The notes under the pieces are model-generated. The model made no database searches and was not told the DNA's origin. It saw only the letters and a list, made by a program, of their open reading frames with translations. From positions 1 through 45,123 of the IMG/VR virus record IMGVR_UViG_3300022744_000045: a stretch of 45,123 nucleotides of DNA. One strand, given 5' to 3'. A program made the translations under genes and the position numbers. This document shows positions 1 to 45,123 of the stretch, in pieces. How positions within the stretch are numbered: position 1 is the first letter of the stretch; every line of letters starts with the position of its first letter. This DNA is from a virus.

Positions 1-282
1 ATTGGTATTCCCCCAGGTTTCATTGCGCCTGAGCGCGTTTAAAAGGGTCTGATTTTCCCGGGCCAATTTGCGGGCCTCAGAGGCTTTGCGGGCCTCTCGG
101 GCTACCAGCACCTTCCGGTCGTATTCTGAGCGCTTGTAGGCCTGATTCTGGGCCTCGGTGACGGCTTCTAGCTGAGTGCGCAGAGCAGTTTCCCGCTCAA
201 CGCCTCGGGTGTATAGGTAACCCAAGCCGGTTAAGGCAAGGGCTACCACCACCAAAGCGATGATAGTAGCTCTTAGGGTCAT
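1..282 (-). CDS. Inner-membrane spanin (Rz-like), left-arm allele, 3' end beyond the window edge
   Basis: This is the N-terminal 94 residues of an i-spanin, which disrupts the outer membrane at the last step of lysis. It begins with a short hydrophobic helix (residues about 4-24, rich in Ile, Leu and Val). A long charged coiled-coil stretch rich in Glu, Arg, Lys and Ala follows, the usual Rz layout. The ATG at 282 overlaps the stop of the upstream 51-aa gene (ATGA). The first 126 bases of the window, coding the distal coiled coil, are identical to 43760-43885 in the right-arm spanin, so the missing C-terminus is probably the one at 43655-43759. The membrane-helix half differs clearly from the right-arm allele (MTLRATII versus MNRIALSL). 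Family assignment rests on architecture and position. Confidence 0.8.
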   Translation of the reverse strand, partial: MTLRATIIALVVVALALTGLGYLYTRGVERETALRTQLEAVTEAQNQAYKRSEYDRKVLVAREARKASEARKLARENQTLLNALRRNETWGNTN

Positions 283-434
283 GCTCGTACGGGGTTACCG
301 TCCTCGTCGTATACAGGGTGGGTGTTATTAGATAGTTCAACCCCATCCTCTCTAGTCGTGCGTTCTGATACCCAACGGATACCAGACTGCACGAACTCGA
401 CTACCGAATAAGTAGCCTTGAGTTCGTTAGCCAT
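279..434 (-). CDS. 51-aa hypothetical protein between fibre-like protein and spanin
   Basis: I translated this small gene directly. It starts MANELKATYSVVEF and ends GNPVRA, 51 residues, acidic in the second half and with no membrane segment. The ATG at 434 is preceded by a good TAAGGAG site that overlaps the stop region of the 721-aa gene, and its TGA overlaps the spanin ATG. This tight coupling supports it as a real gene. It exists only in the left copy of the duplicated locus; the right copy runs straight from the spike-base-like gene to the spanin. I do not recognise the family. A role linked to the neighbouring fibre-like protein is possible from position only. Confidence 0.65.
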   Translation of the reverse strand: MANELKATYSVVEFVQSGIRWVSERTTREDGVELSNNTHPVYDEDGNPVRA

Positions 435-443
435 ACCAACTCC

Positions 444-2609
444 TTAGATGTAAGTCAGGTGAATCTGAGCACCAGCAGTAACTACAGTGGTGTCAGTTGC
501 GGCAGGAAGCGCCGTTACTGCGATAGCAATACCAGTGGCAAACCTTGCGCCTACGCGGCCCAGTTCCAGTGCCAAGGTACCACCAGCAACAATAGTGTAT
601 GTACGCAGGGGAATGTCCGTACCAACGGTAGGAGCAGTCGCCTTGTTGTACAGCTTAACACTGATAGACGCAGCGGTCAGGTTGCTGACGTTCAACTCGT
701 ACACGTTACCAGCAGTTGCCTTGATAGCCGCAGCGTTGGTCGATGCGGCCGTAACTACGGAGTAGCTAGCTGGTGCGATCAAGTTAGTCTCGGTCATGTT
801 AGCTGTAACTGTAGTTACACCACCAGCGACCATGTTGACTGGAATAGCCAGATCAGCACGGGATGTGCCCTGACCGCGGATACCCATGATGCTTTCGCTC
901 CATGTGGGTACGTACAGGTCATGACTACGCAGGGTTGGGCGCAGGATTACGCTACCCCCACAGTTCGTGCTTGCCAGCGTAGTAAACGCAGGAGTTACAC
1001 GGCTCTGGAAGATGTTGTAGATGGGCTTCAGCACTAGCGTAGTAGTGCTAATGTGGGCAACTTCCCATGCACCGTCCATACCAAGGTCAGCACCAGTCAG
1101 GTCAACCCGGACACCGTGGAGTTCCACGTAGTCTCCGATGTTAAGCCCAGACCATGCAGCGTTGCCTATAAGGTCAAGCCAACTAGCACCATCAGTAACC
1201 CGCGACACAGCAGAGTTGATTACCTGCCCGATAATACCGGGTTGGTCTTTGCTACCATTTTGTAGGATAACCGAGCCGCCGTAGCTGGTAGCAATAGCAG
1301 CGGAACCCCACGCAATCGTGATCTGCTTCAGACCTTCGTTGATTGCAGTGATTGCCACTCCTGTTGCGCTATTGGCAAAGTTAGTCTGATCGCGCACACC
1401 ACGCAGGGTAACGTAGTTACCGACCTGCAAGCCAGCGACTGAGGGTGCTACGTCCAGCGTTACAGCAGTCACGTTACTTGCAGCAGCGTGAGTAGCAGAC
1501 ACAACCTTGGCCACGGGGCGGGTCATGCTGATAGGTTTGTACAACCGGAAGCGTGGCAACAACTGAGCGCCAGTGGCAGGCTTTACGCTGGTGCGTGGAA
1601 CGTCCCGCGAGATCCATGCCGTCATAGACTGCTCGGCCTTGTCCAACGCAACGGATGCGCCGTAGGTACACTCAAGCATGAAGCGAGTGCTAGCACGAAT
1701 CTCAGCCTGTCCCCACGCAGCGCCGGCGACGTATGTTGGGGCTGTGGAGCCAATGGTTACGCGGTGGTCGCCCAATAGGGCGCCGGATACTTGGTTGTCG
1801 TCGCCGCCAAAGATACCTACAACAGCAGCGCTAGTAGCTGTAGTGCCAGTCAGGCGCAGGCCGAATGCGTTACGCGCACCGGAGAAGTTGTTATAGAAGT
1901 TGACCTTAGCCGTACCAAGGGTAGGAGTAGTCACACCCGAAGCAGGAGATACCAGTGACGGAAGAGCAGATTCATCAGAGAAACCAACGGCAATGGTCTT
2001 GCGGTCAGGGCTGATGTAGTTAATGCAGGCGTTGGGGTAATTGAATCGAGAGTCAACAAGCCCGGTGATGTTAATCCAGTCACCAGCAAACACAGTTTGG
2101 TTAGAGCCAACAGCGGGGAGGGCGGTCTCCAGCAGCATATGCATCACAGTACCAGCAGTGGTAGTGTTGGTAGCGCCTAGCACAGCACTCGACTGGTAGT
2201 AGCTCACGATGTTGATCGGAGTGGGGATAGTATCGGGGCCAAGAATAGGGTCGTTGGCAAACAGGCTGGCCGTAGCAAAGCTGATGCCGGTACGCACAAA
2301 GCTAGCCGCGATCTCCATAGCGCAGGGCTGGATGACCGGACGCTTAGAGTTGACAATGAAGCTCTCACCCACAGTCAGTGGGGAAGCAGACAGGGCAGTG
2401 ATGGTCTGACCATTGAGACCGGCCACAGTAGCGACAAAGTCGCCACCTGCCGTGTTAACACCAGAGAAGTTGCCCCATTCCGCCAGCAAGGCGGCAGCGT
2501 CCTCGTTGTCTGGGATGGCAGAAGATACCGCACCAGCAGTATACAGCGCACCATCATTGGTAGCTCGAAGAGAGGTAGCCTTACCCTGCGGGTTCAGTAC
2601 GACGGTCAT
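444..2609 (-). CDS. 721-aa putative tail fibre/virion surface protein
   Basis: This is a large Ala/Thr/Val/Gly-rich protein with low Lys and the beta-rich look of phage fibres or surface decorations. The N-terminus (MTVVLNPQGKATSLRATNDG) resembles the start of phage structural proteins. The last 85 residues (YELNVSNLTAA through GARFATGIAIAVTAL to LTYI) resemble a beta-sandwich often found at the C-terminus of phage structural proteins. The ATG at 2609 has an AAAGGA site 5 bases upstream, and the gene begins 10 bases after the lysozyme stop. It sits between lysozyme and spanin, where the alternative right-arm version carries only a 79-aa spike-base-like gene. It is therefore probably an exchangeable host-range or decoration module. 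The exact function (fibre, spike or capsid decoration) is inference. Confidence 0.6.
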   Translation of the reverse strand: MTVVLNPQGKATSLRATNDGALYTAGAVSSAIPDNEDAAALLAEWGNFSGVNTAGGDFVATVAGLNGQTITALSASPLTVGESFIVNSKRPVIQPCAMEIAASFVRTGISFATASLFANDPILGPDTIPTPINIVSYYQSSAVLGATNTTTAGTVMHMLLETALPAVGSNQTVFAGDWINITGLVDSRFNYPNACINYISPDRKTIAVGFSDESALPSLVSPASGVTTPTLGTAKVNFYNNFSGARNAFGLRLTGTTATSAAVVGIFGGDDNQVSGALLGDHRVTIGSTAPTYVAGAAWGQAEIRASTRFMLECTYGASVALDKAEQSMTAWISRDVPRTSVKPATGAQLLPRFRLYKPISMTRPVAKVVSATHAAASNVTAVTLDVAPSVAGLQVGNYVTLRGVRDQTNFANSATGVAITAINEGLKQITIAWGSAAIATSYGGSVILQNGSKDQPGIIGQVINSAVSRVTDGASWLDLIGNAAWSGLNIGDYVELHGVRVDLTGADLGMDGAWEVAHISTTTLVLKPIYNIFQSRVTPAFTTLASTNCGGSVILRPTLRSHDLYVPTWSESIMGIRGQGTSRADLAIPVNMVAGGVTTVTANMTETNLIAPASYSVVTAASTNAAAIKATAGNVYELNVSNLTAASISVKLYNKATAPTVGTDIPLRTYTIVAGGTLALELGRVGARFATGIAIAVTALPAATDTTVVTAGAQIHLTYI

Positions 2610-2618
2610 AGAAATCCT

Positions 2619-3101
2619 TTAGGGCTTACAGCCCGGTTCAAATTTAGCACGCTCGTTAGCACGACGCTTAACGAGTCCCTTGTAGATCACGCCGTTGTCG
2701 TACACCCAGCGGTCGAACTGGGCGGCAGCACCGAAGCAGTCACCGGCGTTGAGCTTACGGAGCAGAGTGCTATTAGCTAGCTGCTTCTCGCCCAGGTTAA
2801 AGGTGAAAGACACAAGTGCGTCGTACTGGCCCTGGGTAACTGGCACGGTGACGTGGCGCTTGACGGCCGCCTCCGCGTGCCGTACGTCCTGCTTGAGCAA
2901 GAAGTCGCACGTTGCGTCAGATAAGCGCTGGCCCATCTTGGCTGTAGCCGTGTGCCCATAACAGACGGTGACAACGTTGCCGGTGTCGAGGTATGCCGTG
3001 TTGCGCTTGCCCTCGTACGTCTGGATGCCGACGAACCCAGCCAAGCTGAGGCTGAGAACGCCAGCGGCCAGCTTAACTTCTAGGTTATCTGGCCCTGCCA
3101 T
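2619..3101 (-). CDS. Endolysin, GH24 lysozyme with N-terminal signal-anchor-like helix (left copy)
   Basis: This 160-aa glycoside hydrolase family 24 lysozyme cleaves the MurNAc-GlcNAc bond of peptidoglycan. The T4-lysozyme catalytic triad spacing is visible: Glu30 (TYEGKRN), Asp39 (AYLDTG) and Thr45 (VVTVCYGHT), matching E11/D20/T26 of T4 in spacing. Residues about 11-27 are hydrophobic and weakly polar (Ala, Gly, Ser, Leu), as in signal-anchor-release endolysins of the P1 Lyz type, so export without holin lesions is plausible. The start overlaps the stop of the upstream SwmB-like gene (TAATG). A second, diverged copy lies at 44282-44761, with differences mainly in the first 12 residues and scattered substitutions. 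Confidence 0.9.
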   Translation of the reverse strand: MAGPDNLEVKLAAGVLSLSLAGFVGIQTYEGKRNTAYLDTGNVVTVCYGHTATAKMGQRLSDATCDFLLKQDVRHAEAAVKRHVTVPVTQGQYDALVSFTFNLGEKQLANSTLLRKLNAGDCFGAAAQFDRWVYDNGVIYKGLVKRRANERAKFEPGCKP

Positions 3102-3604
3102 TACGCGATGCCGTTGGTCACGCTGGTTGCGGTGATCGAGGCAACGTAGTTGTTGGACGCGTCCTGCAAGCGCTCTGCCACAGGGGTGGGTTGCGTGTAT
3201 GCCACGGTAACAGCCCCGGCCACGAAGTTAGACGTGAAGTCCAGGTGCACGAACGGCCCGTCAACGGTAACCTTGGACACGGTTTTGACCTGACCGCCAA
3301 CGGTAAATGCAGCGGGCAGTGGCACATTGGCGGCGCCCAGGCCCTCAGAGAACACCAGCGTGATGCGCTTGGGGGCAAGGGCCGTGATGGCTGCGCTTAC
3401 GAAGGTAGGCACAGTGGTCTCGACAAAGCTGGCGATGGCCGAAGAACAGGCGTCAAAGAAGTCCTTGAGGGCTTTGGCGTTGCGGGCTTTGCCAGCGTTA
3501 CGGCCAGCATTGATCTCCACAGCGGAGATAGCATTGGCGGCTTCGAGTCGGAGGCAGATGCCATTAGACAGCAGGCCGGGAGATGGGAGAGTTGCTACAC
3601 GCAT
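3101..3604 (-). CDS. Putative structural protein with SwmB-like Ig fold (left copy)
   Basis: This 167-aa protein begins MRVATLPSPG, has an Ala-rich helical N-terminal half, then a beta-rich C-terminal domain. That domain (roughly residues 75-165) contains ITLVFSEGL, VTVAYTQP and LQDASNNYVASI. These strands match the pattern of SwmB/Ig-like adhesion domains (a VxLxYTxP strand followed by LQDxxGNxV). The ATG at 3604 has an AAGGA site. It lies between the large terminase and lysozyme genes. A virion or surface-attachment role is inferred from the fold and not shown. The same gene is repeated, truncated at the window edge, at 44761-45123. Confidence 0.55.
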   Translation of the reverse strand: MRVATLPSPGLLSNGICLRLEAANAISAVEINAGRNAGKARNAKALKDFFDACSSAIASFVETTVPTFVSAAITALAPKRITLVFSEGLGAANVPLPAAFTVGGQVKTVSKVTVDGPFVHLDFTSNFVAGAVTVAYTQPTPVAERLQDASNNYVASITATSVTNGIA

Positions 3605-3629
3605 GGTGGTTCCTTGTTAGGCGGTCGAT

Positions 3630-5411
3630 TTAACGACGGCGCTTGAGCATAGACGCAGCCTTTGGTTTTACTGCTCTATACCGGTTGTACCCAAGTGGGT
3701 CTGAGATAGCCTCGGCATGTGCCTTAGCTGCGAGTGCTGCCAGCTTTTGTTGCTGGTCGAGTGCAAGGGACTCGGTGAAATGACGCACCAAGCCCTCAAC
3801 TGCATCAAGCCGGTCGTCATGCACGAGGGCATTACGGGTCAGGCTGATCTTGCTGAGTTGATAGAAGAAACTGTACGTCAGGCGCAGTGCCGGTGCGTAT
3901 AAGTTACTGGTCTCAAGGTCGTGCCTCACGGCAGCCTCTGTAACGATCAAGCTCCCGCGCCCCATTACGGGCTCAAGGGTCTTGATAATGCGGGCCTCTT
4001 TCTGGCCGCTAACGAGATCGTCCTCAATGCCCACGCTTGGGCACTTGGCACGCAGGATGGGCGTGAACACAGCACGGAATGCACCGAAGCCCATGTTCTT
4101 CTCGATCTTTACCACCATCGGCCCATGCCCTAGGCGCTCGAATGGTGCTATCCGGTCTGCCAGTGTGCCCAGCTTGTCGGGGTCGTAGCCACCCGGGATG
4201 CCCCCGACAGCCAGTAAATACACGTTGCCGTTCAAGAAGCCACCGATGGCGTAGGCCGTTTCGTCAGCGTTCTGTCCACCGCCAGCCGGGTCGATGTACG
4301 CCACAACGGATTGCAGCTTGCCGACCTCGCGGCTAATGTCGTGAGGCAGGGAGAGCTTGAATGCGTGCTCGTGGGCCGAGTAGTCCTTGAGGTTCGCCGC
4401 AGTCATGCCGCGTACCAGCGTCAGGGGGAAGTGCTCCCCGGCCTCTATCACAGTGAGGCGCTCGGGCTTGAGTGGGTACTTCAGCGCGTCCATCATGGCC
4501 GTGTTCAGCATGTGCTGAAGCTGGAAGTACGCCGTACCTTGGTCGCGCTCTTTCTTCTGGAGGGTTTCCTCGTCCAGCAGCACGGGGTCAACGGGCTGGC
4601 CCTGGTCTCCCAGCAGGCCCCCGCCCACGGCCAATGCCGGGTTGGCTGCAAGGCGCGAGGCGATCAGCGGGGCTAGGTTGGCACCGTAGTGCTCTCGCTG
4701 CTTGGCTGTTGGGTACCGCCCCGGCCAGATACGTGTTACAACTCCCCGCGCAGGCAGGCTGTTGTAGATGGACTCCATCGTCTGCGGCGTGCCCAGCCAG
4801 ATAATGCGCCCACTCTGGTTGATAGACGTAAAGTCTTTGGTCAGGTGTAGCAGCTTAGCCCGCTGTGTTGGGGTAGCCGAGTTCTTGCTGGACTCAATGT
4901 CGTCAGGGATTAGCAAGTCAGCACGGCGGCCCTGCAAGTTGGCGTCAATACCAATACAGTCAACCGACGCGGACTTGTCGATACCCTTCAGGCTGTGGTG
5001 AATGTCGAAGCCCTCGACAGACGTGCGGTCTCCGGCCGCCTTGTCAGGCCGCATGCACTCAAGCACGTCCATATTCATGATGATACGAACGATCAGCGTG
5101 GCAATGTCCGTCGCTTGGTCACCGCCAGCGGACACGATCAGCACTCGGCCAGAGGGGCTATGCAGCAAGTACCACACGGCAAATGCAGCCGCAATCGTGG
5201 TCTTGGCCTGTGAGCGCTGCGCTTGTACCATGAGGTACTGCGGGCCGTAGGCAATGTAGCCGCCAATGTCCTTCTGAATCTCCGTGGTAGAGAAGCCTAG
5301 CTCGTCCATCACGTCCTCAAGGAACGGGATGAAGGACGAGTAGTGCTGCTGCACCATTTCTAGGCGCTCCCACCGGGCCTTGGCCGCGTCGGAAGTCTCC
5401 CGCGCTTTCAT
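3630..5411 (-). CDS. Terminase large subunit
   Basis: This 593-aa DNA-packaging motor ATPase/nuclease is of the T7 gp19 type. The ATPase domain shows a variant Walker A around residues 65-72 (QRSQAKTT, Lys70) and a Walker B-like LLIPDDIE (Asp170, Asp171, Glu173), followed by the coupling motif WLGTPQ near 205-210. The C-terminal nuclease domain carries YIDPAGGG (Asp374), an ADETA stretch (Asp383) and a late HDDRLDA motif, matching the RNase-H-like metal centre of terminases. The ATG at 5411 overlaps the stop of the small-terminase gene (ATGA). The length is close to that of T7-like large terminases. Confidence 0.95.
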   Translation of the reverse strand: MKARETSDAAKARWERLEMVQQHYSSFIPFLEDVMDELGFSTTEIQKDIGGYIAYGPQYLMVQAQRSQAKTTIAAAFAVWYLLHSPSGRVLIVSAGGDQATDIATLIVRIIMNMDVLECMRPDKAAGDRTSVEGFDIHHSLKGIDKSASVDCIGIDANLQGRRADLLIPDDIESSKNSATPTQRAKLLHLTKDFTSINQSGRIIWLGTPQTMESIYNSLPARGVVTRIWPGRYPTAKQREHYGANLAPLIASRLAANPALAVGGGLLGDQGQPVDPVLLDEETLQKKERDQGTAYFQLQHMLNTAMMDALKYPLKPERLTVIEAGEHFPLTLVRGMTAANLKDYSAHEHAFKLSLPHDISREVGKLQSVVAYIDPAGGGQNADETAYAIGGFLNGNVYLLAVGGIPGGYDPDKLGTLADRIAPFERLGHGPMVVKIEKNMGFGAFRAVFTPILRAKCPSVGIEDDLVSGQKEARIIKTLEPVMGRGSLIVTEAAVRHDLETSNLYAPALRLTYSFFYQLSKISLTRNALVHDDRLDAVEGLVRHFTESLALDQQQKLAALAAKAHAEAISDPLGYNRYRAVKPKAASMLKRRR

Positions 5412-5713
5412 TGAATGAAGCCCTGCGAGGTAGCGAAGCGCTCAGCCGCGTCATCGAGAGCAGCCTGTGGCAACTTCTTCTTACGGCGGGCGCTCAGTGC
5501 ATCGCTCAGTTCCCGCAGCGCGGCGTTATCCGTAGCGTCAGCGGTGATGTTGTTGTTCTTGAGGAAGGCGATAGCCGCACCCAACAGCGCAGGGCTGGGG
5601 CGAACGGTCTTTGTGCCTTCGTCGGTCTGCTCTTCGTAGCCCACCACCTGCTCTTGCAGGGCGACAGCTACTGCTTGGTGCAGTTCGCCAAGCTGTTTAT
5701 CACTTGCGGCCAT
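5408..5713 (-). CDS. Terminase small subunit
   Basis: This 101-aa protein begins MAASDKQLGELHQAV. I chose the ATG at 5713 because it has a strong AAAGGAC site 5 bases upstream; a longer reading to 5782 would only add out-of-context residues over the holin gene. The sequence is helical and charged, with a central patch PSPALLGAAIAFLKNNNI and a C-terminal basic stretch (SARRKKKLPQ). This resembles T7-group small terminases, which bind DNA and load the large subunit. It sits directly before the large subunit with an ATGA overlap and after the holin. This holin/small/large terminase order is typical of T7-like phages. Confidence 0.85.
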   Translation of the reverse strand: MAASDKQLGELHQAVAVALQEQVVGYEEQTDEGTKTVRPSPALLGAAIAFLKNNNITADATDNAALRELSDALSARRKKKLPQAALDDAAERFATSQGFIQ

Positions 5714-5897
5714 TACGTCCTTTCCGTGGCAGGTACCACTTGTCCCGCAGCAGGAAGTAAAACTGAAAGAGAGTGTACACAATAGTGGTCAGGAGAACCC
5801 AGTCAGAGAGGGCCACCCCGAACAGGGTAAGCCCGCCGACCGTGAGCGTGGGTGCAGCACGGGCCGCTTCGTTAACAATGTCGGAGTGGTTGCTCAT
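5700..5897 (-). CDS. Class II holin (T7 gp17.5-like)
   Basis: This is a 65-aa small membrane protein. Two hydrophobic segments are visible (about residues 15-32 and 36-50, including LTVGGLTLFGVALSDWVLLTTIVYTLFQFYFLL), followed by a positively charged tail (RDKWYLPRKGRNGRK). Its length and topology match the 67-aa T7 holin gp17.5, which forms inner-membrane lesions at lysis. It overlaps the start of the small terminase by 14 bases and follows the tail fibre gene, the position of gp17.5 in T7. The ribosome site before the ATG is weak. Confidence 0.88.
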   Translation of the reverse strand: MSNHSDIVNEAARAAPTLTVGGLTLFGVALSDWVLLTTIVYTLFQFYFLLRDKWYLPRKGRNGRK

Positions 5898-5899
5898 GG

Positions 5900-7570
5900 T
5901 TAGATTACCTTGCGGTCTTGCAAGGCTTTAACGAGGGTGGAAACGATGGCATAGAGAGGGCGCAGTACGACCTCAATCTGCTGGGGTGTTGGGTTGGTAC
6001 TCAGGTATGCGCGGATTACCCCGTCAGTGCAGAGGTTATCAATGTCCAGCGTGGTGCTATCAGTGAAAGCACGCGCTTGGCTACCTCCCCAGTTGTACAG
6101 GTTGTAGTATGAGCCCAGGCCAGTGCCCAACGTCACGCTTGCACTGGGCAAAGTGATGCCATTGGTGAAGGACTTGACCCCGCCAACCGTCTGGTTAGTG
6201 GTAAGGTCAACGTACGAGCCACCTCCGCCAGCGGCGAGGTCGGTATCAGCGCCGCCAGAGAGGTTGATGTACCCACGGTTAGCGCCGTTGCCGTAAAACT
6301 GCAATCGGCCGTTAGCGCTGTTGTAGCGCATCTTGTACTGGCTGGTGGCATCGAGTGAAATCCACTCGTTCGCCTTAATCCGCAGGGCGCTGTCGCTGTT
6401 CGTGGACTGCGATAGGTCAATCCCCACCGTGTAGCTGCCAGTGTGGTAGATGCCGCGCACGCCACTGGCCGTATTGACAATGCCCGCCTGCTCGGCGCTC
6501 ATGATCTTTACGCCGTAGTGGAAAGCACCTAGGGTGTTGTTGTTCCCCTGAGCACCGATGCGCACGCCGTCGTAAGCATAGCCTTTGGGGCCTGCCGTGG
6601 GCGGGTCTGTGCGCAGAAGCTGGGCATTTCCGACCACAACGTCAAGGCCAATGCGCTGCTCGAACTCGTCAGCGCCGTTGCACCAAACGTCTACCTCGCA
6701 GCCAACGGTTCCGCCGCTTGAGCCGGTTGTCGGGTTGATCGCGGTGTCGCACACCTCAAAGCAGCCGCCCCATGTTGGGCCGGTGCTCAGCTTGTTGCCT
6801 TGGCCGTACACGCCGACGTTCTCGCCACCGCTGGCTGAGTTGTTCACGCGAGAAGTCACGCCCCACTCAAAGTTGTTCACGCCGGGCGATACCGTAGTGT
6901 CCACAAAGAGCGCGGAGTATACATGGCCCTGCGTGCCACCGACCTTGTTGGCTGTGCGGTTAAGCATTAGCGTGTGGCTGGCGTTATTCGGGGTAGTGCT
7001 GTCAATGGAGACAGTCCCTACGTTGGCCCCGGCCTCGATGGCTGTCACAACGTCGTCCGCGTTGAGCGCAACTGCGCCTGTGCGGGTGTTAAAGCTGGCA
7101 ACGCCAGCAGTGCCGCCAGTAACCGCAGCCTGCACAAACGCCGTAGTGGCGATCTGCTGGGTTGAGGTGCCTGCTGTGGCAGTTGGCGCCGTAGGTGTGC
7201 CGGTCAGCGCTGTGTTGTTCGTACCAACCGGGGTAAACCCCAAGGCGCTCACAACATCGTTGCTGTTAATGATGACGTTGCCTGTACGCGAGTTAACGCT
7301 GGCAACTCCGGCCACGCTGCCTGCAACAGCGCTCTGTACGAACGCAGTTGTGGCGATTTGAGTAGTATTGGTACCGATACTCGCCGTCGGTGCAGAGGGT
7401 GTCCCGCTAAGCACAGCGGCAGTGGGGTTGACCGGGACGAAACCCAAAGCCGTAACCACCGCTTCCTGTGTAACGGCCCCGCTACCGCCGCTGGCTGCAA
7501 GGTCTTTGAGCACAACGTCAAGCGGTTGCCCAATGTGGTCAATTTGTGAGGTGTCTGGACGTGTTCCCAT
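5900..7570 (-). CDS. Tail fibre protein with repeated stalk motif
   Basis: This 556-aa protein starts MGTRPDTSQIDHIGQPLDVV. The ATG at 7570 has an AAGGA site; a longer reading to 7606 lacks one. Near the N-terminus two copies of a fibre repeat are seen: ALGFxPVxx, then L(S/T)GTP(S/T)APTA followed by TQIATTAFVQ(S/A)AV. This repeat is common in phage tail fibres and side-tail proteins. An xxSxNxRTGxVxxNxDDVV motif also recurs. The remainder is beta-rich, and the last 40 residues (LRPLYAIVSTLVKALQDRKVI) are helical. It is the last of a row of adhesin genes before holin and terminase. Receptor binding is likely. Confidence 0.85.
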   Translation of the reverse strand: MGTRPDTSQIDHIGQPLDVVLKDLAASGGSGAVTQEAVVTALGFVPVNPTAAVLSGTPSAPTASIGTNTTQIATTAFVQSAVAGSVAGVASVNSRTGNVIINSNDVVSALGFTPVGTNNTALTGTPTAPTATAGTSTQQIATTAFVQAAVTGGTAGVASFNTRTGAVALNADDVVTAIEAGANVGTVSIDSTTPNNASHTLMLNRTANKVGGTQGHVYSALFVDTTVSPGVNNFEWGVTSRVNNSASGGENVGVYGQGNKLSTGPTWGGCFEVCDTAINPTTGSSGGTVGCEVDVWCNGADEFEQRIGLDVVVGNAQLLRTDPPTAGPKGYAYDGVRIGAQGNNNTLGAFHYGVKIMSAEQAGIVNTASGVRGIYHTGSYTVGIDLSQSTNSDSALRIKANEWISLDATSQYKMRYNSANGRLQFYGNGANRGYINLSGGADTDLAAGGGGSYVDLTTNQTVGGVKSFTNGITLPSASVTLGTGLGSYYNLYNWGGSQARAFTDSTTLDIDNLCTDGVIRAYLSTNPTPQQIEVVLRPLYAIVSTLVKALQDRKVI

Positions 7571-7608
7571 GATTTCCTTAATGTAGTTAAGCAGCCAGCA
7601 GAGCATGC

Positions 7609-7974
7609 TCAGCCTGCTGACGTGACGAGTGGCGCGGCCATGGCCATAGGACTAACGCCTTTGGGTACCATCGCCGGGTCGAGAATGTCGTCGATACCGT
7701 TGCCGTCACGCAGCGCGTGGATGCAGTAGCAGACGGTGTTTGGCTCAAGCGCCACTAGCTCGTGCATCACATCCTTGTGAATGTAGATCATCTGCGGTGC
7801 CTTGAACACTGTGGTTTCGCCGCTAGCCGTAACCTGCAAGGAGCCAGCGGCCAACAGCGTAAGGTGATCGAACTGGTGTGTGTGTCCGTGCTCAATGTCA
7901 CCGGCCGCCTCGAAGTGCATCTGGCGGCTGAACAGGTTGGCTACGCAGCCAATGCTAACTTTAGGTGGATTCAT
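7609..7974 (-). CDS. Cupin-domain protein in the tail fibre cluster
   Basis: This 121-aa protein shows a small cupin beta-barrel pattern: HGHTHQFDHLTLLAAGSLQV, then an IYIHKDVMHELVAL strand pair with conserved histidines (residues about 29, 31, 33, 36 and later His68/His73). These could bind a metal ion. Cupins include sugar-modifying enzymes and simple ligand-binding domains, so catalysis cannot be assigned. The ATG at 7974 overlaps the end of the upstream 78-aa gene. It lies between a glycine-rich tail protein and a tail fibre. A virion or tail-tip role, or a chaperone-like role in fibre assembly, is possible but unproven. Confidence 0.7.
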   Translation of the reverse strand: MNPPKVSIGCVANLFSRQMHFEAAGDIEHGHTHQFDHLTLLAAGSLQVTASGETTVFKAPQMIYIHKDVMHELVALEPNTVCYCIHALRDGNGIDDILDPAMVPKGVSPMAMAAPLVTSAG

Positions 7975-8197
7975 ATATGGTTACTCCGATAGCCCCGGTT
8001 GCGGGTGTTGGTTGTGGATACGCTGGCCCAATAAGCTGCACGGCGGGTAGCAGTGGGCCCGCTTCTGGAGGTAGCTCGATGTAGCCCTGCTCTGCAAGCA
8101 CCTCGTTGGTAAGGTCTACTGGCAGAGACGCGGCGCAGTGCGCTCTGATCTCTGCGTGTGTAGCCAGCACCAGCCCGCTTGTTGTGTGCTTGTACAT
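7961..8197 (-). CDS. 78-aa hypothetical protein of the tail fibre cluster
   Basis: This short protein starts MYKHTTSGLVLATHAEIRAH and ends GVTIYEST. A proline-rich middle (LPPEAGPLLPAVQLIGPAYPQP) has no clear domain. The ATG at 8197 follows an AGGAAAC site, and the gene ends inside the start of the cupin gene (14-base overlap), so it is translationally coupled. Small proteins at this place in tail clusters are often fibre-assembly helpers or minor tail components. I do not recognise the family. Confidence 0.65.
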   Translation of the reverse strand: MYKHTTSGLVLATHAEIRAHCAASLPVDLTNEVLAEQGYIELPPEAGPLLPAVQLIGPAYPQPTPATGAIGVTIYEST

Positions 8198-8971
8198 TTA
8201 CAAGTTTCCTGTAAGAGTTGATGGGAAGGCGCGGCCAGCGCCCCAGATAATGCGAACTGCCCCCGGGCCAGAGTAAGAGCTTGCGGAGGGTATAGTAATT
8301 TCAAGTACCTGCCCAGGTGTTACAGGTAAAGCGTTTAGATATGATAAGGCACCGCCAGATGACATGATTGCAGAATAGCCTGATTGAAGCCACCCTGCTC
8401 CACCACCGTAAGCCCCACCATTAGGAGTCCCGTATCCACCAGAGCTGAACGCTCCGCTGCTCCCTCCACTCCCGCCTGTAGCATTCCTGGCTCCCTGGTA
8501 CTGGTCGTACAAGCCACTTACCCCATTGCTGCCCTGTCCCAATAGGCCAACACCACCACCACCGCCCCGTGACACCGCGCTCGGCCCACCTGCACCGCCA
8601 CCGCCCCCACCACCGCCCGCGCCATTTTGCGGCGATATTGGGGAGTAGTTATCAATAAGTTGCCCCCGACCACCATTACCGCTATAGCCGCCTGCCCCAC
8701 CACCACCATGATAACCTGCACCTCCGTCACCCCCGCCTGTACCGATACGACTACCGTTCTGCGCACGGCAAACGATAGTGCCTCCTACTGCGTTCTTTAC
8801 GGTAACAGGGACAGTTGTTCCACCCGGCTGCACAGCGACCATGCAGACGCTAGTGACGCCAGCAGGCACCGTCCAGAGAGTAGTGCCAACTGTGGTGAAT
8901 ACCTGCTGGCCTGGAGGGGCCGCCACTGCGGTTGCCCCGGCAGCAGCCATAACCAGCCCGAGTGTGCTCAT
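8198..8971 (-). CDS. Glycine-rich tail protein
   Basis: In this 257-aa protein an N-terminal beta domain ([27 protein letters not shown]) precedes a very glycine-rich middle with runs such as [17 protein letters not shown] and GAGGGGGGGGAGG. A C-terminal segment ([28 protein letters not shown]) closes the fold. This is the glycine-rich-domain pattern of phage tail-tip and fibre proteins, where polyglycine II-like sandwiches form the receptor-binding tip. The ATG at 8971 overlaps the stop of the gp17-like fibre gene (ATGA) and has an AAGGATG site. It is probably a distal adhesin or fibre-tip subunit acting with the neighbouring fibre. Confidence 0.75.
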
Positions 8972-10743
8972 TTCACATCCTTCCCAAGAACAAACCAGTT
9001 AAGCGTGCTGCCATCGTGGGTGTACATGCCGAGGCAGTCCTTCCCAGCGGCAGTCAGTGTCGGCACCGTGCCGCCAGCCCACTTGCTGTTCGCTGGCCAC
9101 GTAACGGTTGCGCTGCCGCCGTTAGTCAATTCCAAGATCAGACTAGCCACTGTGCCCGCAGCGGGTAGGTTACTCACCGTAAAGGTGGTCGCCCCGCTCA
9201 CGGTCTTGGTGAAGACGTTACCCAGCGACAGGTCGATGTTGTTAGCCGCCAGGGCGTTGCGTGTCTCAAGCAAGCCTGTTACGGTCTTGTTGGTCATCGT
9301 CTGAGCGGCCGTCAGTAGCACGTCGCCAACAGCAAGGTTACCGCTGCCTACGAGGGAGCCCCCGTTCACAGTCTTGATGTTGGTGCCGCTGACCAGCGCT
9401 GCCTGCCCGCCGATGGCTGACAAGGCCGCTGCCGCATCTACTGCTGTCAATACGCTACGCCCCACAGCAGTGCTATCACTGATGGCCGAGGCCGTGTGAG
9501 TGTGCGAGGTAGGGGCTTTGCCGTCAAGCGCGGTTTGCAAGCCCGTAACGTCAGCAATTGCGTGGGAGTGGGCGCTTGGTGCAAACGTGGCTGGCTTGCC
9601 AGTAATGCCCGCCCATGGCGCAACGTCAGCGTTGACGGCGGCAGTGACCTTGCCATCGTCGTTGGGGTCGTAGACTGCCTTAGTCATATCCCCCGCGCCA
9701 GTACCGTCAGCCCCAGCAGGGCCTTGGATACCTTGCGGGCCTTGTGGCCCCGCTGGCCCTGCTGGGCCCGTGTTGCCTTGAATACCCTGTGGGCCGGTTG
9801 CCCCTGCTGGGCCGGGTACACCCTGAATGCCTTGCGGCCCAGCGGGCCCAGTAGCCCCAATAGGCCCTTGCGGCACACCGAGGCTGAGCACCTGTGCGCC
9901 AGCAGCCCCGCTAATGGTGGCCGTGGCAGCAGCGCCCGGGGCCAGCGTAGTGACCGTGCCTGCTGTGAGGCGCGAGGCGTTTGCTGCGCCTACTGCGCTT
10001 GCGGCAGCTTCGGCAGCGCTTGCTGCGCATGCTGCGGCCAGCGGGGTGAACTCTTCAATTGGGGTGTTTGTAGAGATCACCACCTCAATGTTGTTCGTAC
10101 CAGCCAGAGGCGGCGTAACGAACGTGAGGATACCGTTAGTGATGCTCCATGTGGCAGAGTGCTGGTAGATACCCTGCACGTACACGCCGCACCGGGCACC
10201 CTTGTCGGGCTGCGCCACAATGAACGAGGTCTGCGTGCCTGTGCCGCTGAATTGGTACGTGGAGTTCTTGCCACGTAGGCTGTCTACAGCAAGCTGCGCC
10301 TGTGCGTTAGCGGCTGCTGCCTCTGCGGCTGCGATTGCGGCAGCTTCTGAGGCGGCCACAGCAGCAGCAACGTCGATGTTGCCGATTGCGTCGGTGACCT
10401 CAGCGGCGATGAACACTGCCTGCTTGGCGTTAACATCCAGCGCTGTGTCGCTCAGGCCAGAGCCGTCGGTGAAGTCCACAAGCGGCAGGTCTTTCGGCGT
10501 GTCGCGATAGATAACCAGCAGCGCCCCAGCCGATACTGGAGGTGTAAGCAGCAGTTGGGCTGGGCCAATGAAGTTAGCCTCAGTAATGGGCACGGCAGTC
10601 TCGACCCCACCGACAGGTGTGACCGCGACCTTAACGTGCGCCTTGTCTATGTAACCACCGGCAAAGTTAAAGTTCCACGAAGTCGTGGTGCCGTCCGCTA
10701 AGTACAGCGTGCGGCTCAGCCGTTGGGCTACGAGAGTTGCCAT
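8968..10743 (-). CDS. T7 gp17-like tail fibre with collagen-like stalk
   Basis: Residues 1 to about 150 of this 591-aa fibre match the T7 tail-fibre N-terminal domain that attaches to the tail ([55 protein letters not shown]). An Ala-rich coiled coil follows. A second beta module similar to the first ([22 protein letters not shown]) precedes a Gly-X-Y collagen-like stalk. The C-terminal region ([24 protein letters not shown] and onward) is a common fibre trailer. The ATG at 10743 has a TAAGGAG site. It follows the gp16-like gene and a UUCG terminator. Confidence 0.92.
9693..9867 (-). repeat. Collagen-like Gly-X-Y repeat within the tail fibre
   Basis: About 19 consecutive Gly-X-Y triplets occur here, built from [16 protein letters not shown] and GPAGPAGPQ units. 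Such stretches form trimeric triple-helix stalks in phage fibres. At the DNA level they give a GC-rich, near-periodic sequence prone to slippage and length variation. Confidence 0.9.
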
Positions 10744-10754
10744 GTTGGCTCCTT

Positions 10755-10781
10755 AGAAAGAAAGCCTCCCCGAAGGGAGGC
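10755..10781 (-). terminator. Rho-independent terminator after the gp16-like gene
   Basis: On the minus strand a perfect 7-bp stem GCCTCCC/GGGAGGC closes a TTCG tetraloop and is followed by TTTCTTTCT. It lies between the stop of the gp16-like gene (10802) and the ATG of the fibre gene (10743). It may partly terminate transcripts before the fibre cluster. Confidence 0.85.
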
Positions 10782-10801
10782 AGTAGTACAGGTACTGGAG
10801 G

Positions 10802-13800
10802 TTAGTCTTTGAGTGCGTTGACAAACGGCAGCAAGTACGGGATACGGCTGCCCGGGAGCAGCTTTGCCGCCTCGTCCAGGTTGTCTGGGCTCTGCGCGTA
10901 CTTCCAAATGTCATCGACGAGGCTAAGCGACGGCGCAACGTAGTTCCCAATGAACGCGGACTCTACGCCGCTCCGGCCCCCGGTTGGTGCAACGCCCATG
11001 CTGTCAGGCAGCAGCGATGTGGTAAGGTCAAGGAAGTCCCCGGCCATGCCAGACATTGCCACGTAGTTCAGCGTTGCCCGCGCCAAGTGCTGCGGCTGCA
11101 AGCGCTCTTCAATGTAGGCGGCACGGTCTTCACGCCCCACGGAGTTAGCGTACACACGTGCCATGTAGATGGGCACAGCCAAGCTCATGCTCCCCATCAG
11201 CATACCGAAGGCAGCGAACTGCCCGTGGCTATTACGCTGGCGTCCCCACTGCTTCTCCATCGAGGTGATCGAGAACGTGCGGAACTGGGTCATGAGCTTC
11301 AGCCACCCATCGTGCGCCCACTTGCCGCGCTCACCGATGTACGTGCCCTGAATGATCTGCGATGTGCCACGCCATACGGCCTGAATAACGCGCTCTCGCA
11401 CGTCTGGGTCGCTAACCTTGGTCACGTCGAACCGGGTAAGCCGCCCTGCCGCATCGAACGTGGCGATGTTAGGGAGGTCTGCCTTGAGTGCAGCCCGTAG
11501 CCCAGCGTCAATGCCCATCCCATCAAGCGCTTTGTCCTCGCCGCCCTCACGGATGTACCGCGCCATCTTGTGCACGATCTGCTCAGCCATGCCCCTCTGC
11601 TGTGCGCTATGAATCATGCGCCACCCAGAGAGCACAGCCTGAGCGTGCCCTCCGCCACGCAGCAACCGGTCAGTCAGCGTAAGCGTGTCCTGCCCGTAGG
11701 TTGGGTACGCGTGGTTCGGGCTGTCGAATGGCATGACAACCTTGTATGCGTCTGTGCCAAACTCTGCCCCACCTGCGTGCTCAATGCTGGAAAGGAATGG
11801 GTTGTCTACCGCTTTGCCAGCGGCCAAGTCCCTGATCTCTTGGTTCAGGCGCTTCATGCCAGCGAGGCTAGCCATTGTGCGCATAGCCCCAACGTGCACG
11901 ATGCCGTTGATGCTCTCAGCGAACTGGTTGAACACAATGCCGCCGAGACGTACAAGGGTGTTAGCCTGCATGGCCCTGTCCATCCACTTGCCGCCAGCGT
12001 TACCGAAGGGCTCGTTCAAGAACTCGGCTGCGATCTGGTCGAACGCTTCCTTTTCTTGGTTCCCCGCACGCTGGCCGTCTGCGCCGTACTGCATGGCGTC
12101 CCGTAGCAGCTTGAGTCCGGGCTTACCGCGAACCCCAAACTGTGTCAGAGCTACCTCACCGCTAGCGCGGCCCACTTGGGAGCGGAGCAATTCGATCTGG
12201 TTAGTCTCGAAAATGTCCAGCAGCTTAAACTCTCCGTCGGGTGTGTCGTACACCTTGTTCAGGTCAAGCTCAATACGCCCCTTGGTGAAGTTGGCCGCGC
12301 CCTTGTTGAACTTCTCCATGTGGTTAGCCACCACGTCGCTGGGCAAGTCCATACCACGCAGGGCCTCTTCAACCAGACTGGCCGTAGAGGTGTTTCCTCC
12401 ACCGATGCTGCTACCGTAGTCACCGGCTGCACGGTCGCGTACCCGCTTGATGTAGTTGCTCGCCAGCTTGTCAGAGAAAGCCGCGTCCCACCCTTCGATG
12501 GTAATGAACTGGTCAACCAGCGCAGAGTGCAGCACCTGGGTCTTGGCGTTGCTCAGGTTAATCACAGCACCAGCGCTCATGCGGTGTGGCATGTAGCCTC
12601 GGCTGGTTTTAGGCAAGCCCTCTGATCCCAGCGTCTTCACGCGGCGCTGCTCGTTGGCGACCCGCTGGTACGCAGCCTCGATGCTGTCAGCAGCGGCCAG
12701 CACGTTCTTGTCCTGCGTGCTTGTGCCACCGGCCCGGCGGGCCTCGATCTCGCTGGCGATGGCCCGGTCGAACTCTGCCCGCACCTTGCCGCCCACCATG
12801 TCGTCCTTGAATCCAGCAAAGGCTGTGCCCTTCCCGGCCTTGTAGAACTTGTATGCCTGCTCCACGTCGTTGATGGTGTTGGCCATCATGCGGCGCTCGA
12901 TGTTGTGCTTAGCGATAGCGGCTGTTGCGCCGCGCTTAGCCTGCACCCCACTGGCATCTTCCAGCAACTCGCTGGCGATCATGCGCACAAGCGGGCTCGG
13001 TGACTTCAGCATAAGCAGGCCCGTAGAGGCCACGTTGAACACGTTGTTGTCAGTGAGGTTCTTGACGTTTGCTTGCCACTTGGCGTCCATCGGGTTGGCC
13101 TTAGCCCACTCTTCGGCCTTCTTGTGCAGCGCCAGCATGGCCTGGGCCTGGGCACGCGCTGCGGCTGTGTCAACCGGCGCGATGTTCAAGCCAAACCTGA
13201 TTGCGTCCGGGTCAGTCATGATCTCGTTAGCCACTGAGGCGGGGCCAGCGGGCTGGCTGTACTTTGTGGTGCGCTCGGGCAGGATGGAAGAGTCAATCTC
13301 TTTGTTCGCCACGGCAGTCATGAAGTCCACGAAGCTCTGCGTAGGTGGCAGATGCCCGCGCTCCTTGGCACCGGTGAACCACGACCAGACCTTGGCGACC
13401 CACTCGGTCATCTTGTCTACGATGCTCTTGCTGAACCCGGTCTTGTTGGCACCGGCAGCGTCTTCACGGAAGTACCGCACGCCTTGCTCTGCCAACCACT
13501 CGCCAAAGTCTTTCTCGTACTTGTTGCTTGGGTCAACCACGTCGCCCTTGAACTTGCCGCTGCGGCGCATGTCGGCCCAGCGCATCATGGTTGCCTCTAC
13601 TGACCCTGCGTCTGCCGCTTGTACAAACTTGGCAAAGTCGGACAGCAGCGCTTGTCGCATGGCTGGCGTAGCGTTTGGCAAGTAGAAGTCAGTGATGGCG
13701 TGTGTGACCTCGTGCATCGCTGTCTCCACCATGCGCTCACTCGCGCCGGTATCCTTGATCGCAATGCGGGCCTTGCCCATCTGGGAGGCCACAACGCCTC

Positions 13801-15379
13801 GCATGGTGCCGCTGTTCTCCAGCGTACCCAGGGCCACACGGACTTCTGACGGCAGCAGGTGGGCCATATCCTTAACGGCTTGGGCCACGTCGCGCATCGC
13901 CGGGCTTAGGTTGGCCTCGTTAGCTACAACCACCTTGGCGTTGCTCTCGCGCAGCAGGCTCTCTGGCACTGCTGCCTCGAATATCTGCTTTGCGTTTGGC
14001 TTGGGTGGGGCGATCTCGCTGACGCCACCAGTGCTACCCCATCCGTTGTCGCTGGCAGAGATTGCGGTATCTTCCACGTCCAACACGCGGCGCTGCGCCA
14101 GCGGGGGTGTGGTGGCCTCGCGCACCTCGGCAATGCGGAGGCTGTCCATCTCAGCGCGGATAGCCTCTGGGCTGGCTGTTGGGCCGAGCTTGGCCTCAGC
14201 TTGTGCAGCGAGGCGCGTCTCCTTGGCTACTACCTCTTCCACTGCTTGGCTGGCGTAGCGTTCTGCTCGGGCAAGGCTGGCCTGTCGTACGGTCATGGCA
14301 CCGACCCCGGCACCCAGCAGGCTGTCCACCGTCAGGCTGATCGCCAAATCCTGGGGCCGGAAGCGCCCCTCCAAACCCTGCGCCACGGCCTCTACAGCCG
14401 TCCCAGAGAGCACGTTTTCAGTCACGGATGCGCCGATAGCCCGACCAGTTTGCCCCGCCTCAGCGGCCACAATAGACCCCTTCCCGGCTGCTGCCAGCGC
14501 CCGTGTCGCGGCGAATGGGGCCACCCACGAACTGACACTGGTGCCCTCGGCCAGCAAGGACAGCCCCATGCCCGACCAGAACCCACCGGCCATCACCGTA
14601 CGGGTGCGCTCCTGCTCGTCTTGCCAGCGGCTCAGCACCTTGGCTGCTGCCTGTGGGCTGGTGGCTGTGCCGTAGTCCGTAATCAGGTCGCTGTCCGCTT
14701 CTGGGGGCAGGGCCTTCAGGTCAGGGCGGTAGCCGGGCTCTGGCTCAAACTCTTCCCCGAAGAGGCGGTCAACCACTCCACGCACCAGCCGGTTGTCTGT
14801 GTTACCAGCAACCGCAGCGCCGAAGCGCTCGAACGTCGTTGGGTCTGCCTCTGCTGCAAGGCGCTGCGCCGCTGCATCAGCCTCCAGGCTACGCTGCACG
14901 CGGCCAGCGTCGGAAGGGCGAAACAAGCTGGCTTGAATGCCAGCCTCCACAGCGCTTGGTGTTGGTGGTAGGCCCAACTGATTGTCGATCTGGCGGGGTG
15001 TGGGTGCTACGTAGCCGCTGCCCTCGCCACCGAGGCGGGCCGTAACCTGCTCGATATACGAGCGAGTCTCAGCGGGCAGCTTGGTTATGTCGCCGCCGGA
15101 TGCCTTCCACTTGTCGGCGTTGCTCGGCCCCCAGTTGTACGCAGCCAGGGACGTGGGCAGGTCGCCGTAACGGTTAACCATGGCCTTCAGATAGTCCTGT
15201 CCAACACGGCGCATTTCTGCTGGCGACCGATCAGCAGCAGGGCGCACCCCGAAGCCTGGGTCACGGAGGGTGTTGGGCATGGTCTGCATAGCACCAAGCG
15301 CACCCTTGGGGCTAACCGCGTTGTCGCGGCCCCGGCTCTCAACGTACTCTACCGCTTGGTTCAGAATGTCGAAGTCCAT
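10802..15379 (-). CDS. Large internal virion protein, gp16-like, with lytic transglycosylase and HExxH motif
   Basis: This 1525-aa ejection protein is comparable to T7 gp16 (1318 aa) but longer. Residues 5-35 form a lytic-transglycosylase core (AVEYVESRGRDNAVSPKGALGAMQTMP, probable catalytic Glu14), with the later YNWGPSNADK patch typical of the SLT fold. This activity would open peptidoglycan during DNA entry. Around residues 550-631 an HEVTH motif (His556, Glu557, His560) is followed by FGEWLAE (Glu627 or Glu631), which looks like a zinc-metallopeptidase core. The rest is long, helical and Ala-rich. The ATG at 15379 has an AAGGA site. It follows the gp15-like gene, matching T7 order. Confidence 0.9.
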   Translation of the reverse strand: MDFDILNQAVEYVESRGRDNAVSPKGALGAMQTMPNTLRDPGFGVRPAADRSPAEMRRVGQDYLKAMVNRYGDLPTSLAAYNWGPSNADKWKASGGDITKLPAETRSYIEQVTARLGGEGSGYVAPTPRQIDNQLGLPPTPSAVEAGIQASLFRPSDAGRVQRSLEADAAAQRLAAEADPTTFERFGAAVAGNTDNRLVRGVVDRLFGEEFEPEPGYRPDLKALPPEADSDLITDYGTATSPQAAAKVLSRWQDEQERTRTVMAGGFWSGMGLSLLAEGTSVSSWVAPFAATRALAAAGKGSIVAAEAGQTGRAIGASVTENVLSGTAVEAVAQGLEGRFRPQDLAISLTVDSLLGAGVGAMTVRQASLARAERYASQAVEEVVAKETRLAAQAEAKLGPTASPEAIRAEMDSLRIAEVREATTPPLAQRRVLDVEDTAISASDNGWGSTGGVSEIAPPKPNAKQIFEAAVPESLLRESNAKVVVANEANLSPAMRDVAQAVKDMAHLLPSEVRVALGTLENSGTMRGVVASQMGKARIAIKDTGASERMVETAMHEVTHAITDFYLPNATPAMRQALLSDFAKFVQAADAGSVEATMMRWADMRRSGKFKGDVVDPSNKYEKDFGEWLAEQGVRYFREDAAGANKTGFSKSIVDKMTEWVAKVWSWFTGAKERGHLPPTQSFVDFMTAVANKEIDSSILPERTTKYSQPAGPASVANEIMTDPDAIRFGLNIAPVDTAAARAQAQAMLALHKKAEEWAKANPMDAKWQANVKNLTDNNVFNVASTGLLMLKSPSPLVRMIASELLEDASGVQAKRGATAAIAKHNIERRMMANTINDVEQAYKFYKAGKGTAFAGFKDDMVGGKVRAEFDRAIASEIEARRAGGTSTQDKNVLAAADSIEAAYQRVANEQRRVKTLGSEGLPKTSRGYMPHRMSAGAVINLSNAKTQVLHSALVDQFITIEGWDAAFSDKLASNYIKRVRDRAAGDYGSSIGGGNTSTASLVEEALRGMDLPSDVVANHMEKFNKGAANFTKGRIELDLNKVYDTPDGEFKLLDIFETNQIELLRSQVGRASGEVALTQFGVRGKPGLKLLRDAMQYGADGQRAGNQEKEAFDQIAAEFLNEPFGNAGGKWMDRAMQANTLVRLGGIVFNQFAESINGIVHVGAMRTMASLAGMKRLNQEIRDLAAGKAVDNPFLSSIEHAGGAEFGTDAYKVVMPFDSPNHAYPTYGQDTLTLTDRLLRGGGHAQAVLSGWRMIHSAQQRGMAEQIVHKMARYIREGGEDKALDGMGIDAGLRAALKADLPNIATFDAAGRLTRFDVTKVSDPDVRERVIQAVWRGTSQIIQGTYIGERGKWAHDGWLKLMTQFRTFSITSMEKQWGRQRNSHGQFAAFGMLMGSMSLAVPIYMARVYANSVGREDRAAYIEERLQPQHLARATLNYVAMSGMAGDFLDLTTSLLPDSMGVAPTGGRSGVESAFIGNYVAPSLSLVDDIWKYAQSPDNLDEAAKLLPGSRIPYLLPFVNALKD

Positions 15380-15391
15380 AGTTAATCCTTG

Positions 15392-17614
15392 TTAGTCGTA
15401 AATACTCTTAGCCCCCTCTTTAGGAAGGAACGTCAGCTTGGGCCCAAACGCCAGCTTGGTCGGCGCACCGGGCGCATTCTTCTCCAGCCACCGCGCGTTC
15501 ATGTCTCTTGCCGTGAACGTGTTGAATCGCGGTGTGATCCCGTCTGCCGCTACACCCATGACCACAAACTGTGGCACGGAGTCCGGCGTGTCTTGAATCT
15601 GCTGTACCCGCAGGCCGCTGTCGATGTTGACATCTGCTGCAAACGAGTTGATCGCATGCTGCATGGCCCGGCCCTGGGTGTCTGGGGCTACCCCGCCCAC
15701 CTCGCGGTTCTGCTGAACCCACTGCTTAACGTCTGTAGAGGCAGCGCTGCGCGTCCAGTAGTGCCCTCCCAGCACAGTGAGGTTGGGGTTGTCCTTCTGG
15801 GCCTTGGCCACAGCTTGGTCTAATGGCATGTGCCGCGTCACCCCGGGGGCCAGCCTGCGGGCCAGCCCCGCTGGGTCGATGATTGCCACATCGTCCACCA
15901 TGCCGGTTGCTTTGATGATGCCCATGACCGTGCCCGTGGTCAACTCTTTGGCGATGCTGTCAACAAACTTCTGGTCTTTGACTTCTTTGTCGGGCTCTAT
16001 GGCCACCATGTACACGGCCTGCTGCTCCACTGGCGACAGGTTACGCCCGCGCACCAAGCTGTGGTACTTGGCGATTGTCTCGCTGGCGCGGCCAGCATAC
16101 GTGGCAGCAACAGCCTCGCCCATGTCGCCGCCAGCTTTAATCAGCGGCAACACTGCCTGCTGGTACACTGTGTACAACTGGGTTGGGTCTGAGGTGCGGA
16201 GGCTTCCCTCGATACCAGCCTGGATGCGGTCTTGCAGGGACTTGTCGTAGACCTTGTGCTCCCACTGCAAGGCAGCGGCTAGCAGGGCCTTCTCTGGCGA
16301 GGCGGTGCGCACGCGGTCGAACACTGCCTGCTGCTCCGCTGGCTTGAGGTGTGCCATTGTGTACGGTGCCGCTGGGTTCGTGACGGCTGCTGCCGTGTCC
16401 GTCAGCCATGCTTCCTCGGCTGCTGCCTTGGCGGCCTTGCCTTGTGTGGTGGCAATCTCGCGGCGGGCTGCGTCTAGGCGGCGGCGCTCTGCGTCCCGGA
16501 ATTGGACGATCTCGCGCACCGTGTGAGCTGGGCCTAGGTAGCTGCCGCTGTCGCCAGTAACCCGCGTGTACTGCTGGTTGATCTTTTGCGCAGCGGCGAG
16601 GATAGCCTCTTCGCTGGATGCTGGGTCAGTAGACAGGCTCTCGAACTCGGCGACTTGCATCACGAAGTCCATTGGCAGCTTGGTCTTGGCCTCTGCTGCC
16701 GCCTGCCGGTAGGCCCGGTTAACGTGGAATGCAGCCTCTTGGTTAAGCTGCGCCAGCTTGCCGGACTGCTTCAGCACGTCGTATGCCACGAAGTTGCCGG
16801 AGCTAACCGCCCCGACCACCGCGTCGGCCACCAGCCGGTCGTGCAGCTTGGCATCCATGCCCGGGTTGACGAAGGCATCGAGCAGGGGCAGTGCGGCCTC
16901 CAGCGTATCCGCTTGTTCCTTGGTACCGCCCTCGCGGGCAGCACGGTCTGACGCACCAAGCAGCCGGAGCTTGCCCTGAAGGTCAGCCGTAACCCCCTGC
17001 TCGACAAGCTCTTGCTTGTACCGGATGTTGGCCTTGGCCCACGACTTTATGGTGGGCGGCACCATATTGGCTACCTGCTGCTGGAACAGGGTGTCGGTTA
17101 CGTTATCGCCAGTGGCTGCGTTCTTGACAGCGTTGGCCATGTAGCGGTCAAGGTCGGGGCCTTCGAGCTTGCGTAGCTCTGGCATGTCCTCTTCGATCTT
17201 GGCAGCCAACGTTGCTGCCTTTGCCGACGCTGTGTAGGCGCGGGCACCGTCTGCCACCGGAATGTCACCGAGTAGCTGAGAGTACCAGGGCTGCTCGTCA
17301 ACAATTTCCTTAACGGCCTCTCCGGACTGAGCCTTGCGGAAGCCGCGCATAAACGCTTCGTCCTGCGCCTGCTGCATCTGCGGCTTGAGGATATCCCCGC
17401 CGAGGCGCACCAGTGTCTCAAACGTGGCGTTCTGCTTAGCCTCTGGAACTTGCAGCGCTTGGCTGCTCGTAGTGGCTTGGCCCTGCGCGGTAAGCTGTAG
17501 CCGCTGCCGCTGGTCGGCCTGAAGCTGCGGCACCCCGCCCATGCTACCGAGGCCGAATGTGACCGTTTGGCCCAAGCCCTCTGTGGGTGCACCGAGTGTG
17601 TTGTCTTGTGCCAT
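15392..17614 (-). CDS. Internal virion protein, gp15-like
   Basis: This 740-aa, mostly helical, Ala/Gln-rich protein has many charged heptad-like stretches and no enzymatic motif. The length is near T7 gp15 (747 aa). Its position between a gp14-like protein and the SLT-bearing gp16-like protein is the canonical order of the T7 ejectosome, whose gp15 forms the periplasmic tube for DNA entry. The N-terminus (MAQDNTLGAPTEGLGQTVTF) and the ATG at 17614 with AAGGGG upstream look sound. Assignment is by size, composition and synteny. Confidence 0.85.
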   Translation of the reverse strand: MAQDNTLGAPTEGLGQTVTFGLGSMGGVPQLQADQRQRLQLTAQGQATTSSQALQVPEAKQNATFETLVRLGGDILKPQMQQAQDEAFMRGFRKAQSGEAVKEIVDEQPWYSQLLGDIPVADGARAYTASAKAATLAAKIEEDMPELRKLEGPDLDRYMANAVKNAATGDNVTDTLFQQQVANMVPPTIKSWAKANIRYKQELVEQGVTADLQGKLRLLGASDRAAREGGTKEQADTLEAALPLLDAFVNPGMDAKLHDRLVADAVVGAVSSGNFVAYDVLKQSGKLAQLNQEAAFHVNRAYRQAAAEAKTKLPMDFVMQVAEFESLSTDPASSEEAILAAAQKINQQYTRVTGDSGSYLGPAHTVREIVQFRDAERRRLDAARREIATTQGKAAKAAAEEAWLTDTAAAVTNPAAPYTMAHLKPAEQQAVFDRVRTASPEKALLAAALQWEHKVYDKSLQDRIQAGIEGSLRTSDPTQLYTVYQQAVLPLIKAGGDMGEAVAATYAGRASETIAKYHSLVRGRNLSPVEQQAVYMVAIEPDKEVKDQKFVDSIAKELTTGTVMGIIKATGMVDDVAIIDPAGLARRLAPGVTRHMPLDQAVAKAQKDNPNLTVLGGHYWTRSAASTDVKQWVQQNREVGGVAPDTQGRAMQHAINSFAADVNIDSGLRVQQIQDTPDSVPQFVVMGVAADGITPRFNTFTARDMNARWLEKNAPGAPTKLAFGPKLTFLPKEGAKSIYD

Positions 17615-17626
17615 ACGGCCCCTTGG

Positions 17627-18292
17627 TTAAGTGATGAACTTGTTGTACGCGTCGGCTGCGAAGTTGAAGCCAGCGTTAAGCGTCTGTGCGTTCTGGCCCC
17701 GCAGCATGTCAGAGAAGAGGTTGCCGCCGTACACCTGCTGTGGCGCTACGTCGTTGCCGTAGTCTATCTGGTCGGTCAGTTCGCTCTGGTCGAGCGACTC
17801 CCAGCCAGAGAGCATGGTAGCCCGACGCCGCTGTGCTGCGTCGTAGTCCCCCTGCTTCAGCGACTGGTCTACAGCCTGCTGCATGCGGGACTGCCGCAGC
17901 GCTGTGGTGCTAGCAACAACGTCGGCCACGCCACCTGTAAGCCCAGAGCGCCCCGCCGCTGCCGCCTGGGCGCCGGCCTGCTCCGCGAACTTGAGTTGGC
18001 CCTCGAAGTTGTCTCGCGTCGCTGCGTCACGGCCACGCCGATAGTTAACGTCTCCAGCCTTAAGCTGTGAGCCTGCTGCATCCAGCACGCGCTGGTTGTT
18101 CACGGACTGGGTGAACCGAGCCAGTGACCCGCGCTTGGCGGCTAGCTCGTTGCGGGAGCCCCGCACCAAGTTGCTGGCGTAGGCGTTGGCCGCGTTGACG
18201 GTATTGCGGGCCTGTATGTTCGCCCGCTCGGTGATGCCCGAGCTAATGCCCATGAAGGCATTGATGCCCATCTGTACGAGTGCTGCACTCAT
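17627..18292 (-). CDS. Internal virion protein, gp14-like
   Basis: This 221-aa protein starts MSAALVQMGINAFMGISSG. The ATG at 18292 was chosen because a GAGGG site lies 6 bases upstream and directly after the stop of the gp12-like gene; a longer reading to 18337 would overlap that gene. The N-terminal hydrophobic patch followed by long Ala/Gln/Arg-rich helices (ERANIQARNTVNAANAYASN, FAEQAGAQAAAAGRSG) resembles T7 gp14 (196 aa). That protein is ejected first and forms the outer-membrane pore. Synteny with gp15- and gp16-like genes supports the call. Confidence 0.85.
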   Translation of the reverse strand: MSAALVQMGINAFMGISSGITERANIQARNTVNAANAYASNLVRGSRNELAAKRGSLARFTQSVNNQRVLDAAGSQLKAGDVNYRRGRDAATRDNFEGQLKFAEQAGAQAAAAGRSGLTGGVADVVASTTALRQSRMQQAVDQSLKQGDYDAAQRRRATMLSGWESLDQSELTDQIDYGNDVAPQQVYGGNLFSDMLRGQNAQTLNAGFNFAADAYNKFIT

Positions 18293-18293
18293 G

Positions 18294-20804
18294 TTATACC
18301 CTCGGCAAGCGGTTGAATAGTTGGCCGTTCCACTCAAGCGCGGTAACGGTTAGCGGATACCATCGGCGGGCCTTGATGGTCAGGGAGTAGTCGTTGGTCT
18401 CTCGGCCAATTGGGATGCTGAACGCGCCCGTGGTCACTGGCTCCGTGCCAATCACGTTGGCTGGCAGGCCCATTGTGCGCCCACTGAACGTACCAGTAGA
18501 GGCTACGTTGTAGTACGCCAGCGCCCAGTCTGCCCCGATGCTGTTCTTAAAGGCAACGGTCATCTTGCCCACCGTGGTGCGCCCCGACAGCACCGCCTTG
18601 CCCTTAGAATCCCGCACGTACGGGTTGGTTGGGGTGAAGCTGGATTCCTGTACAGCGCCTACCATCAGCGTGCCCTCGTACCCAGAGACTGCCGCCATGT
18701 TCGGCAGCAGCGCTCCGGTGAACTTACGCACCCCGGTAGCGAATGCTACGGCCCAGGATGGCCCGCTGTTCGCGGTGATGCTGTGGCCTGGGGCGATCAG
18801 GCTGGCTGGCCGCACGCTGTCTAGGTACGGGTACCCGCTCAGCTTGGTCTCAGTCGGCACGAGGTCGGCGGACAGCAGCCAGCGCCCGTTGGCACCTTGC
18901 CGTAAGAACGTAATGACTACCCCAGCCCGCGTCACCGACATGCCGAGCACGTAGCCCAGCACCGGGTTGAACTCCCATTTGGCCCATGCGTCCATCTTGC
19001 GGGCGTCTACCTTGTCCAAGTAGGAGAACGTGAACACACCGTTGCGGTGCGCGTTGGTACGAAGGCACAGGATTGATGGCGTACCCGTGGCCACCACAAT
19101 GTCAGTAGCCCCGCCGGCTAGGTAGTCGTCAAGCTGGCTCGACACCGGGTAAGACTCAGGCGACTTGTTGTTCTGCCCGGGCTGTATCTGGTGCAGGCTG
19201 GATGATACCTCCCCGCGCTTGGCGTAGAAGATGATGCCACCAGCGGACACTGGCGGGGCGTCCACGGTGCCTGCGTACGAAGACATAACTGGCATGGCCG
19301 CAGAGGTGGGGCTCAGGGTAACGTTACCCGAGATCACGTACTGCCTCCGCGTGCCGAACACTACGAGGTCTTGGTCATACAGGACGCTGTGCCGAAGCTC
19401 GTCGGACTCGCTGCCTGTTGGCAGCATTTCAAACGGGTCGTCAGCCGGGAGTGTAAGCACAGTGCTGCGGAAGAAGTTGAGGTAGTCCTCTGTGCGGCTA
19501 AGCGCCAGCACCCCGCCGCTGCCCACCAGCATACGGTTCTGGAACGTGCCGAGGTATGTGATCTGCCGCCCGACGAAGTACGGCATGGGCCCCGTGTCGT
19601 CGTCGCCTACTGTGCTGGGGCTGAACGCAGGATGGGAGCCGGGGGCTATGGTGGCGAGGTGCCCGGGGCTGGACGCAAAGCACAGCGCGTTGTTGTGCAC
19701 GGTGGCGTAGAACAGCCCGCCCGTTATCGAGTGCAGCTTACCTGCTCCCTCTACCCAGGACACCTCTTGATAACCTACCGTGCCGCTGGAACCCTTGGCC
19801 ACAGCCGTGAGGTAGTACGCTTCTTTGCTGGAGGCCGAGCGCACCTTGACCACCTTGCCCGGGTAGTGAATGACGCTTACCTTGTCGGCGCTGGAAATCT
19901 CGTCGGCCACTGCGCGGAACAGGGAGCCGTCCCCACCGTCGTCTACTTCGATGGACTGCACCAGCCGATCACCGAAGAAGCAGAGGTGCGAACCGATCAC
20001 GGTACACCATGGGGCAACGAGGGCGTTGAGGTCAGCGGCCAGGGCCGTAGCGATGGCGGCTGGCTGGATGGCTGCGGTTGACGTGCCAATCCATGCGGTC
20101 ACGGCGGCGTTGTATGCGTTAACCCGGTCGTTCACCTTCTTGGTGTACTCTGGGTCACTGGCCGCAATGTCGGACGTGCTAAGCGTGCCGGGGTAGCTGG
20201 ATGCTGGGGTGGTGTACGTGGCTGTCTTGGTGCCTGCGCTTTGCGTGTGTACCGTGATCTTGTACGTACGGCTAAAGGCCCCGCCTCGTACCCAGGCCAC
20301 AGCCCGGCTGTAGTTCAGCGAGGTGCCCCACTGCTCTACGGACTGCCCAGTCACTGGCGTGTTGTTGGCCGCGAGGAACAGGTACTTACCAACCGCTGTG
20401 ACTGCCGAGATACCGTTGATCTCTGCGGCCTGAGCGGCTGTGTCCGCTGGGGCTAGCACGGTTGGCAGGAACAGCTTATCTGTCTTGTTGTAGCAGATAA
20501 GCGCCGGCAGCTTGCCATCACCAGCAGCCCGTGTAGACTTGCGGTAGGTGAGTAGGTACTCTTTTCCGAGGTGGGCAAAGTCCAGGCTGTGCATCTCTGC
20601 GGTGTCGGCCACGTTCGTGTTAACGTCGGTGCCAATGCCCGGGTCGAAGTCAGCCTGCCACACTGAGCCGTGTCGGCGGGCCAGCCCGTTAACTGGGTCG
20701 GACAGCATGTTGATCTGCTCTGTGTGCTGGCCCTCTGAGCGCTCTTGCGCCACTTGTTGGCTCACGCCCCGGAGGACGGAGGCATAGCTGCTGCCTGCTT
20801 TCAT
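18294..20804 (-). CDS. Tail tubular protein B (nozzle), gp12-like
   Basis: This 836-aa nozzle subunit of the short tail starts MKAGSSYASVLRGVSQQVAQERS. The early motif HTEQINMLSDPVNGLARRHG is characteristic of T7 gp12-type proteins. Beta-rich sequence follows, including LVGSGGVLALSRTEDYLNFFRSTV and VVFGTRRQYVISG, typical of the nozzle propeller. The ATG at 20804 has an AAGGTGG site. It directly follows tail tubular protein A. The length is comparable with T7 gp12 (794 aa). Confidence 0.93.
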   Translation of the reverse strand: MKAGSSYASVLRGVSQQVAQERSEGQHTEQINMLSDPVNGLARRHGSVWQADFDPGIGTDVNTNVADTAEMHSLDFAHLGKEYLLTYRKSTRAAGDGKLPALICYNKTDKLFLPTVLAPADTAAQAAEINGISAVTAVGKYLFLAANNTPVTGQSVEQWGTSLNYSRAVAWVRGGAFSRTYKITVHTQSAGTKTATYTTPASSYPGTLSTSDIAASDPEYTKKVNDRVNAYNAAVTAWIGTSTAAIQPAAIATALAADLNALVAPWCTVIGSHLCFFGDRLVQSIEVDDGGDGSLFRAVADEISSADKVSVIHYPGKVVKVRSASSKEAYYLTAVAKGSSGTVGYQEVSWVEGAGKLHSITGGLFYATVHNNALCFASSPGHLATIAPGSHPAFSPSTVGDDDTGPMPYFVGRQITYLGTFQNRMLVGSGGVLALSRTEDYLNFFRSTVLTLPADDPFEMLPTGSESDELRHSVLYDQDLVVFGTRRQYVISGNVTLSPTSAAMPVMSSYAGTVDAPPVSAGGIIFYAKRGEVSSSLHQIQPGQNNKSPESYPVSSQLDDYLAGGATDIVVATGTPSILCLRTNAHRNGVFTFSYLDKVDARKMDAWAKWEFNPVLGYVLGMSVTRAGVVITFLRQGANGRWLLSADLVPTETKLSGYPYLDSVRPASLIAPGHSITANSGPSWAVAFATGVRKFTGALLPNMAAVSGYEGTLMVGAVQESSFTPTNPYVRDSKGKAVLSGRTTVGKMTVAFKNSIGADWALAYYNVASTGTFSGRTMGLPANVIGTEPVTTGAFSIPIGRETNDYSLTIKARRWYPLTVTALEWNGQLFNRLPRV

Positions 20805-20805
20805 G

Positions 20806-21408
20806 TTACCACCTTGCTTGGCGCACCACGCGCTTGATGCGCTGTAGGCGCGGGTTACTGTTGAGCAGGTTGACGCCAGCCTGCCGGGTGTTCTCTGCGT
20901 GCGCCTCTGCCTTGGCCAGCCGGTACTCGGTGGTTAGCTCAGCGCGTCGATTGTTGTCGCCGTCGTAGTTGGACTGGAACTTCAGCACAGTCGCCGCAGC
21001 TACCAGCCGATTGACTACAGCGGGCAGGTCTTCTAGCGGTACGCGCCGCACTACCTCGCCAGTGACTTTCTCTGTCATGAGGTACGTGTTATTCCGAGTG
21101 TCATACAGACGGCCACCACGCTCCACCAGCCAAGGCTTGGCGTAGGTGCGGGTGAGGCTGTCTTTGCTACGCACGCCGGACTGCCACTTCAGGCAATCGC
21201 CCGGCAGGTATATCATGCCGCTTGGGTCAGGTGTCAGCGTGGTGGCGTCAGTGTTGAACCACCAGCCCGTTGCCTGAATGTCCTCAAGCTGCTTATCCAG
21301 CGTCCGCAGGATAGCACCCTTCATTTCATGGGGCTCGGCTACCGTGTTGAGCGGTACCTCACCCATAGTGGCAAGGCAGTCGTTAATAATATCCAGTTCG
21401 GTAGCCAT
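20806..21408 (-). CDS. Tail tubular protein A (adaptor), gp11-like
   Basis: This 200-aa ring adaptor joins portal and nozzle. The ATG at 21408 was selected because of its strong AAAGGAG site; upstream in-frame residues to 21471 run through the terminator. The N-terminus MATELDIINDCLATMGEVPLNTV and the following helix with LDKQLEDIQATGWWFNTD match the conserved gp11 pattern (an LNxxL(x)xIGxxPV start, then QxxGWxFN). The C-terminus is basic (RIKRVVRQARW). It sits between capsid and nozzle genes, as in T7. Confidence 0.93.
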   Translation of the reverse strand: MATELDIINDCLATMGEVPLNTVAEPHEMKGAILRTLDKQLEDIQATGWWFNTDATTLTPDPSGMIYLPGDCLKWQSGVRSKDSLTRTYAKPWLVERGGRLYDTRNNTYLMTEKVTGEVVRRVPLEDLPAVVNRLVAAATVLKFQSNYDGDNNRRAELTTEYRLAKAEAHAENTRQAGVNLLNSNPRLQRIKRVVRQARW

Positions 21409-21439
21409 GTTAGCTCCTTTAGTATTGGCGTTTATAGAT

Positions 21440-21469
21440 GCAAACAGAAGCCCTCCCCGAAGGGAAGGC
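21440..21469 (-). terminator. Terminator after the major capsid gene (T-phi-like position)
   Basis: On the minus strand GCCTTCCC and GGGAGGGC pair around a TTCG loop (one G-T pair), followed by TTCTGTTT. It starts 16 bases after the capsid stop codon. T7 has its main class III terminator in the same place. The T-run is interrupted, so read-through is likely. Confidence 0.75.
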
Positions 21470-21485
21470 AACTGTTTACACCCGG

Positions 21486-22490
21486 TTAAGGCTTCAAGAT
21501 CACACCGGCAAACTCGGCGCGGTTGGGGGTCACACCGTAGCTCAGGTGTGCGTCAACAAACCATTGCTTGGTGAGCTTATCCCAGAACACGTCGGTGACC
21601 AGAGGGATGGTCTCACCGGCCATCAAGGCGCGGGGAGAGAAGGCGGCAGCGGCCACCTTGCTGAAGTCGCCGTCGTAGGCGTTGCTGTTGTTGGCGTTGC
21701 TCAGCAAGTGACCAGTGATGGTCTGACCTGCTGGGAAGTTAGTCGAGCTAACCACGGGTACGCCGTACGCCTTCAGCAAGTGAGCTTGGATGCTCGTGCC
21801 TTCGGAGGTCTTGTAGCTACCGTCGATCAACTGCTCGTTCTGCAACAGTGCATAGAACTCAGCAGGGCGCACGGCGATCATCACATCGTCGTTGCGGGGG
21901 TCAACGTCCTTCTCTTCCATCTTGACGAACAGGTCAGCGATGGCAGCGTAGAGCTTGGCGGGGTCGAGCGAATCACCGGCAGCGGCCAGGGTTTGCTGCG
22001 AACCACCGAAGTGACCAGCGGGCTTGCCGGATGCACCAGCGCCACGGTAGGTGGACTCTGCGAACAGAGCAGCCTTGATGGCTTGGATGAAGAACGATTG
22101 GTCGGTGAACTTCGCAATCTTCTTGCCGTGCTCCATACCGATCTCCTTGCGGGAATCGTAGGAAGTCTGGAAGGTTTCCAGCAAGGGCAGCACTGCGCGG
22201 GCCAGCACCACGGTGTCCACGGTCAGCGTACGCTTGGCGAAGTCGGTGCCGGTACCATCAATGGGCATGCCGGGGGTTGCCTTCTGCAACGTGGATTCAC
22301 CAACGGCGAAGTTGGTCAGCACCGAGGTGCCGCGCACGGGGCGCATAGGAATCCAACCCTGCAACGCGCTCTTGCGGGTGATGGTAGATTCAACGATGCC
22401 GGTGAACTCTTCGAGGTGATGCGCGGAGACAGAGCCGGCTTGGTTGTTCTGACCGGGGCGAACGATATTGTAGCTGTCGTTAAGTGACAT
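21486..22490 (-). CDS. Major capsid protein
   Basis: This 334-aa HK97-fold-type capsid subunit, comparable to T7 gp10A (345 aa), starts MSLNDSYNIVRPGQNNQAGS. Motifs such as FTGIVESTITRKSALQGWIPMRPVRGTSVLTNFAVG, VDTVVLARAVLPLLETFQTSYDSRKEIG and the PRNDDVMIAVRPAEFYALLQNEQLIDG stretch are shared with T7-group capsids. The ATG at 22490 has a GAAAGG site. A candidate phage-polymerase promoter lies 37 bases upstream of the ATG and a terminator follows, consistent with high late expression. Confidence 0.95.
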   Translation of the reverse strand: MSLNDSYNIVRPGQNNQAGSVSAHHLEEFTGIVESTITRKSALQGWIPMRPVRGTSVLTNFAVGESTLQKATPGMPIDGTGTDFAKRTLTVDTVVLARAVLPLLETFQTSYDSRKEIGMEHGKKIAKFTDQSFFIQAIKAALFAESTYRGAGASGKPAGHFGGSQQTLAAAGDSLDPAKLYAAIADLFVKMEEKDVDPRNDDVMIAVRPAEFYALLQNEQLIDGSYKTSEGTSIQAHLLKAYGVPVVSSTNFPAGQTITGHLLSNANNSNAYDGDFSKVAAAAFSPRALMAGETIPLVTDVFWDKLTKQWFVDAHLSYGVTPNRAEFAGVILKP

Positions 22491-22526
22491 GACGGCCTTT
22501 CAAGTTGGTTATGTGACGGTGTGTCA

Positions 22527-22541
22527 CGTATTACTGGTACC
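22527..22541 (-). promoter_or_regulatory. Candidate phage RNA polymerase promoter before capsid gene
   Basis: The minus strand reads GGTACCAGTAATACG, followed by a GTGAC/GTCAC inverted repeat. The same 15-mer core recurs at 25716-25730, 29797-29810 and 43101-43115, each upstream of a gene cluster. TAATACG is also the 5' core of T7-type promoters. Here it lies in the short gap between scaffold and capsid genes. Confidence 0.5.
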
Positions 22542-22546
22542 GAGTA

Positions 22547-23293
22547 TTAGCCTCGGAACGCATTTCGCCGGGCTTGCAGAGTGGCGTACTCTTGCGAACC
22601 CTCGATGCGGCCACGCAGCTTCACGTTAAGCTGCTGCACGGCGTCGGCGTAGGCTCGTGGGCTGAGCGGGCCGTTATCGGCGTTGGGGATACCACCACGG
22701 CTAGCACCGGAGGTGGCATCGCGGGGGTCAACCACAACGTTGTTAGCCCGGCTGTACGCTGACAGGAGGTACTGCACTGCGCCCTTAGCGGCAACGCCTC
22801 CTTGATTGAGCAGCCCGTTGATCTGGGCCTTCTCTTCTGGAGTGGCGTTGGCGCTGGCCCACTTCTGCACGGCCAGCCACTCTTGCTCGCCACCTGCGGC
22901 TGCGATGACAGCCTCGCGGGTCTTGGCAGCGGTGGCGGCTGCGTCGGCAGCCTTGCGCTGGTAGGCAGTCTCACCCAAGGCGACGAACTGCTCCCATCCT
23001 GCTGCACCCTTGGCAGCAAGCTCTGCCTTCAGGATGCTAAAGTCGCCTTTGGTTGCGGCGACCATTGCCGGGTGGGTATCGGAGATTCCCTGTTTGCCAA
23101 TAAAGGCAAGGGCCATGTCAAGACCTACATCACCCGTTGGCTCGAACTCCACGGGGGCCGCGTCGTTGATAGCGGCTGGCGCTGGGGCAGGGACTGTGGG
23201 AGCAGCCGGGGCCTGCACCTCTGGCACGTCCAGCGTTACCGGCGTCGTGGGTGTGGTGGGTTCTGTGGGAGCTTGGTTAGCGTCTGTCGTCAT
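22547..23293 (-). CDS. Capsid assembly scaffolding protein
   Basis: This 248-aa protein has an acidic, Pro/Ala/Thr-rich, disordered N-terminus (residues 1-55, with many PTxP and APAAP units). A helical Ala-rich middle and a C-terminal basic helix (LNVKLRGRIEGSQEYATLQARRNAFRG) follow. This layout and its place between portal and capsid match T7 gp9-type scaffolds, which guide procapsid assembly and leave before DNA filling. The ATG at 23293 overlaps the portal stop (ATGA) with an AGGAA site. The start of GGxPNADNGPLSPRAYADAV resembles other podovirus scaffolds. Confidence 0.9.
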   Translation of the reverse strand: MTTDANQAPTEPTTPTTPVTLDVPEVQAPAAPTVPAPAPAAINDAAPVEFEPTGDVGLDMALAFIGKQGISDTHPAMVAATKGDFSILKAELAAKGAAGWEQFVALGETAYQRKAADAAATAAKTREAVIAAAGGEQEWLAVQKWASANATPEEKAQINGLLNQGGVAAKGAVQYLLSAYSRANNVVVDPRDATSGASRGGIPNADNGPLSPRAYADAVQQLNVKLRGRIEGSQEYATLQARRNAFRG

Positions 23294-24795
23294 GCGGGTT
23301 CCTGTGTGGCGGCGGCAATGCCACCTTGTGTTATTACGTCTTGCGCTACGGTGTCAGCTTGCATGCTGGCCTGCTTCTCTGCGAACTCTTTGTCAGTTAG
23401 CAGGAATCGGGCAAGGTCGATGTTGCGCCCTTGGCCAACGAACGCGGCGATCTCTTCCCACTTGATGCGGGCAGATAGCTCAGGTGGTACGGTGGCAATC
23501 GCCGCCATGTCCCCCATCGCTGCGCGGAAGTTTTCCAAGTCGCCGTTACGGCTCAGCGCATCCAGGCCGGTGATGATCGTAACGTCGAGGTCTGCGCCCT
23601 TGAGGTCAATGTCGATTGCGTCGAACAGCCAGCGGGCGACCGGCGCTTGTAGGCTTGCAGCCAGGGTGGAGTACACGCCACCGTAAGCTGTCTCAAGCTC
23701 CTGCGCAGTCAGCCGCACCTCTTCCTGTGTGACACGCTCTGCGTCACGGATAACCGCGCTTCCCATCAGGAAGCCCCGGCTTACCCGCCGCTCATACTTG
23801 TCAAGCACTGCGCTGGCAACGTTGATCGACTCTGGGTTACCGCCCTGCGTGGCCTTCACGTCTTCCGGCATGCCGGGTAGCGCGTCGCCGTTCTCGCTGT
23901 TGTTGAGATCATCAACGCTGGTCATCCCGGTGGGGTTAACCATCCAGCGGTACTCGGTGCCCTGCACTGCGCCATCGACCACAGACTCGGACAGGGTGCT
24001 AATAGCCTCAAGGTCTCCGATGTACTCTTCAACCAAGCCTGTCCCGTAGTTCGCTTCGTCGGCCAAGTCCCAGGTAATCACCTGATATGGGCAGCGCTCA
24101 GCGGGCCAGCGGCCGTCGTACTCTTTTGGCAGCTTGGTACCGTTAACCCACTGGGTCATGGTGTACGCGCCGTTACGCTCTCGCTTAACCCACTTGAAGA
24201 ACTCGACTGTGCTGTCCTCGCTGTGCTGTCGCCCAAGAAGGTCAACGATCTTGCTGTCCAGTTCGTCGAACTTAATCTGCTCTCGGATAACGATGTGCAT
24301 CACTTCGCCAGCGATGTTACGCTTAACGACGTAGTTGCGGATACCAATCACACGGATACCGTCCTTGGCCAGTACCAGCAGAACGTTGCCGGTAACGACA
24401 AGGTGGCGCATGATCTGGAACAGCTTTGGCCGCTGACCACGAGAGTCAAGCTCTGCGATAGCGTCTCGCTCGCCTTTGGCTAGGATGGCGTCAAGCTGTG
24501 TCTGGGTCACACCCATAGCCTCGGCCTCGGCCATCGCCTTCTTGCCGGCCTTCAGCTTAACAAATGGGCGCGACGGGGCGAACATGGCCAGCATCAGTTT
24601 GTTGCTGATGTGGTTGACTGCCTCAGCGCCAATGCTCTGGTAGTCGTGCGTCTGGTCGGTGCTCTCGTGGTTAAAGCCAGATGGCAGCAGAACCTTTTGG
24701 ATGGTCAGGGCTGCGTAACGCTCCATGCGGGTAAGCATGCCCTGGCGCAAACCGTTACACGCCGCCCACATCTGGGCTGCGGTGTTGGCTCTCAT
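23290..24795 (-). CDS. Portal (head-tail connector) protein
   Basis: This 501-aa dodecameric portal is of the T7 gp8 type (536 aa). Recognisable stretches are MWAACNGLRQGMLTRMERYAALTIQKVLLPSGF, SIGAEAVNHISNKLMLAMFAPSRPFVKL, WDLADEANYGTGLVEEYIGDLEAISTLSESVVDGA and AERVTQEEVRLTAQELETAYGGVYSTLAASLQAP. The last stretch is highly characteristic of T7-group portals. The ATG at 24795 overlaps the stop of the upstream 112-aa gene. It forms the DNA entry and exit channel and binds the terminase. Confidence 0.95.
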   Translation of the reverse strand: MRANTAAQMWAACNGLRQGMLTRMERYAALTIQKVLLPSGFNHESTDQTHDYQSIGAEAVNHISNKLMLAMFAPSRPFVKLKAGKKAMAEAEAMGVTQTQLDAILAKGERDAIAELDSRGQRPKLFQIMRHLVVTGNVLLVLAKDGIRVIGIRNYVVKRNIAGEVMHIVIREQIKFDELDSKIVDLLGRQHSEDSTVEFFKWVKRERNGAYTMTQWVNGTKLPKEYDGRWPAERCPYQVITWDLADEANYGTGLVEEYIGDLEAISTLSESVVDGAVQGTEYRWMVNPTGMTSVDDLNNSENGDALPGMPEDVKATQGGNPESINVASAVLDKYERRVSRGFLMGSAVIRDAERVTQEEVRLTAQELETAYGGVYSTLAASLQAPVARWLFDAIDIDLKGADLDVTIITGLDALSRNGDLENFRAAMGDMAAIATVPPELSARIKWEEIAAFVGQGRNIDLARFLLTDKEFAEKQASMQADTVAQDVITQGGIAAATQEPA

Positions 24796-25130
24796 ATGTT
24801 CACCCCGGTGCCTGCGCTACCGACGCCGAAGGTAGCCCGGCGCTTGCGCACAGAGGCGCTGGCGCTTGTCGCGGCCGGCGTGCCCAGTTGCACGTCAGGC
24901 GTCTCGATGGGCGTGGCCAGCGTGTCGGCTGCTGCACCCTGCGCTGCGATGCGCTGGGCGGCTAGCTCTTGGGCACGCGCCGTCTGCGCTGCCGCCTCTT
25001 GGTTGGCACGTGCTGTCTGAGCCGCAGCCTCGCGGGTGGCGGAAGCCTGCTGGTCAGCGGCGGCTGTGGTAGCGGCTGCTGCTTGGTTGGCCCCGGTTAT
25101 GTTACCAACCACTTTACGAACGAATCCCAT
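24792..25130 (-). CDS. 112-aa Ala-rich putative structural protein
   Basis: This protein begins MGFVRKVVGNITGANQAAAA and continues with imperfect heptad repeats (TAAADQQASATREAAAQTARANQEAAAQTARAQELAAQR). It is therefore likely a long amphipathic helix or coiled coil. A QTARA(N)QEAAA unit is directly repeated. The C-terminus is short and basic (RKRRATFGVG). The ATG at 25130 has an AAAGG site, and the gene overlaps the portal start by 4 bases. Small Ala-rich proteins before the portal occur in many T7-like phages, often as minor virion components. The function is unknown. Confidence 0.7.
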   Translation of the reverse strand: MGFVRKVVGNITGANQAAAATTAAADQQASATREAAAQTARANQEAAAQTARAQELAAQRIAAQGAAADTLATPIETPDVQLGTPAATSASASVRKRRATFGVGSAGTGVNI

Positions 25131-25551
25131 TGGGTACCTTTAGGCAGTATGACTGCGTTAGTTTGTGAAAGCCAGCCTGCTCGTAGGCAGCGGCAACGAT
25201 TTGCACTGGGCTGCTATCGGCAGTCATGACGATGCCACAGCCTAAGTCGCGGGCTATCTCCAGCAGCGCGGGAGGGATGCTGTCCACGCTGCCACCTGGG
25301 TATAGCTTCATGACGTACCACTCTTGCAGTATTGCGTCATCGCTGTACCACGGCGTAACAATGTCGATCAGCACGAGGTAGCCATCAATGACATAGGCGT
25401 GATGGCTGAACACCGCTGCCTCTACAGAGGCGATGGCTTTGCGCAAGCTCGTCGTTACCACGAATGGGTACTTCGCTGCCCGCGCTTCCATAGCCTGAAG
25501 AGCCTTTGTGATGGCAGGCAAGTCTGCCGCTTTAGCGTGTCTCCACAACAT
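25114..25551 (-). CDS. GNAT-family N-acetyltransferase-like protein
   Basis: This 145-aa protein has the N-terminal pattern of GNAT domains (MLWRHAKAADLPAITKALQAMEA). A beta region follows (AAVFSHHAYVIDGYLVLIDIVTPWYSDDAILQEWYVMKLYPGG) and then the acetyl-CoA-site helix region PPALLEIARDLGCGIVMTADSS. The usual C-terminal strand pair is present (YEQAGFHKLTQSYCLKV). The substrate is unknown; phage GNATs may modify host or virion proteins. It overlaps both neighbours (20 bases with the 60-aa gene, 17 bases with the Ala-rich gene), indicating translational coupling. Confidence 0.75.
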   Translation of the reverse strand: MLWRHAKAADLPAITKALQAMEARAAKYPFVVTTSLRKAIASVEAAVFSHHAYVIDGYLVLIDIVTPWYSDDAILQEWYVMKLYPGGSVDSIPPALLEIARDLGCGIVMTADSSPVQIVAAAYEQAGFHKLTQSYCLKVPNGIRS

Positions 25552-25714
25552 AGCCAGCCCTCAGTTCTTTCAGCACGGCTTGCACGCCTAGCTGGAATCC
25601 CACCTCAATCGGTGTAGTGGCAGAGGTTACAATGAGCTTGCTCATTTTGGCCTCCAAGGTTTTATATACCGTGGGCTCTAAGCGCACGATAGTCTGCTCT
25701 GATTTTGTGGTCAT
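25532..25714 (-). CDS. 60-aa putative ribbon-helix-helix-like small protein (start uncertain)
   Basis: The full reading starts MTTKSEQTIVRLEPTVYKTLEAK. The segment TIVRLEPTVYKTLEA resembles the beta strand and first helix of small Arc/CopG-type DNA-binding proteins, but the rest is not diagnostic. The ATG at 25714 has no ribosome site and lies just 1 base after the conserved promoter-like motif. An internal ATG at 25645 has an excellent GGAGG site 5 bases upstream and would give a 37-aa protein (MSKLIVTSATTPIEVG). Both forms could be made, the short one from transcripts starting at the motif. It overlaps the GNAT start. Confidence 0.55.
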   Translation of the reverse strand: MTTKSEQTIVRLEPTVYKTLEAKMSKLIVTSATTPIEVGFQLGVQAVLKELRAGYVVETR

Positions 25715-25715
25715 G

Positions 25716-25730
25716 CGTATTACTGGTACC
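25716..25730 (-). promoter_or_regulatory. Candidate phage RNA polymerase promoter after the RNAP gene
   Basis: The minus strand reads GGTACCAGTAATACG, the same 15 bases as at 22527-22541. It lies immediately downstream of the RNAP stop (25736) and ahead of the GNAT/portal/scaffold cluster. A start about 10 bases after the motif would lie inside the 60-aa gene's first codons. Confidence 0.5.
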
Positions 25731-25735
25731 AGAAC

Positions 25736-28174
25736 TCAACTGAAGAAGAAGTCGGACTCTAGCACTTCCATAATGTCCAGGGCACCCTTGGTTGGTGGCT
25801 CACTGATGCACGGATACTTCGCACGCAGAATGGCTGGTGGGTCGCACGCTAGGTACATGGCCACGAACTGCTTGCGGATAGAGTCAAACAACGCTTGCGC
25901 GTCAGCGGCGTGTGTGCCGTAGTCGTCGTGAATCATGGCGAGGCTGGTGATGCCTTGCCGTGCCGCGTCGGCTGTGGTCAGATGCAGGTGCGCTGCATCT
26001 AGGCTGTGCACGAAGTTGGGCGCTAGCCCGCTGGCGTGCCGGTTGGCGTCCGGCTTGTCGGACTCGCTGAGCACCCTGATCTTGACGGGCCCGTGGAGCC
26101 ACGTGTTAATCCGGTGCACCTCGGACTCGTAGTAGTCTTGACAGGCAGGGAAGCCAGACGGTGTGAGCCACGTGATGTGCTCGGCGTCTGTCTCGCGCAT
26201 GATCTGCCGAGCCGCCTTCTTGAGCCAGTCCATCGCCTCGCGGCCCTTAACGACAACGTCGCCAATCGCTGGCCACACCGCAGACATGAGCAGCTTAGCC
26301 GCCTTGCGATACTGTGTTGGGTCGAACGTGGGGCCGAGGTTCTCGCGGAGGTAGTCGTCAACTACGTACTCTGTAGCAGTGCGCTCAGTCACACCGTACG
26401 GCGTTGTCATCACTGCCCGCTTTACTGCCTTGCGGCTGATGCCGTGGGATAGCCACTGCTGCCGCATCTTGTCGGTCTCTTCGTCCAGCCCGGTCATCGC
26501 GGCCAGCCGCTTGGTAGCAGCCTTGGCGACGTTGTTGTAAATGTCCTCCATCACCGCGTTGTTGGTGAGGTTCGTAGCCTTGCCACCGATCTCGTCGCGG
26601 AACATTGCGCTAAGGTTTTGCAACCCGTTGCAGCTTCCATCCATGCTAATGGGTAGGTGGCTGACGAATGTATCAGGGCGCAGCGTGTACTCTTCGTACT
26701 CGAAGCACCATGCGAGGAACTGCAACGGGTCGCCTGCCTCCGTCCAGCCTTGGTTGTTAACAGGGTCAGCAGCGAACTGCATGATCTGGTCGTGATGCTC
26801 GCCCACCCACTTAACGCGGTCTTCGAGTGTGGCCTTATCAAAGCCCCACTTGTTTGCGCCTTGCACATGGAACCAAAGCACAGCCCGCTCGTCAGGCAAC
26901 GGCTTGCCTTCCGCGAAGTGAATCAGGGACTTGCTGAGGTCAGAGCCCTGGGGGTTGAGGCCGTAGGTCAGCGGGTACAGGCGGCCACGACTATCAGCAA
27001 AGTACACGAAGTACAGCTTAGGGCTATCGCGGAACATTTCTGCTGCGCGGGTAGCGGCATAGAAGCGGGCGTACCGGGTGCCGAGAATCTTGCGCTGCGT
27101 GTACCACTCGGTGGCCTCGCGCTTCCATGCAGAGAACTCGGTCAGCTTATCGGCGGGCCACTCCGTCTTCGGAGCCTTAGTCCAGTCTTCCTTGAGCCAC
27201 TCTGGCTTGGGCGGTGGCGGCGTGTCCGCGAGGGATACGATCTCCTTGGTGCTGAACACCTTAGCCACGGCATACACCGTGTTCAGCAAGCGGGTGTTAA
27301 CCTTCCACGCCGTGCGCTGCAAGGCGTTGACGGCAGCATACACGGTGGGCATGTCAGTATTGCGGGCCAGCTTGCGGGCGGCTGATCGACCATGCACCAG
27401 CGTTGGGTTAGCCCGCTGCATGTGCTTGGTGTGGTAGCCGCCAATCTGCTGGAAGCCCCAGTCAAGGGGCGGCTCCACGCAAGGGCCGTAGACCGGCATC
27501 GTTACGGACACGTAGCTCTTGATCTTGTCGATGTACTCGACAACCTCTGGGTGAATCAGCACCGCCCGCTCTTCGCGCTTGTGCCCAACGCGCAGTTCAG
27601 TACCGAGCACGATAAGCCCGGCGTCTTCGAGCAGGCCCATGATGTACATGCCAACCTGCTCACGGCTACCCAGGTTCCACTCGGTAATATCAATACCGTT
27701 GGCCTTGGCCTGCATAGCAAAGACGGTCAGCTTGTGCCGCTCGTCCTTGGACATACGCCGCCCCAAGTCCTGAGCCAACGTGTGGTACAGGTCTGGGGCT
27801 GCGTCGTGAATCTGCGTGAGGATAAGCTCACGGTGCACGGTGCGGCCAATACCATAGGCGAGGCTGCGATGGGTCTCGGGCTTGCTTGAGAGAAGGACAC
27901 TGACAACATACCGCACAGCCAAGAAGGCAACCGCCTCGCAGTCGAGGGCGGTGAGCAGTCGGACGTGCGCCTGCCGTGCCCCTGCCCGCTTAGCCTGAAT
28001 GTCCGCCCGGATGGTGGCGGCCAGTGGCATCACGTACTCACGGAACAACTCTGCTGCGTATGGGTTCTGGCTTGCGCGGCCGTTCTCTTCGGCTGCGTTG
28101 AGGGCTCGCTCAGCGCGATTGATACCGCCCTGATACATCATGTGCTCGACTTGCTCTTGTGTGGTAGGTGTCAT
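25736..28174 (-). CDS. Single-subunit T7-like DNA-directed RNA polymerase
   Basis: This 812-aa polymerase of the T7 gp1 family transcribes middle and late phage genes. The catalytic motifs are intact. Motif A is PISMDGSCNGLQNLSAM (Asp512, T7 Asp537). The finger motif is GISRKAVKRAVMTTPYG (Arg581, Lys585, Tyr593, equivalent to T7 R627/K631/Y639). Motif C is AMIHDDYGTHA (His749, Asp750, equivalent to T7 H811/D812). The end is ESDFFFS, close to the T7 C-terminal foot ESDFAFA. The ATG at 28174 has an AAGGA site. Its place after the replication genes and before the structural genes is the phiKMV arrangement. Confidence 0.97.
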   Translation of the reverse strand: MTPTTQEQVEHMMYQGGINRAERALNAAEENGRASQNPYAAELFREYVMPLAATIRADIQAKRAGARQAHVRLLTALDCEAVAFLAVRYVVSVLLSSKPETHRSLAYGIGRTVHRELILTQIHDAAPDLYHTLAQDLGRRMSKDERHKLTVFAMQAKANGIDITEWNLGSREQVGMYIMGLLEDAGLIVLGTELRVGHKREERAVLIHPEVVEYIDKIKSYVSVTMPVYGPCVEPPLDWGFQQIGGYHTKHMQRANPTLVHGRSAARKLARNTDMPTVYAAVNALQRTAWKVNTRLLNTVYAVAKVFSTKEIVSLADTPPPPKPEWLKEDWTKAPKTEWPADKLTEFSAWKREATEWYTQRKILGTRYARFYAATRAAEMFRDSPKLYFVYFADSRGRLYPLTYGLNPQGSDLSKSLIHFAEGKPLPDERAVLWFHVQGANKWGFDKATLEDRVKWVGEHHDQIMQFAADPVNNQGWTEAGDPLQFLAWCFEYEEYTLRPDTFVSHLPISMDGSCNGLQNLSAMFRDEIGGKATNLTNNAVMEDIYNNVAKAATKRLAAMTGLDEETDKMRQQWLSHGISRKAVKRAVMTTPYGVTERTATEYVVDDYLRENLGPTFDPTQYRKAAKLLMSAVWPAIGDVVVKGREAMDWLKKAARQIMRETDAEHITWLTPSGFPACQDYYESEVHRINTWLHGPVKIRVLSESDKPDANRHASGLAPNFVHSLDAAHLHLTTADAARQGITSLAMIHDDYGTHAADAQALFDSIRKQFVAMYLACDPPAILRAKYPCISEPPTKGALDIMEVLESDFFFS

Positions 28175-28181
28175 GTGTTCC

Positions 28182-29117
28182 TTAAATGTCCGTTCGGATT
28201 CCCTTGAAGCGGGGCTCCCGCAACAAGCCGTTAACTGTCAGGCCCATAGCCTCGACCTCAATATGGTAGCCATCCCACCCGACAGCAGTGATCTCGTCTA
28301 CCTGCTGCTGCGTTAGGCCGGTGCTCACCTTCTGCTCGTGCCCATCGAGCATGAACTTCAGGGCTGCCGTGTTCTTGCCGGTCTTGGTGCCGAAGTCCAG
28401 CGCTGCCCCCGTGACCTGCACGGTGTAGCTAATGAGCGGCTTGACCTTGATGAACTCGCCACCCTTGCCAGAGCCCACGATGTACTTGCCGTTGGCTGGC
28501 GCCAAGATGGCACCATCGTAGAAGCTGTCGGTTCGGCGCTTGTGGTCTTGGGCCATCACGCTGGCAAAGTCCCAGGCCATCTGCAAGGTGCCGACGAACT
28601 CGTAGTGCCGAGGCTTAATGAGCAGGCTGGGCGGGGCCTTTGGGTTGCGCTGGTCTAGCAGGGCAGCGAGGCGCTTGCGGTACGGTGCTGGGTAGGCGCG
28701 GCCATCGAGCACCCCGAGGGTGGGCAGGTTCTGCTGCCAGTCGTACCCGTTGTGGTCAAAGGGCACAATGTCGAACGGCACAAAGCCAAGCTGTGGGCTG
28801 GGTGTGTGCCGTCGGAACAGGCCGCTGATCTCGTTGAACTCCAGACCGGGCGACCACGCTTCGCCGCAGATTGCAATGCGCCCTGCCGCCAGGGGGTACG
28901 TGTCCAGCAGAGCGGTGGCTATGTGCGGCATAGATCGCACTGGCTCCCCTGTGCGGCTCAGCGTGCCAACGTGCTTGCCGTCATCGAACAAGAACACCGC
29001 GTGGCACCCGTCGTACTTGGGTGTGATGATCCACTCTTCGTTAGCCTCAAGGGCTTGGGTAGTCTTGGCGCTGAGCGCTGATCGCTCTACTGCCTTGTGA
29101 ACAATGTAGTCAGCCAT
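28182..29117 (-). CDS. ATP-dependent DNA ligase
   Basis: This 311-aa ligase seals nicks during replication and recombination. The adenylation motif is KYDG (ITPKYDGCHAVFLFD, catalytic Lys near residue 35). Further motifs are TLSRTGEPV (motif Ia/III region), ICGEAWSPG (motif III), DGAILAPANGKYIVG (motif IV) and FIKVKPLISYTVQVTG (motif V). A C-terminal OB domain follows. I chose the ATG at 29117 (MADYIVHKAVERS); the longer reading to 29132 would use TTG. It overlaps the upstream 87-aa gene by 8 bases, and RNAP follows 7 bases after its stop. Confidence 0.93.
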   Translation of the reverse strand: MADYIVHKAVERSALSAKTTQALEANEEWIITPKYDGCHAVFLFDDGKHVGTLSRTGEPVRSMPHIATALLDTYPLAAGRIAICGEAWSPGLEFNEISGLFRRHTPSPQLGFVPFDIVPFDHNGYDWQQNLPTLGVLDGRAYPAPYRKRLAALLDQRNPKAPPSLLIKPRHYEFVGTLQMAWDFASVMAQDHKRRTDSFYDGAILAPANGKYIVGSGKGGEFIKVKPLISYTVQVTGAALDFGTKTGKNTAALKFMLDGHEQKVSTGLTQQQVDEITAVGWDGYHIEVEAMGLTVNGLLREPRFKGIRTDI

Positions 29118-29373
29118 GTGTGCGTAGTGCAAGTTCTGTGTTGAACAAGGCAGCTTCGATAACCTCGACTGCCTTGGCGAATGGGGTTGTCGCTGTTAGC
29201 TTCTCTGCCAACTGTGCGTACACATCAGCCCGTGCCTCGTCTGACGAAAAGGCCGGATTGATATTGATAGCTTTATAGATACGGTCAGACGTTTCCTCAA
29301 CGTCAACTGTATCTCTGTTGCCTGCGTAGATCGCTACTGCCAGCACGTATGCTTGGCCACGGTTATTCAACAT
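29110..29373 (-). CDS. 87-aa hypothetical protein
   Basis: This small, mostly helical protein starts MLNNRGQAYVLAVAIYAGNRDTV and ends ALFNTELALRTHG. No catalytic motif is visible. The ATG at 29373 lies inside the end of the upstream diphosphohydrolase-like gene (11-base overlap), and the stop overlaps the ligase start, so it is part of a coupled operon. The ribosome site is weak, as expected for a coupled start. The function is unknown. Confidence 0.7.
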   Translation of the reverse strand: MLNNRGQAYVLAVAIYAGNRDTVDVEETSDRIYKAININPAFSSDEARADVYAQLAEKLTATTPFAKAVEVIEAALFNTELALRTHG

Positions 29374-29725
29374 GAATCTGCTCTCGCTTTCTAAGCATAA
29401 GGTCTAGCGTAGCTAGTGCGTTCCATGCTGCATGTGCTGCATGCTCAAGCTCACTGTCTGGGTCAGTGTTCTCGCCTGTCTTCTCTTTGAGCCAGTGCCG
29501 GAGCAGAGCGTCGTCGTACCGAGCCTGCCCGTTAGGGACACTAACCCACCCGTTCTCTGTGTACTTGGCTGCACCGAAGGTACCTACTGCACTGACGGCC
29601 AGTAGGGCACGGGCGAAGCCACCAAGCACCAGGGCTGGTCGTACTTTCCCGGCATCCACCTTGGCTCCGGGCTCGTGCTGACCTCTCCCAGTTGGGTCAG
29701 CTTCAACTACTGGCTTTGTTGCCAT
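29363..29725 (-). CDS. dATP/dGTP diphosphohydrolase-like protein (DUF5664 type)
   Basis: This 120-aa protein carries the conserved pattern KVDAGKVRPALVLGGFARALLAVSAVGTFGAAKY, then GW, then ARYDDALLRHWLKEKTGE, then SELEHAAHAAWNALATLDLML. This matches the all-alpha NTP pyrophosphohydrolase-related family named dATP/dGTP diphosphohydrolase N-terminal domain, to which MazZ of 2-aminoadenine phages belongs. Glu, Asp and His residues in the RYDDAL and ELEHAAHAAWN helices could bind metal. Nucleotide-pool control is likely; a role in base substitution is not supported, because no PurZ-like gene is seen here. The ATG at 29725 is the first gene after a candidate phage promoter. Confidence 0.75.
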   Translation of the reverse strand: MATKPVVEADPTGRGQHEPGAKVDAGKVRPALVLGGFARALLAVSAVGTFGAAKYTENGWVSVPNGQARYDDALLRHWLKEKTGENTDPDSELEHAAHAAWNALATLDLMLRKREQIHVE

Positions 29726-29742
29726 CCTGCATTCTCCGAATG

Positions 29743-29810
29743 TTGCAATAGATGCAGCAATAGGCTAGACGTAACCGTAAGGTCAGAGGTCTAGCGCGTA
29801 TTACTGGTAC
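29743..29810 (-). promoter_or_regulatory. Conserved leader/promoter element before the ligase-RNAP cluster
   Basis: The minus-strand motif GTACCAGTAATACGC (29797-29810) is followed by a GCTAGA/TCTAGC inverted repeat and then by TGCTGCATCTATTGCAA (29743-29759). The last segment, and the general spacing, is repeated at 43043-43115, so the whole element of about 70 bp is duplicated. It lies in one of the few real gaps between genes. This fits a phage-polymerase promoter with a structured 5' leader. Confidence 0.55.
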
Positions 29811-29816
29811 TGGTTC

Positions 29817-30602
29817 TTAGTTACTCAACAAGCTCAATCGCTTGCGCTTGCTGTTGAGGGTGTACCGGCTACGAGCGAAGCCGAAGCACTCGCCGCATTG
29901 GTACCGGGTGTACTGCCCTGTCTGCGTGTACGCTGGTTTGTCCAGCGCTGTAAGGTGCGTGCTGCCACAGCGCGGGCAGCGCATGGCATCATCGTCATAG
30001 TACGCTGCCACATTGGGGTGGCCCTGCATGTACGGGCGCAGCTTGAGATAGAGTTCCTCAGTCCCCGGCACGTCAATGCAGTTGTACTTCTTCATGACTT
30101 TCCACGCCTTGGGGTTACCCTTCAAGCATTCCGTCCACAACTCCATGCCTGGGAACTCCGAGTGGGAATACTTTGGCGTGTCGGTGAGGTGCTTGCTCAG
30201 CCACTCAAGGCGGTTGCTGGTAAACTTCGCAACGTCCTTGGCGATCAGCATGGTGTCGATCACCTTAATGGGCGGCAGCGGTGGGAAGCCAAGCTCGATG
30301 AACCGAGCGTTGATCTTCTTCATGTCGAACGCCTTGCCGTTCTGTGCGATCACAATGTCTGTCTCGCACAGCAGAGCATGCAGCCCGGCCATCAGGTCAC
30401 GGTCGTCGCGGGGGTTTGCCTTCTTGCTGGTATCGTCGTACACGATCTTACCACCGAGTGGCTTGTAACAGTAGGACATGACCGACCACTCTTGCACGAT
30501 CTGGTTAAGTCCGATGTTGACTTTCCACAATCCCCAGACGTAGGCGACAATGGGGCTGGTCTCAATGTCCAGCGTTGCGATGCGGGGGCCGCGCTTACTC
30601 AT
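29817..30602 (-). CDS. DnaQ-like 3'-5' exonuclease with C-terminal zinc ribbon
   Basis: This 261-aa RNase-H-fold exonuclease has ExoI LDIETSP (Asp11, Glu13), ExoII IAQNGKAFDMKKINARF and an ExoIII-like YNCIDVPGTEELY. The C-terminus holds a four-cysteine zinc ribbon (RCPRCGS and YQCGECFG). It probably trims DNA or RNA or assists repair; DNA polymerase here has its own proofreading domain, so this enzyme is separate. The ATG at 30602 overlaps the stop of the 46-aa gene (ATGA). Similar proteins occur in many phiKMV-like phages. Confidence 0.82.
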   Translation of the reverse strand: MSKRGPRIATLDIETSPIVAYVWGLWKVNIGLNQIVQEWSVMSYCYKPLGGKIVYDDTSKKANPRDDRDLMAGLHALLCETDIVIAQNGKAFDMKKINARFIELGFPPLPPIKVIDTMLIAKDVAKFTSNRLEWLSKHLTDTPKYSHSEFPGMELWTECLKGNPKAWKVMKKYNCIDVPGTEELYLKLRPYMQGHPNVAAYYDDDAMRCPRCGSTHLTALDKPAYTQTGQYTRYQCGECFGFARSRYTLNSKRKRLSLLSN

Positions 30603-30739
30603 TGGCAGCTCTCGCAGATTTCCTCGGTGCAGACGTAGCCCGTAGTGAGCGGGGCATCGCTGAAGAAGTCTAGCTCAAGCGGTTCGCTTTGCTGCGCGGG
30701 CTTCTCTTGCTCGCTTGTTTCGTAGTTCTCTGCGCTCAT
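30599..30739 (-). CDS. 46-aa Cys/Glu-rich small protein overlapping the endonuclease gene
   Basis: I translated this short gene directly: it starts MSAENYETSEQEKPAQQ and ends YVCTEEICESCQ. It is acidic with three cysteines near the C-terminus. The ATG at 30739 has a clear AAGGA site, and its TGA overlaps the exonuclease ATG. Its first 22 codons overlap the end of the endonuclease VII gene in another frame. The coupling on both sides supports a real gene. The function is unknown; the Cys cluster might bind a metal. Confidence 0.6.
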   Translation of the reverse strand: MSAENYETSEQEKPAQQSEPLELDFFSDAPLTTGYVCTEEICESCQ

Positions 30740-31064
30740 TTTCGTCCTTGTGGGTGTTATGTAACAACCCGGTTTGGTTAATGGAATGGCGCTGGAGGTA
30801 AGCGGCTGTCCCGGCCAGGAAGGCAGCGAGGTTACTCACGCCGTAGCGCTTGTAGTTATTCTCTACCTTGCCCAGCAGCGAGTTGCAACCGGCGTGTAAC
30901 GTGGCTCGGACGGCGCCTGTGCTGTGATCGTGGTCGAGCACCGGGCGGCTTAGCGGTTGCTGGCAGATAGCGCAGCGGTTGCCTTGCTTGTCTGCCAGCG
31001 CCTGCCGAACGCCAGCTACCTCACTCGCCTTCAAGCGCCTTGGCGTTGATGTTGTCAGCGTCAT
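30675..31064 (-). CDS. Recombination endonuclease VII-like protein
   Basis: In this 129-aa nuclease a pair of CxxC motifs (NRCAICQQPL and the later HAGCNSLLG) surrounds LDHDHSTGAVRATLHAGCNSLLGKVENN. This is the His-Me finger and zinc site of the T4 gp49/endonuclease VII family, which resolves branched DNA before packaging. I chose the ATG at 31064 (AAAGGA site), since longer readings lie inside the exonuclease gene. The C-terminus is very basic (RRELRNKRAREARAAKRTA). It overlaps the 5'-3' exonuclease by 44 bases. In T7 this role is taken by the unrelated gp3. Confidence 0.88.
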   Translation of the reverse strand: MTLTTSTPRRLKASEVAGVRQALADKQGNRCAICQQPLSRPVLDHDHSTGAVRATLHAGCNSLLGKVENNYKRYGVSNLAAFLAGTAAYLQRHSINQTGLLHNTHKDENERRELRNKRAREARAAKRTA

Positions 31065-31983
31065 CGACTCGTCCTTTGATCTCTTCGTAAGCGTTGGTGA
31101 ACACCGGGTCGGTGTTGTTGAACACATCCAGTGGCCCGCCCACATCCATGCAGTCGTCCCACTTGGTTGGGTCGCGGCGCATCCAGAGCAAGCAAGCCTG
31201 CTCCATCATCTCGACCAGCCAGCGGTCGCCGTAGTAGCTGCGGTAAAGCTCGGCCACACGGAGGTGCGGCAACTGCTCGTCCGCGAGGAACTTGCCTGCC
31301 GTAACCTCGCCACATGGCTTGGCCTTGCCGTCAACCACATACTTGGGCAAGCCCGGTATGTTGTCCGCTGTGTCTCCGTGCAGCATCTGCAACCAGAACC
31401 ACTTGGGGCCGTACTGCTTGTCGTTGAACACGCTGTCCTGCACGTTGCCCCAGCCGCCTGCCACTGTGTGCAGTCGGTGGGTAACCCAGTCAAGGTGCAT
31501 GCCGGGTAGCATGCGCATGTCCTTGTCCTGCGTGCAGATCACCACGTTCTCCGGCTGGGCGTATGCCCACATGCCGAACAGGTCATCGGCCTCGGCCACG
31601 GCTGTCGCTTGAATGTCAAAGGGGAATGTGCCACCTGCCTCCATGCACTCCCGCAAGTGTTGCCAGTTCTTTGGGCGGCGGCTGTTAACCCGCTGTCCTT
31701 GGTACGGCTTCACCCGGGCAATCGCATAGCGGTGTCCCTTGTGGCTACCTGAGCTTGTCAACAGGATGACCACGCGCTCCGCGTTACACGCCCGCTGCGC
31801 AGACTTGACCTTTGAGATCAAGTTGGCGCGGGCCTCTCCAGCGTCAGTATCGTCGTTACCGGCGCAGTAATAGGCAAGCCCATCACCGTCAACCAGTAGG
31901 ACGCGACGTGGTACAGGTACCGCATTGCCCCCCATCGGGGAGGCAGCGGACGCGGCAGCAATCGCTGCGTCAAACGGTGTCAT
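31021..31983 (-). CDS. 5'-3' exonuclease (FEN-like, T7 gp6-type)
   Basis: This 320-aa flap-endonuclease-fold enzyme removes RNA primers and degrades host DNA. Acidic metal sites appear as LLVDGDGLAYYCAG, AEADDLFGMWAY, VICTQDKDMRMLPG and LHGDTADNIPGLP; the last is the helix-hairpin-helix-linked site. The ATG at 31983 (MTPFDAAIAAASAA) has a GAGG site. It overlaps the upstream nucleotidyltransferase-like gene by 14 bases. The order polymerase, ssDNA-binding, exonuclease fits a T7-like replisome. Confidence 0.92.
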   Translation of the reverse strand: MTPFDAAIAAASAASPMGGNAVPVPRRVLLVDGDGLAYYCAGNDDTDAGEARANLISKVKSAQRACNAERVVILLTSSGSHKGHRYAIARVKPYQGQRVNSRRPKNWQHLRECMEAGGTFPFDIQATAVAEADDLFGMWAYAQPENVVICTQDKDMRMLPGMHLDWVTHRLHTVAGGWGNVQDSVFNDKQYGPKWFWLQMLHGDTADNIPGLPKYVVDGKAKPCGEVTAGKFLADEQLPHLRVAELYRSYYGDRWLVEMMEQACLLWMRRDPTKWDDCMDVGGPLDVFNNTDPVFTNAYEEIKGRVDDADNINAKALEGE

Positions 31984-32341
31984 AGTGCGCCTCTTTGTAT
32001 AGCTCTCGGATGGTTTCAAACAGCCGGACACGGGCCTCTTTATTGTCTTGTGGCAGGGCCTTTACCATAGCCATGGCAGTTGTAGTAGCCACCGAGAACG
32101 CATCAAACAGCCACTGCTGCTTTGTTACAAGCAGGTTAACGTCGTCCTTGCGGAGAGACACGAAATCGCTGTCGCGGTACCCGGGACCCCCGGCCCAGCC
32201 CCCGGCCACTTTGTCGTCGATGTACTTGTTGACGTCCTCGACAAGCACAATGTAGTCTACGTCATTGCCCTTGCCATAGATAGCAGTAGACCCAGTGAGC
32301 AAGCACCGGGTTGCCCCGTACATTGTGAGCTCGGCAGTCAT
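31970..32341 (-). CDS. Nucleotidyltransferase-fold protein
   Basis: This 123-aa protein has the Pol-beta-like nucleotidyltransferase signature CLLTGSTAIYGKGNDVDYIVLVED (Gly17-Ser18, Asp27, Asp29). The third carboxylate expected near the strand VNLLV appears to be Asn69, a change seen in a subfamily of phage and bacterial proteins. Activity is therefore uncertain, as are the substrate and any toxin-antitoxin role. The ATG at 32341 overlaps the stop of the ssDNA-binding-like gene (ATGA). It lies within the replication block, next to the exonuclease. Confidence 0.72.
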   Translation of the reverse strand: MTAELTMYGATRCLLTGSTAIYGKGNDVDYIVLVEDVNKYIDDKVAGGWAGGPGYRDSDFVSLRKDDVNLLVTKQQWLFDAFSVATTTAMAMVKALPQDNKEARVRLFETIRELYKEAHYDTV

Positions 32342-33213
32342 ACGATACCGCCCAGCGCGTCGTTAGAAGGGGGCGTCGTCGAACTCTGTGGTTTTGGGGC
32401 CTGCGCTTCCTGTTGCGCTGGCCCCGCTGGTTCGTCTTGCTCGTCAACCGTGGGCACGTCCAGGCTCTGGCCGTTAGCCGCAAGCAACACATAGATGGGC
32501 GAGCCTTGGAAGTTCGTGGCATTCTTGATCTTGTCCTGAATCACGTTCTTGCTCTTGGCCGGGGCGGTCACTTCGCCCTTGTCGTTCTTGCGCTCTGGGT
32601 ACTCGCCGTCAATGAACAGGCTACCCCATTGGGCCATGTCTGCCTGCTGCCACAGGAAGCACTTGATCTGGCTGAGTGCTAGTGGCACGGCCACGTCAAC
32701 CCAGCCGGTCTCGCTGTCCTCGTCCTCCTTGCGGGGCGGGGCAATGGTGTAGCCACCGGCACCCTTGAGGGTAGCAGTCACGCGGTCTTTGCCCTGCTTG
32801 TCTTTCCACGTGTCGTGCACAACCTCGGCCTTGAAGCCCTCGCCCAGCAGGCCAGCCATGTGGGCTGCGTCTTGGCGGTAGTTCATGCGCTGGAACAGCT
32901 TGAAGAAGTTAGCCTTCTCGTTGAGGCTAAGGCTTTCCTCGATGCTGATGAACTGTGGAATCTTCACACCGTCACGCTCGGCGGGTGGGTGGCGCTTGCC
33001 GACCAGTTCAAAGATCATCAGCACTTTATCTTTGATTGTGGGCTTGCCTTGGAAGGTACCCTTCTGCTTGCCAAGTTCAGCGTACCCGACAAAGCGGACT
33101 AGGGCAGGGCCTGCTGCTGGCGGCTCGTAGTCTCCGCCGCCGGACTTGGCAACGGTTTGGTTGGCGCCCTCGGAGGCGGCCTTGGCGGCTAGCGCTTTGA
33201 AGTCAATAGTCAT
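32338..33213 (-). CDS. Putative single-stranded DNA-binding protein
   Basis: This 291-aa protein starts MTIDFKALAAKAASEGANQT. The middle is beta-rich (GPALVRFVGYAELGKQKGTFQGKP, VLMIFELVG, KAEVVHDTWKDKQGKDRVTATLKG). The C-terminus is long, Pro/Gln-rich and ends with an acidic-to-hydrophobic tail (SNDALGGIV). Similar proteins in phiKMV-like genomes are annotated as ssDNA-binding or of unknown function. The place between DNA polymerase and exonuclease matches T7 gp2.5 synteny. I chose the ATG at 33213; the longer frame lies in the polymerase gene. OB-fold assignment is inferred. Confidence 0.6.
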   Translation of the reverse strand: MTIDFKALAAKAASEGANQTVAKSGGGDYEPPAAGPALVRFVGYAELGKQKGTFQGKPTIKDKVLMIFELVGKRHPPAERDGVKIPQFISIEESLSLNEKANFFKLFQRMNYRQDAAHMAGLLGEGFKAEVVHDTWKDKQGKDRVTATLKGAGGYTIAPPRKEDEDSETGWVDVAVPLALSQIKCFLWQQADMAQWGSLFIDGEYPERKNDKGEVTAPAKSKNVIQDKIKNATNFQGSPIYVLLAANGQSLDVPTVDEQDEPAGPAQQEAQAPKPQSSTTPPSNDALGGIV

Positions 33214-33223
33214 ACAGGGTCTT

Positions 33224-35620
33224 TCAGTTAAGGAATGAGGCACGGTAGTCCCCGAGGTATTGCTTACGCAATTCGTTTCGCAGCACTGCTGCACGTTCTT
33301 TCAAGCCGTCGATCTTCTTCTCTTCGGCCATGCTGCTGCCCCAGCTAGTGTCGCTAGGTACCGGCACAGGGATGGGCCAGCTAAACCATTTCTCCATGAA
33401 CTCGCTGGCCAGTTCCATACAGGCATGCAGCAAGCACGCTGCCTCAAAGGCAACGCTGCCATCAGCATCCAGGTAGGCCGCGTCGTGCACGGTGTTCACA
33501 ATCAAGGCAAGCCCGTCGAAGTTGCGCTTAGCGTACATAGCCCGGACGATCAGCCACATCGCAGCCTTCATCCACTCGCCGCCTGCGCCCTGCACTACGT
33601 AGTTCTTGATCTCCGTTGGAGAGAACGAGGCGGTGATGCCCTTGCGTGCAAGGTACTCTGGGCTTGGCTGCTCCATGTAGCAGTAGAGCTTACCGTCCGG
33701 TGTGCGCAGGAAGCTCTCGCCAAGGTGGCACACCACGCCGGGTAAGTTGGGGTGCTGCACTACCTTGCTTGGCCTGCGGTTGCTCTTGATCTCTGCCGTA
33801 ATGTCTGCGTAGTACCGAGCAATCTCTGGGTACCGCGCATCCTCGGCGTCGGCCAGGGCCTGCACTTCCTCTTCAGCCATGCCGGTAGACTGGGCAATCT
33901 TGGCAACGCCAGCACCGTATGCACGCTGGAACGAGTACACCTTAGCCTTGGTTCGCTTGTAGTCCCACTCTTCGATAGCGTCGTGCCAGCAGCCATGCAC
34001 ATCGGTGTACCCTTTGGCGAGGTTGAACACCTCTTGGTACTCCATGTGCTCCTTGGCCGCAAGGCGCACGACGTGCAGGTCGAGGCCGCTCTTCAAGTCA
34101 GCGATCAACTGCTTGCACTGGGTCAGCACAGCCTGGACGTACACCTCAAGCGACGAGAAGTCTGACTGGATGATCTTGCCATCCGGCCCGAAGCGCGACA
34201 CGAAGATCGTCTTAACGTCTGACTTGTTGCCCTTCGGAATGTTCTGAAGGTTGGGGTCGCTACTGCTAAGGCGGGCTGTCACTGTGCTGCACATGTTCAG
34301 CTTGTGGTGAATGATGCCAAGCGCATCGACCAGCGTGAGCATGCCGGACTCTTTACCGTTCTCGTCCTTGCGGTAGTAGTACGTGCCAAGGTCTTTGGTC
34401 ATCGCCATCAACTCAGCGTATGCCTTGAGGAATGGCACACCGCTGTCGGCTAGCTCGGCAACCACCTCGCTGCTCGTGCTCCACACACCGGGCTCTGCTC
34501 CTGCCCATGCGGGCTTGGGCTTGGTATACCCGGCAAAGGTGTAAGGCCGCTTGACCATGCGAGACTTGGACTTGCTGTAGTCATCGACCTTGATCTTCTT
34601 GGTCTTAAACTCTCCGGCATTCTTGCCACCCTTGAACTGGGCGTAGTTGCCTGGGCTGTCCACCTCGAATGGGTCAACCAGTGTAACGTCGCCGCTCTCT
34701 AACAGCCAGCCGGTCAGTTCTTTCTGAGCGTAGGCGTAGAGCTTGCTACCAGTAGCAGGCGGTGCATCCCATGTGGTGCTGCCGTCCTTGAGGTCGTACT
34801 CCCGGCAGTCATACTGCACCGTGCCGCCAAAGAACAGGGCACTGCGTTGCAGTGTGCTGCCCCAGTTGAAGTCGAATGGCAGGTCAGCAGGCAGGTACTG
34901 CACGAGGCCAGCGTTAAGCTCGCCAACCTTGGCCTCAAGCTGGGCCGCAAGCTCCATGCCCCGGGCCTTGTCCACGTACATGCCATTGCGCTCGGCCTCG
35001 ACGGTGAACAGCATGGCACCCATGTTGAGCAGGATGCTGTTAAGCTGGCCGCACTCGCGGGCCCGGGCGATCTGGGCAAGGGCGATCTTCTCCGTGTTCT
35101 CCACGTCGCCAAGCTGGTACACCCCGTTCTCGTCCAGCCCTCCGCACAGGTAGCGGGTGAGCAGCGCGGGCTCAATGTCCTGCGTCTGCGCACCGGCCTG
35201 CCACAGCAGCTTGACTTCATCAACCTTAACGTTGCCGCCGTAGCGTGGCGCGGTCTCGTCGAGGCTGAGCATCTGGTCTTTCTGACCCATGCCATTGAGC
35301 AGGTACTCTGCGATCTGGCAGTCCCAGATGTTGCCACCCCCTGCTACGTACTCCATCCAAGCATCAAGGTTCTCGCTGTCTTGCAGTGCATGCAGCAAGT
35401 CGAACTTGATGTTGAAGCCGATCAGTAAGCGGCAGTCTTGCAGCACTGGCTTGAGCCAGCCAGCAGGTGGGCGGCTACTGCCGAAGCGGTGCTCGGTCAC
35501 CACCTTGCCCTTGTGCTTAAAGCCGTGGGTCACAACCCAGTTGGCGGGGTCGAATGGGTTAGCCTTGCGCTTGAAGCTGGTCGCCGTCGTAGTCTCTATG
35601 TCCCACGTTGCGTAAGTCAT
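33224..35620 (-). CDS. T7-type family A DNA polymerase
   Basis: This 798-aa replicative polymerase has an N-terminal 3'-5' exonuclease (TWDIETTT with Asp7/Glu9; LIGFNIKFDLLH with Asp74). The polymerase motifs are TARLSSSDPNLQNIPKG, motif A IIQSDFSSLEVYVQA, motif B region VYSFQRAYGAGVAKIAQ, and motif C NTVHDAAYLDAD (His712-Asp713). In motif C the residue after HD is Ala where T7 has Glu655. T7 needs host thioredoxin; whether this enzyme does cannot be told. The ATG at 35620 overlaps the upstream 75-aa gene. Confidence 0.95.
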   Translation of the reverse strand: MTYATWDIETTTATSFKRKANPFDPANWVVTHGFKHKGKVVTEHRFGSSRPPAGWLKPVLQDCRLLIGFNIKFDLLHALQDSENLDAWMEYVAGGGNIWDCQIAEYLLNGMGQKDQMLSLDETAPRYGGNVKVDEVKLLWQAGAQTQDIEPALLTRYLCGGLDENGVYQLGDVENTEKIALAQIARARECGQLNSILLNMGAMLFTVEAERNGMYVDKARGMELAAQLEAKVGELNAGLVQYLPADLPFDFNWGSTLQRSALFFGGTVQYDCREYDLKDGSTTWDAPPATGSKLYAYAQKELTGWLLESGDVTLVDPFEVDSPGNYAQFKGGKNAGEFKTKKIKVDDYSKSKSRMVKRPYTFAGYTKPKPAWAGAEPGVWSTSSEVVAELADSGVPFLKAYAELMAMTKDLGTYYYRKDENGKESGMLTLVDALGIIHHKLNMCSTVTARLSSSDPNLQNIPKGNKSDVKTIFVSRFGPDGKIIQSDFSSLEVYVQAVLTQCKQLIADLKSGLDLHVVRLAAKEHMEYQEVFNLAKGYTDVHGCWHDAIEEWDYKRTKAKVYSFQRAYGAGVAKIAQSTGMAEEEVQALADAEDARYPEIARYYADITAEIKSNRRPSKVVQHPNLPGVVCHLGESFLRTPDGKLYCYMEQPSPEYLARKGITASFSPTEIKNYVVQGAGGEWMKAAMWLIVRAMYAKRNFDGLALIVNTVHDAAYLDADGSVAFEAACLLHACMELASEFMEKWFSWPIPVPVPSDTSWGSSMAEEKKIDGLKERAAVLRNELRKQYLGDYRASFLN

Positions 35621-35844
35621 ACTTCCTCTGCTGCCTCCGGCTTACGGACAAAGAGCACCGACTCTGGGCTAAGCCCTCGCTCTAGTCGAGAGGCTACTGT
35701 ACAGCGTGCCCCTCGGCATGAGGGAGCCGGATTAAGAACACAGCCGCCGCAGCCGCCCGTTGAGGACACCGCCATGTACTTCTTGCCGTTGATGCGAAGG
35801 TTCCCCTTCTTGGTCATCTTTATTGTTGCGTTGTCAAAGTTCAT
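35617..35844 (-). CDS. 75-aa Cys-rich hypothetical protein
   Basis: The protein starts MNFDNATIKMTKKGNLRING. It carries a cysteine cluster (TGGCGGCVLNPAPSCRGARC), then a charged C-terminus (FVRKPEAAEEV). The four cysteines could bind zinc or iron, but no known family is recognised. The ATG at 35844 has an AAGGA site, overlaps the helicase stop (ATGA), and its own end overlaps the polymerase start. It sits between helicase and polymerase in a fully coupled replication operon, so a replication accessory role is plausible. Confidence 0.7.
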   Translation of the reverse strand: MNFDNATIKMTKKGNLRINGKKYMAVSSTGGCGGCVLNPAPSCRGARCTVASRLERGLSPESVLFVRKPEAAEEV

Positions 35845-37154
35845 GATGCTTCCTTGTATCGTCCACGTTGAGAATCGAAGAATACCTCCTGCATGGGGCT
35901 GCCCTTCTTGCCTGTTCGCACCTTCTTGTTCTTGGTGCACCCGATGTACCGGGAGTTCTCCAGCACTGGGTCGTTGAGTGCGCCGATCGTAATGATAACG
36001 TCAGCCGCACCCTGCTTGCCGGTCTTGCTGTCCTTCAGTTGCGGCAGCGTGGGGTAAGACACACCATCGCCGTCGGCACTAATCTGCGAGGTGGCTAGCA
36101 CAGCGCAGTCGTGCTTCACCCCCATGAGGCGAGCCCACTGGTACATCGCCTCCAGCAACTGGTCGGTACGCTGCCCATTGTTGTTGGTCTCGCCGCCGAA
36201 CTTGATGTTATCTACCATGTCGAATAGCACAACGCCGGGCTTGTACGCCTTCATTATGTCCTCTACCTCGTGGTTCCACATATCGTGCACGTCGAACACA
36301 CGTAGCGCACCGGGCCTACCGCCCAAGGCGGCAGCGTAACGCTCACGCACCTGGGTCTTGTACTTCTCCATGCCCTCGCTAGCTGGCTCGTTGCTCAGCT
36401 TGACCAGCTCTTCCGTCGTAGCGCCCAGCGCAGACTGGAAGTTACGCATGATGATCTTGTTGCCGGGCCCCTCATTGTTGAACCAGAGGATGCTGCGGTT
36501 CTCACCGGGGTACACAACATCCAGTTGAGCAGCCATGTGGGTAAGTTCAGAAGAGCAAAAGGTGGTCTTACCTTTATCTGGTCGCGCCGCGATAATAACA
36601 AAGTCACCAGCGCGGAGTGGTTTGATGTGCCGGTTAAGGCACGGTAGCCGCCAATGCAGTCCAGTATCATTCTCTTCTGCCTTCAGCAAGTCCTCGATGG
36701 GGTCAAGCACCTGTGGGTTCTTAACCTTGCGATCAAGCTGCTGCTCGAAGTGCTCGACTCGCTTGCGCAACTCGGTGTATAGGTTAACCTCGTCGCCCTG
36801 GTTCCAGCGTTCCAGCAGGCCAGTGACCTGCGCCGCCGTGTCGGCAGCAACCAAGCGCTCAAGCAGACCGGACTCTAGCTCGGGGCTAACGTCGTCCATG
36901 CTCTTCGTGATGATCGCAGAGTACAGCCCGAAGTCCTCGTCCTTCATGTTAGGGTGACGGAAGCCGCGGTACCATGTGAGGAACGGGCCGTGCTCGATGC
37001 GCTTGGCACCCTCGAACTCTCGGAAGAACACGCCGAAGTCTTCGAGTAGCTCGGCTGTCAGTGGTTGCAGCGCACCTCGGGGCACGCTGCGTCGCAGCCT
37101 GTCGTACCGTTCACGGTACTTGAGCAGGCGCAGTGTGGTAATGTCAAGACTCAC
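35841..37154 (-). CDS. DnaB-like replicative helicase
   Basis: This 437-aa hexameric helicase is the T7 gp4 C-terminal type without the primase half. Walker A is IIAARPDKGKTTFCSSEL (Lys196), a Walker B-like strand is KPGVVLFDMVDNIKFGG, and the H4 region reads CAVLATSQISADGDG. The start is GTG at 37154 with a strong AAGGAGG site 7 bases upstream, overlapping the MazG-like stop (GTGA). The N-terminal 150 residues are helical and would pack as the DnaB N-domain. The primase is a separate protein at 37875-38684. Confidence 0.92.
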   Translation of the reverse strand: MSLDITTLRLLKYRERYDRLRRSVPRGALQPLTAELLEDFGVFFREFEGAKRIEHGPFLTWYRGFRHPNMKDEDFGLYSAIITKSMDDVSPELESGLLERLVAADTAAQVTGLLERWNQGDEVNLYTELRKRVEHFEQQLDRKVKNPQVLDPIEDLLKAEENDTGLHWRLPCLNRHIKPLRAGDFVIIAARPDKGKTTFCSSELTHMAAQLDVVYPGENRSILWFNNEGPGNKIIMRNFQSALGATTEELVKLSNEPASEGMEKYKTQVRERYAAALGGRPGALRVFDVHDMWNHEVEDIMKAYKPGVVLFDMVDNIKFGGETNNNGQRTDQLLEAMYQWARLMGVKHDCAVLATSQISADGDGVSYPTLPQLKDSKTGKQGAADVIITIGALNDPVLENSRYIGCTKNKKVRTGKKGSPMQEVFFDSQRGRYKEAS

Positions 37155-37462
37155 TTGGTTGCCTCCTTAACAAACACGCCATCTGGTCGGAGGTGCCCTT
37201 TGCGATCTTTGATTTCGTTGTACGCCCCGCTCAGACAGTCAACGAGATCAACGTCCAGCACAGCACACACCATGATAAGCGTTACCACAATGTCGCCAAT
37301 GGCGTCCTTGGCCTCGGGCAAGCTGCGCTTGTTGATGGCATCGAGCAGTTCGGTGGTTTCCTCCAGGGTCTTAATGGCCTGTGATAGCGCGGTGGAGTTC
37401 TGCACGATACCGCGTGCCTCGCCCCACTGCACTACTTTCATCTCAATCTCGGCGTAACTCAT
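37151..37462 (-). CDS. MazG-like nucleotide pyrophosphohydrolase
   Basis: This 103-aa protein has the MazG pattern: IKTLEETTELLDAIN (Glu residues in ExxE arrangement), then DAIGDIVVTLIMVCAVLDVDL (Asp-x3-Asp). These helices bind Mg and hydrolyse NTPs or dNTPs to monophosphates. I chose the ATG at 37462 (MSYAEIEMK), which overlaps the upstream stop (ATGA). It lies between the winged-helix-like gene and the helicase. It may lower ppGpp or adjust the dNTP pool. This is a second, distinct pool enzyme from the one at 29363. Confidence 0.82.
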   Translation of the reverse strand: MSYAEIEMKVVQWGEARGIVQNSTALSQAIKTLEETTELLDAINKRSLPEAKDAIGDIVVTLIMVCAVLDVDLVDCLSGAYNEIKDRKGHLRPDGVFVKEATK

Positions 37463-37896
37463 GCCAGCACCCACACAATCTGCCGATCACGGCGCTCACC
37501 ACTGTCCTTGATCTTACCCTTGCGGCATAGAGGTGCAAAGCGCGGGGTGATGCAGTTAAGTGGGTGCCCTGTCAGCGTGGCGATCTGCTTGCCGGTGTAC
37601 CCCTGCCCTTGGTAGAGGCCGGACAGAATGTCGAGCACAGCTTGCTCATACTTGTTGACCTTGGCCTTGCCTCTGCACGTAGCCGGGTCAGTGCTGCGCT
37701 TAGCAGGCACCTCCTTGGCTGGTGGCTGGCCGGAGAAGCGGGTCGCAACGAAGGCGTTGTACTTACCTCCGTCGTCCTTGACCATTATGGCCTCCGTGCC
37801 GGTGGCCGGGTGCTCTTTCCAATAGCGATGCACTTGATACGCCTTACCTTCTGTGAGGAAGGCGCCCTTGGCATTCACGCAATAAACGGTGAACAT
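37459..37896 (-). CDS. 145-aa protein with C-terminal winged-helix-like region
   Basis: The N-terminal 60 residues form a small beta domain (MFTVYCVNAKGAFLTEGKAYQVHRYW, AIMVKDDGGKYNAFVATRFSG). The C-terminal 70 residues (KYEQAVLDILSGLYQGQGYTGKQIATLTGHPLNCITPRFAPLCRKGKIKDSGERR) look like a winged-helix DNA-binding module. The ATG at 37896 has an AAGGAG site and overlaps the primase end by 22 bases. It sits in the replication operon between primase and MazG-like genes. A DNA-binding or regulatory role is inferred from the fold only. Confidence 0.7.
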   Translation of the reverse strand: MFTVYCVNAKGAFLTEGKAYQVHRYWKEHPATGTEAIMVKDDGGKYNAFVATRFSGQPPAKEVPAKRSTDPATCRGKAKVNKYEQAVLDILSGLYQGQGYTGKQIATLTGHPLNCITPRFAPLCRKGKIKDSGERRDRQIVWVLA

Positions 37897-38684
37897 ATCA
37901 ACTCCTTGATCTGTGATAGATGAACCAGCTTAGGGTCAACCTTGCTGATGATGTTGCGGCATGGTACGCCTGCCGCTCTGAGCTTAGCCAGTACCTTGAC
38001 CGCACCTCGCTGCCCTGCTGCGTCCGGGTCTAGCCACACGTTAACAGGACAGCCCCGCTGTATGATGGCAGCGAGGGTGTTGTTGTTGAGGCTAGTGCCA
38101 AGCATGCTCCACCCCTCGGCGACTAGGCCAACCTTGTACGCGGACAACAGGTCTTCGGTCAACGTCACGCTCGCGGCGCTGCCGTACCGGGCCAGCACAC
38201 TGTGTTTATCCACAGGTGGGGCCAGATACTTGGGCTGTCGCCCGTCCGTGGCCCGCGCTTGCCAGAACAGGACGGCCCCGGAGGGCCCCAGAACGGGCAG
38301 CACGACGCGATCAGATGGCGGGTGGTAGTACGCCCACAACCGGGGCAGATCGGCGGCGCACAGGCCCGCTTTCAGCAGCCACAGGCGGCACCGCTCGGGC
38401 CACTCGGCCCAGACCCGCACAGCGGGCGTCGGCAGGGCAACTGAGGCCCCAGCCTTGGCGTCCTCGTCGCGCTGCTTGGAGAGCCGTTTGAGGCGGTCTG
38501 CGAGGGGCTCTGGTTGGGGTGCCTGCCAGCCGGAGTCGTTGCACCTGAAGCAGTGGGCATGCAGGCCGCGCTCGTCCCGGCGCACGGCGAGGGTGTAGCC
38601 CCCGCCGCAGTCGTGGTTCTCGCGGCTGCGCCCGCCAAGCGGCAGGCCCTCCGCAAAGGGTAGCCACGACGCTGGGGCTAGCAT
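37875..38684 (-). CDS. Stand-alone DNA primase (T7 gp4 N-terminal type)
   Basis: This 269-aa primase has a zinc-binding region in residues 20-50 (HDCGGG... HAHCFRCND, with Cys26, Cys45 and Cys48 plus a His). The TOPRIM fold shows SVTLTEDLLSAYKVG (Glu176), AEGWSMLGTSLNN, then VNVWLDPDAAGQRGAVKVL (Asp218/Asp220). The ATG at 38684 overlaps the upstream stop (TAATG). Domain order matches T7 gp4 residues 1-270, but the helicase is a separate gene. This split is known in phiKMV-group phages. Confidence 0.9.
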   Translation of the reverse strand: MLAPASWLPFAEGLPLGGRSRENHDCGGGYTLAVRRDERGLHAHCFRCNDSGWQAPQPEPLADRLKRLSKQRDEDAKAGASVALPTPAVRVWAEWPERCRLWLLKAGLCAADLPRLWAYYHPPSDRVVLPVLGPSGAVLFWQARATDGRQPKYLAPPVDKHSVLARYGSAASVTLTEDLLSAYKVGLVAEGWSMLGTSLNNNTLAAIIQRGCPVNVWLDPDAAGQRGAVKVLAKLRAAGVPCRNIISKVDPKLVHLSQIKELICSPFIA

Positions 38685-38890
38685 TAGCTGAAGATGCCCT
38701 TGAGTTTGTCCTTAGCCTTGCGCAGCCAGCCGCTGAAGATGGGCGCAAATAGCGGGTCCAAGCCGCCCATGTACTGGCGCTGGTTGCTGATGCCAGCGTG
38801 TTCCATGAGGCCGAGCAGCAGGAAGCTGGGAAGTGCTACGCTAAGGCGCTGCTGGTGAATGCGGGGTTGGTGGTTGCGTTTACGTGACAT
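38684..38890 (-). CDS. 68-aa hypothetical protein before primase
   Basis: This basic small protein starts MSRKRNHQPRIHQQRL and ends WLRKAKDKLKGIFS. A mildly hydrophobic middle (SVALPSFLLLGLMEHAG) lies between two basic ends. It is coupled to the primase by a TAATG overlap and preceded closely by the 140-aa gene. No family is recognised. A nucleic-acid or membrane-surface role is only a guess from composition. Confidence 0.65.
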   Translation of the reverse strand: MSRKRNHQPRIHQQRLSVALPSFLLLGLMEHAGISNQRQYMGGLDPLFAPIFSGWLRKAKDKLKGIFS

Positions 38891-38892
38891 GG

Positions 38893-39315
38893 TTAGGCCT
38901 TATGTGCGGCGATGTGGGAGGGATTGGTCGCGTCGAAGAGTTCGCAGTATTTCCAAGGGAAAGCGCGTTCGGCGGTAGCTGACGTGGCCCCGTTAACCCA
39001 GGCTTTGGGTCGCCCATCTTGGTCAACGCCAGCGAAGTACCGCAGTTCCAACGGGTTTCCACTACTACCGCGCACCACGACGAGATCATCAACCTTGATG
39101 TGGTCGTAAGGGCCGACCTCGAACAAGTCGAGTGAGCTGTCACCGCCACAGTGATAGTATTTGCCTTCTTCGGTACACTCAATTATCATCTCGCTGGCGC
39201 ATTGGGTGCACAGCGCGATTACGGGGTACTGCGGGTCATTTCGGTCAATGCAAAGCACCCGGACAGACAGCCCGCTGCGCGTCTTGTACTTCTTGCCCAT
39301 TTCAATCTTGCTCAT
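38893..39315 (-). CDS. 140-aa hypothetical protein
   Basis: The protein starts MSKIEMGKKYKTRSGLSVRVLC. Beta strands alternate with polar loops (VRVLCIDRNDPQYPVIALCTQ, IKVDDLVVVRG, LELRYFAGVDQDGRPKAWVNG). The pattern suggests two small barrels of KOW/SH3 type, common in phage and host accessory proteins. Four cysteines lie in the first half. The ATG at 39315 has an excellent AAAGGAG site. The two-hairpin element at 39331-39371 lies directly upstream. The function is unknown. Confidence 0.7.
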   Translation of the reverse strand: MSKIEMGKKYKTRSGLSVRVLCIDRNDPQYPVIALCTQCASEMIIECTEEGKYYHCGGDSSLDLFEVGPYDHIKVDDLVVVRGSSGNPLELRYFAGVDQDGRPKAWVNGATSATAERAFPWKYCELFDATNPSHIAAHKA

Positions 39316-39330
39316 GTTACTCCTTTGTTA

Positions 39331-39371
39331 ACCTGCGCAGCGCAGGTGGAAGCCCACTCGTTAAAGTGGGC
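39331..39371 (-). other. Double-hairpin intergenic element A
   Basis: Two adjacent inverted repeats lie between coding genes: ACCTGCGC/GCGCAGGT around a single base (39331-39347) and GCCCACT/AGTGGGC (39352-39371). Similar two-stem elements occur at 39905-39941 and 41361-41398, each between the stop of one small gene and the ribosome site of the next. They may be RNA processing sites or attenuating terminators. No U-run follows. Confidence 0.6.
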
Positions 39372-39406
39372 AACCATCTAGGCTAAGCTAGAGAAGGCAG
39401 TTGCGA

Positions 39407-39865
39407 TTAGGCAGCGTCGTCCTCGTCGGACTCAGCAGCCAACTGCTCGTTGGTGGTACCGGCAGGCACAATCTGCGCAGGGTAGATCACGAAGAACTCA
39501 GCGTCGAAGCCCTCACCGCACTGCACCTTGACCTGGGCAGGCGTCTTCTTGCCGTTGGCGGCTTGGCCTTCGGGCTTGACGGCCACGACCACGCCAGCCT
39601 TCAGCACGGGGTCGGTGGTAGCAGTCTTGCGGCCATAGCTGAACAGCACTTCGGAACCGGTAGTGGGCAACTCAACGACACGAACCACGCGGCCAGTGGG
39701 AATGTCGTTCTCGATGTTGAACAACTTGTCTTCCAACTTCTTGATCTGAGCCTTGACAGCAGCAATGCGCTCTTCCTTGGTAGGAGCAGGCTTGGCCACA
39801 ACGGGTGTAGCAACGGCGTCAGCGGCGGTGTTGATTTCGGTGTTGGAAGTGTTGAAGTCAGTCAT
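39407..39865 (-). CDS. 152-aa hypothetical early protein
   Basis: The protein starts MTDFNTSNTEINTAADAVATP. A low-complexity N-terminus precedes a helical segment KEERIAAVKAQIKKLEDKLFNIENDI (coiled coil). A beta region follows (GRVVRVVELPTTGSEVLFSYGRK, VVVAVKPEG, VKVQCGEGFDAEFFVIYP). The tail is acidic (SDEDDAA). The ATG at 39865 follows an AGGAAAC site. The codon pattern is regular and the gene is flanked by two-hairpin elements, which suggests high expression. I do not recognise the family. Confidence 0.72.
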   Translation of the reverse strand: MTDFNTSNTEINTAADAVATPVVAKPAPTKEERIAAVKAQIKKLEDKLFNIENDIPTGRVVRVVELPTTGSEVLFSYGRKTATTDPVLKAGVVVAVKPEGQAANGKKTPAQVKVQCGEGFDAEFFVIYPAQIVPAGTTNEQLAAESDEDDAA

Positions 39866-39904
39866 AAGTTTCCTATAGAGAGAATGGGCAACGTCGCCCG
39901 GTTA

Positions 39905-39941
39905 GTGCAAAAGCGCACCCCGAAGCCCTCTTGTGAAGGGC
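39905..39941 (-). other. Double-hairpin intergenic element B
   Basis: GTGC/GCAC (39905-39918) and GCCCT/AGGGC (39925-39941) form two short stems between the stop of the gene at 39955 and the next ATG at 39865. A third stem, GGGC/GCCC, lies at 39886-39899. The layout is like elements A and C. Confidence 0.5.
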
Positions 39942-39954
39942 AACGGGCTAGGCT

Positions 39955-40182
39955 TTAGTGTGCGTTGTCGGCACTGGCCACGATGCGGTATTTGGCATCG
40001 GGTGTTGCGATCATCCCAGTCTTGAGGAAGGTGGGCTCGTCCCACAGAATGTCAGCGACACGGCGTCGGGCTTCTGCGTCACGTTGCGCTTGTGCCTTGG
40101 CGGCACCGAGAGAGGCGTAAGGGAAACCGGCCACTTGTGGGTAACCGCCGTGGGCGGGCTTGTATGCTTGTGATGGTGTCAT
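39955..40182 (-). CDS. 75-aa hypothetical protein
   Basis: The protein starts MTPSQAYKPAHGGYPQVAGFPY. The ATG at 40182 has an AAGGA site; upstream residues in the long reading lie in the next gene. The middle is a charged helix (LGAAKAQAQRDAEARRRVADILW) and the end is a beta pair (KTGMIATPDAKYRIVASADNAH). The function is unknown. It is the last gene of a tight small-gene group. Confidence 0.65.
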   Translation of the reverse strand: MTPSQAYKPAHGGYPQVAGFPYASLGAAKAQAQRDAEARRRVADILWDEPTFLKTGMIATPDAKYRIVASADNAH

Positions 40183-40195
40183 GGTGGAATCCTTA

Positions 40196-40564
40196 TCAGA
40201 ACTTGAACTTACTTGCATCGAATGGCTCCCAAGGGCCAGGATTAGGCCCAAACAAATGCCCCTCTTCAGAGGCGGTGTAATAGATGGCGCAGCAGTCTTC
40301 CTTGAGGTAGACAAGCATGCCCCACAGACTGTCAACCCGGACGGCATCGCTTGAGAACTGCCCCCGGATGACAACGGTGCCCTCTTCGCCAGTAACCGAC
40401 GGCACATGTATTGATGCCTCAAACCCAGGCACCATCACGTCACGCATCGCGGCCCGGATGAAGTTAGCCCGACGATACCAATCAACGTGGCCCGGAAGGC
40501 CGAAGTTAATGGTAACCGGCGTGCCTGGGATTATGTGCCCAAGCTGGTTTGCCTTACTTTCCAT
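40196..40564 (-). CDS. 122-aa hypothetical protein
   Basis: The ATG at 40564 was chosen because a GGAGG site lies 8 bases upstream; a longer reading overlaps the 56-aa gene. The protein starts MESKANQLGHIIPGTPVTINFG and is beta-rich (ASIHVPSVTGEEGTVVIRGQFSS, VRVDSLWGMLVYLKEDCCAIYYT). The C-terminus is aromatic and proline-rich (FGPNPGPWEPFDASKFKF). No family is recognised. It overlaps the 56-aa gene by 11 bases. Confidence 0.68.
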   Translation of the reverse strand: MESKANQLGHIIPGTPVTINFGLPGHVDWYRRANFIRAAMRDVMVPGFEASIHVPSVTGEEGTVVIRGQFSSDAVRVDSLWGMLVYLKEDCCAIYYTASEEGHLFGPNPGPWEPFDASKFKF

Positions 40565-40724
40565 AACGGTCTTGCCTCCTTGCACGGCCCACCCAGTCTT
40601 GAATGAACGCAACGAGGCTAGCAGGTGGGCGTATCCCTGCCTCAATTGCATGCTCGCACTTTTCGCCAGCGTCGAGCACGTCACGAGGAGCATCGAGTGC
40701 CTCAAGCTCGGCCTTTATGCTCAT
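40554..40724 (-). CDS. 56-aa hypothetical small protein
   Basis: I translated this gene directly. It starts MSIKAELEALDAPRDVLDAG and ends RARRQDRYGK. It is helical and charged, with IEAGIRPPASLVAFIQDWVG in the middle and a basic tail. The ATG at 40724 overlaps the stop of the upstream gene (ATGA), with a GGAG site upstream. Its end contains the ribosome site of the next gene. The short length kept it off larger-ORF lists, but the coupling is convincing. The function is unknown. Confidence 0.65.
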   Translation of the reverse strand: MSIKAELEALDAPRDVLDAGEKCEHAIEAGIRPPASLVAFIQDWVGRARRQDRYGK

Positions 40725-41179
40725 ACCAACTCCATACCAAGCTGGTGCCGGACGAAGTTAAGCTGGTGCGGCACGTGTTCGCGATTAGCCTCCCACCGCA
40801 ACGCCTGCCCTGCCGTGTCAATGGCCATGATGGTGGCCTCTGGGCTATCGTAGCCGAACTCAAGCGACACTGCATTGATGTGCTCAGCCGCAACGACTAG
40901 CTCGTCTGGCAATGTGAAGTCCCGATACATCCTAACGTGTAAGGCGTCGTGCCAAGCCCGAAAGGCGTAGTTATCTCGCTGAGACAGGTATATGGTGTTG
41001 TCAGACGCACCAGCGTACACAGGCAAAGGCTCCTCGGTGTAATACACCTGCCGTAGCGCGGGGTAGCTACTGGGGGCATCTTCTACAGCGATAAACCCTT
41101 GCGGAAGATGCAGCGCAGCCATCCGCCTGACAAAGCTCCCCAGGTTACAGCGTGCCTCTAGGAATCTATCTTCTGTCAT
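40721..41179 (-). CDS. 152-aa conserved-looking hypothetical protein with FRAWHDALH motif
   Basis: The protein starts MTEDRFLEARCNLGSFVRRM. The striking stretch is NYAFRAWHDALHVRMYRDFTLPDELVVAAEHINAV, followed by AIDTAGQALRWEANREHVPHQLNFV. The His-Asp and later Glu/His residues could form a metal site, but it does not fit the HD-phosphohydrolase pattern well. I believe related proteins exist in other podoviruses without known function. The ATG at 41179 overlaps the stop of the 55-aa membrane protein (ATGA). Confidence 0.7.
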   Translation of the reverse strand: MTEDRFLEARCNLGSFVRRMAALHLPQGFIAVEDAPSSYPALRQVYYTEEPLPVYAGASDNTIYLSQRDNYAFRAWHDALHVRMYRDFTLPDELVVAAEHINAVSLEFGYDSPEATIMAIDTAGQALRWEANREHVPHQLNFVRHQLGMELV

Positions 41180-41343
41180 GAAAACATCCCCACAATCAGC
41201 AACCCCAGCACATACAGCGCCACCATTGGCAGCACGAACGTCACCATGAATATGGCGTATACCTTAGCCGAGAAGGCCATGTCATCAAACTGGCTGGAGT
41301 GCCGCCAGTAGAACGCACGCAACTTTTCCTTGATCTTCCGCAT
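41176..41343 (-). CDS. 55-aa small membrane protein
   Basis: I translated this gene directly. It starts MRKIKEKLRAFYWRHSSQFDD and ends LLIVGMFS. A basic N-terminus is followed by about 27 hydrophobic residues (VYAIFMVTFVLPMVALYVLG onward), consistent with one long or two short membrane helices. The ATG at 41343 has an AGGAGA site, and the TGA overlaps the next ATG. It may act on the host envelope or in superinfection exclusion; this is inference from topology and early position. Confidence 0.7.
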   Translation of the reverse strand: MRKIKEKLRAFYWRHSSQFDDMAFSAKVYAIFMVTFVLPMVALYVLGLLIVGMFS

Positions 41344-41360
41344 AGGGTTCTCCTATAACA

Positions 41361-41398
41361 GTGCAAAGCGCACTAGCAAGCCCACGCTTAGCATGGGC
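41361..41398 (-). other. Double-hairpin intergenic element C
   Basis: GTGC/GCAC (41361-41373) and GCCCA/TGGGC (41380-41398) form two stems between the stop at 41412 and the ribosome site of the 55-aa gene. The sequence before it (GTAGGCTTTAG, + strand) is nearly the same as next to element B. Confidence 0.5.
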
Positions 41399-41411
41399 GA
41401 TGTGGTAGGCT

Positions 41412-41924
41412 TTAGAACGCTGCCTCGTCGATGTTAGCGGGCACCATCACCGAGGCGGGCACCTTCTCTGCCGGAATGTCAGCGATGGCCGCAACTTGCA
41501 CGAGCTTGGTATGGTCGATGCCAGCAGCAGCGGCCTTTTTCAGCAAAGCACGGACGGCGGCCTGGAAGTCAAACGCTTTCTTGATCGCATCTTCCTTGCT
41601 GTCACCGAACATGAACCAAGGCTTGGCTGTCGCGGCTTCCACATCAGTGGTGCGGGTCTTGTCATAGGACAAGGGTTGGGCATCCTTGGTGTTGAAGTCA
41701 ATGTTGCGCTTGAATTTACCGAAGGCCAAGGCCCACTCAGTGAAGGCTTGATGCTGGGTGCGGCGCAGCACATTCACCAAGCGGTTCATGGGCATGGTGT
41801 CCCCGTGCTCTTCGCAGTGCGCCAAGCAAGCAAGGCCCAACTCTTGGATGGTCGCCTCCACCTTGGCGTTCATCTTGCCCAAGGCGTCAATTTTGCTGTT
41901 CAGTTGCTTAACGGTCAAAGTCAT
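41412..41924 (-). CDS. 170-aa first early protein
   Basis: The protein starts MTLTVKQLNSKIDALGKMNAK. The ATG at 41924 has an AGGA site 6 bases upstream; the frame can extend to a TTG at 41930 but this is less likely. It is helical and Lys/Ala-rich, with WALAFGKFKRNIDFNTKDAQPLSYDK and KPWFMFGDSKEDAIKKAFDFQAAVRALLKKA. The N-terminal helical part resembles a nucleoid- or DNA-associated protein, but no family can be named. As the first credible gene after the promoter array, it may be an abundant host-takeover protein. Confidence 0.72.
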   Translation of the reverse strand: MTLTVKQLNSKIDALGKMNAKVEATIQELGLACLAHCEEHGDTMPMNRLVNVLRRTQHQAFTEWALAFGKFKRNIDFNTKDAQPLSYDKTRTTDVEAATAKPWFMFGDSKEDAIKKAFDFQAAVRALLKKAAAAGIDHTKLVQVAAIADIPAEKVPASVMVPANIDEAAF

Positions 41925-41962
41925 AATCAATCCTAATAGATGCGCTAGGAATGTCTAGCTAA

Positions 41963-42007
41963 CAACACCATAAGTCATGGTGTTGATAGATAGACACTAA
42001 GTCTATC
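41963..42007 (-). other. Two strong hairpins in the early leader
   Basis: CAACACCAT/ATGGTGTTG with a 5-base loop (41963-41985) is followed by GATAGAC/GTCTATC with a 5-base loop (41989-42007). Both are perfect. They lie in the 5' leader of the first early gene, downstream of all sigma70-like promoters, and could stabilise the mRNA or serve as processing sites. Confidence 0.7.
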
Positions 42008-42323
42008 CGACAGTGACTACCATATAACCCAACTCGGGTATTCGTAGCAAGCATTCCACACTAAACCATGCTGCAAGCGTTATCCTAGCGCACCACCACA
42101 AGGCGAACCTAGGGCAGCTTGATAGGGCTAACAGCATGTGAGATAGGCGCACACTACACCTAGCGTCACTGTCTCCACTCGGGCATAAACGTACTCGGGC
42201 CATGGCTTGCCACTCTTCATACGTCATCAAAGCCGTCTCACTAACGCAAGGCGAGGCTGTGGCGCTTAACACAATCCACACCTAACCCGGCGTTAGCCGA
42301 TACTTCACAGCATCATGACCGAT
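42008..42323. other. Early leader region without a convincing gene
   Basis: This stretch between the promoter array and the first early gene has one minus-strand reading (42003-42227, beginning MTYEEWQAMARV) with no good ribosome site and a Cys/Trp-rich composition unlike its neighbours. I see no other coding signal. It is probably an untranslated leader of about 390 bases, or it may hold a very small toxic early gene that cannot be resolved by eye. Confidence 0.5.
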
Positions 42324-42352
42324 ATTGTAGCACAGCGATATGTGCTTGTCAA
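42324..42352 (-). promoter_or_regulatory. Sigma70-type early promoter P1
   Basis: On the minus strand TTGACA (42347-42352), a 17-base spacer and TACAAT (42324-42329) form a near-consensus promoter. TGC before TACAAT gives an extended -10. It would read into the early genes. Confidence 0.85.
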
Positions 42353-42399
42353 CATCGGCCCGTTAGCTAGTAGCCTAGGCCACTTACTAACTTACCTAT

Positions 42400-42427
42400 A
42401 GTGTATCACAAACCCTAGGGCTGTCAA
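42400..42427 (-). promoter_or_regulatory. Sigma70-type early promoter P2
   Basis: TTGACA (42422-42427), a 16-base spacer and TACACT (42400-42405) with a TGA extended -10, on the minus strand. Part of the tandem array. Confidence 0.7.
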
Positions 42428-42437
42428 CACTGTCATC

Positions 42438-42459
42438 AGTAAGAGCCTTAGCTCTTACT
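42438..42459 (-). other. 9-bp perfect hairpin between P2 and P3
   Basis: AGTAAGAGC and GCTCTTACT pair around a 4-base loop. It lies at the expected 5' end of P3 transcripts, about 13 bases after the -10 box, so it could be a 5' stabilising stem or an operator-like dyad. Confidence 0.65.
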
Positions 42460-42471
42460 TAACTTGCCTCT

Positions 42472-42500
42472 ACTGTACCACAGTTTGGCTAGTTAGTCAA
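42472..42500 (-). promoter_or_regulatory. Sigma70-type early promoter P3
   Basis: TTGACT (42495-42500), a 17-base spacer and TACAGT (42472-42477) on the minus strand. The -10 lies in the repeated 17-mer ACTGTGGTACAGTAGAG shared with P4, P5 and P6. Confidence 0.82.
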
Positions 42501-42633
42501 CCTGTTTAGATTCACCTACTAGGTAACATACCCTAGGTGGCTAGTTCTTACGGCATGTAATCCAATACCTGTTCATCCGTAAGCTCTAACAACTAACTCC
42601 TGTCTTTGACACTACTGTATCAAAGGTGCCTCT

Positions 42634-42662
42634 ACTGTACCACAGTCTAGACTTACTGTCAA
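42634..42662 (-). promoter_or_regulatory. Sigma70-type early promoter P4
   Basis: TTGACA (42657-42662), a 17-base spacer and TACAGT (42634-42639) with a TGG extended -10, on the minus strand. The -10 region is the repeated ACTGTGGTACAGTAGAG. Confidence 0.85.
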
Positions 42663-42720
42663 CCCCTACCCTGTAAGGTTTGCTAGTAAGGCTTTCCTGC
42701 CTGTCTCTGCATTGGGCTCT

Positions 42721-42749
42721 ACTGTACCACAGTTCCCGTAGCCTTGCAA
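42721..42749 (-). promoter_or_regulatory. Sigma70-type early promoter P5
   Basis: TTGCAA (42744-42749), a 17-base spacer and TACAGT (42721-42726), again in the repeated -10 element. The -35 is one step weaker than in P4. Confidence 0.7.
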
Positions 42750-42812
42750 GCCCCTAGGCTCTACAGCCTCTAGGGCTACAGGCTCAGGGGCCTTGCTACT
42801 TGCTTGGGCTCT

Positions 42813-42841
42813 ACTGTACCACAGTCTGCCTTACTCTAACC
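42813..42841 (-). promoter_or_regulatory. Degenerate copy P6 of the early promoter
   Basis: The repeated -10 element ACTGTGGTACAGTAGAG is intact (TACAGT at 42813-42818), but the position expected for the -35 reads GGTTAG. It could work through its extended -10 only, or be a decaying copy. Confidence 0.4.
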
Positions 42842-43042
42842 TTACAGGCTCTCAGGCTCTCCCTCTGCTTCGCTACCCGGGCTCCTCTACCCGATCTGGC
42901 TCTAGGGCTCGGGCTCTAGGCTCTACAGGCGCTCGGGCTCTACAGGCTACAGGGCGGGCTACCCGGCAGAGACCACAGCACAGCGAACCCGGCGGAGCGG
43001 CAGCGACTCCGGGAGGCTTACCCCGGGCTTTAAGGCTACGCC
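42842..43042. repeat. GC-rich degenerate GGCTCTA repeat region
   Basis: This stretch is built from irregular repeats of GGCTCTA, GGGCTC, GGCTCTACAGG and CTAGGG, and then becomes very GC-rich. Similar units also appear between P4 and P6. T7 carries short tandem repeats next to its terminal redundancy, so a terminus-associated role is possible. No gene is evident. Confidence 0.55.
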
Positions 43043-43115
43043 TTGCAATAGATGCAGCACAGGGCTACAGCTACCGCTAAGGGCTCAGGTTCGGTGTGAG
43101 CGTATTACAGGTACC
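43043..43115 (-). promoter_or_regulatory. Candidate phage promoter/leader element, copy at the control region
   Basis: The minus-strand motif GGTACCTGTAATACG (43101-43115) is followed by GCTCA/TGAGC pairing and then TGCTGCATCTATTGCAA (43043-43059). It parallels the element at 29743-29810 over about 70 bp. It reads toward the early region. Confidence 0.5.
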
Positions 43116-43442
43116 GGATGGCGGCCATTGGAATCAATGAGACAGACAGGCCAAGCCCGTAAAGCTTTTGAGACAGATAGCCACCCACAGCCGCCCGCAC
43201 AGGCTTAGCGCTAGCCCGCAAGGTACGCCACGCGTGCCCGCAGCTAGCCCTACGCACAGGCCGCGCACCAGCCCGCTATCAAGCCGCGCACGCGCCCGTG
43301 TGTACACTCGCGCAGTCTGACGCACGCAGGCGCGAGGGCCTATGGGGGGAAACTGGGCAGGCTTAGATTGGAGGTGCCCCCTCGGAAATTCACAGCAAAA
43401 TTAGCATTTCGCTGTTCATCACAAATTGCCACCAAAATTAGA
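43116..43442. other. Gene-poor stretch, possible genome-end region
   Basis: No convincing gene is seen. The first 200 bases are GC-rich with many GCGC and GCCCGC runs. From about 43370 the composition shifts abruptly to AT-rich (TTCACAGCAAAATTAGC), and a short CACAGC...GCTGTTC dyad lies there. A minus-strand reading at 43134-43325 is Cys/Leu/Gly-rich and lacks a ribosome site. The region could hold the physical end or packaging signal of the phage. Confidence 0.4.
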
Positions 43443-43472
43443 AACTGCTTTGCTCCGTAAGCTATAGCAGTT
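43433..43472 (-). terminator. Terminator after the spanin genes
   Basis: On the minus strand AACTGCT and AGCAGTT pair (43466-43472 with 43443-43449), with an inner GCT/AGC stem, followed by TTCTAATTTT. It overlaps the stop codon of the o-spanin gene and would end the late transcript. Confidence 0.7.
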
Positions 43473-43782
43473 ACTCTCCTACCCACTTGCGCAGGTCGGC
43501 TTTGTCTTGGTTGCACCCACGGAGGGCACCCACGTAAGTCAGTAGGGTCGTTGCTATCTCGCTGTTAGTGCTTGCCTGCATTACAGGTACTGGACAGTCC
43601 GAGATTAGCGCTACGGGCGGCTTCTCCCGCACATACTCAGTACGGATAGTCGGGTTAGTCCCGCACGCCGCCAGCAGGGCCAGCAGAACCGCCCCCGTCA
43701 GGAGCCGCAGGAAGGGCCCCAGCAGCCCCGTGGAGCGCTTCTTGCACGTCAGGTGGTACATTGGTATTCCCCCAGGTTTCAT
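43471..43782 (-). CDS. Outer-membrane spanin lipoprotein (Rz1-like)
   Basis: This 103-aa reading (or 96 aa from the second ATG at 43761, MYHLTCKKRSTG) lies partly inside the i-spanin gene in another frame. It has a basic start, a hydrophobic signal (LRLLTGAVLLALLAAC) and a lipobox LAAC followed by Gly, so the mature protein would start with a lipidated Cys. This is the o-spanin that pairs with i-spanin to fuse inner and outer membranes. It is longer than lambda Rz1 (60 aa) and extends past the i-spanin stop. A terminator overlaps its stop codon. Confidence 0.88.
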   Translation of the reverse strand: MKPGGIPMYHLTCKKRSTGLLGPFLRLLTGAVLLALLAACGTNPTIRTEYVREKPPVALISDCPVPVMQASTNSEIATTLLTYVGALRGCNQDKADLRKWVGE

Positions 43783-44038
43783 TGCGCCTGAGCGCGTTTA
43801 AAAGGGTCTGATTTTCCCGGGCCAATTTGCGGGCCTCAGAGGCTTTGCGGGCCTCTCGGGCTACCAGCACCTTCCGGTCGTATTCCGCACGCTCCTGGGC
43901 CCGTTTCTGGGCATCCGTGAGGCTTTGAAGCTGGGTGCGTAGGGCGGCTGTCTCGTCCCGCTCGTGGGCGTACAGGGCACCGAGGCCGAGCATTAGGCAC
44001 ACGGAGACGAGGGCGAGAGATAAGGCTATCCTGTTCAT
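43655..44038 (-). CDS. Inner-membrane spanin (Rz-like), right-arm allele
   Basis: This complete 127-aa i-spanin has an N-terminal membrane helix (IALSLALVSVCLMLGLGALYA). A charged coiled coil follows (AALRTQLQSLTDAQKRAQERAEYDRKVLVAREARK), and the C-terminus is Pro/Gly-rich (GALPAAPDGGGSAGPAGG). The Rz1-like gene is embedded in its 3' half. The ATG at 44038 overlaps the stop of the spike-base-like gene (ATGA). The distal coiled coil is identical to the left-arm allele, while the membrane-anchor half differs. Confidence 0.88.
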   Translation of the reverse strand: MNRIALSLALVSVCLMLGLGALYAHERDETAALRTQLQSLTDAQKRAQERAEYDRKVLVAREARKASEARKLARENQTLLNALRRNETWGNTNVPPDVQEALHGAAGALPAAPDGGGSAGPAGGVRD

Positions 44039-44274
44039 GCTTGGCCTACAATGGCGCTAGCAGTAGTACCGGTAGCCTTCACCAAGCGAGCCCCACAGTT
44101 AAGCTGTGTGCCTGCTGGCACGTTAGAGTAGGTCACTTGTACACCAGCAGGCGTAACAATAGTCACGTTACCGGCGCTACCAACGTATAAGCTACGTGCA
44201 CTCCGGCTAATTGGGTTGGTATCGTGAGGCGTAATAGCGAAGCTCTCGCGCCCCGTGTCTGAAGTGTTTGGCAT
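44035..44274 (-). CDS. 79-aa spike-base-like protein (right arm only)
   Basis: The protein starts MPNTSDTGRESFAITPHDTNP and contains SRSARSLYVGSAGNVTIVTPAGVQVTYSNVPAGTQLNCGARLVKATGTTA. This pattern matches the small spike base protein family (RCAP_Rcc01079 type) of phages and gene-transfer agents. I chose the ATG at 44274 (AAGGA site) over a longer reading to 44403 inside the lysozyme gene. It occupies the place held in the left copy by the 721-aa and 51-aa genes, so it is probably a fibre or head-spike base used by a variant. Confidence 0.75.
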   Translation of the reverse strand: MPNTSDTGRESFAITPHDTNPISRSARSLYVGSAGNVTIVTPAGVQVTYSNVPAGTQLNCGARLVKATGTTASAIVGQA

Positions 44275-44281
44275 AGTATCC

Positions 44282-44761
44282 TTATTTACATCCTGGCTCG
44301 AACTTAGCACGCTCGTCAGCACGCCGCTTAACGAGCCCCTTGTAGATAACACCGTTGTCGTACACCCAGCGGTCGAACTGGGCGGCAGCGCCGAAGCAGT
44401 CACCGGCGTTGAGCTTACGGAGCAGGGTGCTGTTGGCTAGCTGCTTCTCGCCCAGGTTAAAGGTGAAAGACACAAGCGCGTCGTACTGGCCCTGTGTGAT
44501 CGGCACCGTAACGCGGCGCTTAACGGCCGCCTCCGCATGCCGCACGTCCTGCTTTAGCAAGTAGTCGCACGTTGCGTCAGATAAGCGCTGGCCCATCTTG
44601 GCTGTAGCCGTGTGCCCATAACAGACGGTGACAACGTTGCCGGTGTCGATGTATGCCGTGTTGCGCTTACCCTCGTGCGTCTGGATGCCGACGAACCCAG
44701 CCAAGCTGAGGCTGAGAACGCCAGCGGACAGCTTAACTTTGATGTTAGCTGGCACTGCCAT
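44282..44761 (-). CDS. Endolysin, GH24 lysozyme (right-arm copy)
   Basis: This 159-aa lysozyme is nearly the same as the left copy, with Glu30, Asp39 and Thr45 conserved. Differences cluster at the N-terminus (MAVPANIKVKLSAG versus MAGPDNLEVKLAAG), with a few scattered changes (for example TYEG to THEG, LDTG to IDTG) and no final Pro. The signal-anchor-like helix is kept. The start overlaps the SwmB-like stop. It probably represents the same locus in a second strain, not a second gene in one genome. Confidence 0.9.
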   Translation of the reverse strand: MAVPANIKVKLSAGVLSLSLAGFVGIQTHEGKRNTAYIDTGNVVTVCYGHTATAKMGQRLSDATCDYLLKQDVRHAEAAVKRRVTVPITQGQYDALVSFTFNLGEKQLANSTLLRKLNAGDCFGAAAQFDRWVYDNGVIYKGLVKRRADERAKFEPGCK

Positions 44762-45123
44762 TACGCGATGACGTTGATCACGCTGGTTGCGGTGATCGAG
44801 GCAACGTAGTTGTTGGACGCGTCCTGCAAGCGCTCTGCCACAGGGGTGGGTTGCGTGTATGCCACGGTAACAGCCCCGGCCACGAAGTTAGACGTAAAGT
44901 CCAGGTGCACGAACGGCCCGTCAATGGTAACCTTGGACACGGTTTTGACCTGACCGCCAACGGTAAATGCAGCGGGCAGTGGCACATGGGCGGCGTCCAG
45001 GCCCTCAGAGAACACCAGCGTGATGCGCTTGGGGGCAAGGGCCGTGATGGCTGCGCTTACGAAGGTAGGCACAGTGGTCTCGACAAAGCTGGCGATGGCC
45101 GAAGAACAGGCGTCAAAGAAGTC
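44761..45123 (-). CDS. SwmB-like structural protein, right-arm copy, 5' end beyond the window
   Basis: This is the C-terminal 120 residues of the same protein as at 3101-3604. It aligns base for base with an offset of 41660, so its start would lie near 45264, outside the window. Changes include GLGAAN to GLDAAH, VTVDG to VTIDG and a SVINVIA end. The last 127 bases are identical to 3337-3463. An in-frame internal ATG at 45072 should not be read as its start. Confidence 0.6.
   Translation of the reverse strand, partial: DFFDACSSAIASFVETTVPTFVSAAITALAPKRITLVFSEGLDAAHVPLPAAFTVGGQVKTVSKVTIDGPFVHLDFTSNFVAGAVTVAYTQPTPVAERLQDASNNYVASITATSVINVIA

Follow-up and report, generated by a model that had tools for sequence, protein, structure and literature searches.

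The two ends of the virus record analyzed here are very probably two strain alleles of one lysis segment, laid out along a single circular assembly path. The window, by which we mean the whole IMG/VR virus record (45,123 bases), would represent one walk round a circularized de Bruijn graph of a T7-like phage population, beginning in a left arm that carries a 721-aa cargo gene and finishing past a right arm that carries a 79-aa cargo gene. Each real genome would have one arm, the two arms being alternative versions of a lysis cassette that comprises the endolysin, the cargo slot, and the start of the i-spanin gene. The contig ends would be graph junctions common to both alleles and not physical termini, a terminal repeat, or a gene duplication, and the assembler presumably halted where the next edge already belonged to the path. 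The record is an ordinary assembly artifact of a known kind that exposes two real alleles, both of which probably came from one sample.

When the window was compared with itself, positions 1 to 126 were identical to 43760 to 43885, splitting at 127 (T) versus 43886 (C), and positions 44997 to 45123 were identical to 3337 to 3463 over 127 bp, with a mismatch directly before (3336 C versus 44996 T). An earlier note on this DNA had claimed anchors of 126 and 127 bp and the mismatch at 3336/44996, and both proved exact on recomparison. All repeated 40-mers in the window lay at an offset of 43759 or 41660, ruling out chance as the source of the anchor identities; no repeats of at least 40 bases were found in the window off these two registers. 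The offsets yield by simple arithmetic the two genome lengths that the note had proposed (43,759 and 41,660 bp), in which any T7-type terminal repeat is counted only once. The note had also stated that the sequences diverge at once after the 126-bp anchor. Exact identity does stop there, but homology continues beyond both anchors, which the note had missed: positions 1 to 186 are 90% identical to 43760 to 43945 (i-spanin gene), and positions 2626 to 3463 are 95% identical, without gaps, to 44286 to 45123 (endolysin and the neighboring 167-aa protein). The arm middles (187 to 2625 on the left, 43946 to 44285 on the right) are unrelated, whereas the rest of the arms is homologous.

The minus strand reads in the order TerL, 167-aa SWM-like protein, endolysin, cargo slot, i-spanin, o-spanin, a noncoding stretch with early promoters, and the early genes (Table 1). 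The left i-spanin ORF (1 to 282), which is open at the contig end, is made whole in frame by positions 43655 to 43759, giving a protein of 128 aa. Likewise, the right copy of the 167-aa gene is cut at 45123, and backbone positions 3464 to 3604 complete it in frame to full length. On its TerL side, the left arm runs into the backbone within the contig itself; its outer end would join the backbone at 43759, as indicated by the 126-bp anchor and the in-frame gene.

Table 1. Features of the window: anchors, arms, lysis cassette genes, cargo genes, and promoter array
Feature	Position	Strand	Remarks
Left anchor	1..126		Identical to 43760-43885; shared bubble entry, one base short of a 127-mer
Left arm, allele L	127..3336		Divergent i-spanin N-terminal part, 721-aa gene, endolysin, part of 167-aa gene
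721-aa gene	444..2609	-	Left arm only
Endolysin, allele L	2619..3101	-	Phage lysozyme PF00959
167-aa SWM-repeat-like protein	3101..3604	-	Right-arm copy cut by contig end
Right anchor (127 bp)	3337..3463		Identical to 44997-45123
Terminase large subunit (TerL)	3630..5411	-	Backbone next to right anchor; 77% aa identity to Curvibacter phage P26059B
Four exact ACTGTGGTACAGTAGAG copies	42468-42484, 42630-42646, 42717-42733, 42809-42825	-	0.14 expected with ≤3 mismatches
o-spanin (Rz1-like, LysC family)	43471..43782	-	Overlaps i-spanin gene; backbone common to both alleles
i-spanin (Rz-like), allele R	43655..44038	-	
Left anchor, second copy	43760..43885		Backbone-to-right-arm transition
Right arm, allele R	43886..44996		L003 has this segment alone, joined to both flanks
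79-aa gene	44035..44274	-	Right arm; PHROG 12296 "tail fiber protein," E 1.4e-15
Endolysin, allele R	44282..44761	-	PF00959; protein 100% identical in L003
Right anchor, second copy	44997..45123		Contig 3' end

An independent IMG/VR contig of 7,343 bp (IMGVR_UViG_3300021438_000194, here L003) covers positions 40881 to 45123, the right arm included, and then continues directly into 3464 to 6534, with one mismatch over the 880 bp spanning the implied right join. Relative to the window, it has one mismatch in 3464 to 6534 and one in 43725 to 45123, and beyond the 126-bp left anchor its sequence is that of the right arm rather than that of the left arm. Since L003 carries the right arm alone between both flanks, a genome with only this arm exists. 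For the left arm, no further contig turned up in IMG/VR, whether by a protein-pattern search with the 721-aa protein or by a DNA search with the left-arm spanin. L003 also differs from the window backbone at 16 bases in 43480 to 43724. In the noncoding region (41974 to 43070 versus 1094 to 2220 of L003), several indels, one of them 38 bp long, lie amid GGCTCTA-type repeats in strains that are otherwise nearly identical. The differences at 43480 to 43724 and 41.97 to 43.07 kb indicate that strain variation extends beyond the arms and that the backbone is a consensus; the suggestion that the two genomes share everything between the anchors was therefore too strong.

End overlaps of exactly 127 bp were present on 3 of the 10 near-complete related contigs (G002, G008, and G009), indicating that 127 is an assembler k in the same collection. 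The recurrence on sister contigs favors the earlier proposal that the anchor lengths reflect an assembler k-mer; the left anchor, at 126 bp, falls one base short of it. The base preceding this anchor is C both in the window (43759) and in L003, so the record is without one base of the expected 127-mer, and trimming of one base is our simplest guess. A node-centric graph convention fails to account for the 126 bp, because the opposite end has 127 bp. Like the three circular contigs, the window has an exact overlap of 127 bp, but it differs from them in that its ends overlap internal positions, each at its own offset and one over 126 bp. Because the ends match internal positions and not each other, a check for direct terminal repeats raises no flag.

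In addition, we searched 19 related records over their whole length for the endolysin, of which the window has two copies. A single copy was present in 18 of the 19 (L003 included, and 10 of these 18 being 40 to 45 kb long), and one fragment had none. The endolysin match contained an in-frame TGA at L048 and L049 (G018 and G016) and a TAG at L023 (G004); these could be alignment overrun at the gene stop, sequencing error, or real stops. Together, L003, the single-copy relatives, the 127-bp overlaps on sister contigs, and the in-frame joins support the earlier reading of a circular walk through both bubble arms.

By its gene content, the phage is T7-like, belonging to the Autographiviridae and related to Kalppathivirus: it encodes a single-subunit RNA polymerase (phrog_414; E 5.6e-269), a major head protein (phrog_267), and a T7-type TerL, all on one strand. 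Among isolates, Curvibacter phage P26059B (Kalppathivirus, NC_048055; 77% aa identity) has the closest TerL. The four ACTGTGGTACAGTAGAG copies are probably tandem early host-polymerase promoters, as in T7-like phages; the lower two score as early sigma-70-type promoters. Caulobacter phage KSC has a 191-bp terminal repeat immediately after its o-spanin gene. The promoter array and the KSC layout suggest true termini at ~42.8 to 43.5 kb; by this analogy, the physical ends would lie near 42.83 to 43.47 kb, away from the contig ends.

T7-like phages have terminal repeats. Given that this phage is T7-like in its RNA polymerase, TerL, and head protein and that KSC has a repeat of 191 bp, the contig ends could be taken for physical ends with a T7-type direct terminal repeat. 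We regard this as vanishingly improbable: the ends are not copies of each other but each match an internal site, at offsets of 43759 and 41660, and both fall within genes (i-spanin and the 167-aa gene), whereas the early promoters and the KSC layout point to ~42.8 to 43.5 kb. A single genome with a true duplication, that is, with two diverged copies of the endolysin-spanin cassette, would also yield what we observe within the genes, since intact, diverged copies with low dN/dS are likewise expected of functional paralogues. However, past the second right anchor only the same backbone can follow, where the 167-aa gene is completed, so that a molecule with both arms needs the 40-kb backbone twice. 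Moreover, L003 holds the right arm where the left arm sits, and two endolysin copies occur in 0 of 19 related records, making a duplication highly improbable. The earlier note had warned against both of these readings, and with the ends matching internal sites, the relatives single copy, and L003 carrying one arm, that warning holds.

The left arm could instead be a chimera, drawn in from a different phage via a conserved stretch and representing no allele of this one. The support for its outer join is the 126-bp anchor, neither search of IMG/VR returned a second contig with this arm, and the endolysin has a dS of 0.27 next to 0.008 in the adjoining 167-aa gene, all of which could speak for such an origin. 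Nevertheless, the arm is attached to the TerL-side backbone within the contig, its flanks match those of the right arm at 90 to 95% identity and in unchanged order, the implied left join keeps the i-spanin gene in frame, and relatives carry alternative cargo at the same slot. A chimera is thus very unlikely, and we retain the reading of two strain alleles.

Variant phage genomes are known to share long unitigs and to differ in alternative unitigs that form bubbles, which short-read assemblers cannot separate (Phables, PMC10563150). The window likewise reflects variant phage genomes with a shared backbone and alternative arms. In contrast to the bubbles described there (PMC10563150), it has both arms in one linear contig, which is over-long with duplicated ends, instead of one arm being dropped or the contig stopping early. 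A literal annotation would describe a 45-kb phage with two endolysin-spanin cassettes or odd termini, and an end-to-end repeat check would fail to recognize the genome as closed. Such over-long records can be detected, and the two alleles recovered, by looking for contig ends that match internal positions over a k-mer length. Here, the allele pair also suggests that the lysis module of this phage group contains a cargo slot.

Between the two endolysin alleles, there are 26 synonymous and 11 nonsynonymous changes (dS 0.27; dN/dS 0.11). Both alleles are intact, diverged, and under purifying selection, indicating that both arms are real alleles and not error, and both are predicted to be functional. 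In contrast, the adjoining 167-aa gene has a dS of 0.008 between arms. This difference suggests that recombination brought the cassette into a genome that was otherwise similar, although between-strain divergence is not directly measurable in a collapsed backbone.

The cargo genes of the two arms are of different kinds. The 721-aa protein of the left arm had no Pfam, PHROG, or PDB match. Its residues 473 to 716 resemble gp046 (261 aa) of phage KSC (37%), which is encoded between TerL and endolysin, and other parts resemble Arthrobacter phage proteins, one of which is annotated as a virion structural protein. Based on these similarities, the gene may be virion or adhesin cargo. AlphaFold run on the single sequence gave an unusable model (pLDDT 33). 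For the 79-aa gene of the right arm, the ORF was listed as 44035 to 44403, and we took an internal ATG as the start; a homologue, 50% identical, occupies the same slot in a related locus (L038). P26059B and KSC (Percyvirus, OQ135104) resemble the window in having TerL, a small protein, endolysin, and spanins on one strand. Unlike the window, each has one cassette per genome, with TerL 77% (P26059B) and 54% (KSC) identical to that of the window. KSC, a complete isolate, has a single order (TerL, small gene, 721-like gene, endolysin, spanins, terminal repeat), in which the cargo gene, at 261 aa, is far shorter than that of the window and precedes the endolysin.

The spacing between endolysin and i-spanin ranged from -16 to 3001 bp across 45 related loci (estimated via the o-spanin match at loci with no i-spanin match). 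The slot (loci L004 and L009 to L077) held SprT-like metallopeptidases (~20 loci), GNAT acetyltransferases (~8), tail/tail-spike or structural proteins, or nothing; these counts are based on sequence similarity of the slot ORFs to Pfam-identified members. Closely related phages differ in slot content: the TerL-side flanks of L036 and L037, in which the slot is empty, are 91 to 93% identical to that of L038, which carries 3 kb of cargo including the 79-aa homologue. This pairing parallels the two arms of the window. Such variation across relatives indicates that differences in cargo are normal for the group. On balance, we lean toward the view that the endolysin/i-spanin site serves Kalppathivirus-like phages as an active site of cargo exchange, at which near-identical phages swap whole endolysin-cargo-spanin blocks (with a 721-aa virion-like gene, a tail-fiber-family gene, a SprT-like peptidase, a GNAT, or nothing) via homologous recombination within the lysis genes on either side, and that alternative alleles coexist within a sample. 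Three further loci (L045, L053, and L055) have an extra 1.6 to 2.3 kb between TerL and the SWM-like homologue of the 167-aa gene, a possible second cargo site.

Follow-up and report, generated by a model that had tools for sequence, protein, structure and literature searches.

A conserved, oriented motif as the very probable promoter of the phage's own RNA polymerase in a relative of Curvibacter phage P26059B

In the screen of phage RNA polymerases (RNAPs) in PMC11475235, no usable promoter was found for 18 of 44 RNAP families, and only 8 of 26 predicted RNAP-promoter pairs were active. The prediction listed there for Curvibacter phage P26059B, R23, is the 20-mer GCAACATTACAGGTACTGAA (Table 1); R23 stands outside the six strongly active pairs that the text names among the 8, and its value is displayed in a figure. 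According to a 2026 paper (PMC13029058), the conserved positions of phage RNAP promoters are +1, -1, -3 and -4. The RNAP of phage Dev-CD-23823 has a verified start at A (PMC12272871), and VSW-3 RNAP prefers G for initiation, uses A less efficiently and does not start with C or U.

The stretch of DNA analyzed here, called the window, is a virus record of 45,123 bases from a phage of the T7/phiKMV kind, and its annotated genes are on the minus strand. Of the annotated isolates, the nearest is P26059B, of the genus Kalppathivirus (Autonotataviridae in current taxonomy), whose RNAP is 73% identical to that of the window and whose record was opened in much the same way. The window phage encodes a single-subunit RNAP of the T7 superfamily, which aligns with T7 RNAP across residues 8-811. 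The features discussed below are as follows, with scores in bits from a weight matrix.

7361-7375, minus strand: candidate inside the second fibre-like gene (5900-7606), clade-exact over its first 14 bases, 7362-7375; 11.1 bits
10782-10796, minus strand: fifth putative promoter copy, AGTACCTGTACTACT, in the gap that separates the 1525-aa internal virion protein from the tail fibre; 17.6 bits, predicted +1 at 10784
22527-22541, minus strand: putative promoter copy before the major capsid gene; 17.9 bits, predicted +1 at 22529
25716-25730, minus strand: putative promoter copy 5 nt behind the RNAP stop codon; 21.1 bits, predicted +1 at 25718
25736-28174, minus strand: single-subunit RNA polymerase, 812 aa (PF00940, 334.6 bits), the presumed reader of the motif
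29797-29811, minus strand: putative promoter copy before the gp3.5/MazG-like gene-ligase-RNAP group, exact to the clade pattern; 18.8 bits, predicted +1 at 29799
31907-31921, minus strand: degenerate copy, GGTACCTGTACCACG, at the 5' end of the exonuclease gene; 15.2 bits
42282-43133: 853-nt gap between the lysis genes and the early genes
42324-42662, minus strand: four predicted host sigma70-type early promoters with TG extension
43101-43115, minus strand: putative promoter copy in the genome-end/early leader gap, exact; 25.5 bits, predicted +1 at 43103
43577-43591, minus strand: near-match, AGTACCTGTAATGCA, in the outer spanin gene; 20.3 bits
43.5-44.8 kb: lysis genes

The motif of the clade can be written as WTTY-RGTACCnRTAnTAC; the search pattern learned from relatives is RGTACCNNTANTAC, and the motif in gene-forward orientation is TTTCAGTACCTGTAATACG. 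An earlier note on this DNA had proposed four sites in real gaps between genes, and these stand: GGTACCWGTAATACG occurs exactly on the minus strand at 22527-22541, 25716-25730 and 43101-43115 and with one edge mismatch at 29797-29811, and all four sites lie wholly outside the chain of open reading frames, in a window where about 4.7% of 15-mers are fully intergenic. When up to 3 mismatches are allowed, GGTACCWGTAATACG has 8 matches in the window, 8 of 8 on the minus strand, against 1.33 +/- 1.29 expected. The pattern RGTACCNNTANTAC has 6 exact matches on the minus strand of the whole window and 0 on the plus strand, with 0.01 expected, and no exact match in the wrong orientation was seen; 5 of the 6 are in gaps and the sixth is inside a fibre gene. 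The list of four was incomplete, however, since the gap copy at 10782-10796 (clade-pattern match at 10783-10796) and the exact match at 7362-7375 had been missed.

The weight matrix was built from 11 chosen sites of relatives only; P26059B sites 2794 and 26924, both L227 sites and the L180 capsid site were left out of the training. Searched over the genome as the earlier note had suggested, it ranks the window matches, all on the minus strand, in the order 43101, 25716, 43577, 29797, 22527, 10782, 31907 and 7361, with all four first-listed sites in the top six beside 10782 and 43577, the latter in the spanin gene. Maxima over 60 simulated genomes had a mean of 9.6 and never exceeded 16.5 bits. 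The four sites of the earlier note and 10782 each score above every one of these maxima; the score of 7361 was equalled or passed in 17 of the 60 random genomes. Chance or coding coincidence is an extremely improbable source of the motif as a whole. Val-Pro-Val codons (GTA CCT GTA) can give a near match, as at 43577, but 6 exact matches stand against 0.01 expected and the same places are kept in dozens of contigs; coincidence is refuted for the five gap sites, and 7361 and 43577 are candidates only. The near-match at 43577 may be a second genome-end copy or a coding coincidence (Cys-Pro-Val-Pro-Val), and copies at the genome end may be paired, as they are in P26059B. L495 (record G003, positions 34950-34963) also has an exact motif near its genome end, within the Rz1 spanin gene, with a codon and frame that differ from those at 43577. 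The match at 7362-7375 sits upstream of the holin and terminase genes, and in P26059B a copy stands in the gap between the fibre and holin genes.

The lysis genes and the 853-nt gap with its four sigma70-like promoters (4 found, 0.6 +/- 0.7 expected) place the genome end and early leader at 42282-43133. Two of these four promoters have TGTGGTACAGT in common, and several repeats of TGTGGTACAGTAGAG are held in the same gap. The four stand downstream of the 43101 copy, elsewhere than the motif, which counts against the motif being a host sigma70 promoter itself. Under that reading TAATAC, weakly like TATAAT, would be an imperfect -10 box; yet a scan of 20700-30000 placed none of its 3 sigma70-like sites (2.8 expected) at the motifs, and no -35/-10 pair with 16-18 nt spacing was present at the motif sites in 20700-30000 and 42000-43500. 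A host promoter at the motif can thus be given hardly any credence. Additionally, the ends of the window record overlap: its first 100 bases appear again at 43760 and its last 100 at 3364-3463, the overlapping regions being 1-3463 and 43760-45123, with two endolysin copies. Between the two offsets there is a difference of about 2.1 kb, close to the size of the 721-aa ORF at 444-2609. It looks as though the assembly of a circular genome had run on beyond its end, once including the gene of that ORF and once lacking it.

Information content was computed over 38 distinct sites and is concentrated in positions 1-6 (RGTACC), 9-10 (TA) and 12-14 (TAC), while positions 7, 8, 11 and 15 are loose. The earlier note had taken TAATACG, whose letters are present in all four sites, for the 5' core of T7-type promoters. 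If the T7 register applied, TAATACG would occupy -17 to -11 and RNA would start about 17 nt further on. This register is very unlikely, and the likeness appears to be a coincidence of letters: the third and seventh bases (motif positions 11 and 15) vary freely, at 0.10 and 0.24 bits over the 38 sites, the sequence downstream through position 17 carries at most 0.26 bits, and the conservation lies upstream of and within GTANTAC, with RGTACC as the conserved half. The best match of the T7 consensus TAATACGACTCACTATAG (17-18 bp) in the window has 4 mismatches and stands in an unrelated place. For a promoter of the phage's own RNAP, the likely +1 is the invariant A (position 13) that follows GTAAT in GTAATACG, because this choice puts firm bases at -4, -3, -1 and +1 and a free base at -2, which fits the positions of PMC13029058. 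A GG-anchored spacing of 12 nt also favours A as the start; for Scott, P14, Percy and Cd1 a spacing of 11 nt looks better.

Conservation was examined in relatives. For the RNAP locus the best 80 loci were kept, of which 30 are distinct with RNAPs at least 59% identical, the window included, and the scan ran from 3 nt before to 45 nt after the RNAP stop; the capsid scan covered 36 loci, and its count uses 27. Where a contig had a second locus, it was dropped from the counts of conservation and concerted change, as were pieces of the window itself; 12 loci were removed in this way from the post-RNAP and capsid conservation count. Behind the RNAP stop, the motif was found without mismatch in 17 of the 30 distinct loci among the best 80, with up to 1 mismatch in 23 and with up to 2 in 25, compared with 0.5%, 0.75% and 2.0% of random segments. 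It begins mostly 2-5 nt past the stop (5 nt in the window) and lies within 45 nt in 25 of the 30. At up to 2 mismatches the post-RNAP pattern was missed in L378, L379 and L447 (3 mismatches each), in L387, where no site is close to the stop but AGTACCCCTATTGCA, about 50 nt behind it, is a possible one, and in L450, where a motif site lies about 350 nt further on. Ahead of the capsid gene, 19 of 27 loci have the motif without mismatch, and 26 have it at up to 1 and likewise at up to 2 mismatches. In the tail-fibre gap, the motif is present in 7 of 8 candidate regions from relatives, immediately behind the internal virion protein and 53-69 nt before the fibre ATG in the 6 regions with the fibre start on the contig; the eighth, L491, contains neither gene. 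The keeping of the motif in this gap suggests that 10782-10796 is the window's fifth promoter. For the 29797 copy, no such conservation of position was seen in relatives.

Among 12 whole records, 40 exact matches were found in 10, 40 of 40 on the transcribed strand, and 2 of the 12 had no exact match. In scans of the whole collection with 14-mers of the motif, the matches listed are mostly chance hits in unrelated contigs, and a minority of these loci encode relatives. One of the loci, L050, a 65.9-kb viral contig, had no match to the window's 16 query proteins; at 20-348 it carries four copies of AGTACCTGTAATAC within 330 bases. Moreover, two of the copies change in concert: in 18 genomes, post-RNAP and capsid copies differ at 1.50 of 14 core positions within a genome, compared with 3.23 between genomes. 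The p value of this likeness, 5e-5, is at the limit of 20,000 permutations and overstates independence, because some of the 18 genomes are close relatives. The simplest cause of such concerted change is a shared reader of both sites.

The RNAP is a natural candidate for that reader, and residues of its specificity loop equivalent to T7 746/748/756/758 were read from the alignment with T7 RNAP. The tally comprises 26 close RNAPs for which the loop could be read and the motif was clear; L465 (loop unreadable), L385 and L447 (motif unclear) and L450 were left out. RNAPs with the loop R/N/K/R go with RGTACC in 18 of 18 cases. The other loops (n=8) go with a changed hexamer in 6 cases (GGAACC in 3, TGCACC in 2, AGTACA in 1) and with GGTACC in 2, and these counts include near relatives (L372-L374, L452/L376, L378/L379). 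L373 and L374 have a changed loop yet GGTACC, and L381 has one altered and one normal site. Among wider relatives, the 758-equivalent is S in XAJ24 and K in Percy, both with GGTACA, and V in P14, with GGTACG; Cd1 and Brevundimonas phage BC combine the loop RRFR with GATACC. A loop code in which R, S/K and V at the 758-equivalent go with C, A and G at motif position 6 is suggestive and was set aside: CD23823, with K at the 758-equivalent, keeps ACC, whereas the K of Percy goes with A, and one L381 site also breaks it. As a whole, the association of loop and motif has the expected direction, with few independent lineages and some exceptions, and fits recognition by the RNAP, short of proof.

The same evidence bears on whether the motif is instead the site of some other phage DNA-binding protein, such as a repressor, a protein that initiates replication, or one used in packaging. 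The palindrome GGTACC, the copies on either side of the genome end and the inverted repeats that often follow speak for such a site. However, the motif taken in full has no symmetry and without exception points in the direction of transcription, its variants are associated with the specificity loop, and it stands directly behind the RNAP gene, where verified promoters of KP34 and VSW-3 sit; a non-promoter site is accordingly very unlikely. Several near-identical copies, all oriented with transcription and placed before groups of genes, are present in the window. The motif is thus very probably a lineage-specific promoter of the phage's own single-subunit, T7-family RNAP, which is what the earlier note had suggested; judged from sequence comparison, this reading agrees with the computed positions, orientation, conservation, concerted change within genomes and specificity-loop association.

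From this promoter reading we infer a scheme of RNAP binding, start site, base contacts and temporal order. Host RNA polymerase would read the early genes from the four sigma70 promoters at the genome end, and early transcription would express the replication genes and finally the phage RNAP. The phage RNAP would then bind WTTY-RGTACC-nRTAnTAC, its specificity loop (R688/N690/K698/R700) reading the RGTACC half at about -12 to -7. Melting would take place in the TAnT stretch (-4 to -1), with the RNA beginning at the invariant A. The copies would drive the genome-end leader, ligase-RNAP, connector, capsid and tail-fibre/lysis/packaging groups.

In relatives, the motif also occurs within the exonuclease gene, just before the LLVDGDG motif. 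Ten distinct contigs, with an exonuclease at least 57% identical and a readable N-terminus, were read by hand from their codons; contigs with an unplaced N-terminus, e.g. L380 and L450, are omitted. The copy is exact in 7 of the 10 and has one mismatch in 2 (one of them the window) and two mismatches in L374. It is the same as the genome's own post-RNAP site over 15 bases in L459 and L383 and over 14 in L395 and L371, and in L379 the exonuclease copy reads TGCGCCTATACTATC compared with TGCACCTATACTATC. The protein varies with the promoter variant of the genome (VPVV, VPIV, VPIL, APIL), and in L396 the motif, GGTCCCTATAATAC, compared there with the clade pattern, is read in another frame (GPYNT). 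These variant-following copies, the protein changes and the L396 frame point to selection at the DNA level. It appears rather likely that a phage-RNAP promoter is embedded in the 5'-3' exonuclease coding sequence and that the protein follows its variants (Val-Pro-Val-Val, Val-Pro-Ile-Val, Val-Pro-Ile-Leu), with the window copy decayed, the intergenic 29797 copy standing about 2.1 kb further downstream, and promoter and specificity loop changing together genome-wide. The 31907 copy of the window is probably weak or lost. If the embedded promoter is real, promoter and RNAP loop change together across the genome, even through a gene.

The earlier note had also seen an inverted repeat directly after three of the four sites. 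This holds loosely, in that short stems follow 22527, 29797 and 43101 and none follows 25716. Fold z-scores over the first 60 nt are -1.16 for 22527, -4.22 for 29797, -3.19 for 43101 and -2.13 for 25716. In relatives, 5' hairpins with z below -2 follow 10 of 21 capsid copies, compared with 11 of 120 controls, and 3 of 8 fibre copies and 0 of 22 post-RNAP copies. This uneven occurrence suggests that the hairpin is not part of the promoter itself. A predicted hairpin directly behind the fibre promoter, often with a T-rich tail, was observed in 8 of 8 genomes (window 10754-10784, L484-L490); it is predicted to be a terminator-like or 5'-protecting stem in the leader of the new transcript. The putative promoters at 29797 and 43101 have similar leaders (29744-29811 and 43044-43115) that end in TGCTGCATCTATTGCAA, and on visual inspection the 29797 unit resembles a duplicate of the genome-end cassette. 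TGCTGCATCTATTGCAA (29744, 43044) was considered as a pause or terminator signal, its ATCTATT being near the T7 class II signal ATCTGTT, and was read as part of the duplicated leader. In P26059B, CTGCATCTATTGC is found behind the 37820 copy.

The comparison of many environmental relatives yields, for the whole clade, a consensus, the direction in which it is read and the base at which RNA is predicted to start. The natural variants of RNAP and promoter (RGTACC, GGAACC, TGCACC) are usable to test rules for the specificity loop, and the clade offers orthogonal RNAPs for in vitro transcription. For specialists, the interest lies in these variants, in a promoter that may shape the N-terminus of the exonuclease, and in a conflict of orientation with a published prediction. 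The P26059B string listed in Table 1 of PMC11475235 is the reverse complement of TTCAGTACCTGTAATGTTGC, i.e. of the window motif. In the P26059B record, every match to it with up to 6 mismatches is on the plus strand and all genes are on the minus strand, so the prediction may be in the wrong orientation. As far as the literature was searched, the motif is in print only in this reversed form; a literal search did not find the motif strings, and the 2025 catalogue (Zhu et al., NAR gkaf140) may list related promoters.

Among known promoter systems, that of Klebsiella phage KP34 (PMC6834552) resembles the window's in having its RNAP gene 3' of the replication genes and few copies of its strong promoter, TAATGTTACAGGAGTA, one of them directly behind the RNAP gene. 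The KP34 promoter sequence, however, is unlike that of the window, and its RNAP is 28% identical; the KP34-type TRATGTTACAGGAGTA is absent from the window, the best match to TAATGTTACAGGAGTA having 4 mismatches and lying elsewhere. VSW-3 likewise has one copy of its promoter, TTAATTGGGCCACCTATA, directly behind the RNAP gene. The verified Syn5 promoter ATTGGGCACCCGTAA agrees by eye with GGTACCAGTAA at 9 of 11 bases. Syn5, VSW-3 and the window have in common a short G-rich specificity half followed by a TA-rich start, but Syn5 and VSW-3 differ from the window in the 3' half and the start base (G in VSW-3), and their whole strings match no window site. The Cronobacter phage Dev-CD-23823 promoter AATGTATACCCCTATATACAC (PMC12272871) has a TACC core, a TA-rich start, +1 at A and an RNAP of 818 aa; it differs in its hexamer, TATACC, and its RNAP is 37% identical. 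In several distant phages, CATCTATTG resembles a Shine-Dalgarno spacer plus a TTG start, and in Brevundimonas phage BC an annotated gene begins at this TTG. Motifs that were predicted or found de novo stand directly behind the RNAP in JG068, Percy, Cd1, Scott, Ponderosa, XAJ24, Brevundimonas BC and PSTNGR1. In PMC11475235, the P14 and JG068 strings agree with the de novo motifs, and the Scott string differs from the de novo TTTCRGTACCGTATAGCA. The predicted promoters of JG068, TCAGTAGACTATCTAG, and P14, TTTCGGTACGCTCTAGCA, differ from the window motif in the rest of the core, with RNAPs 42% and 49% identical; both share with the window the TTTC-RGTA half and a similar placement in gaps, and the PHIRE motif of JG068 has the same place behind the RNAP gene.
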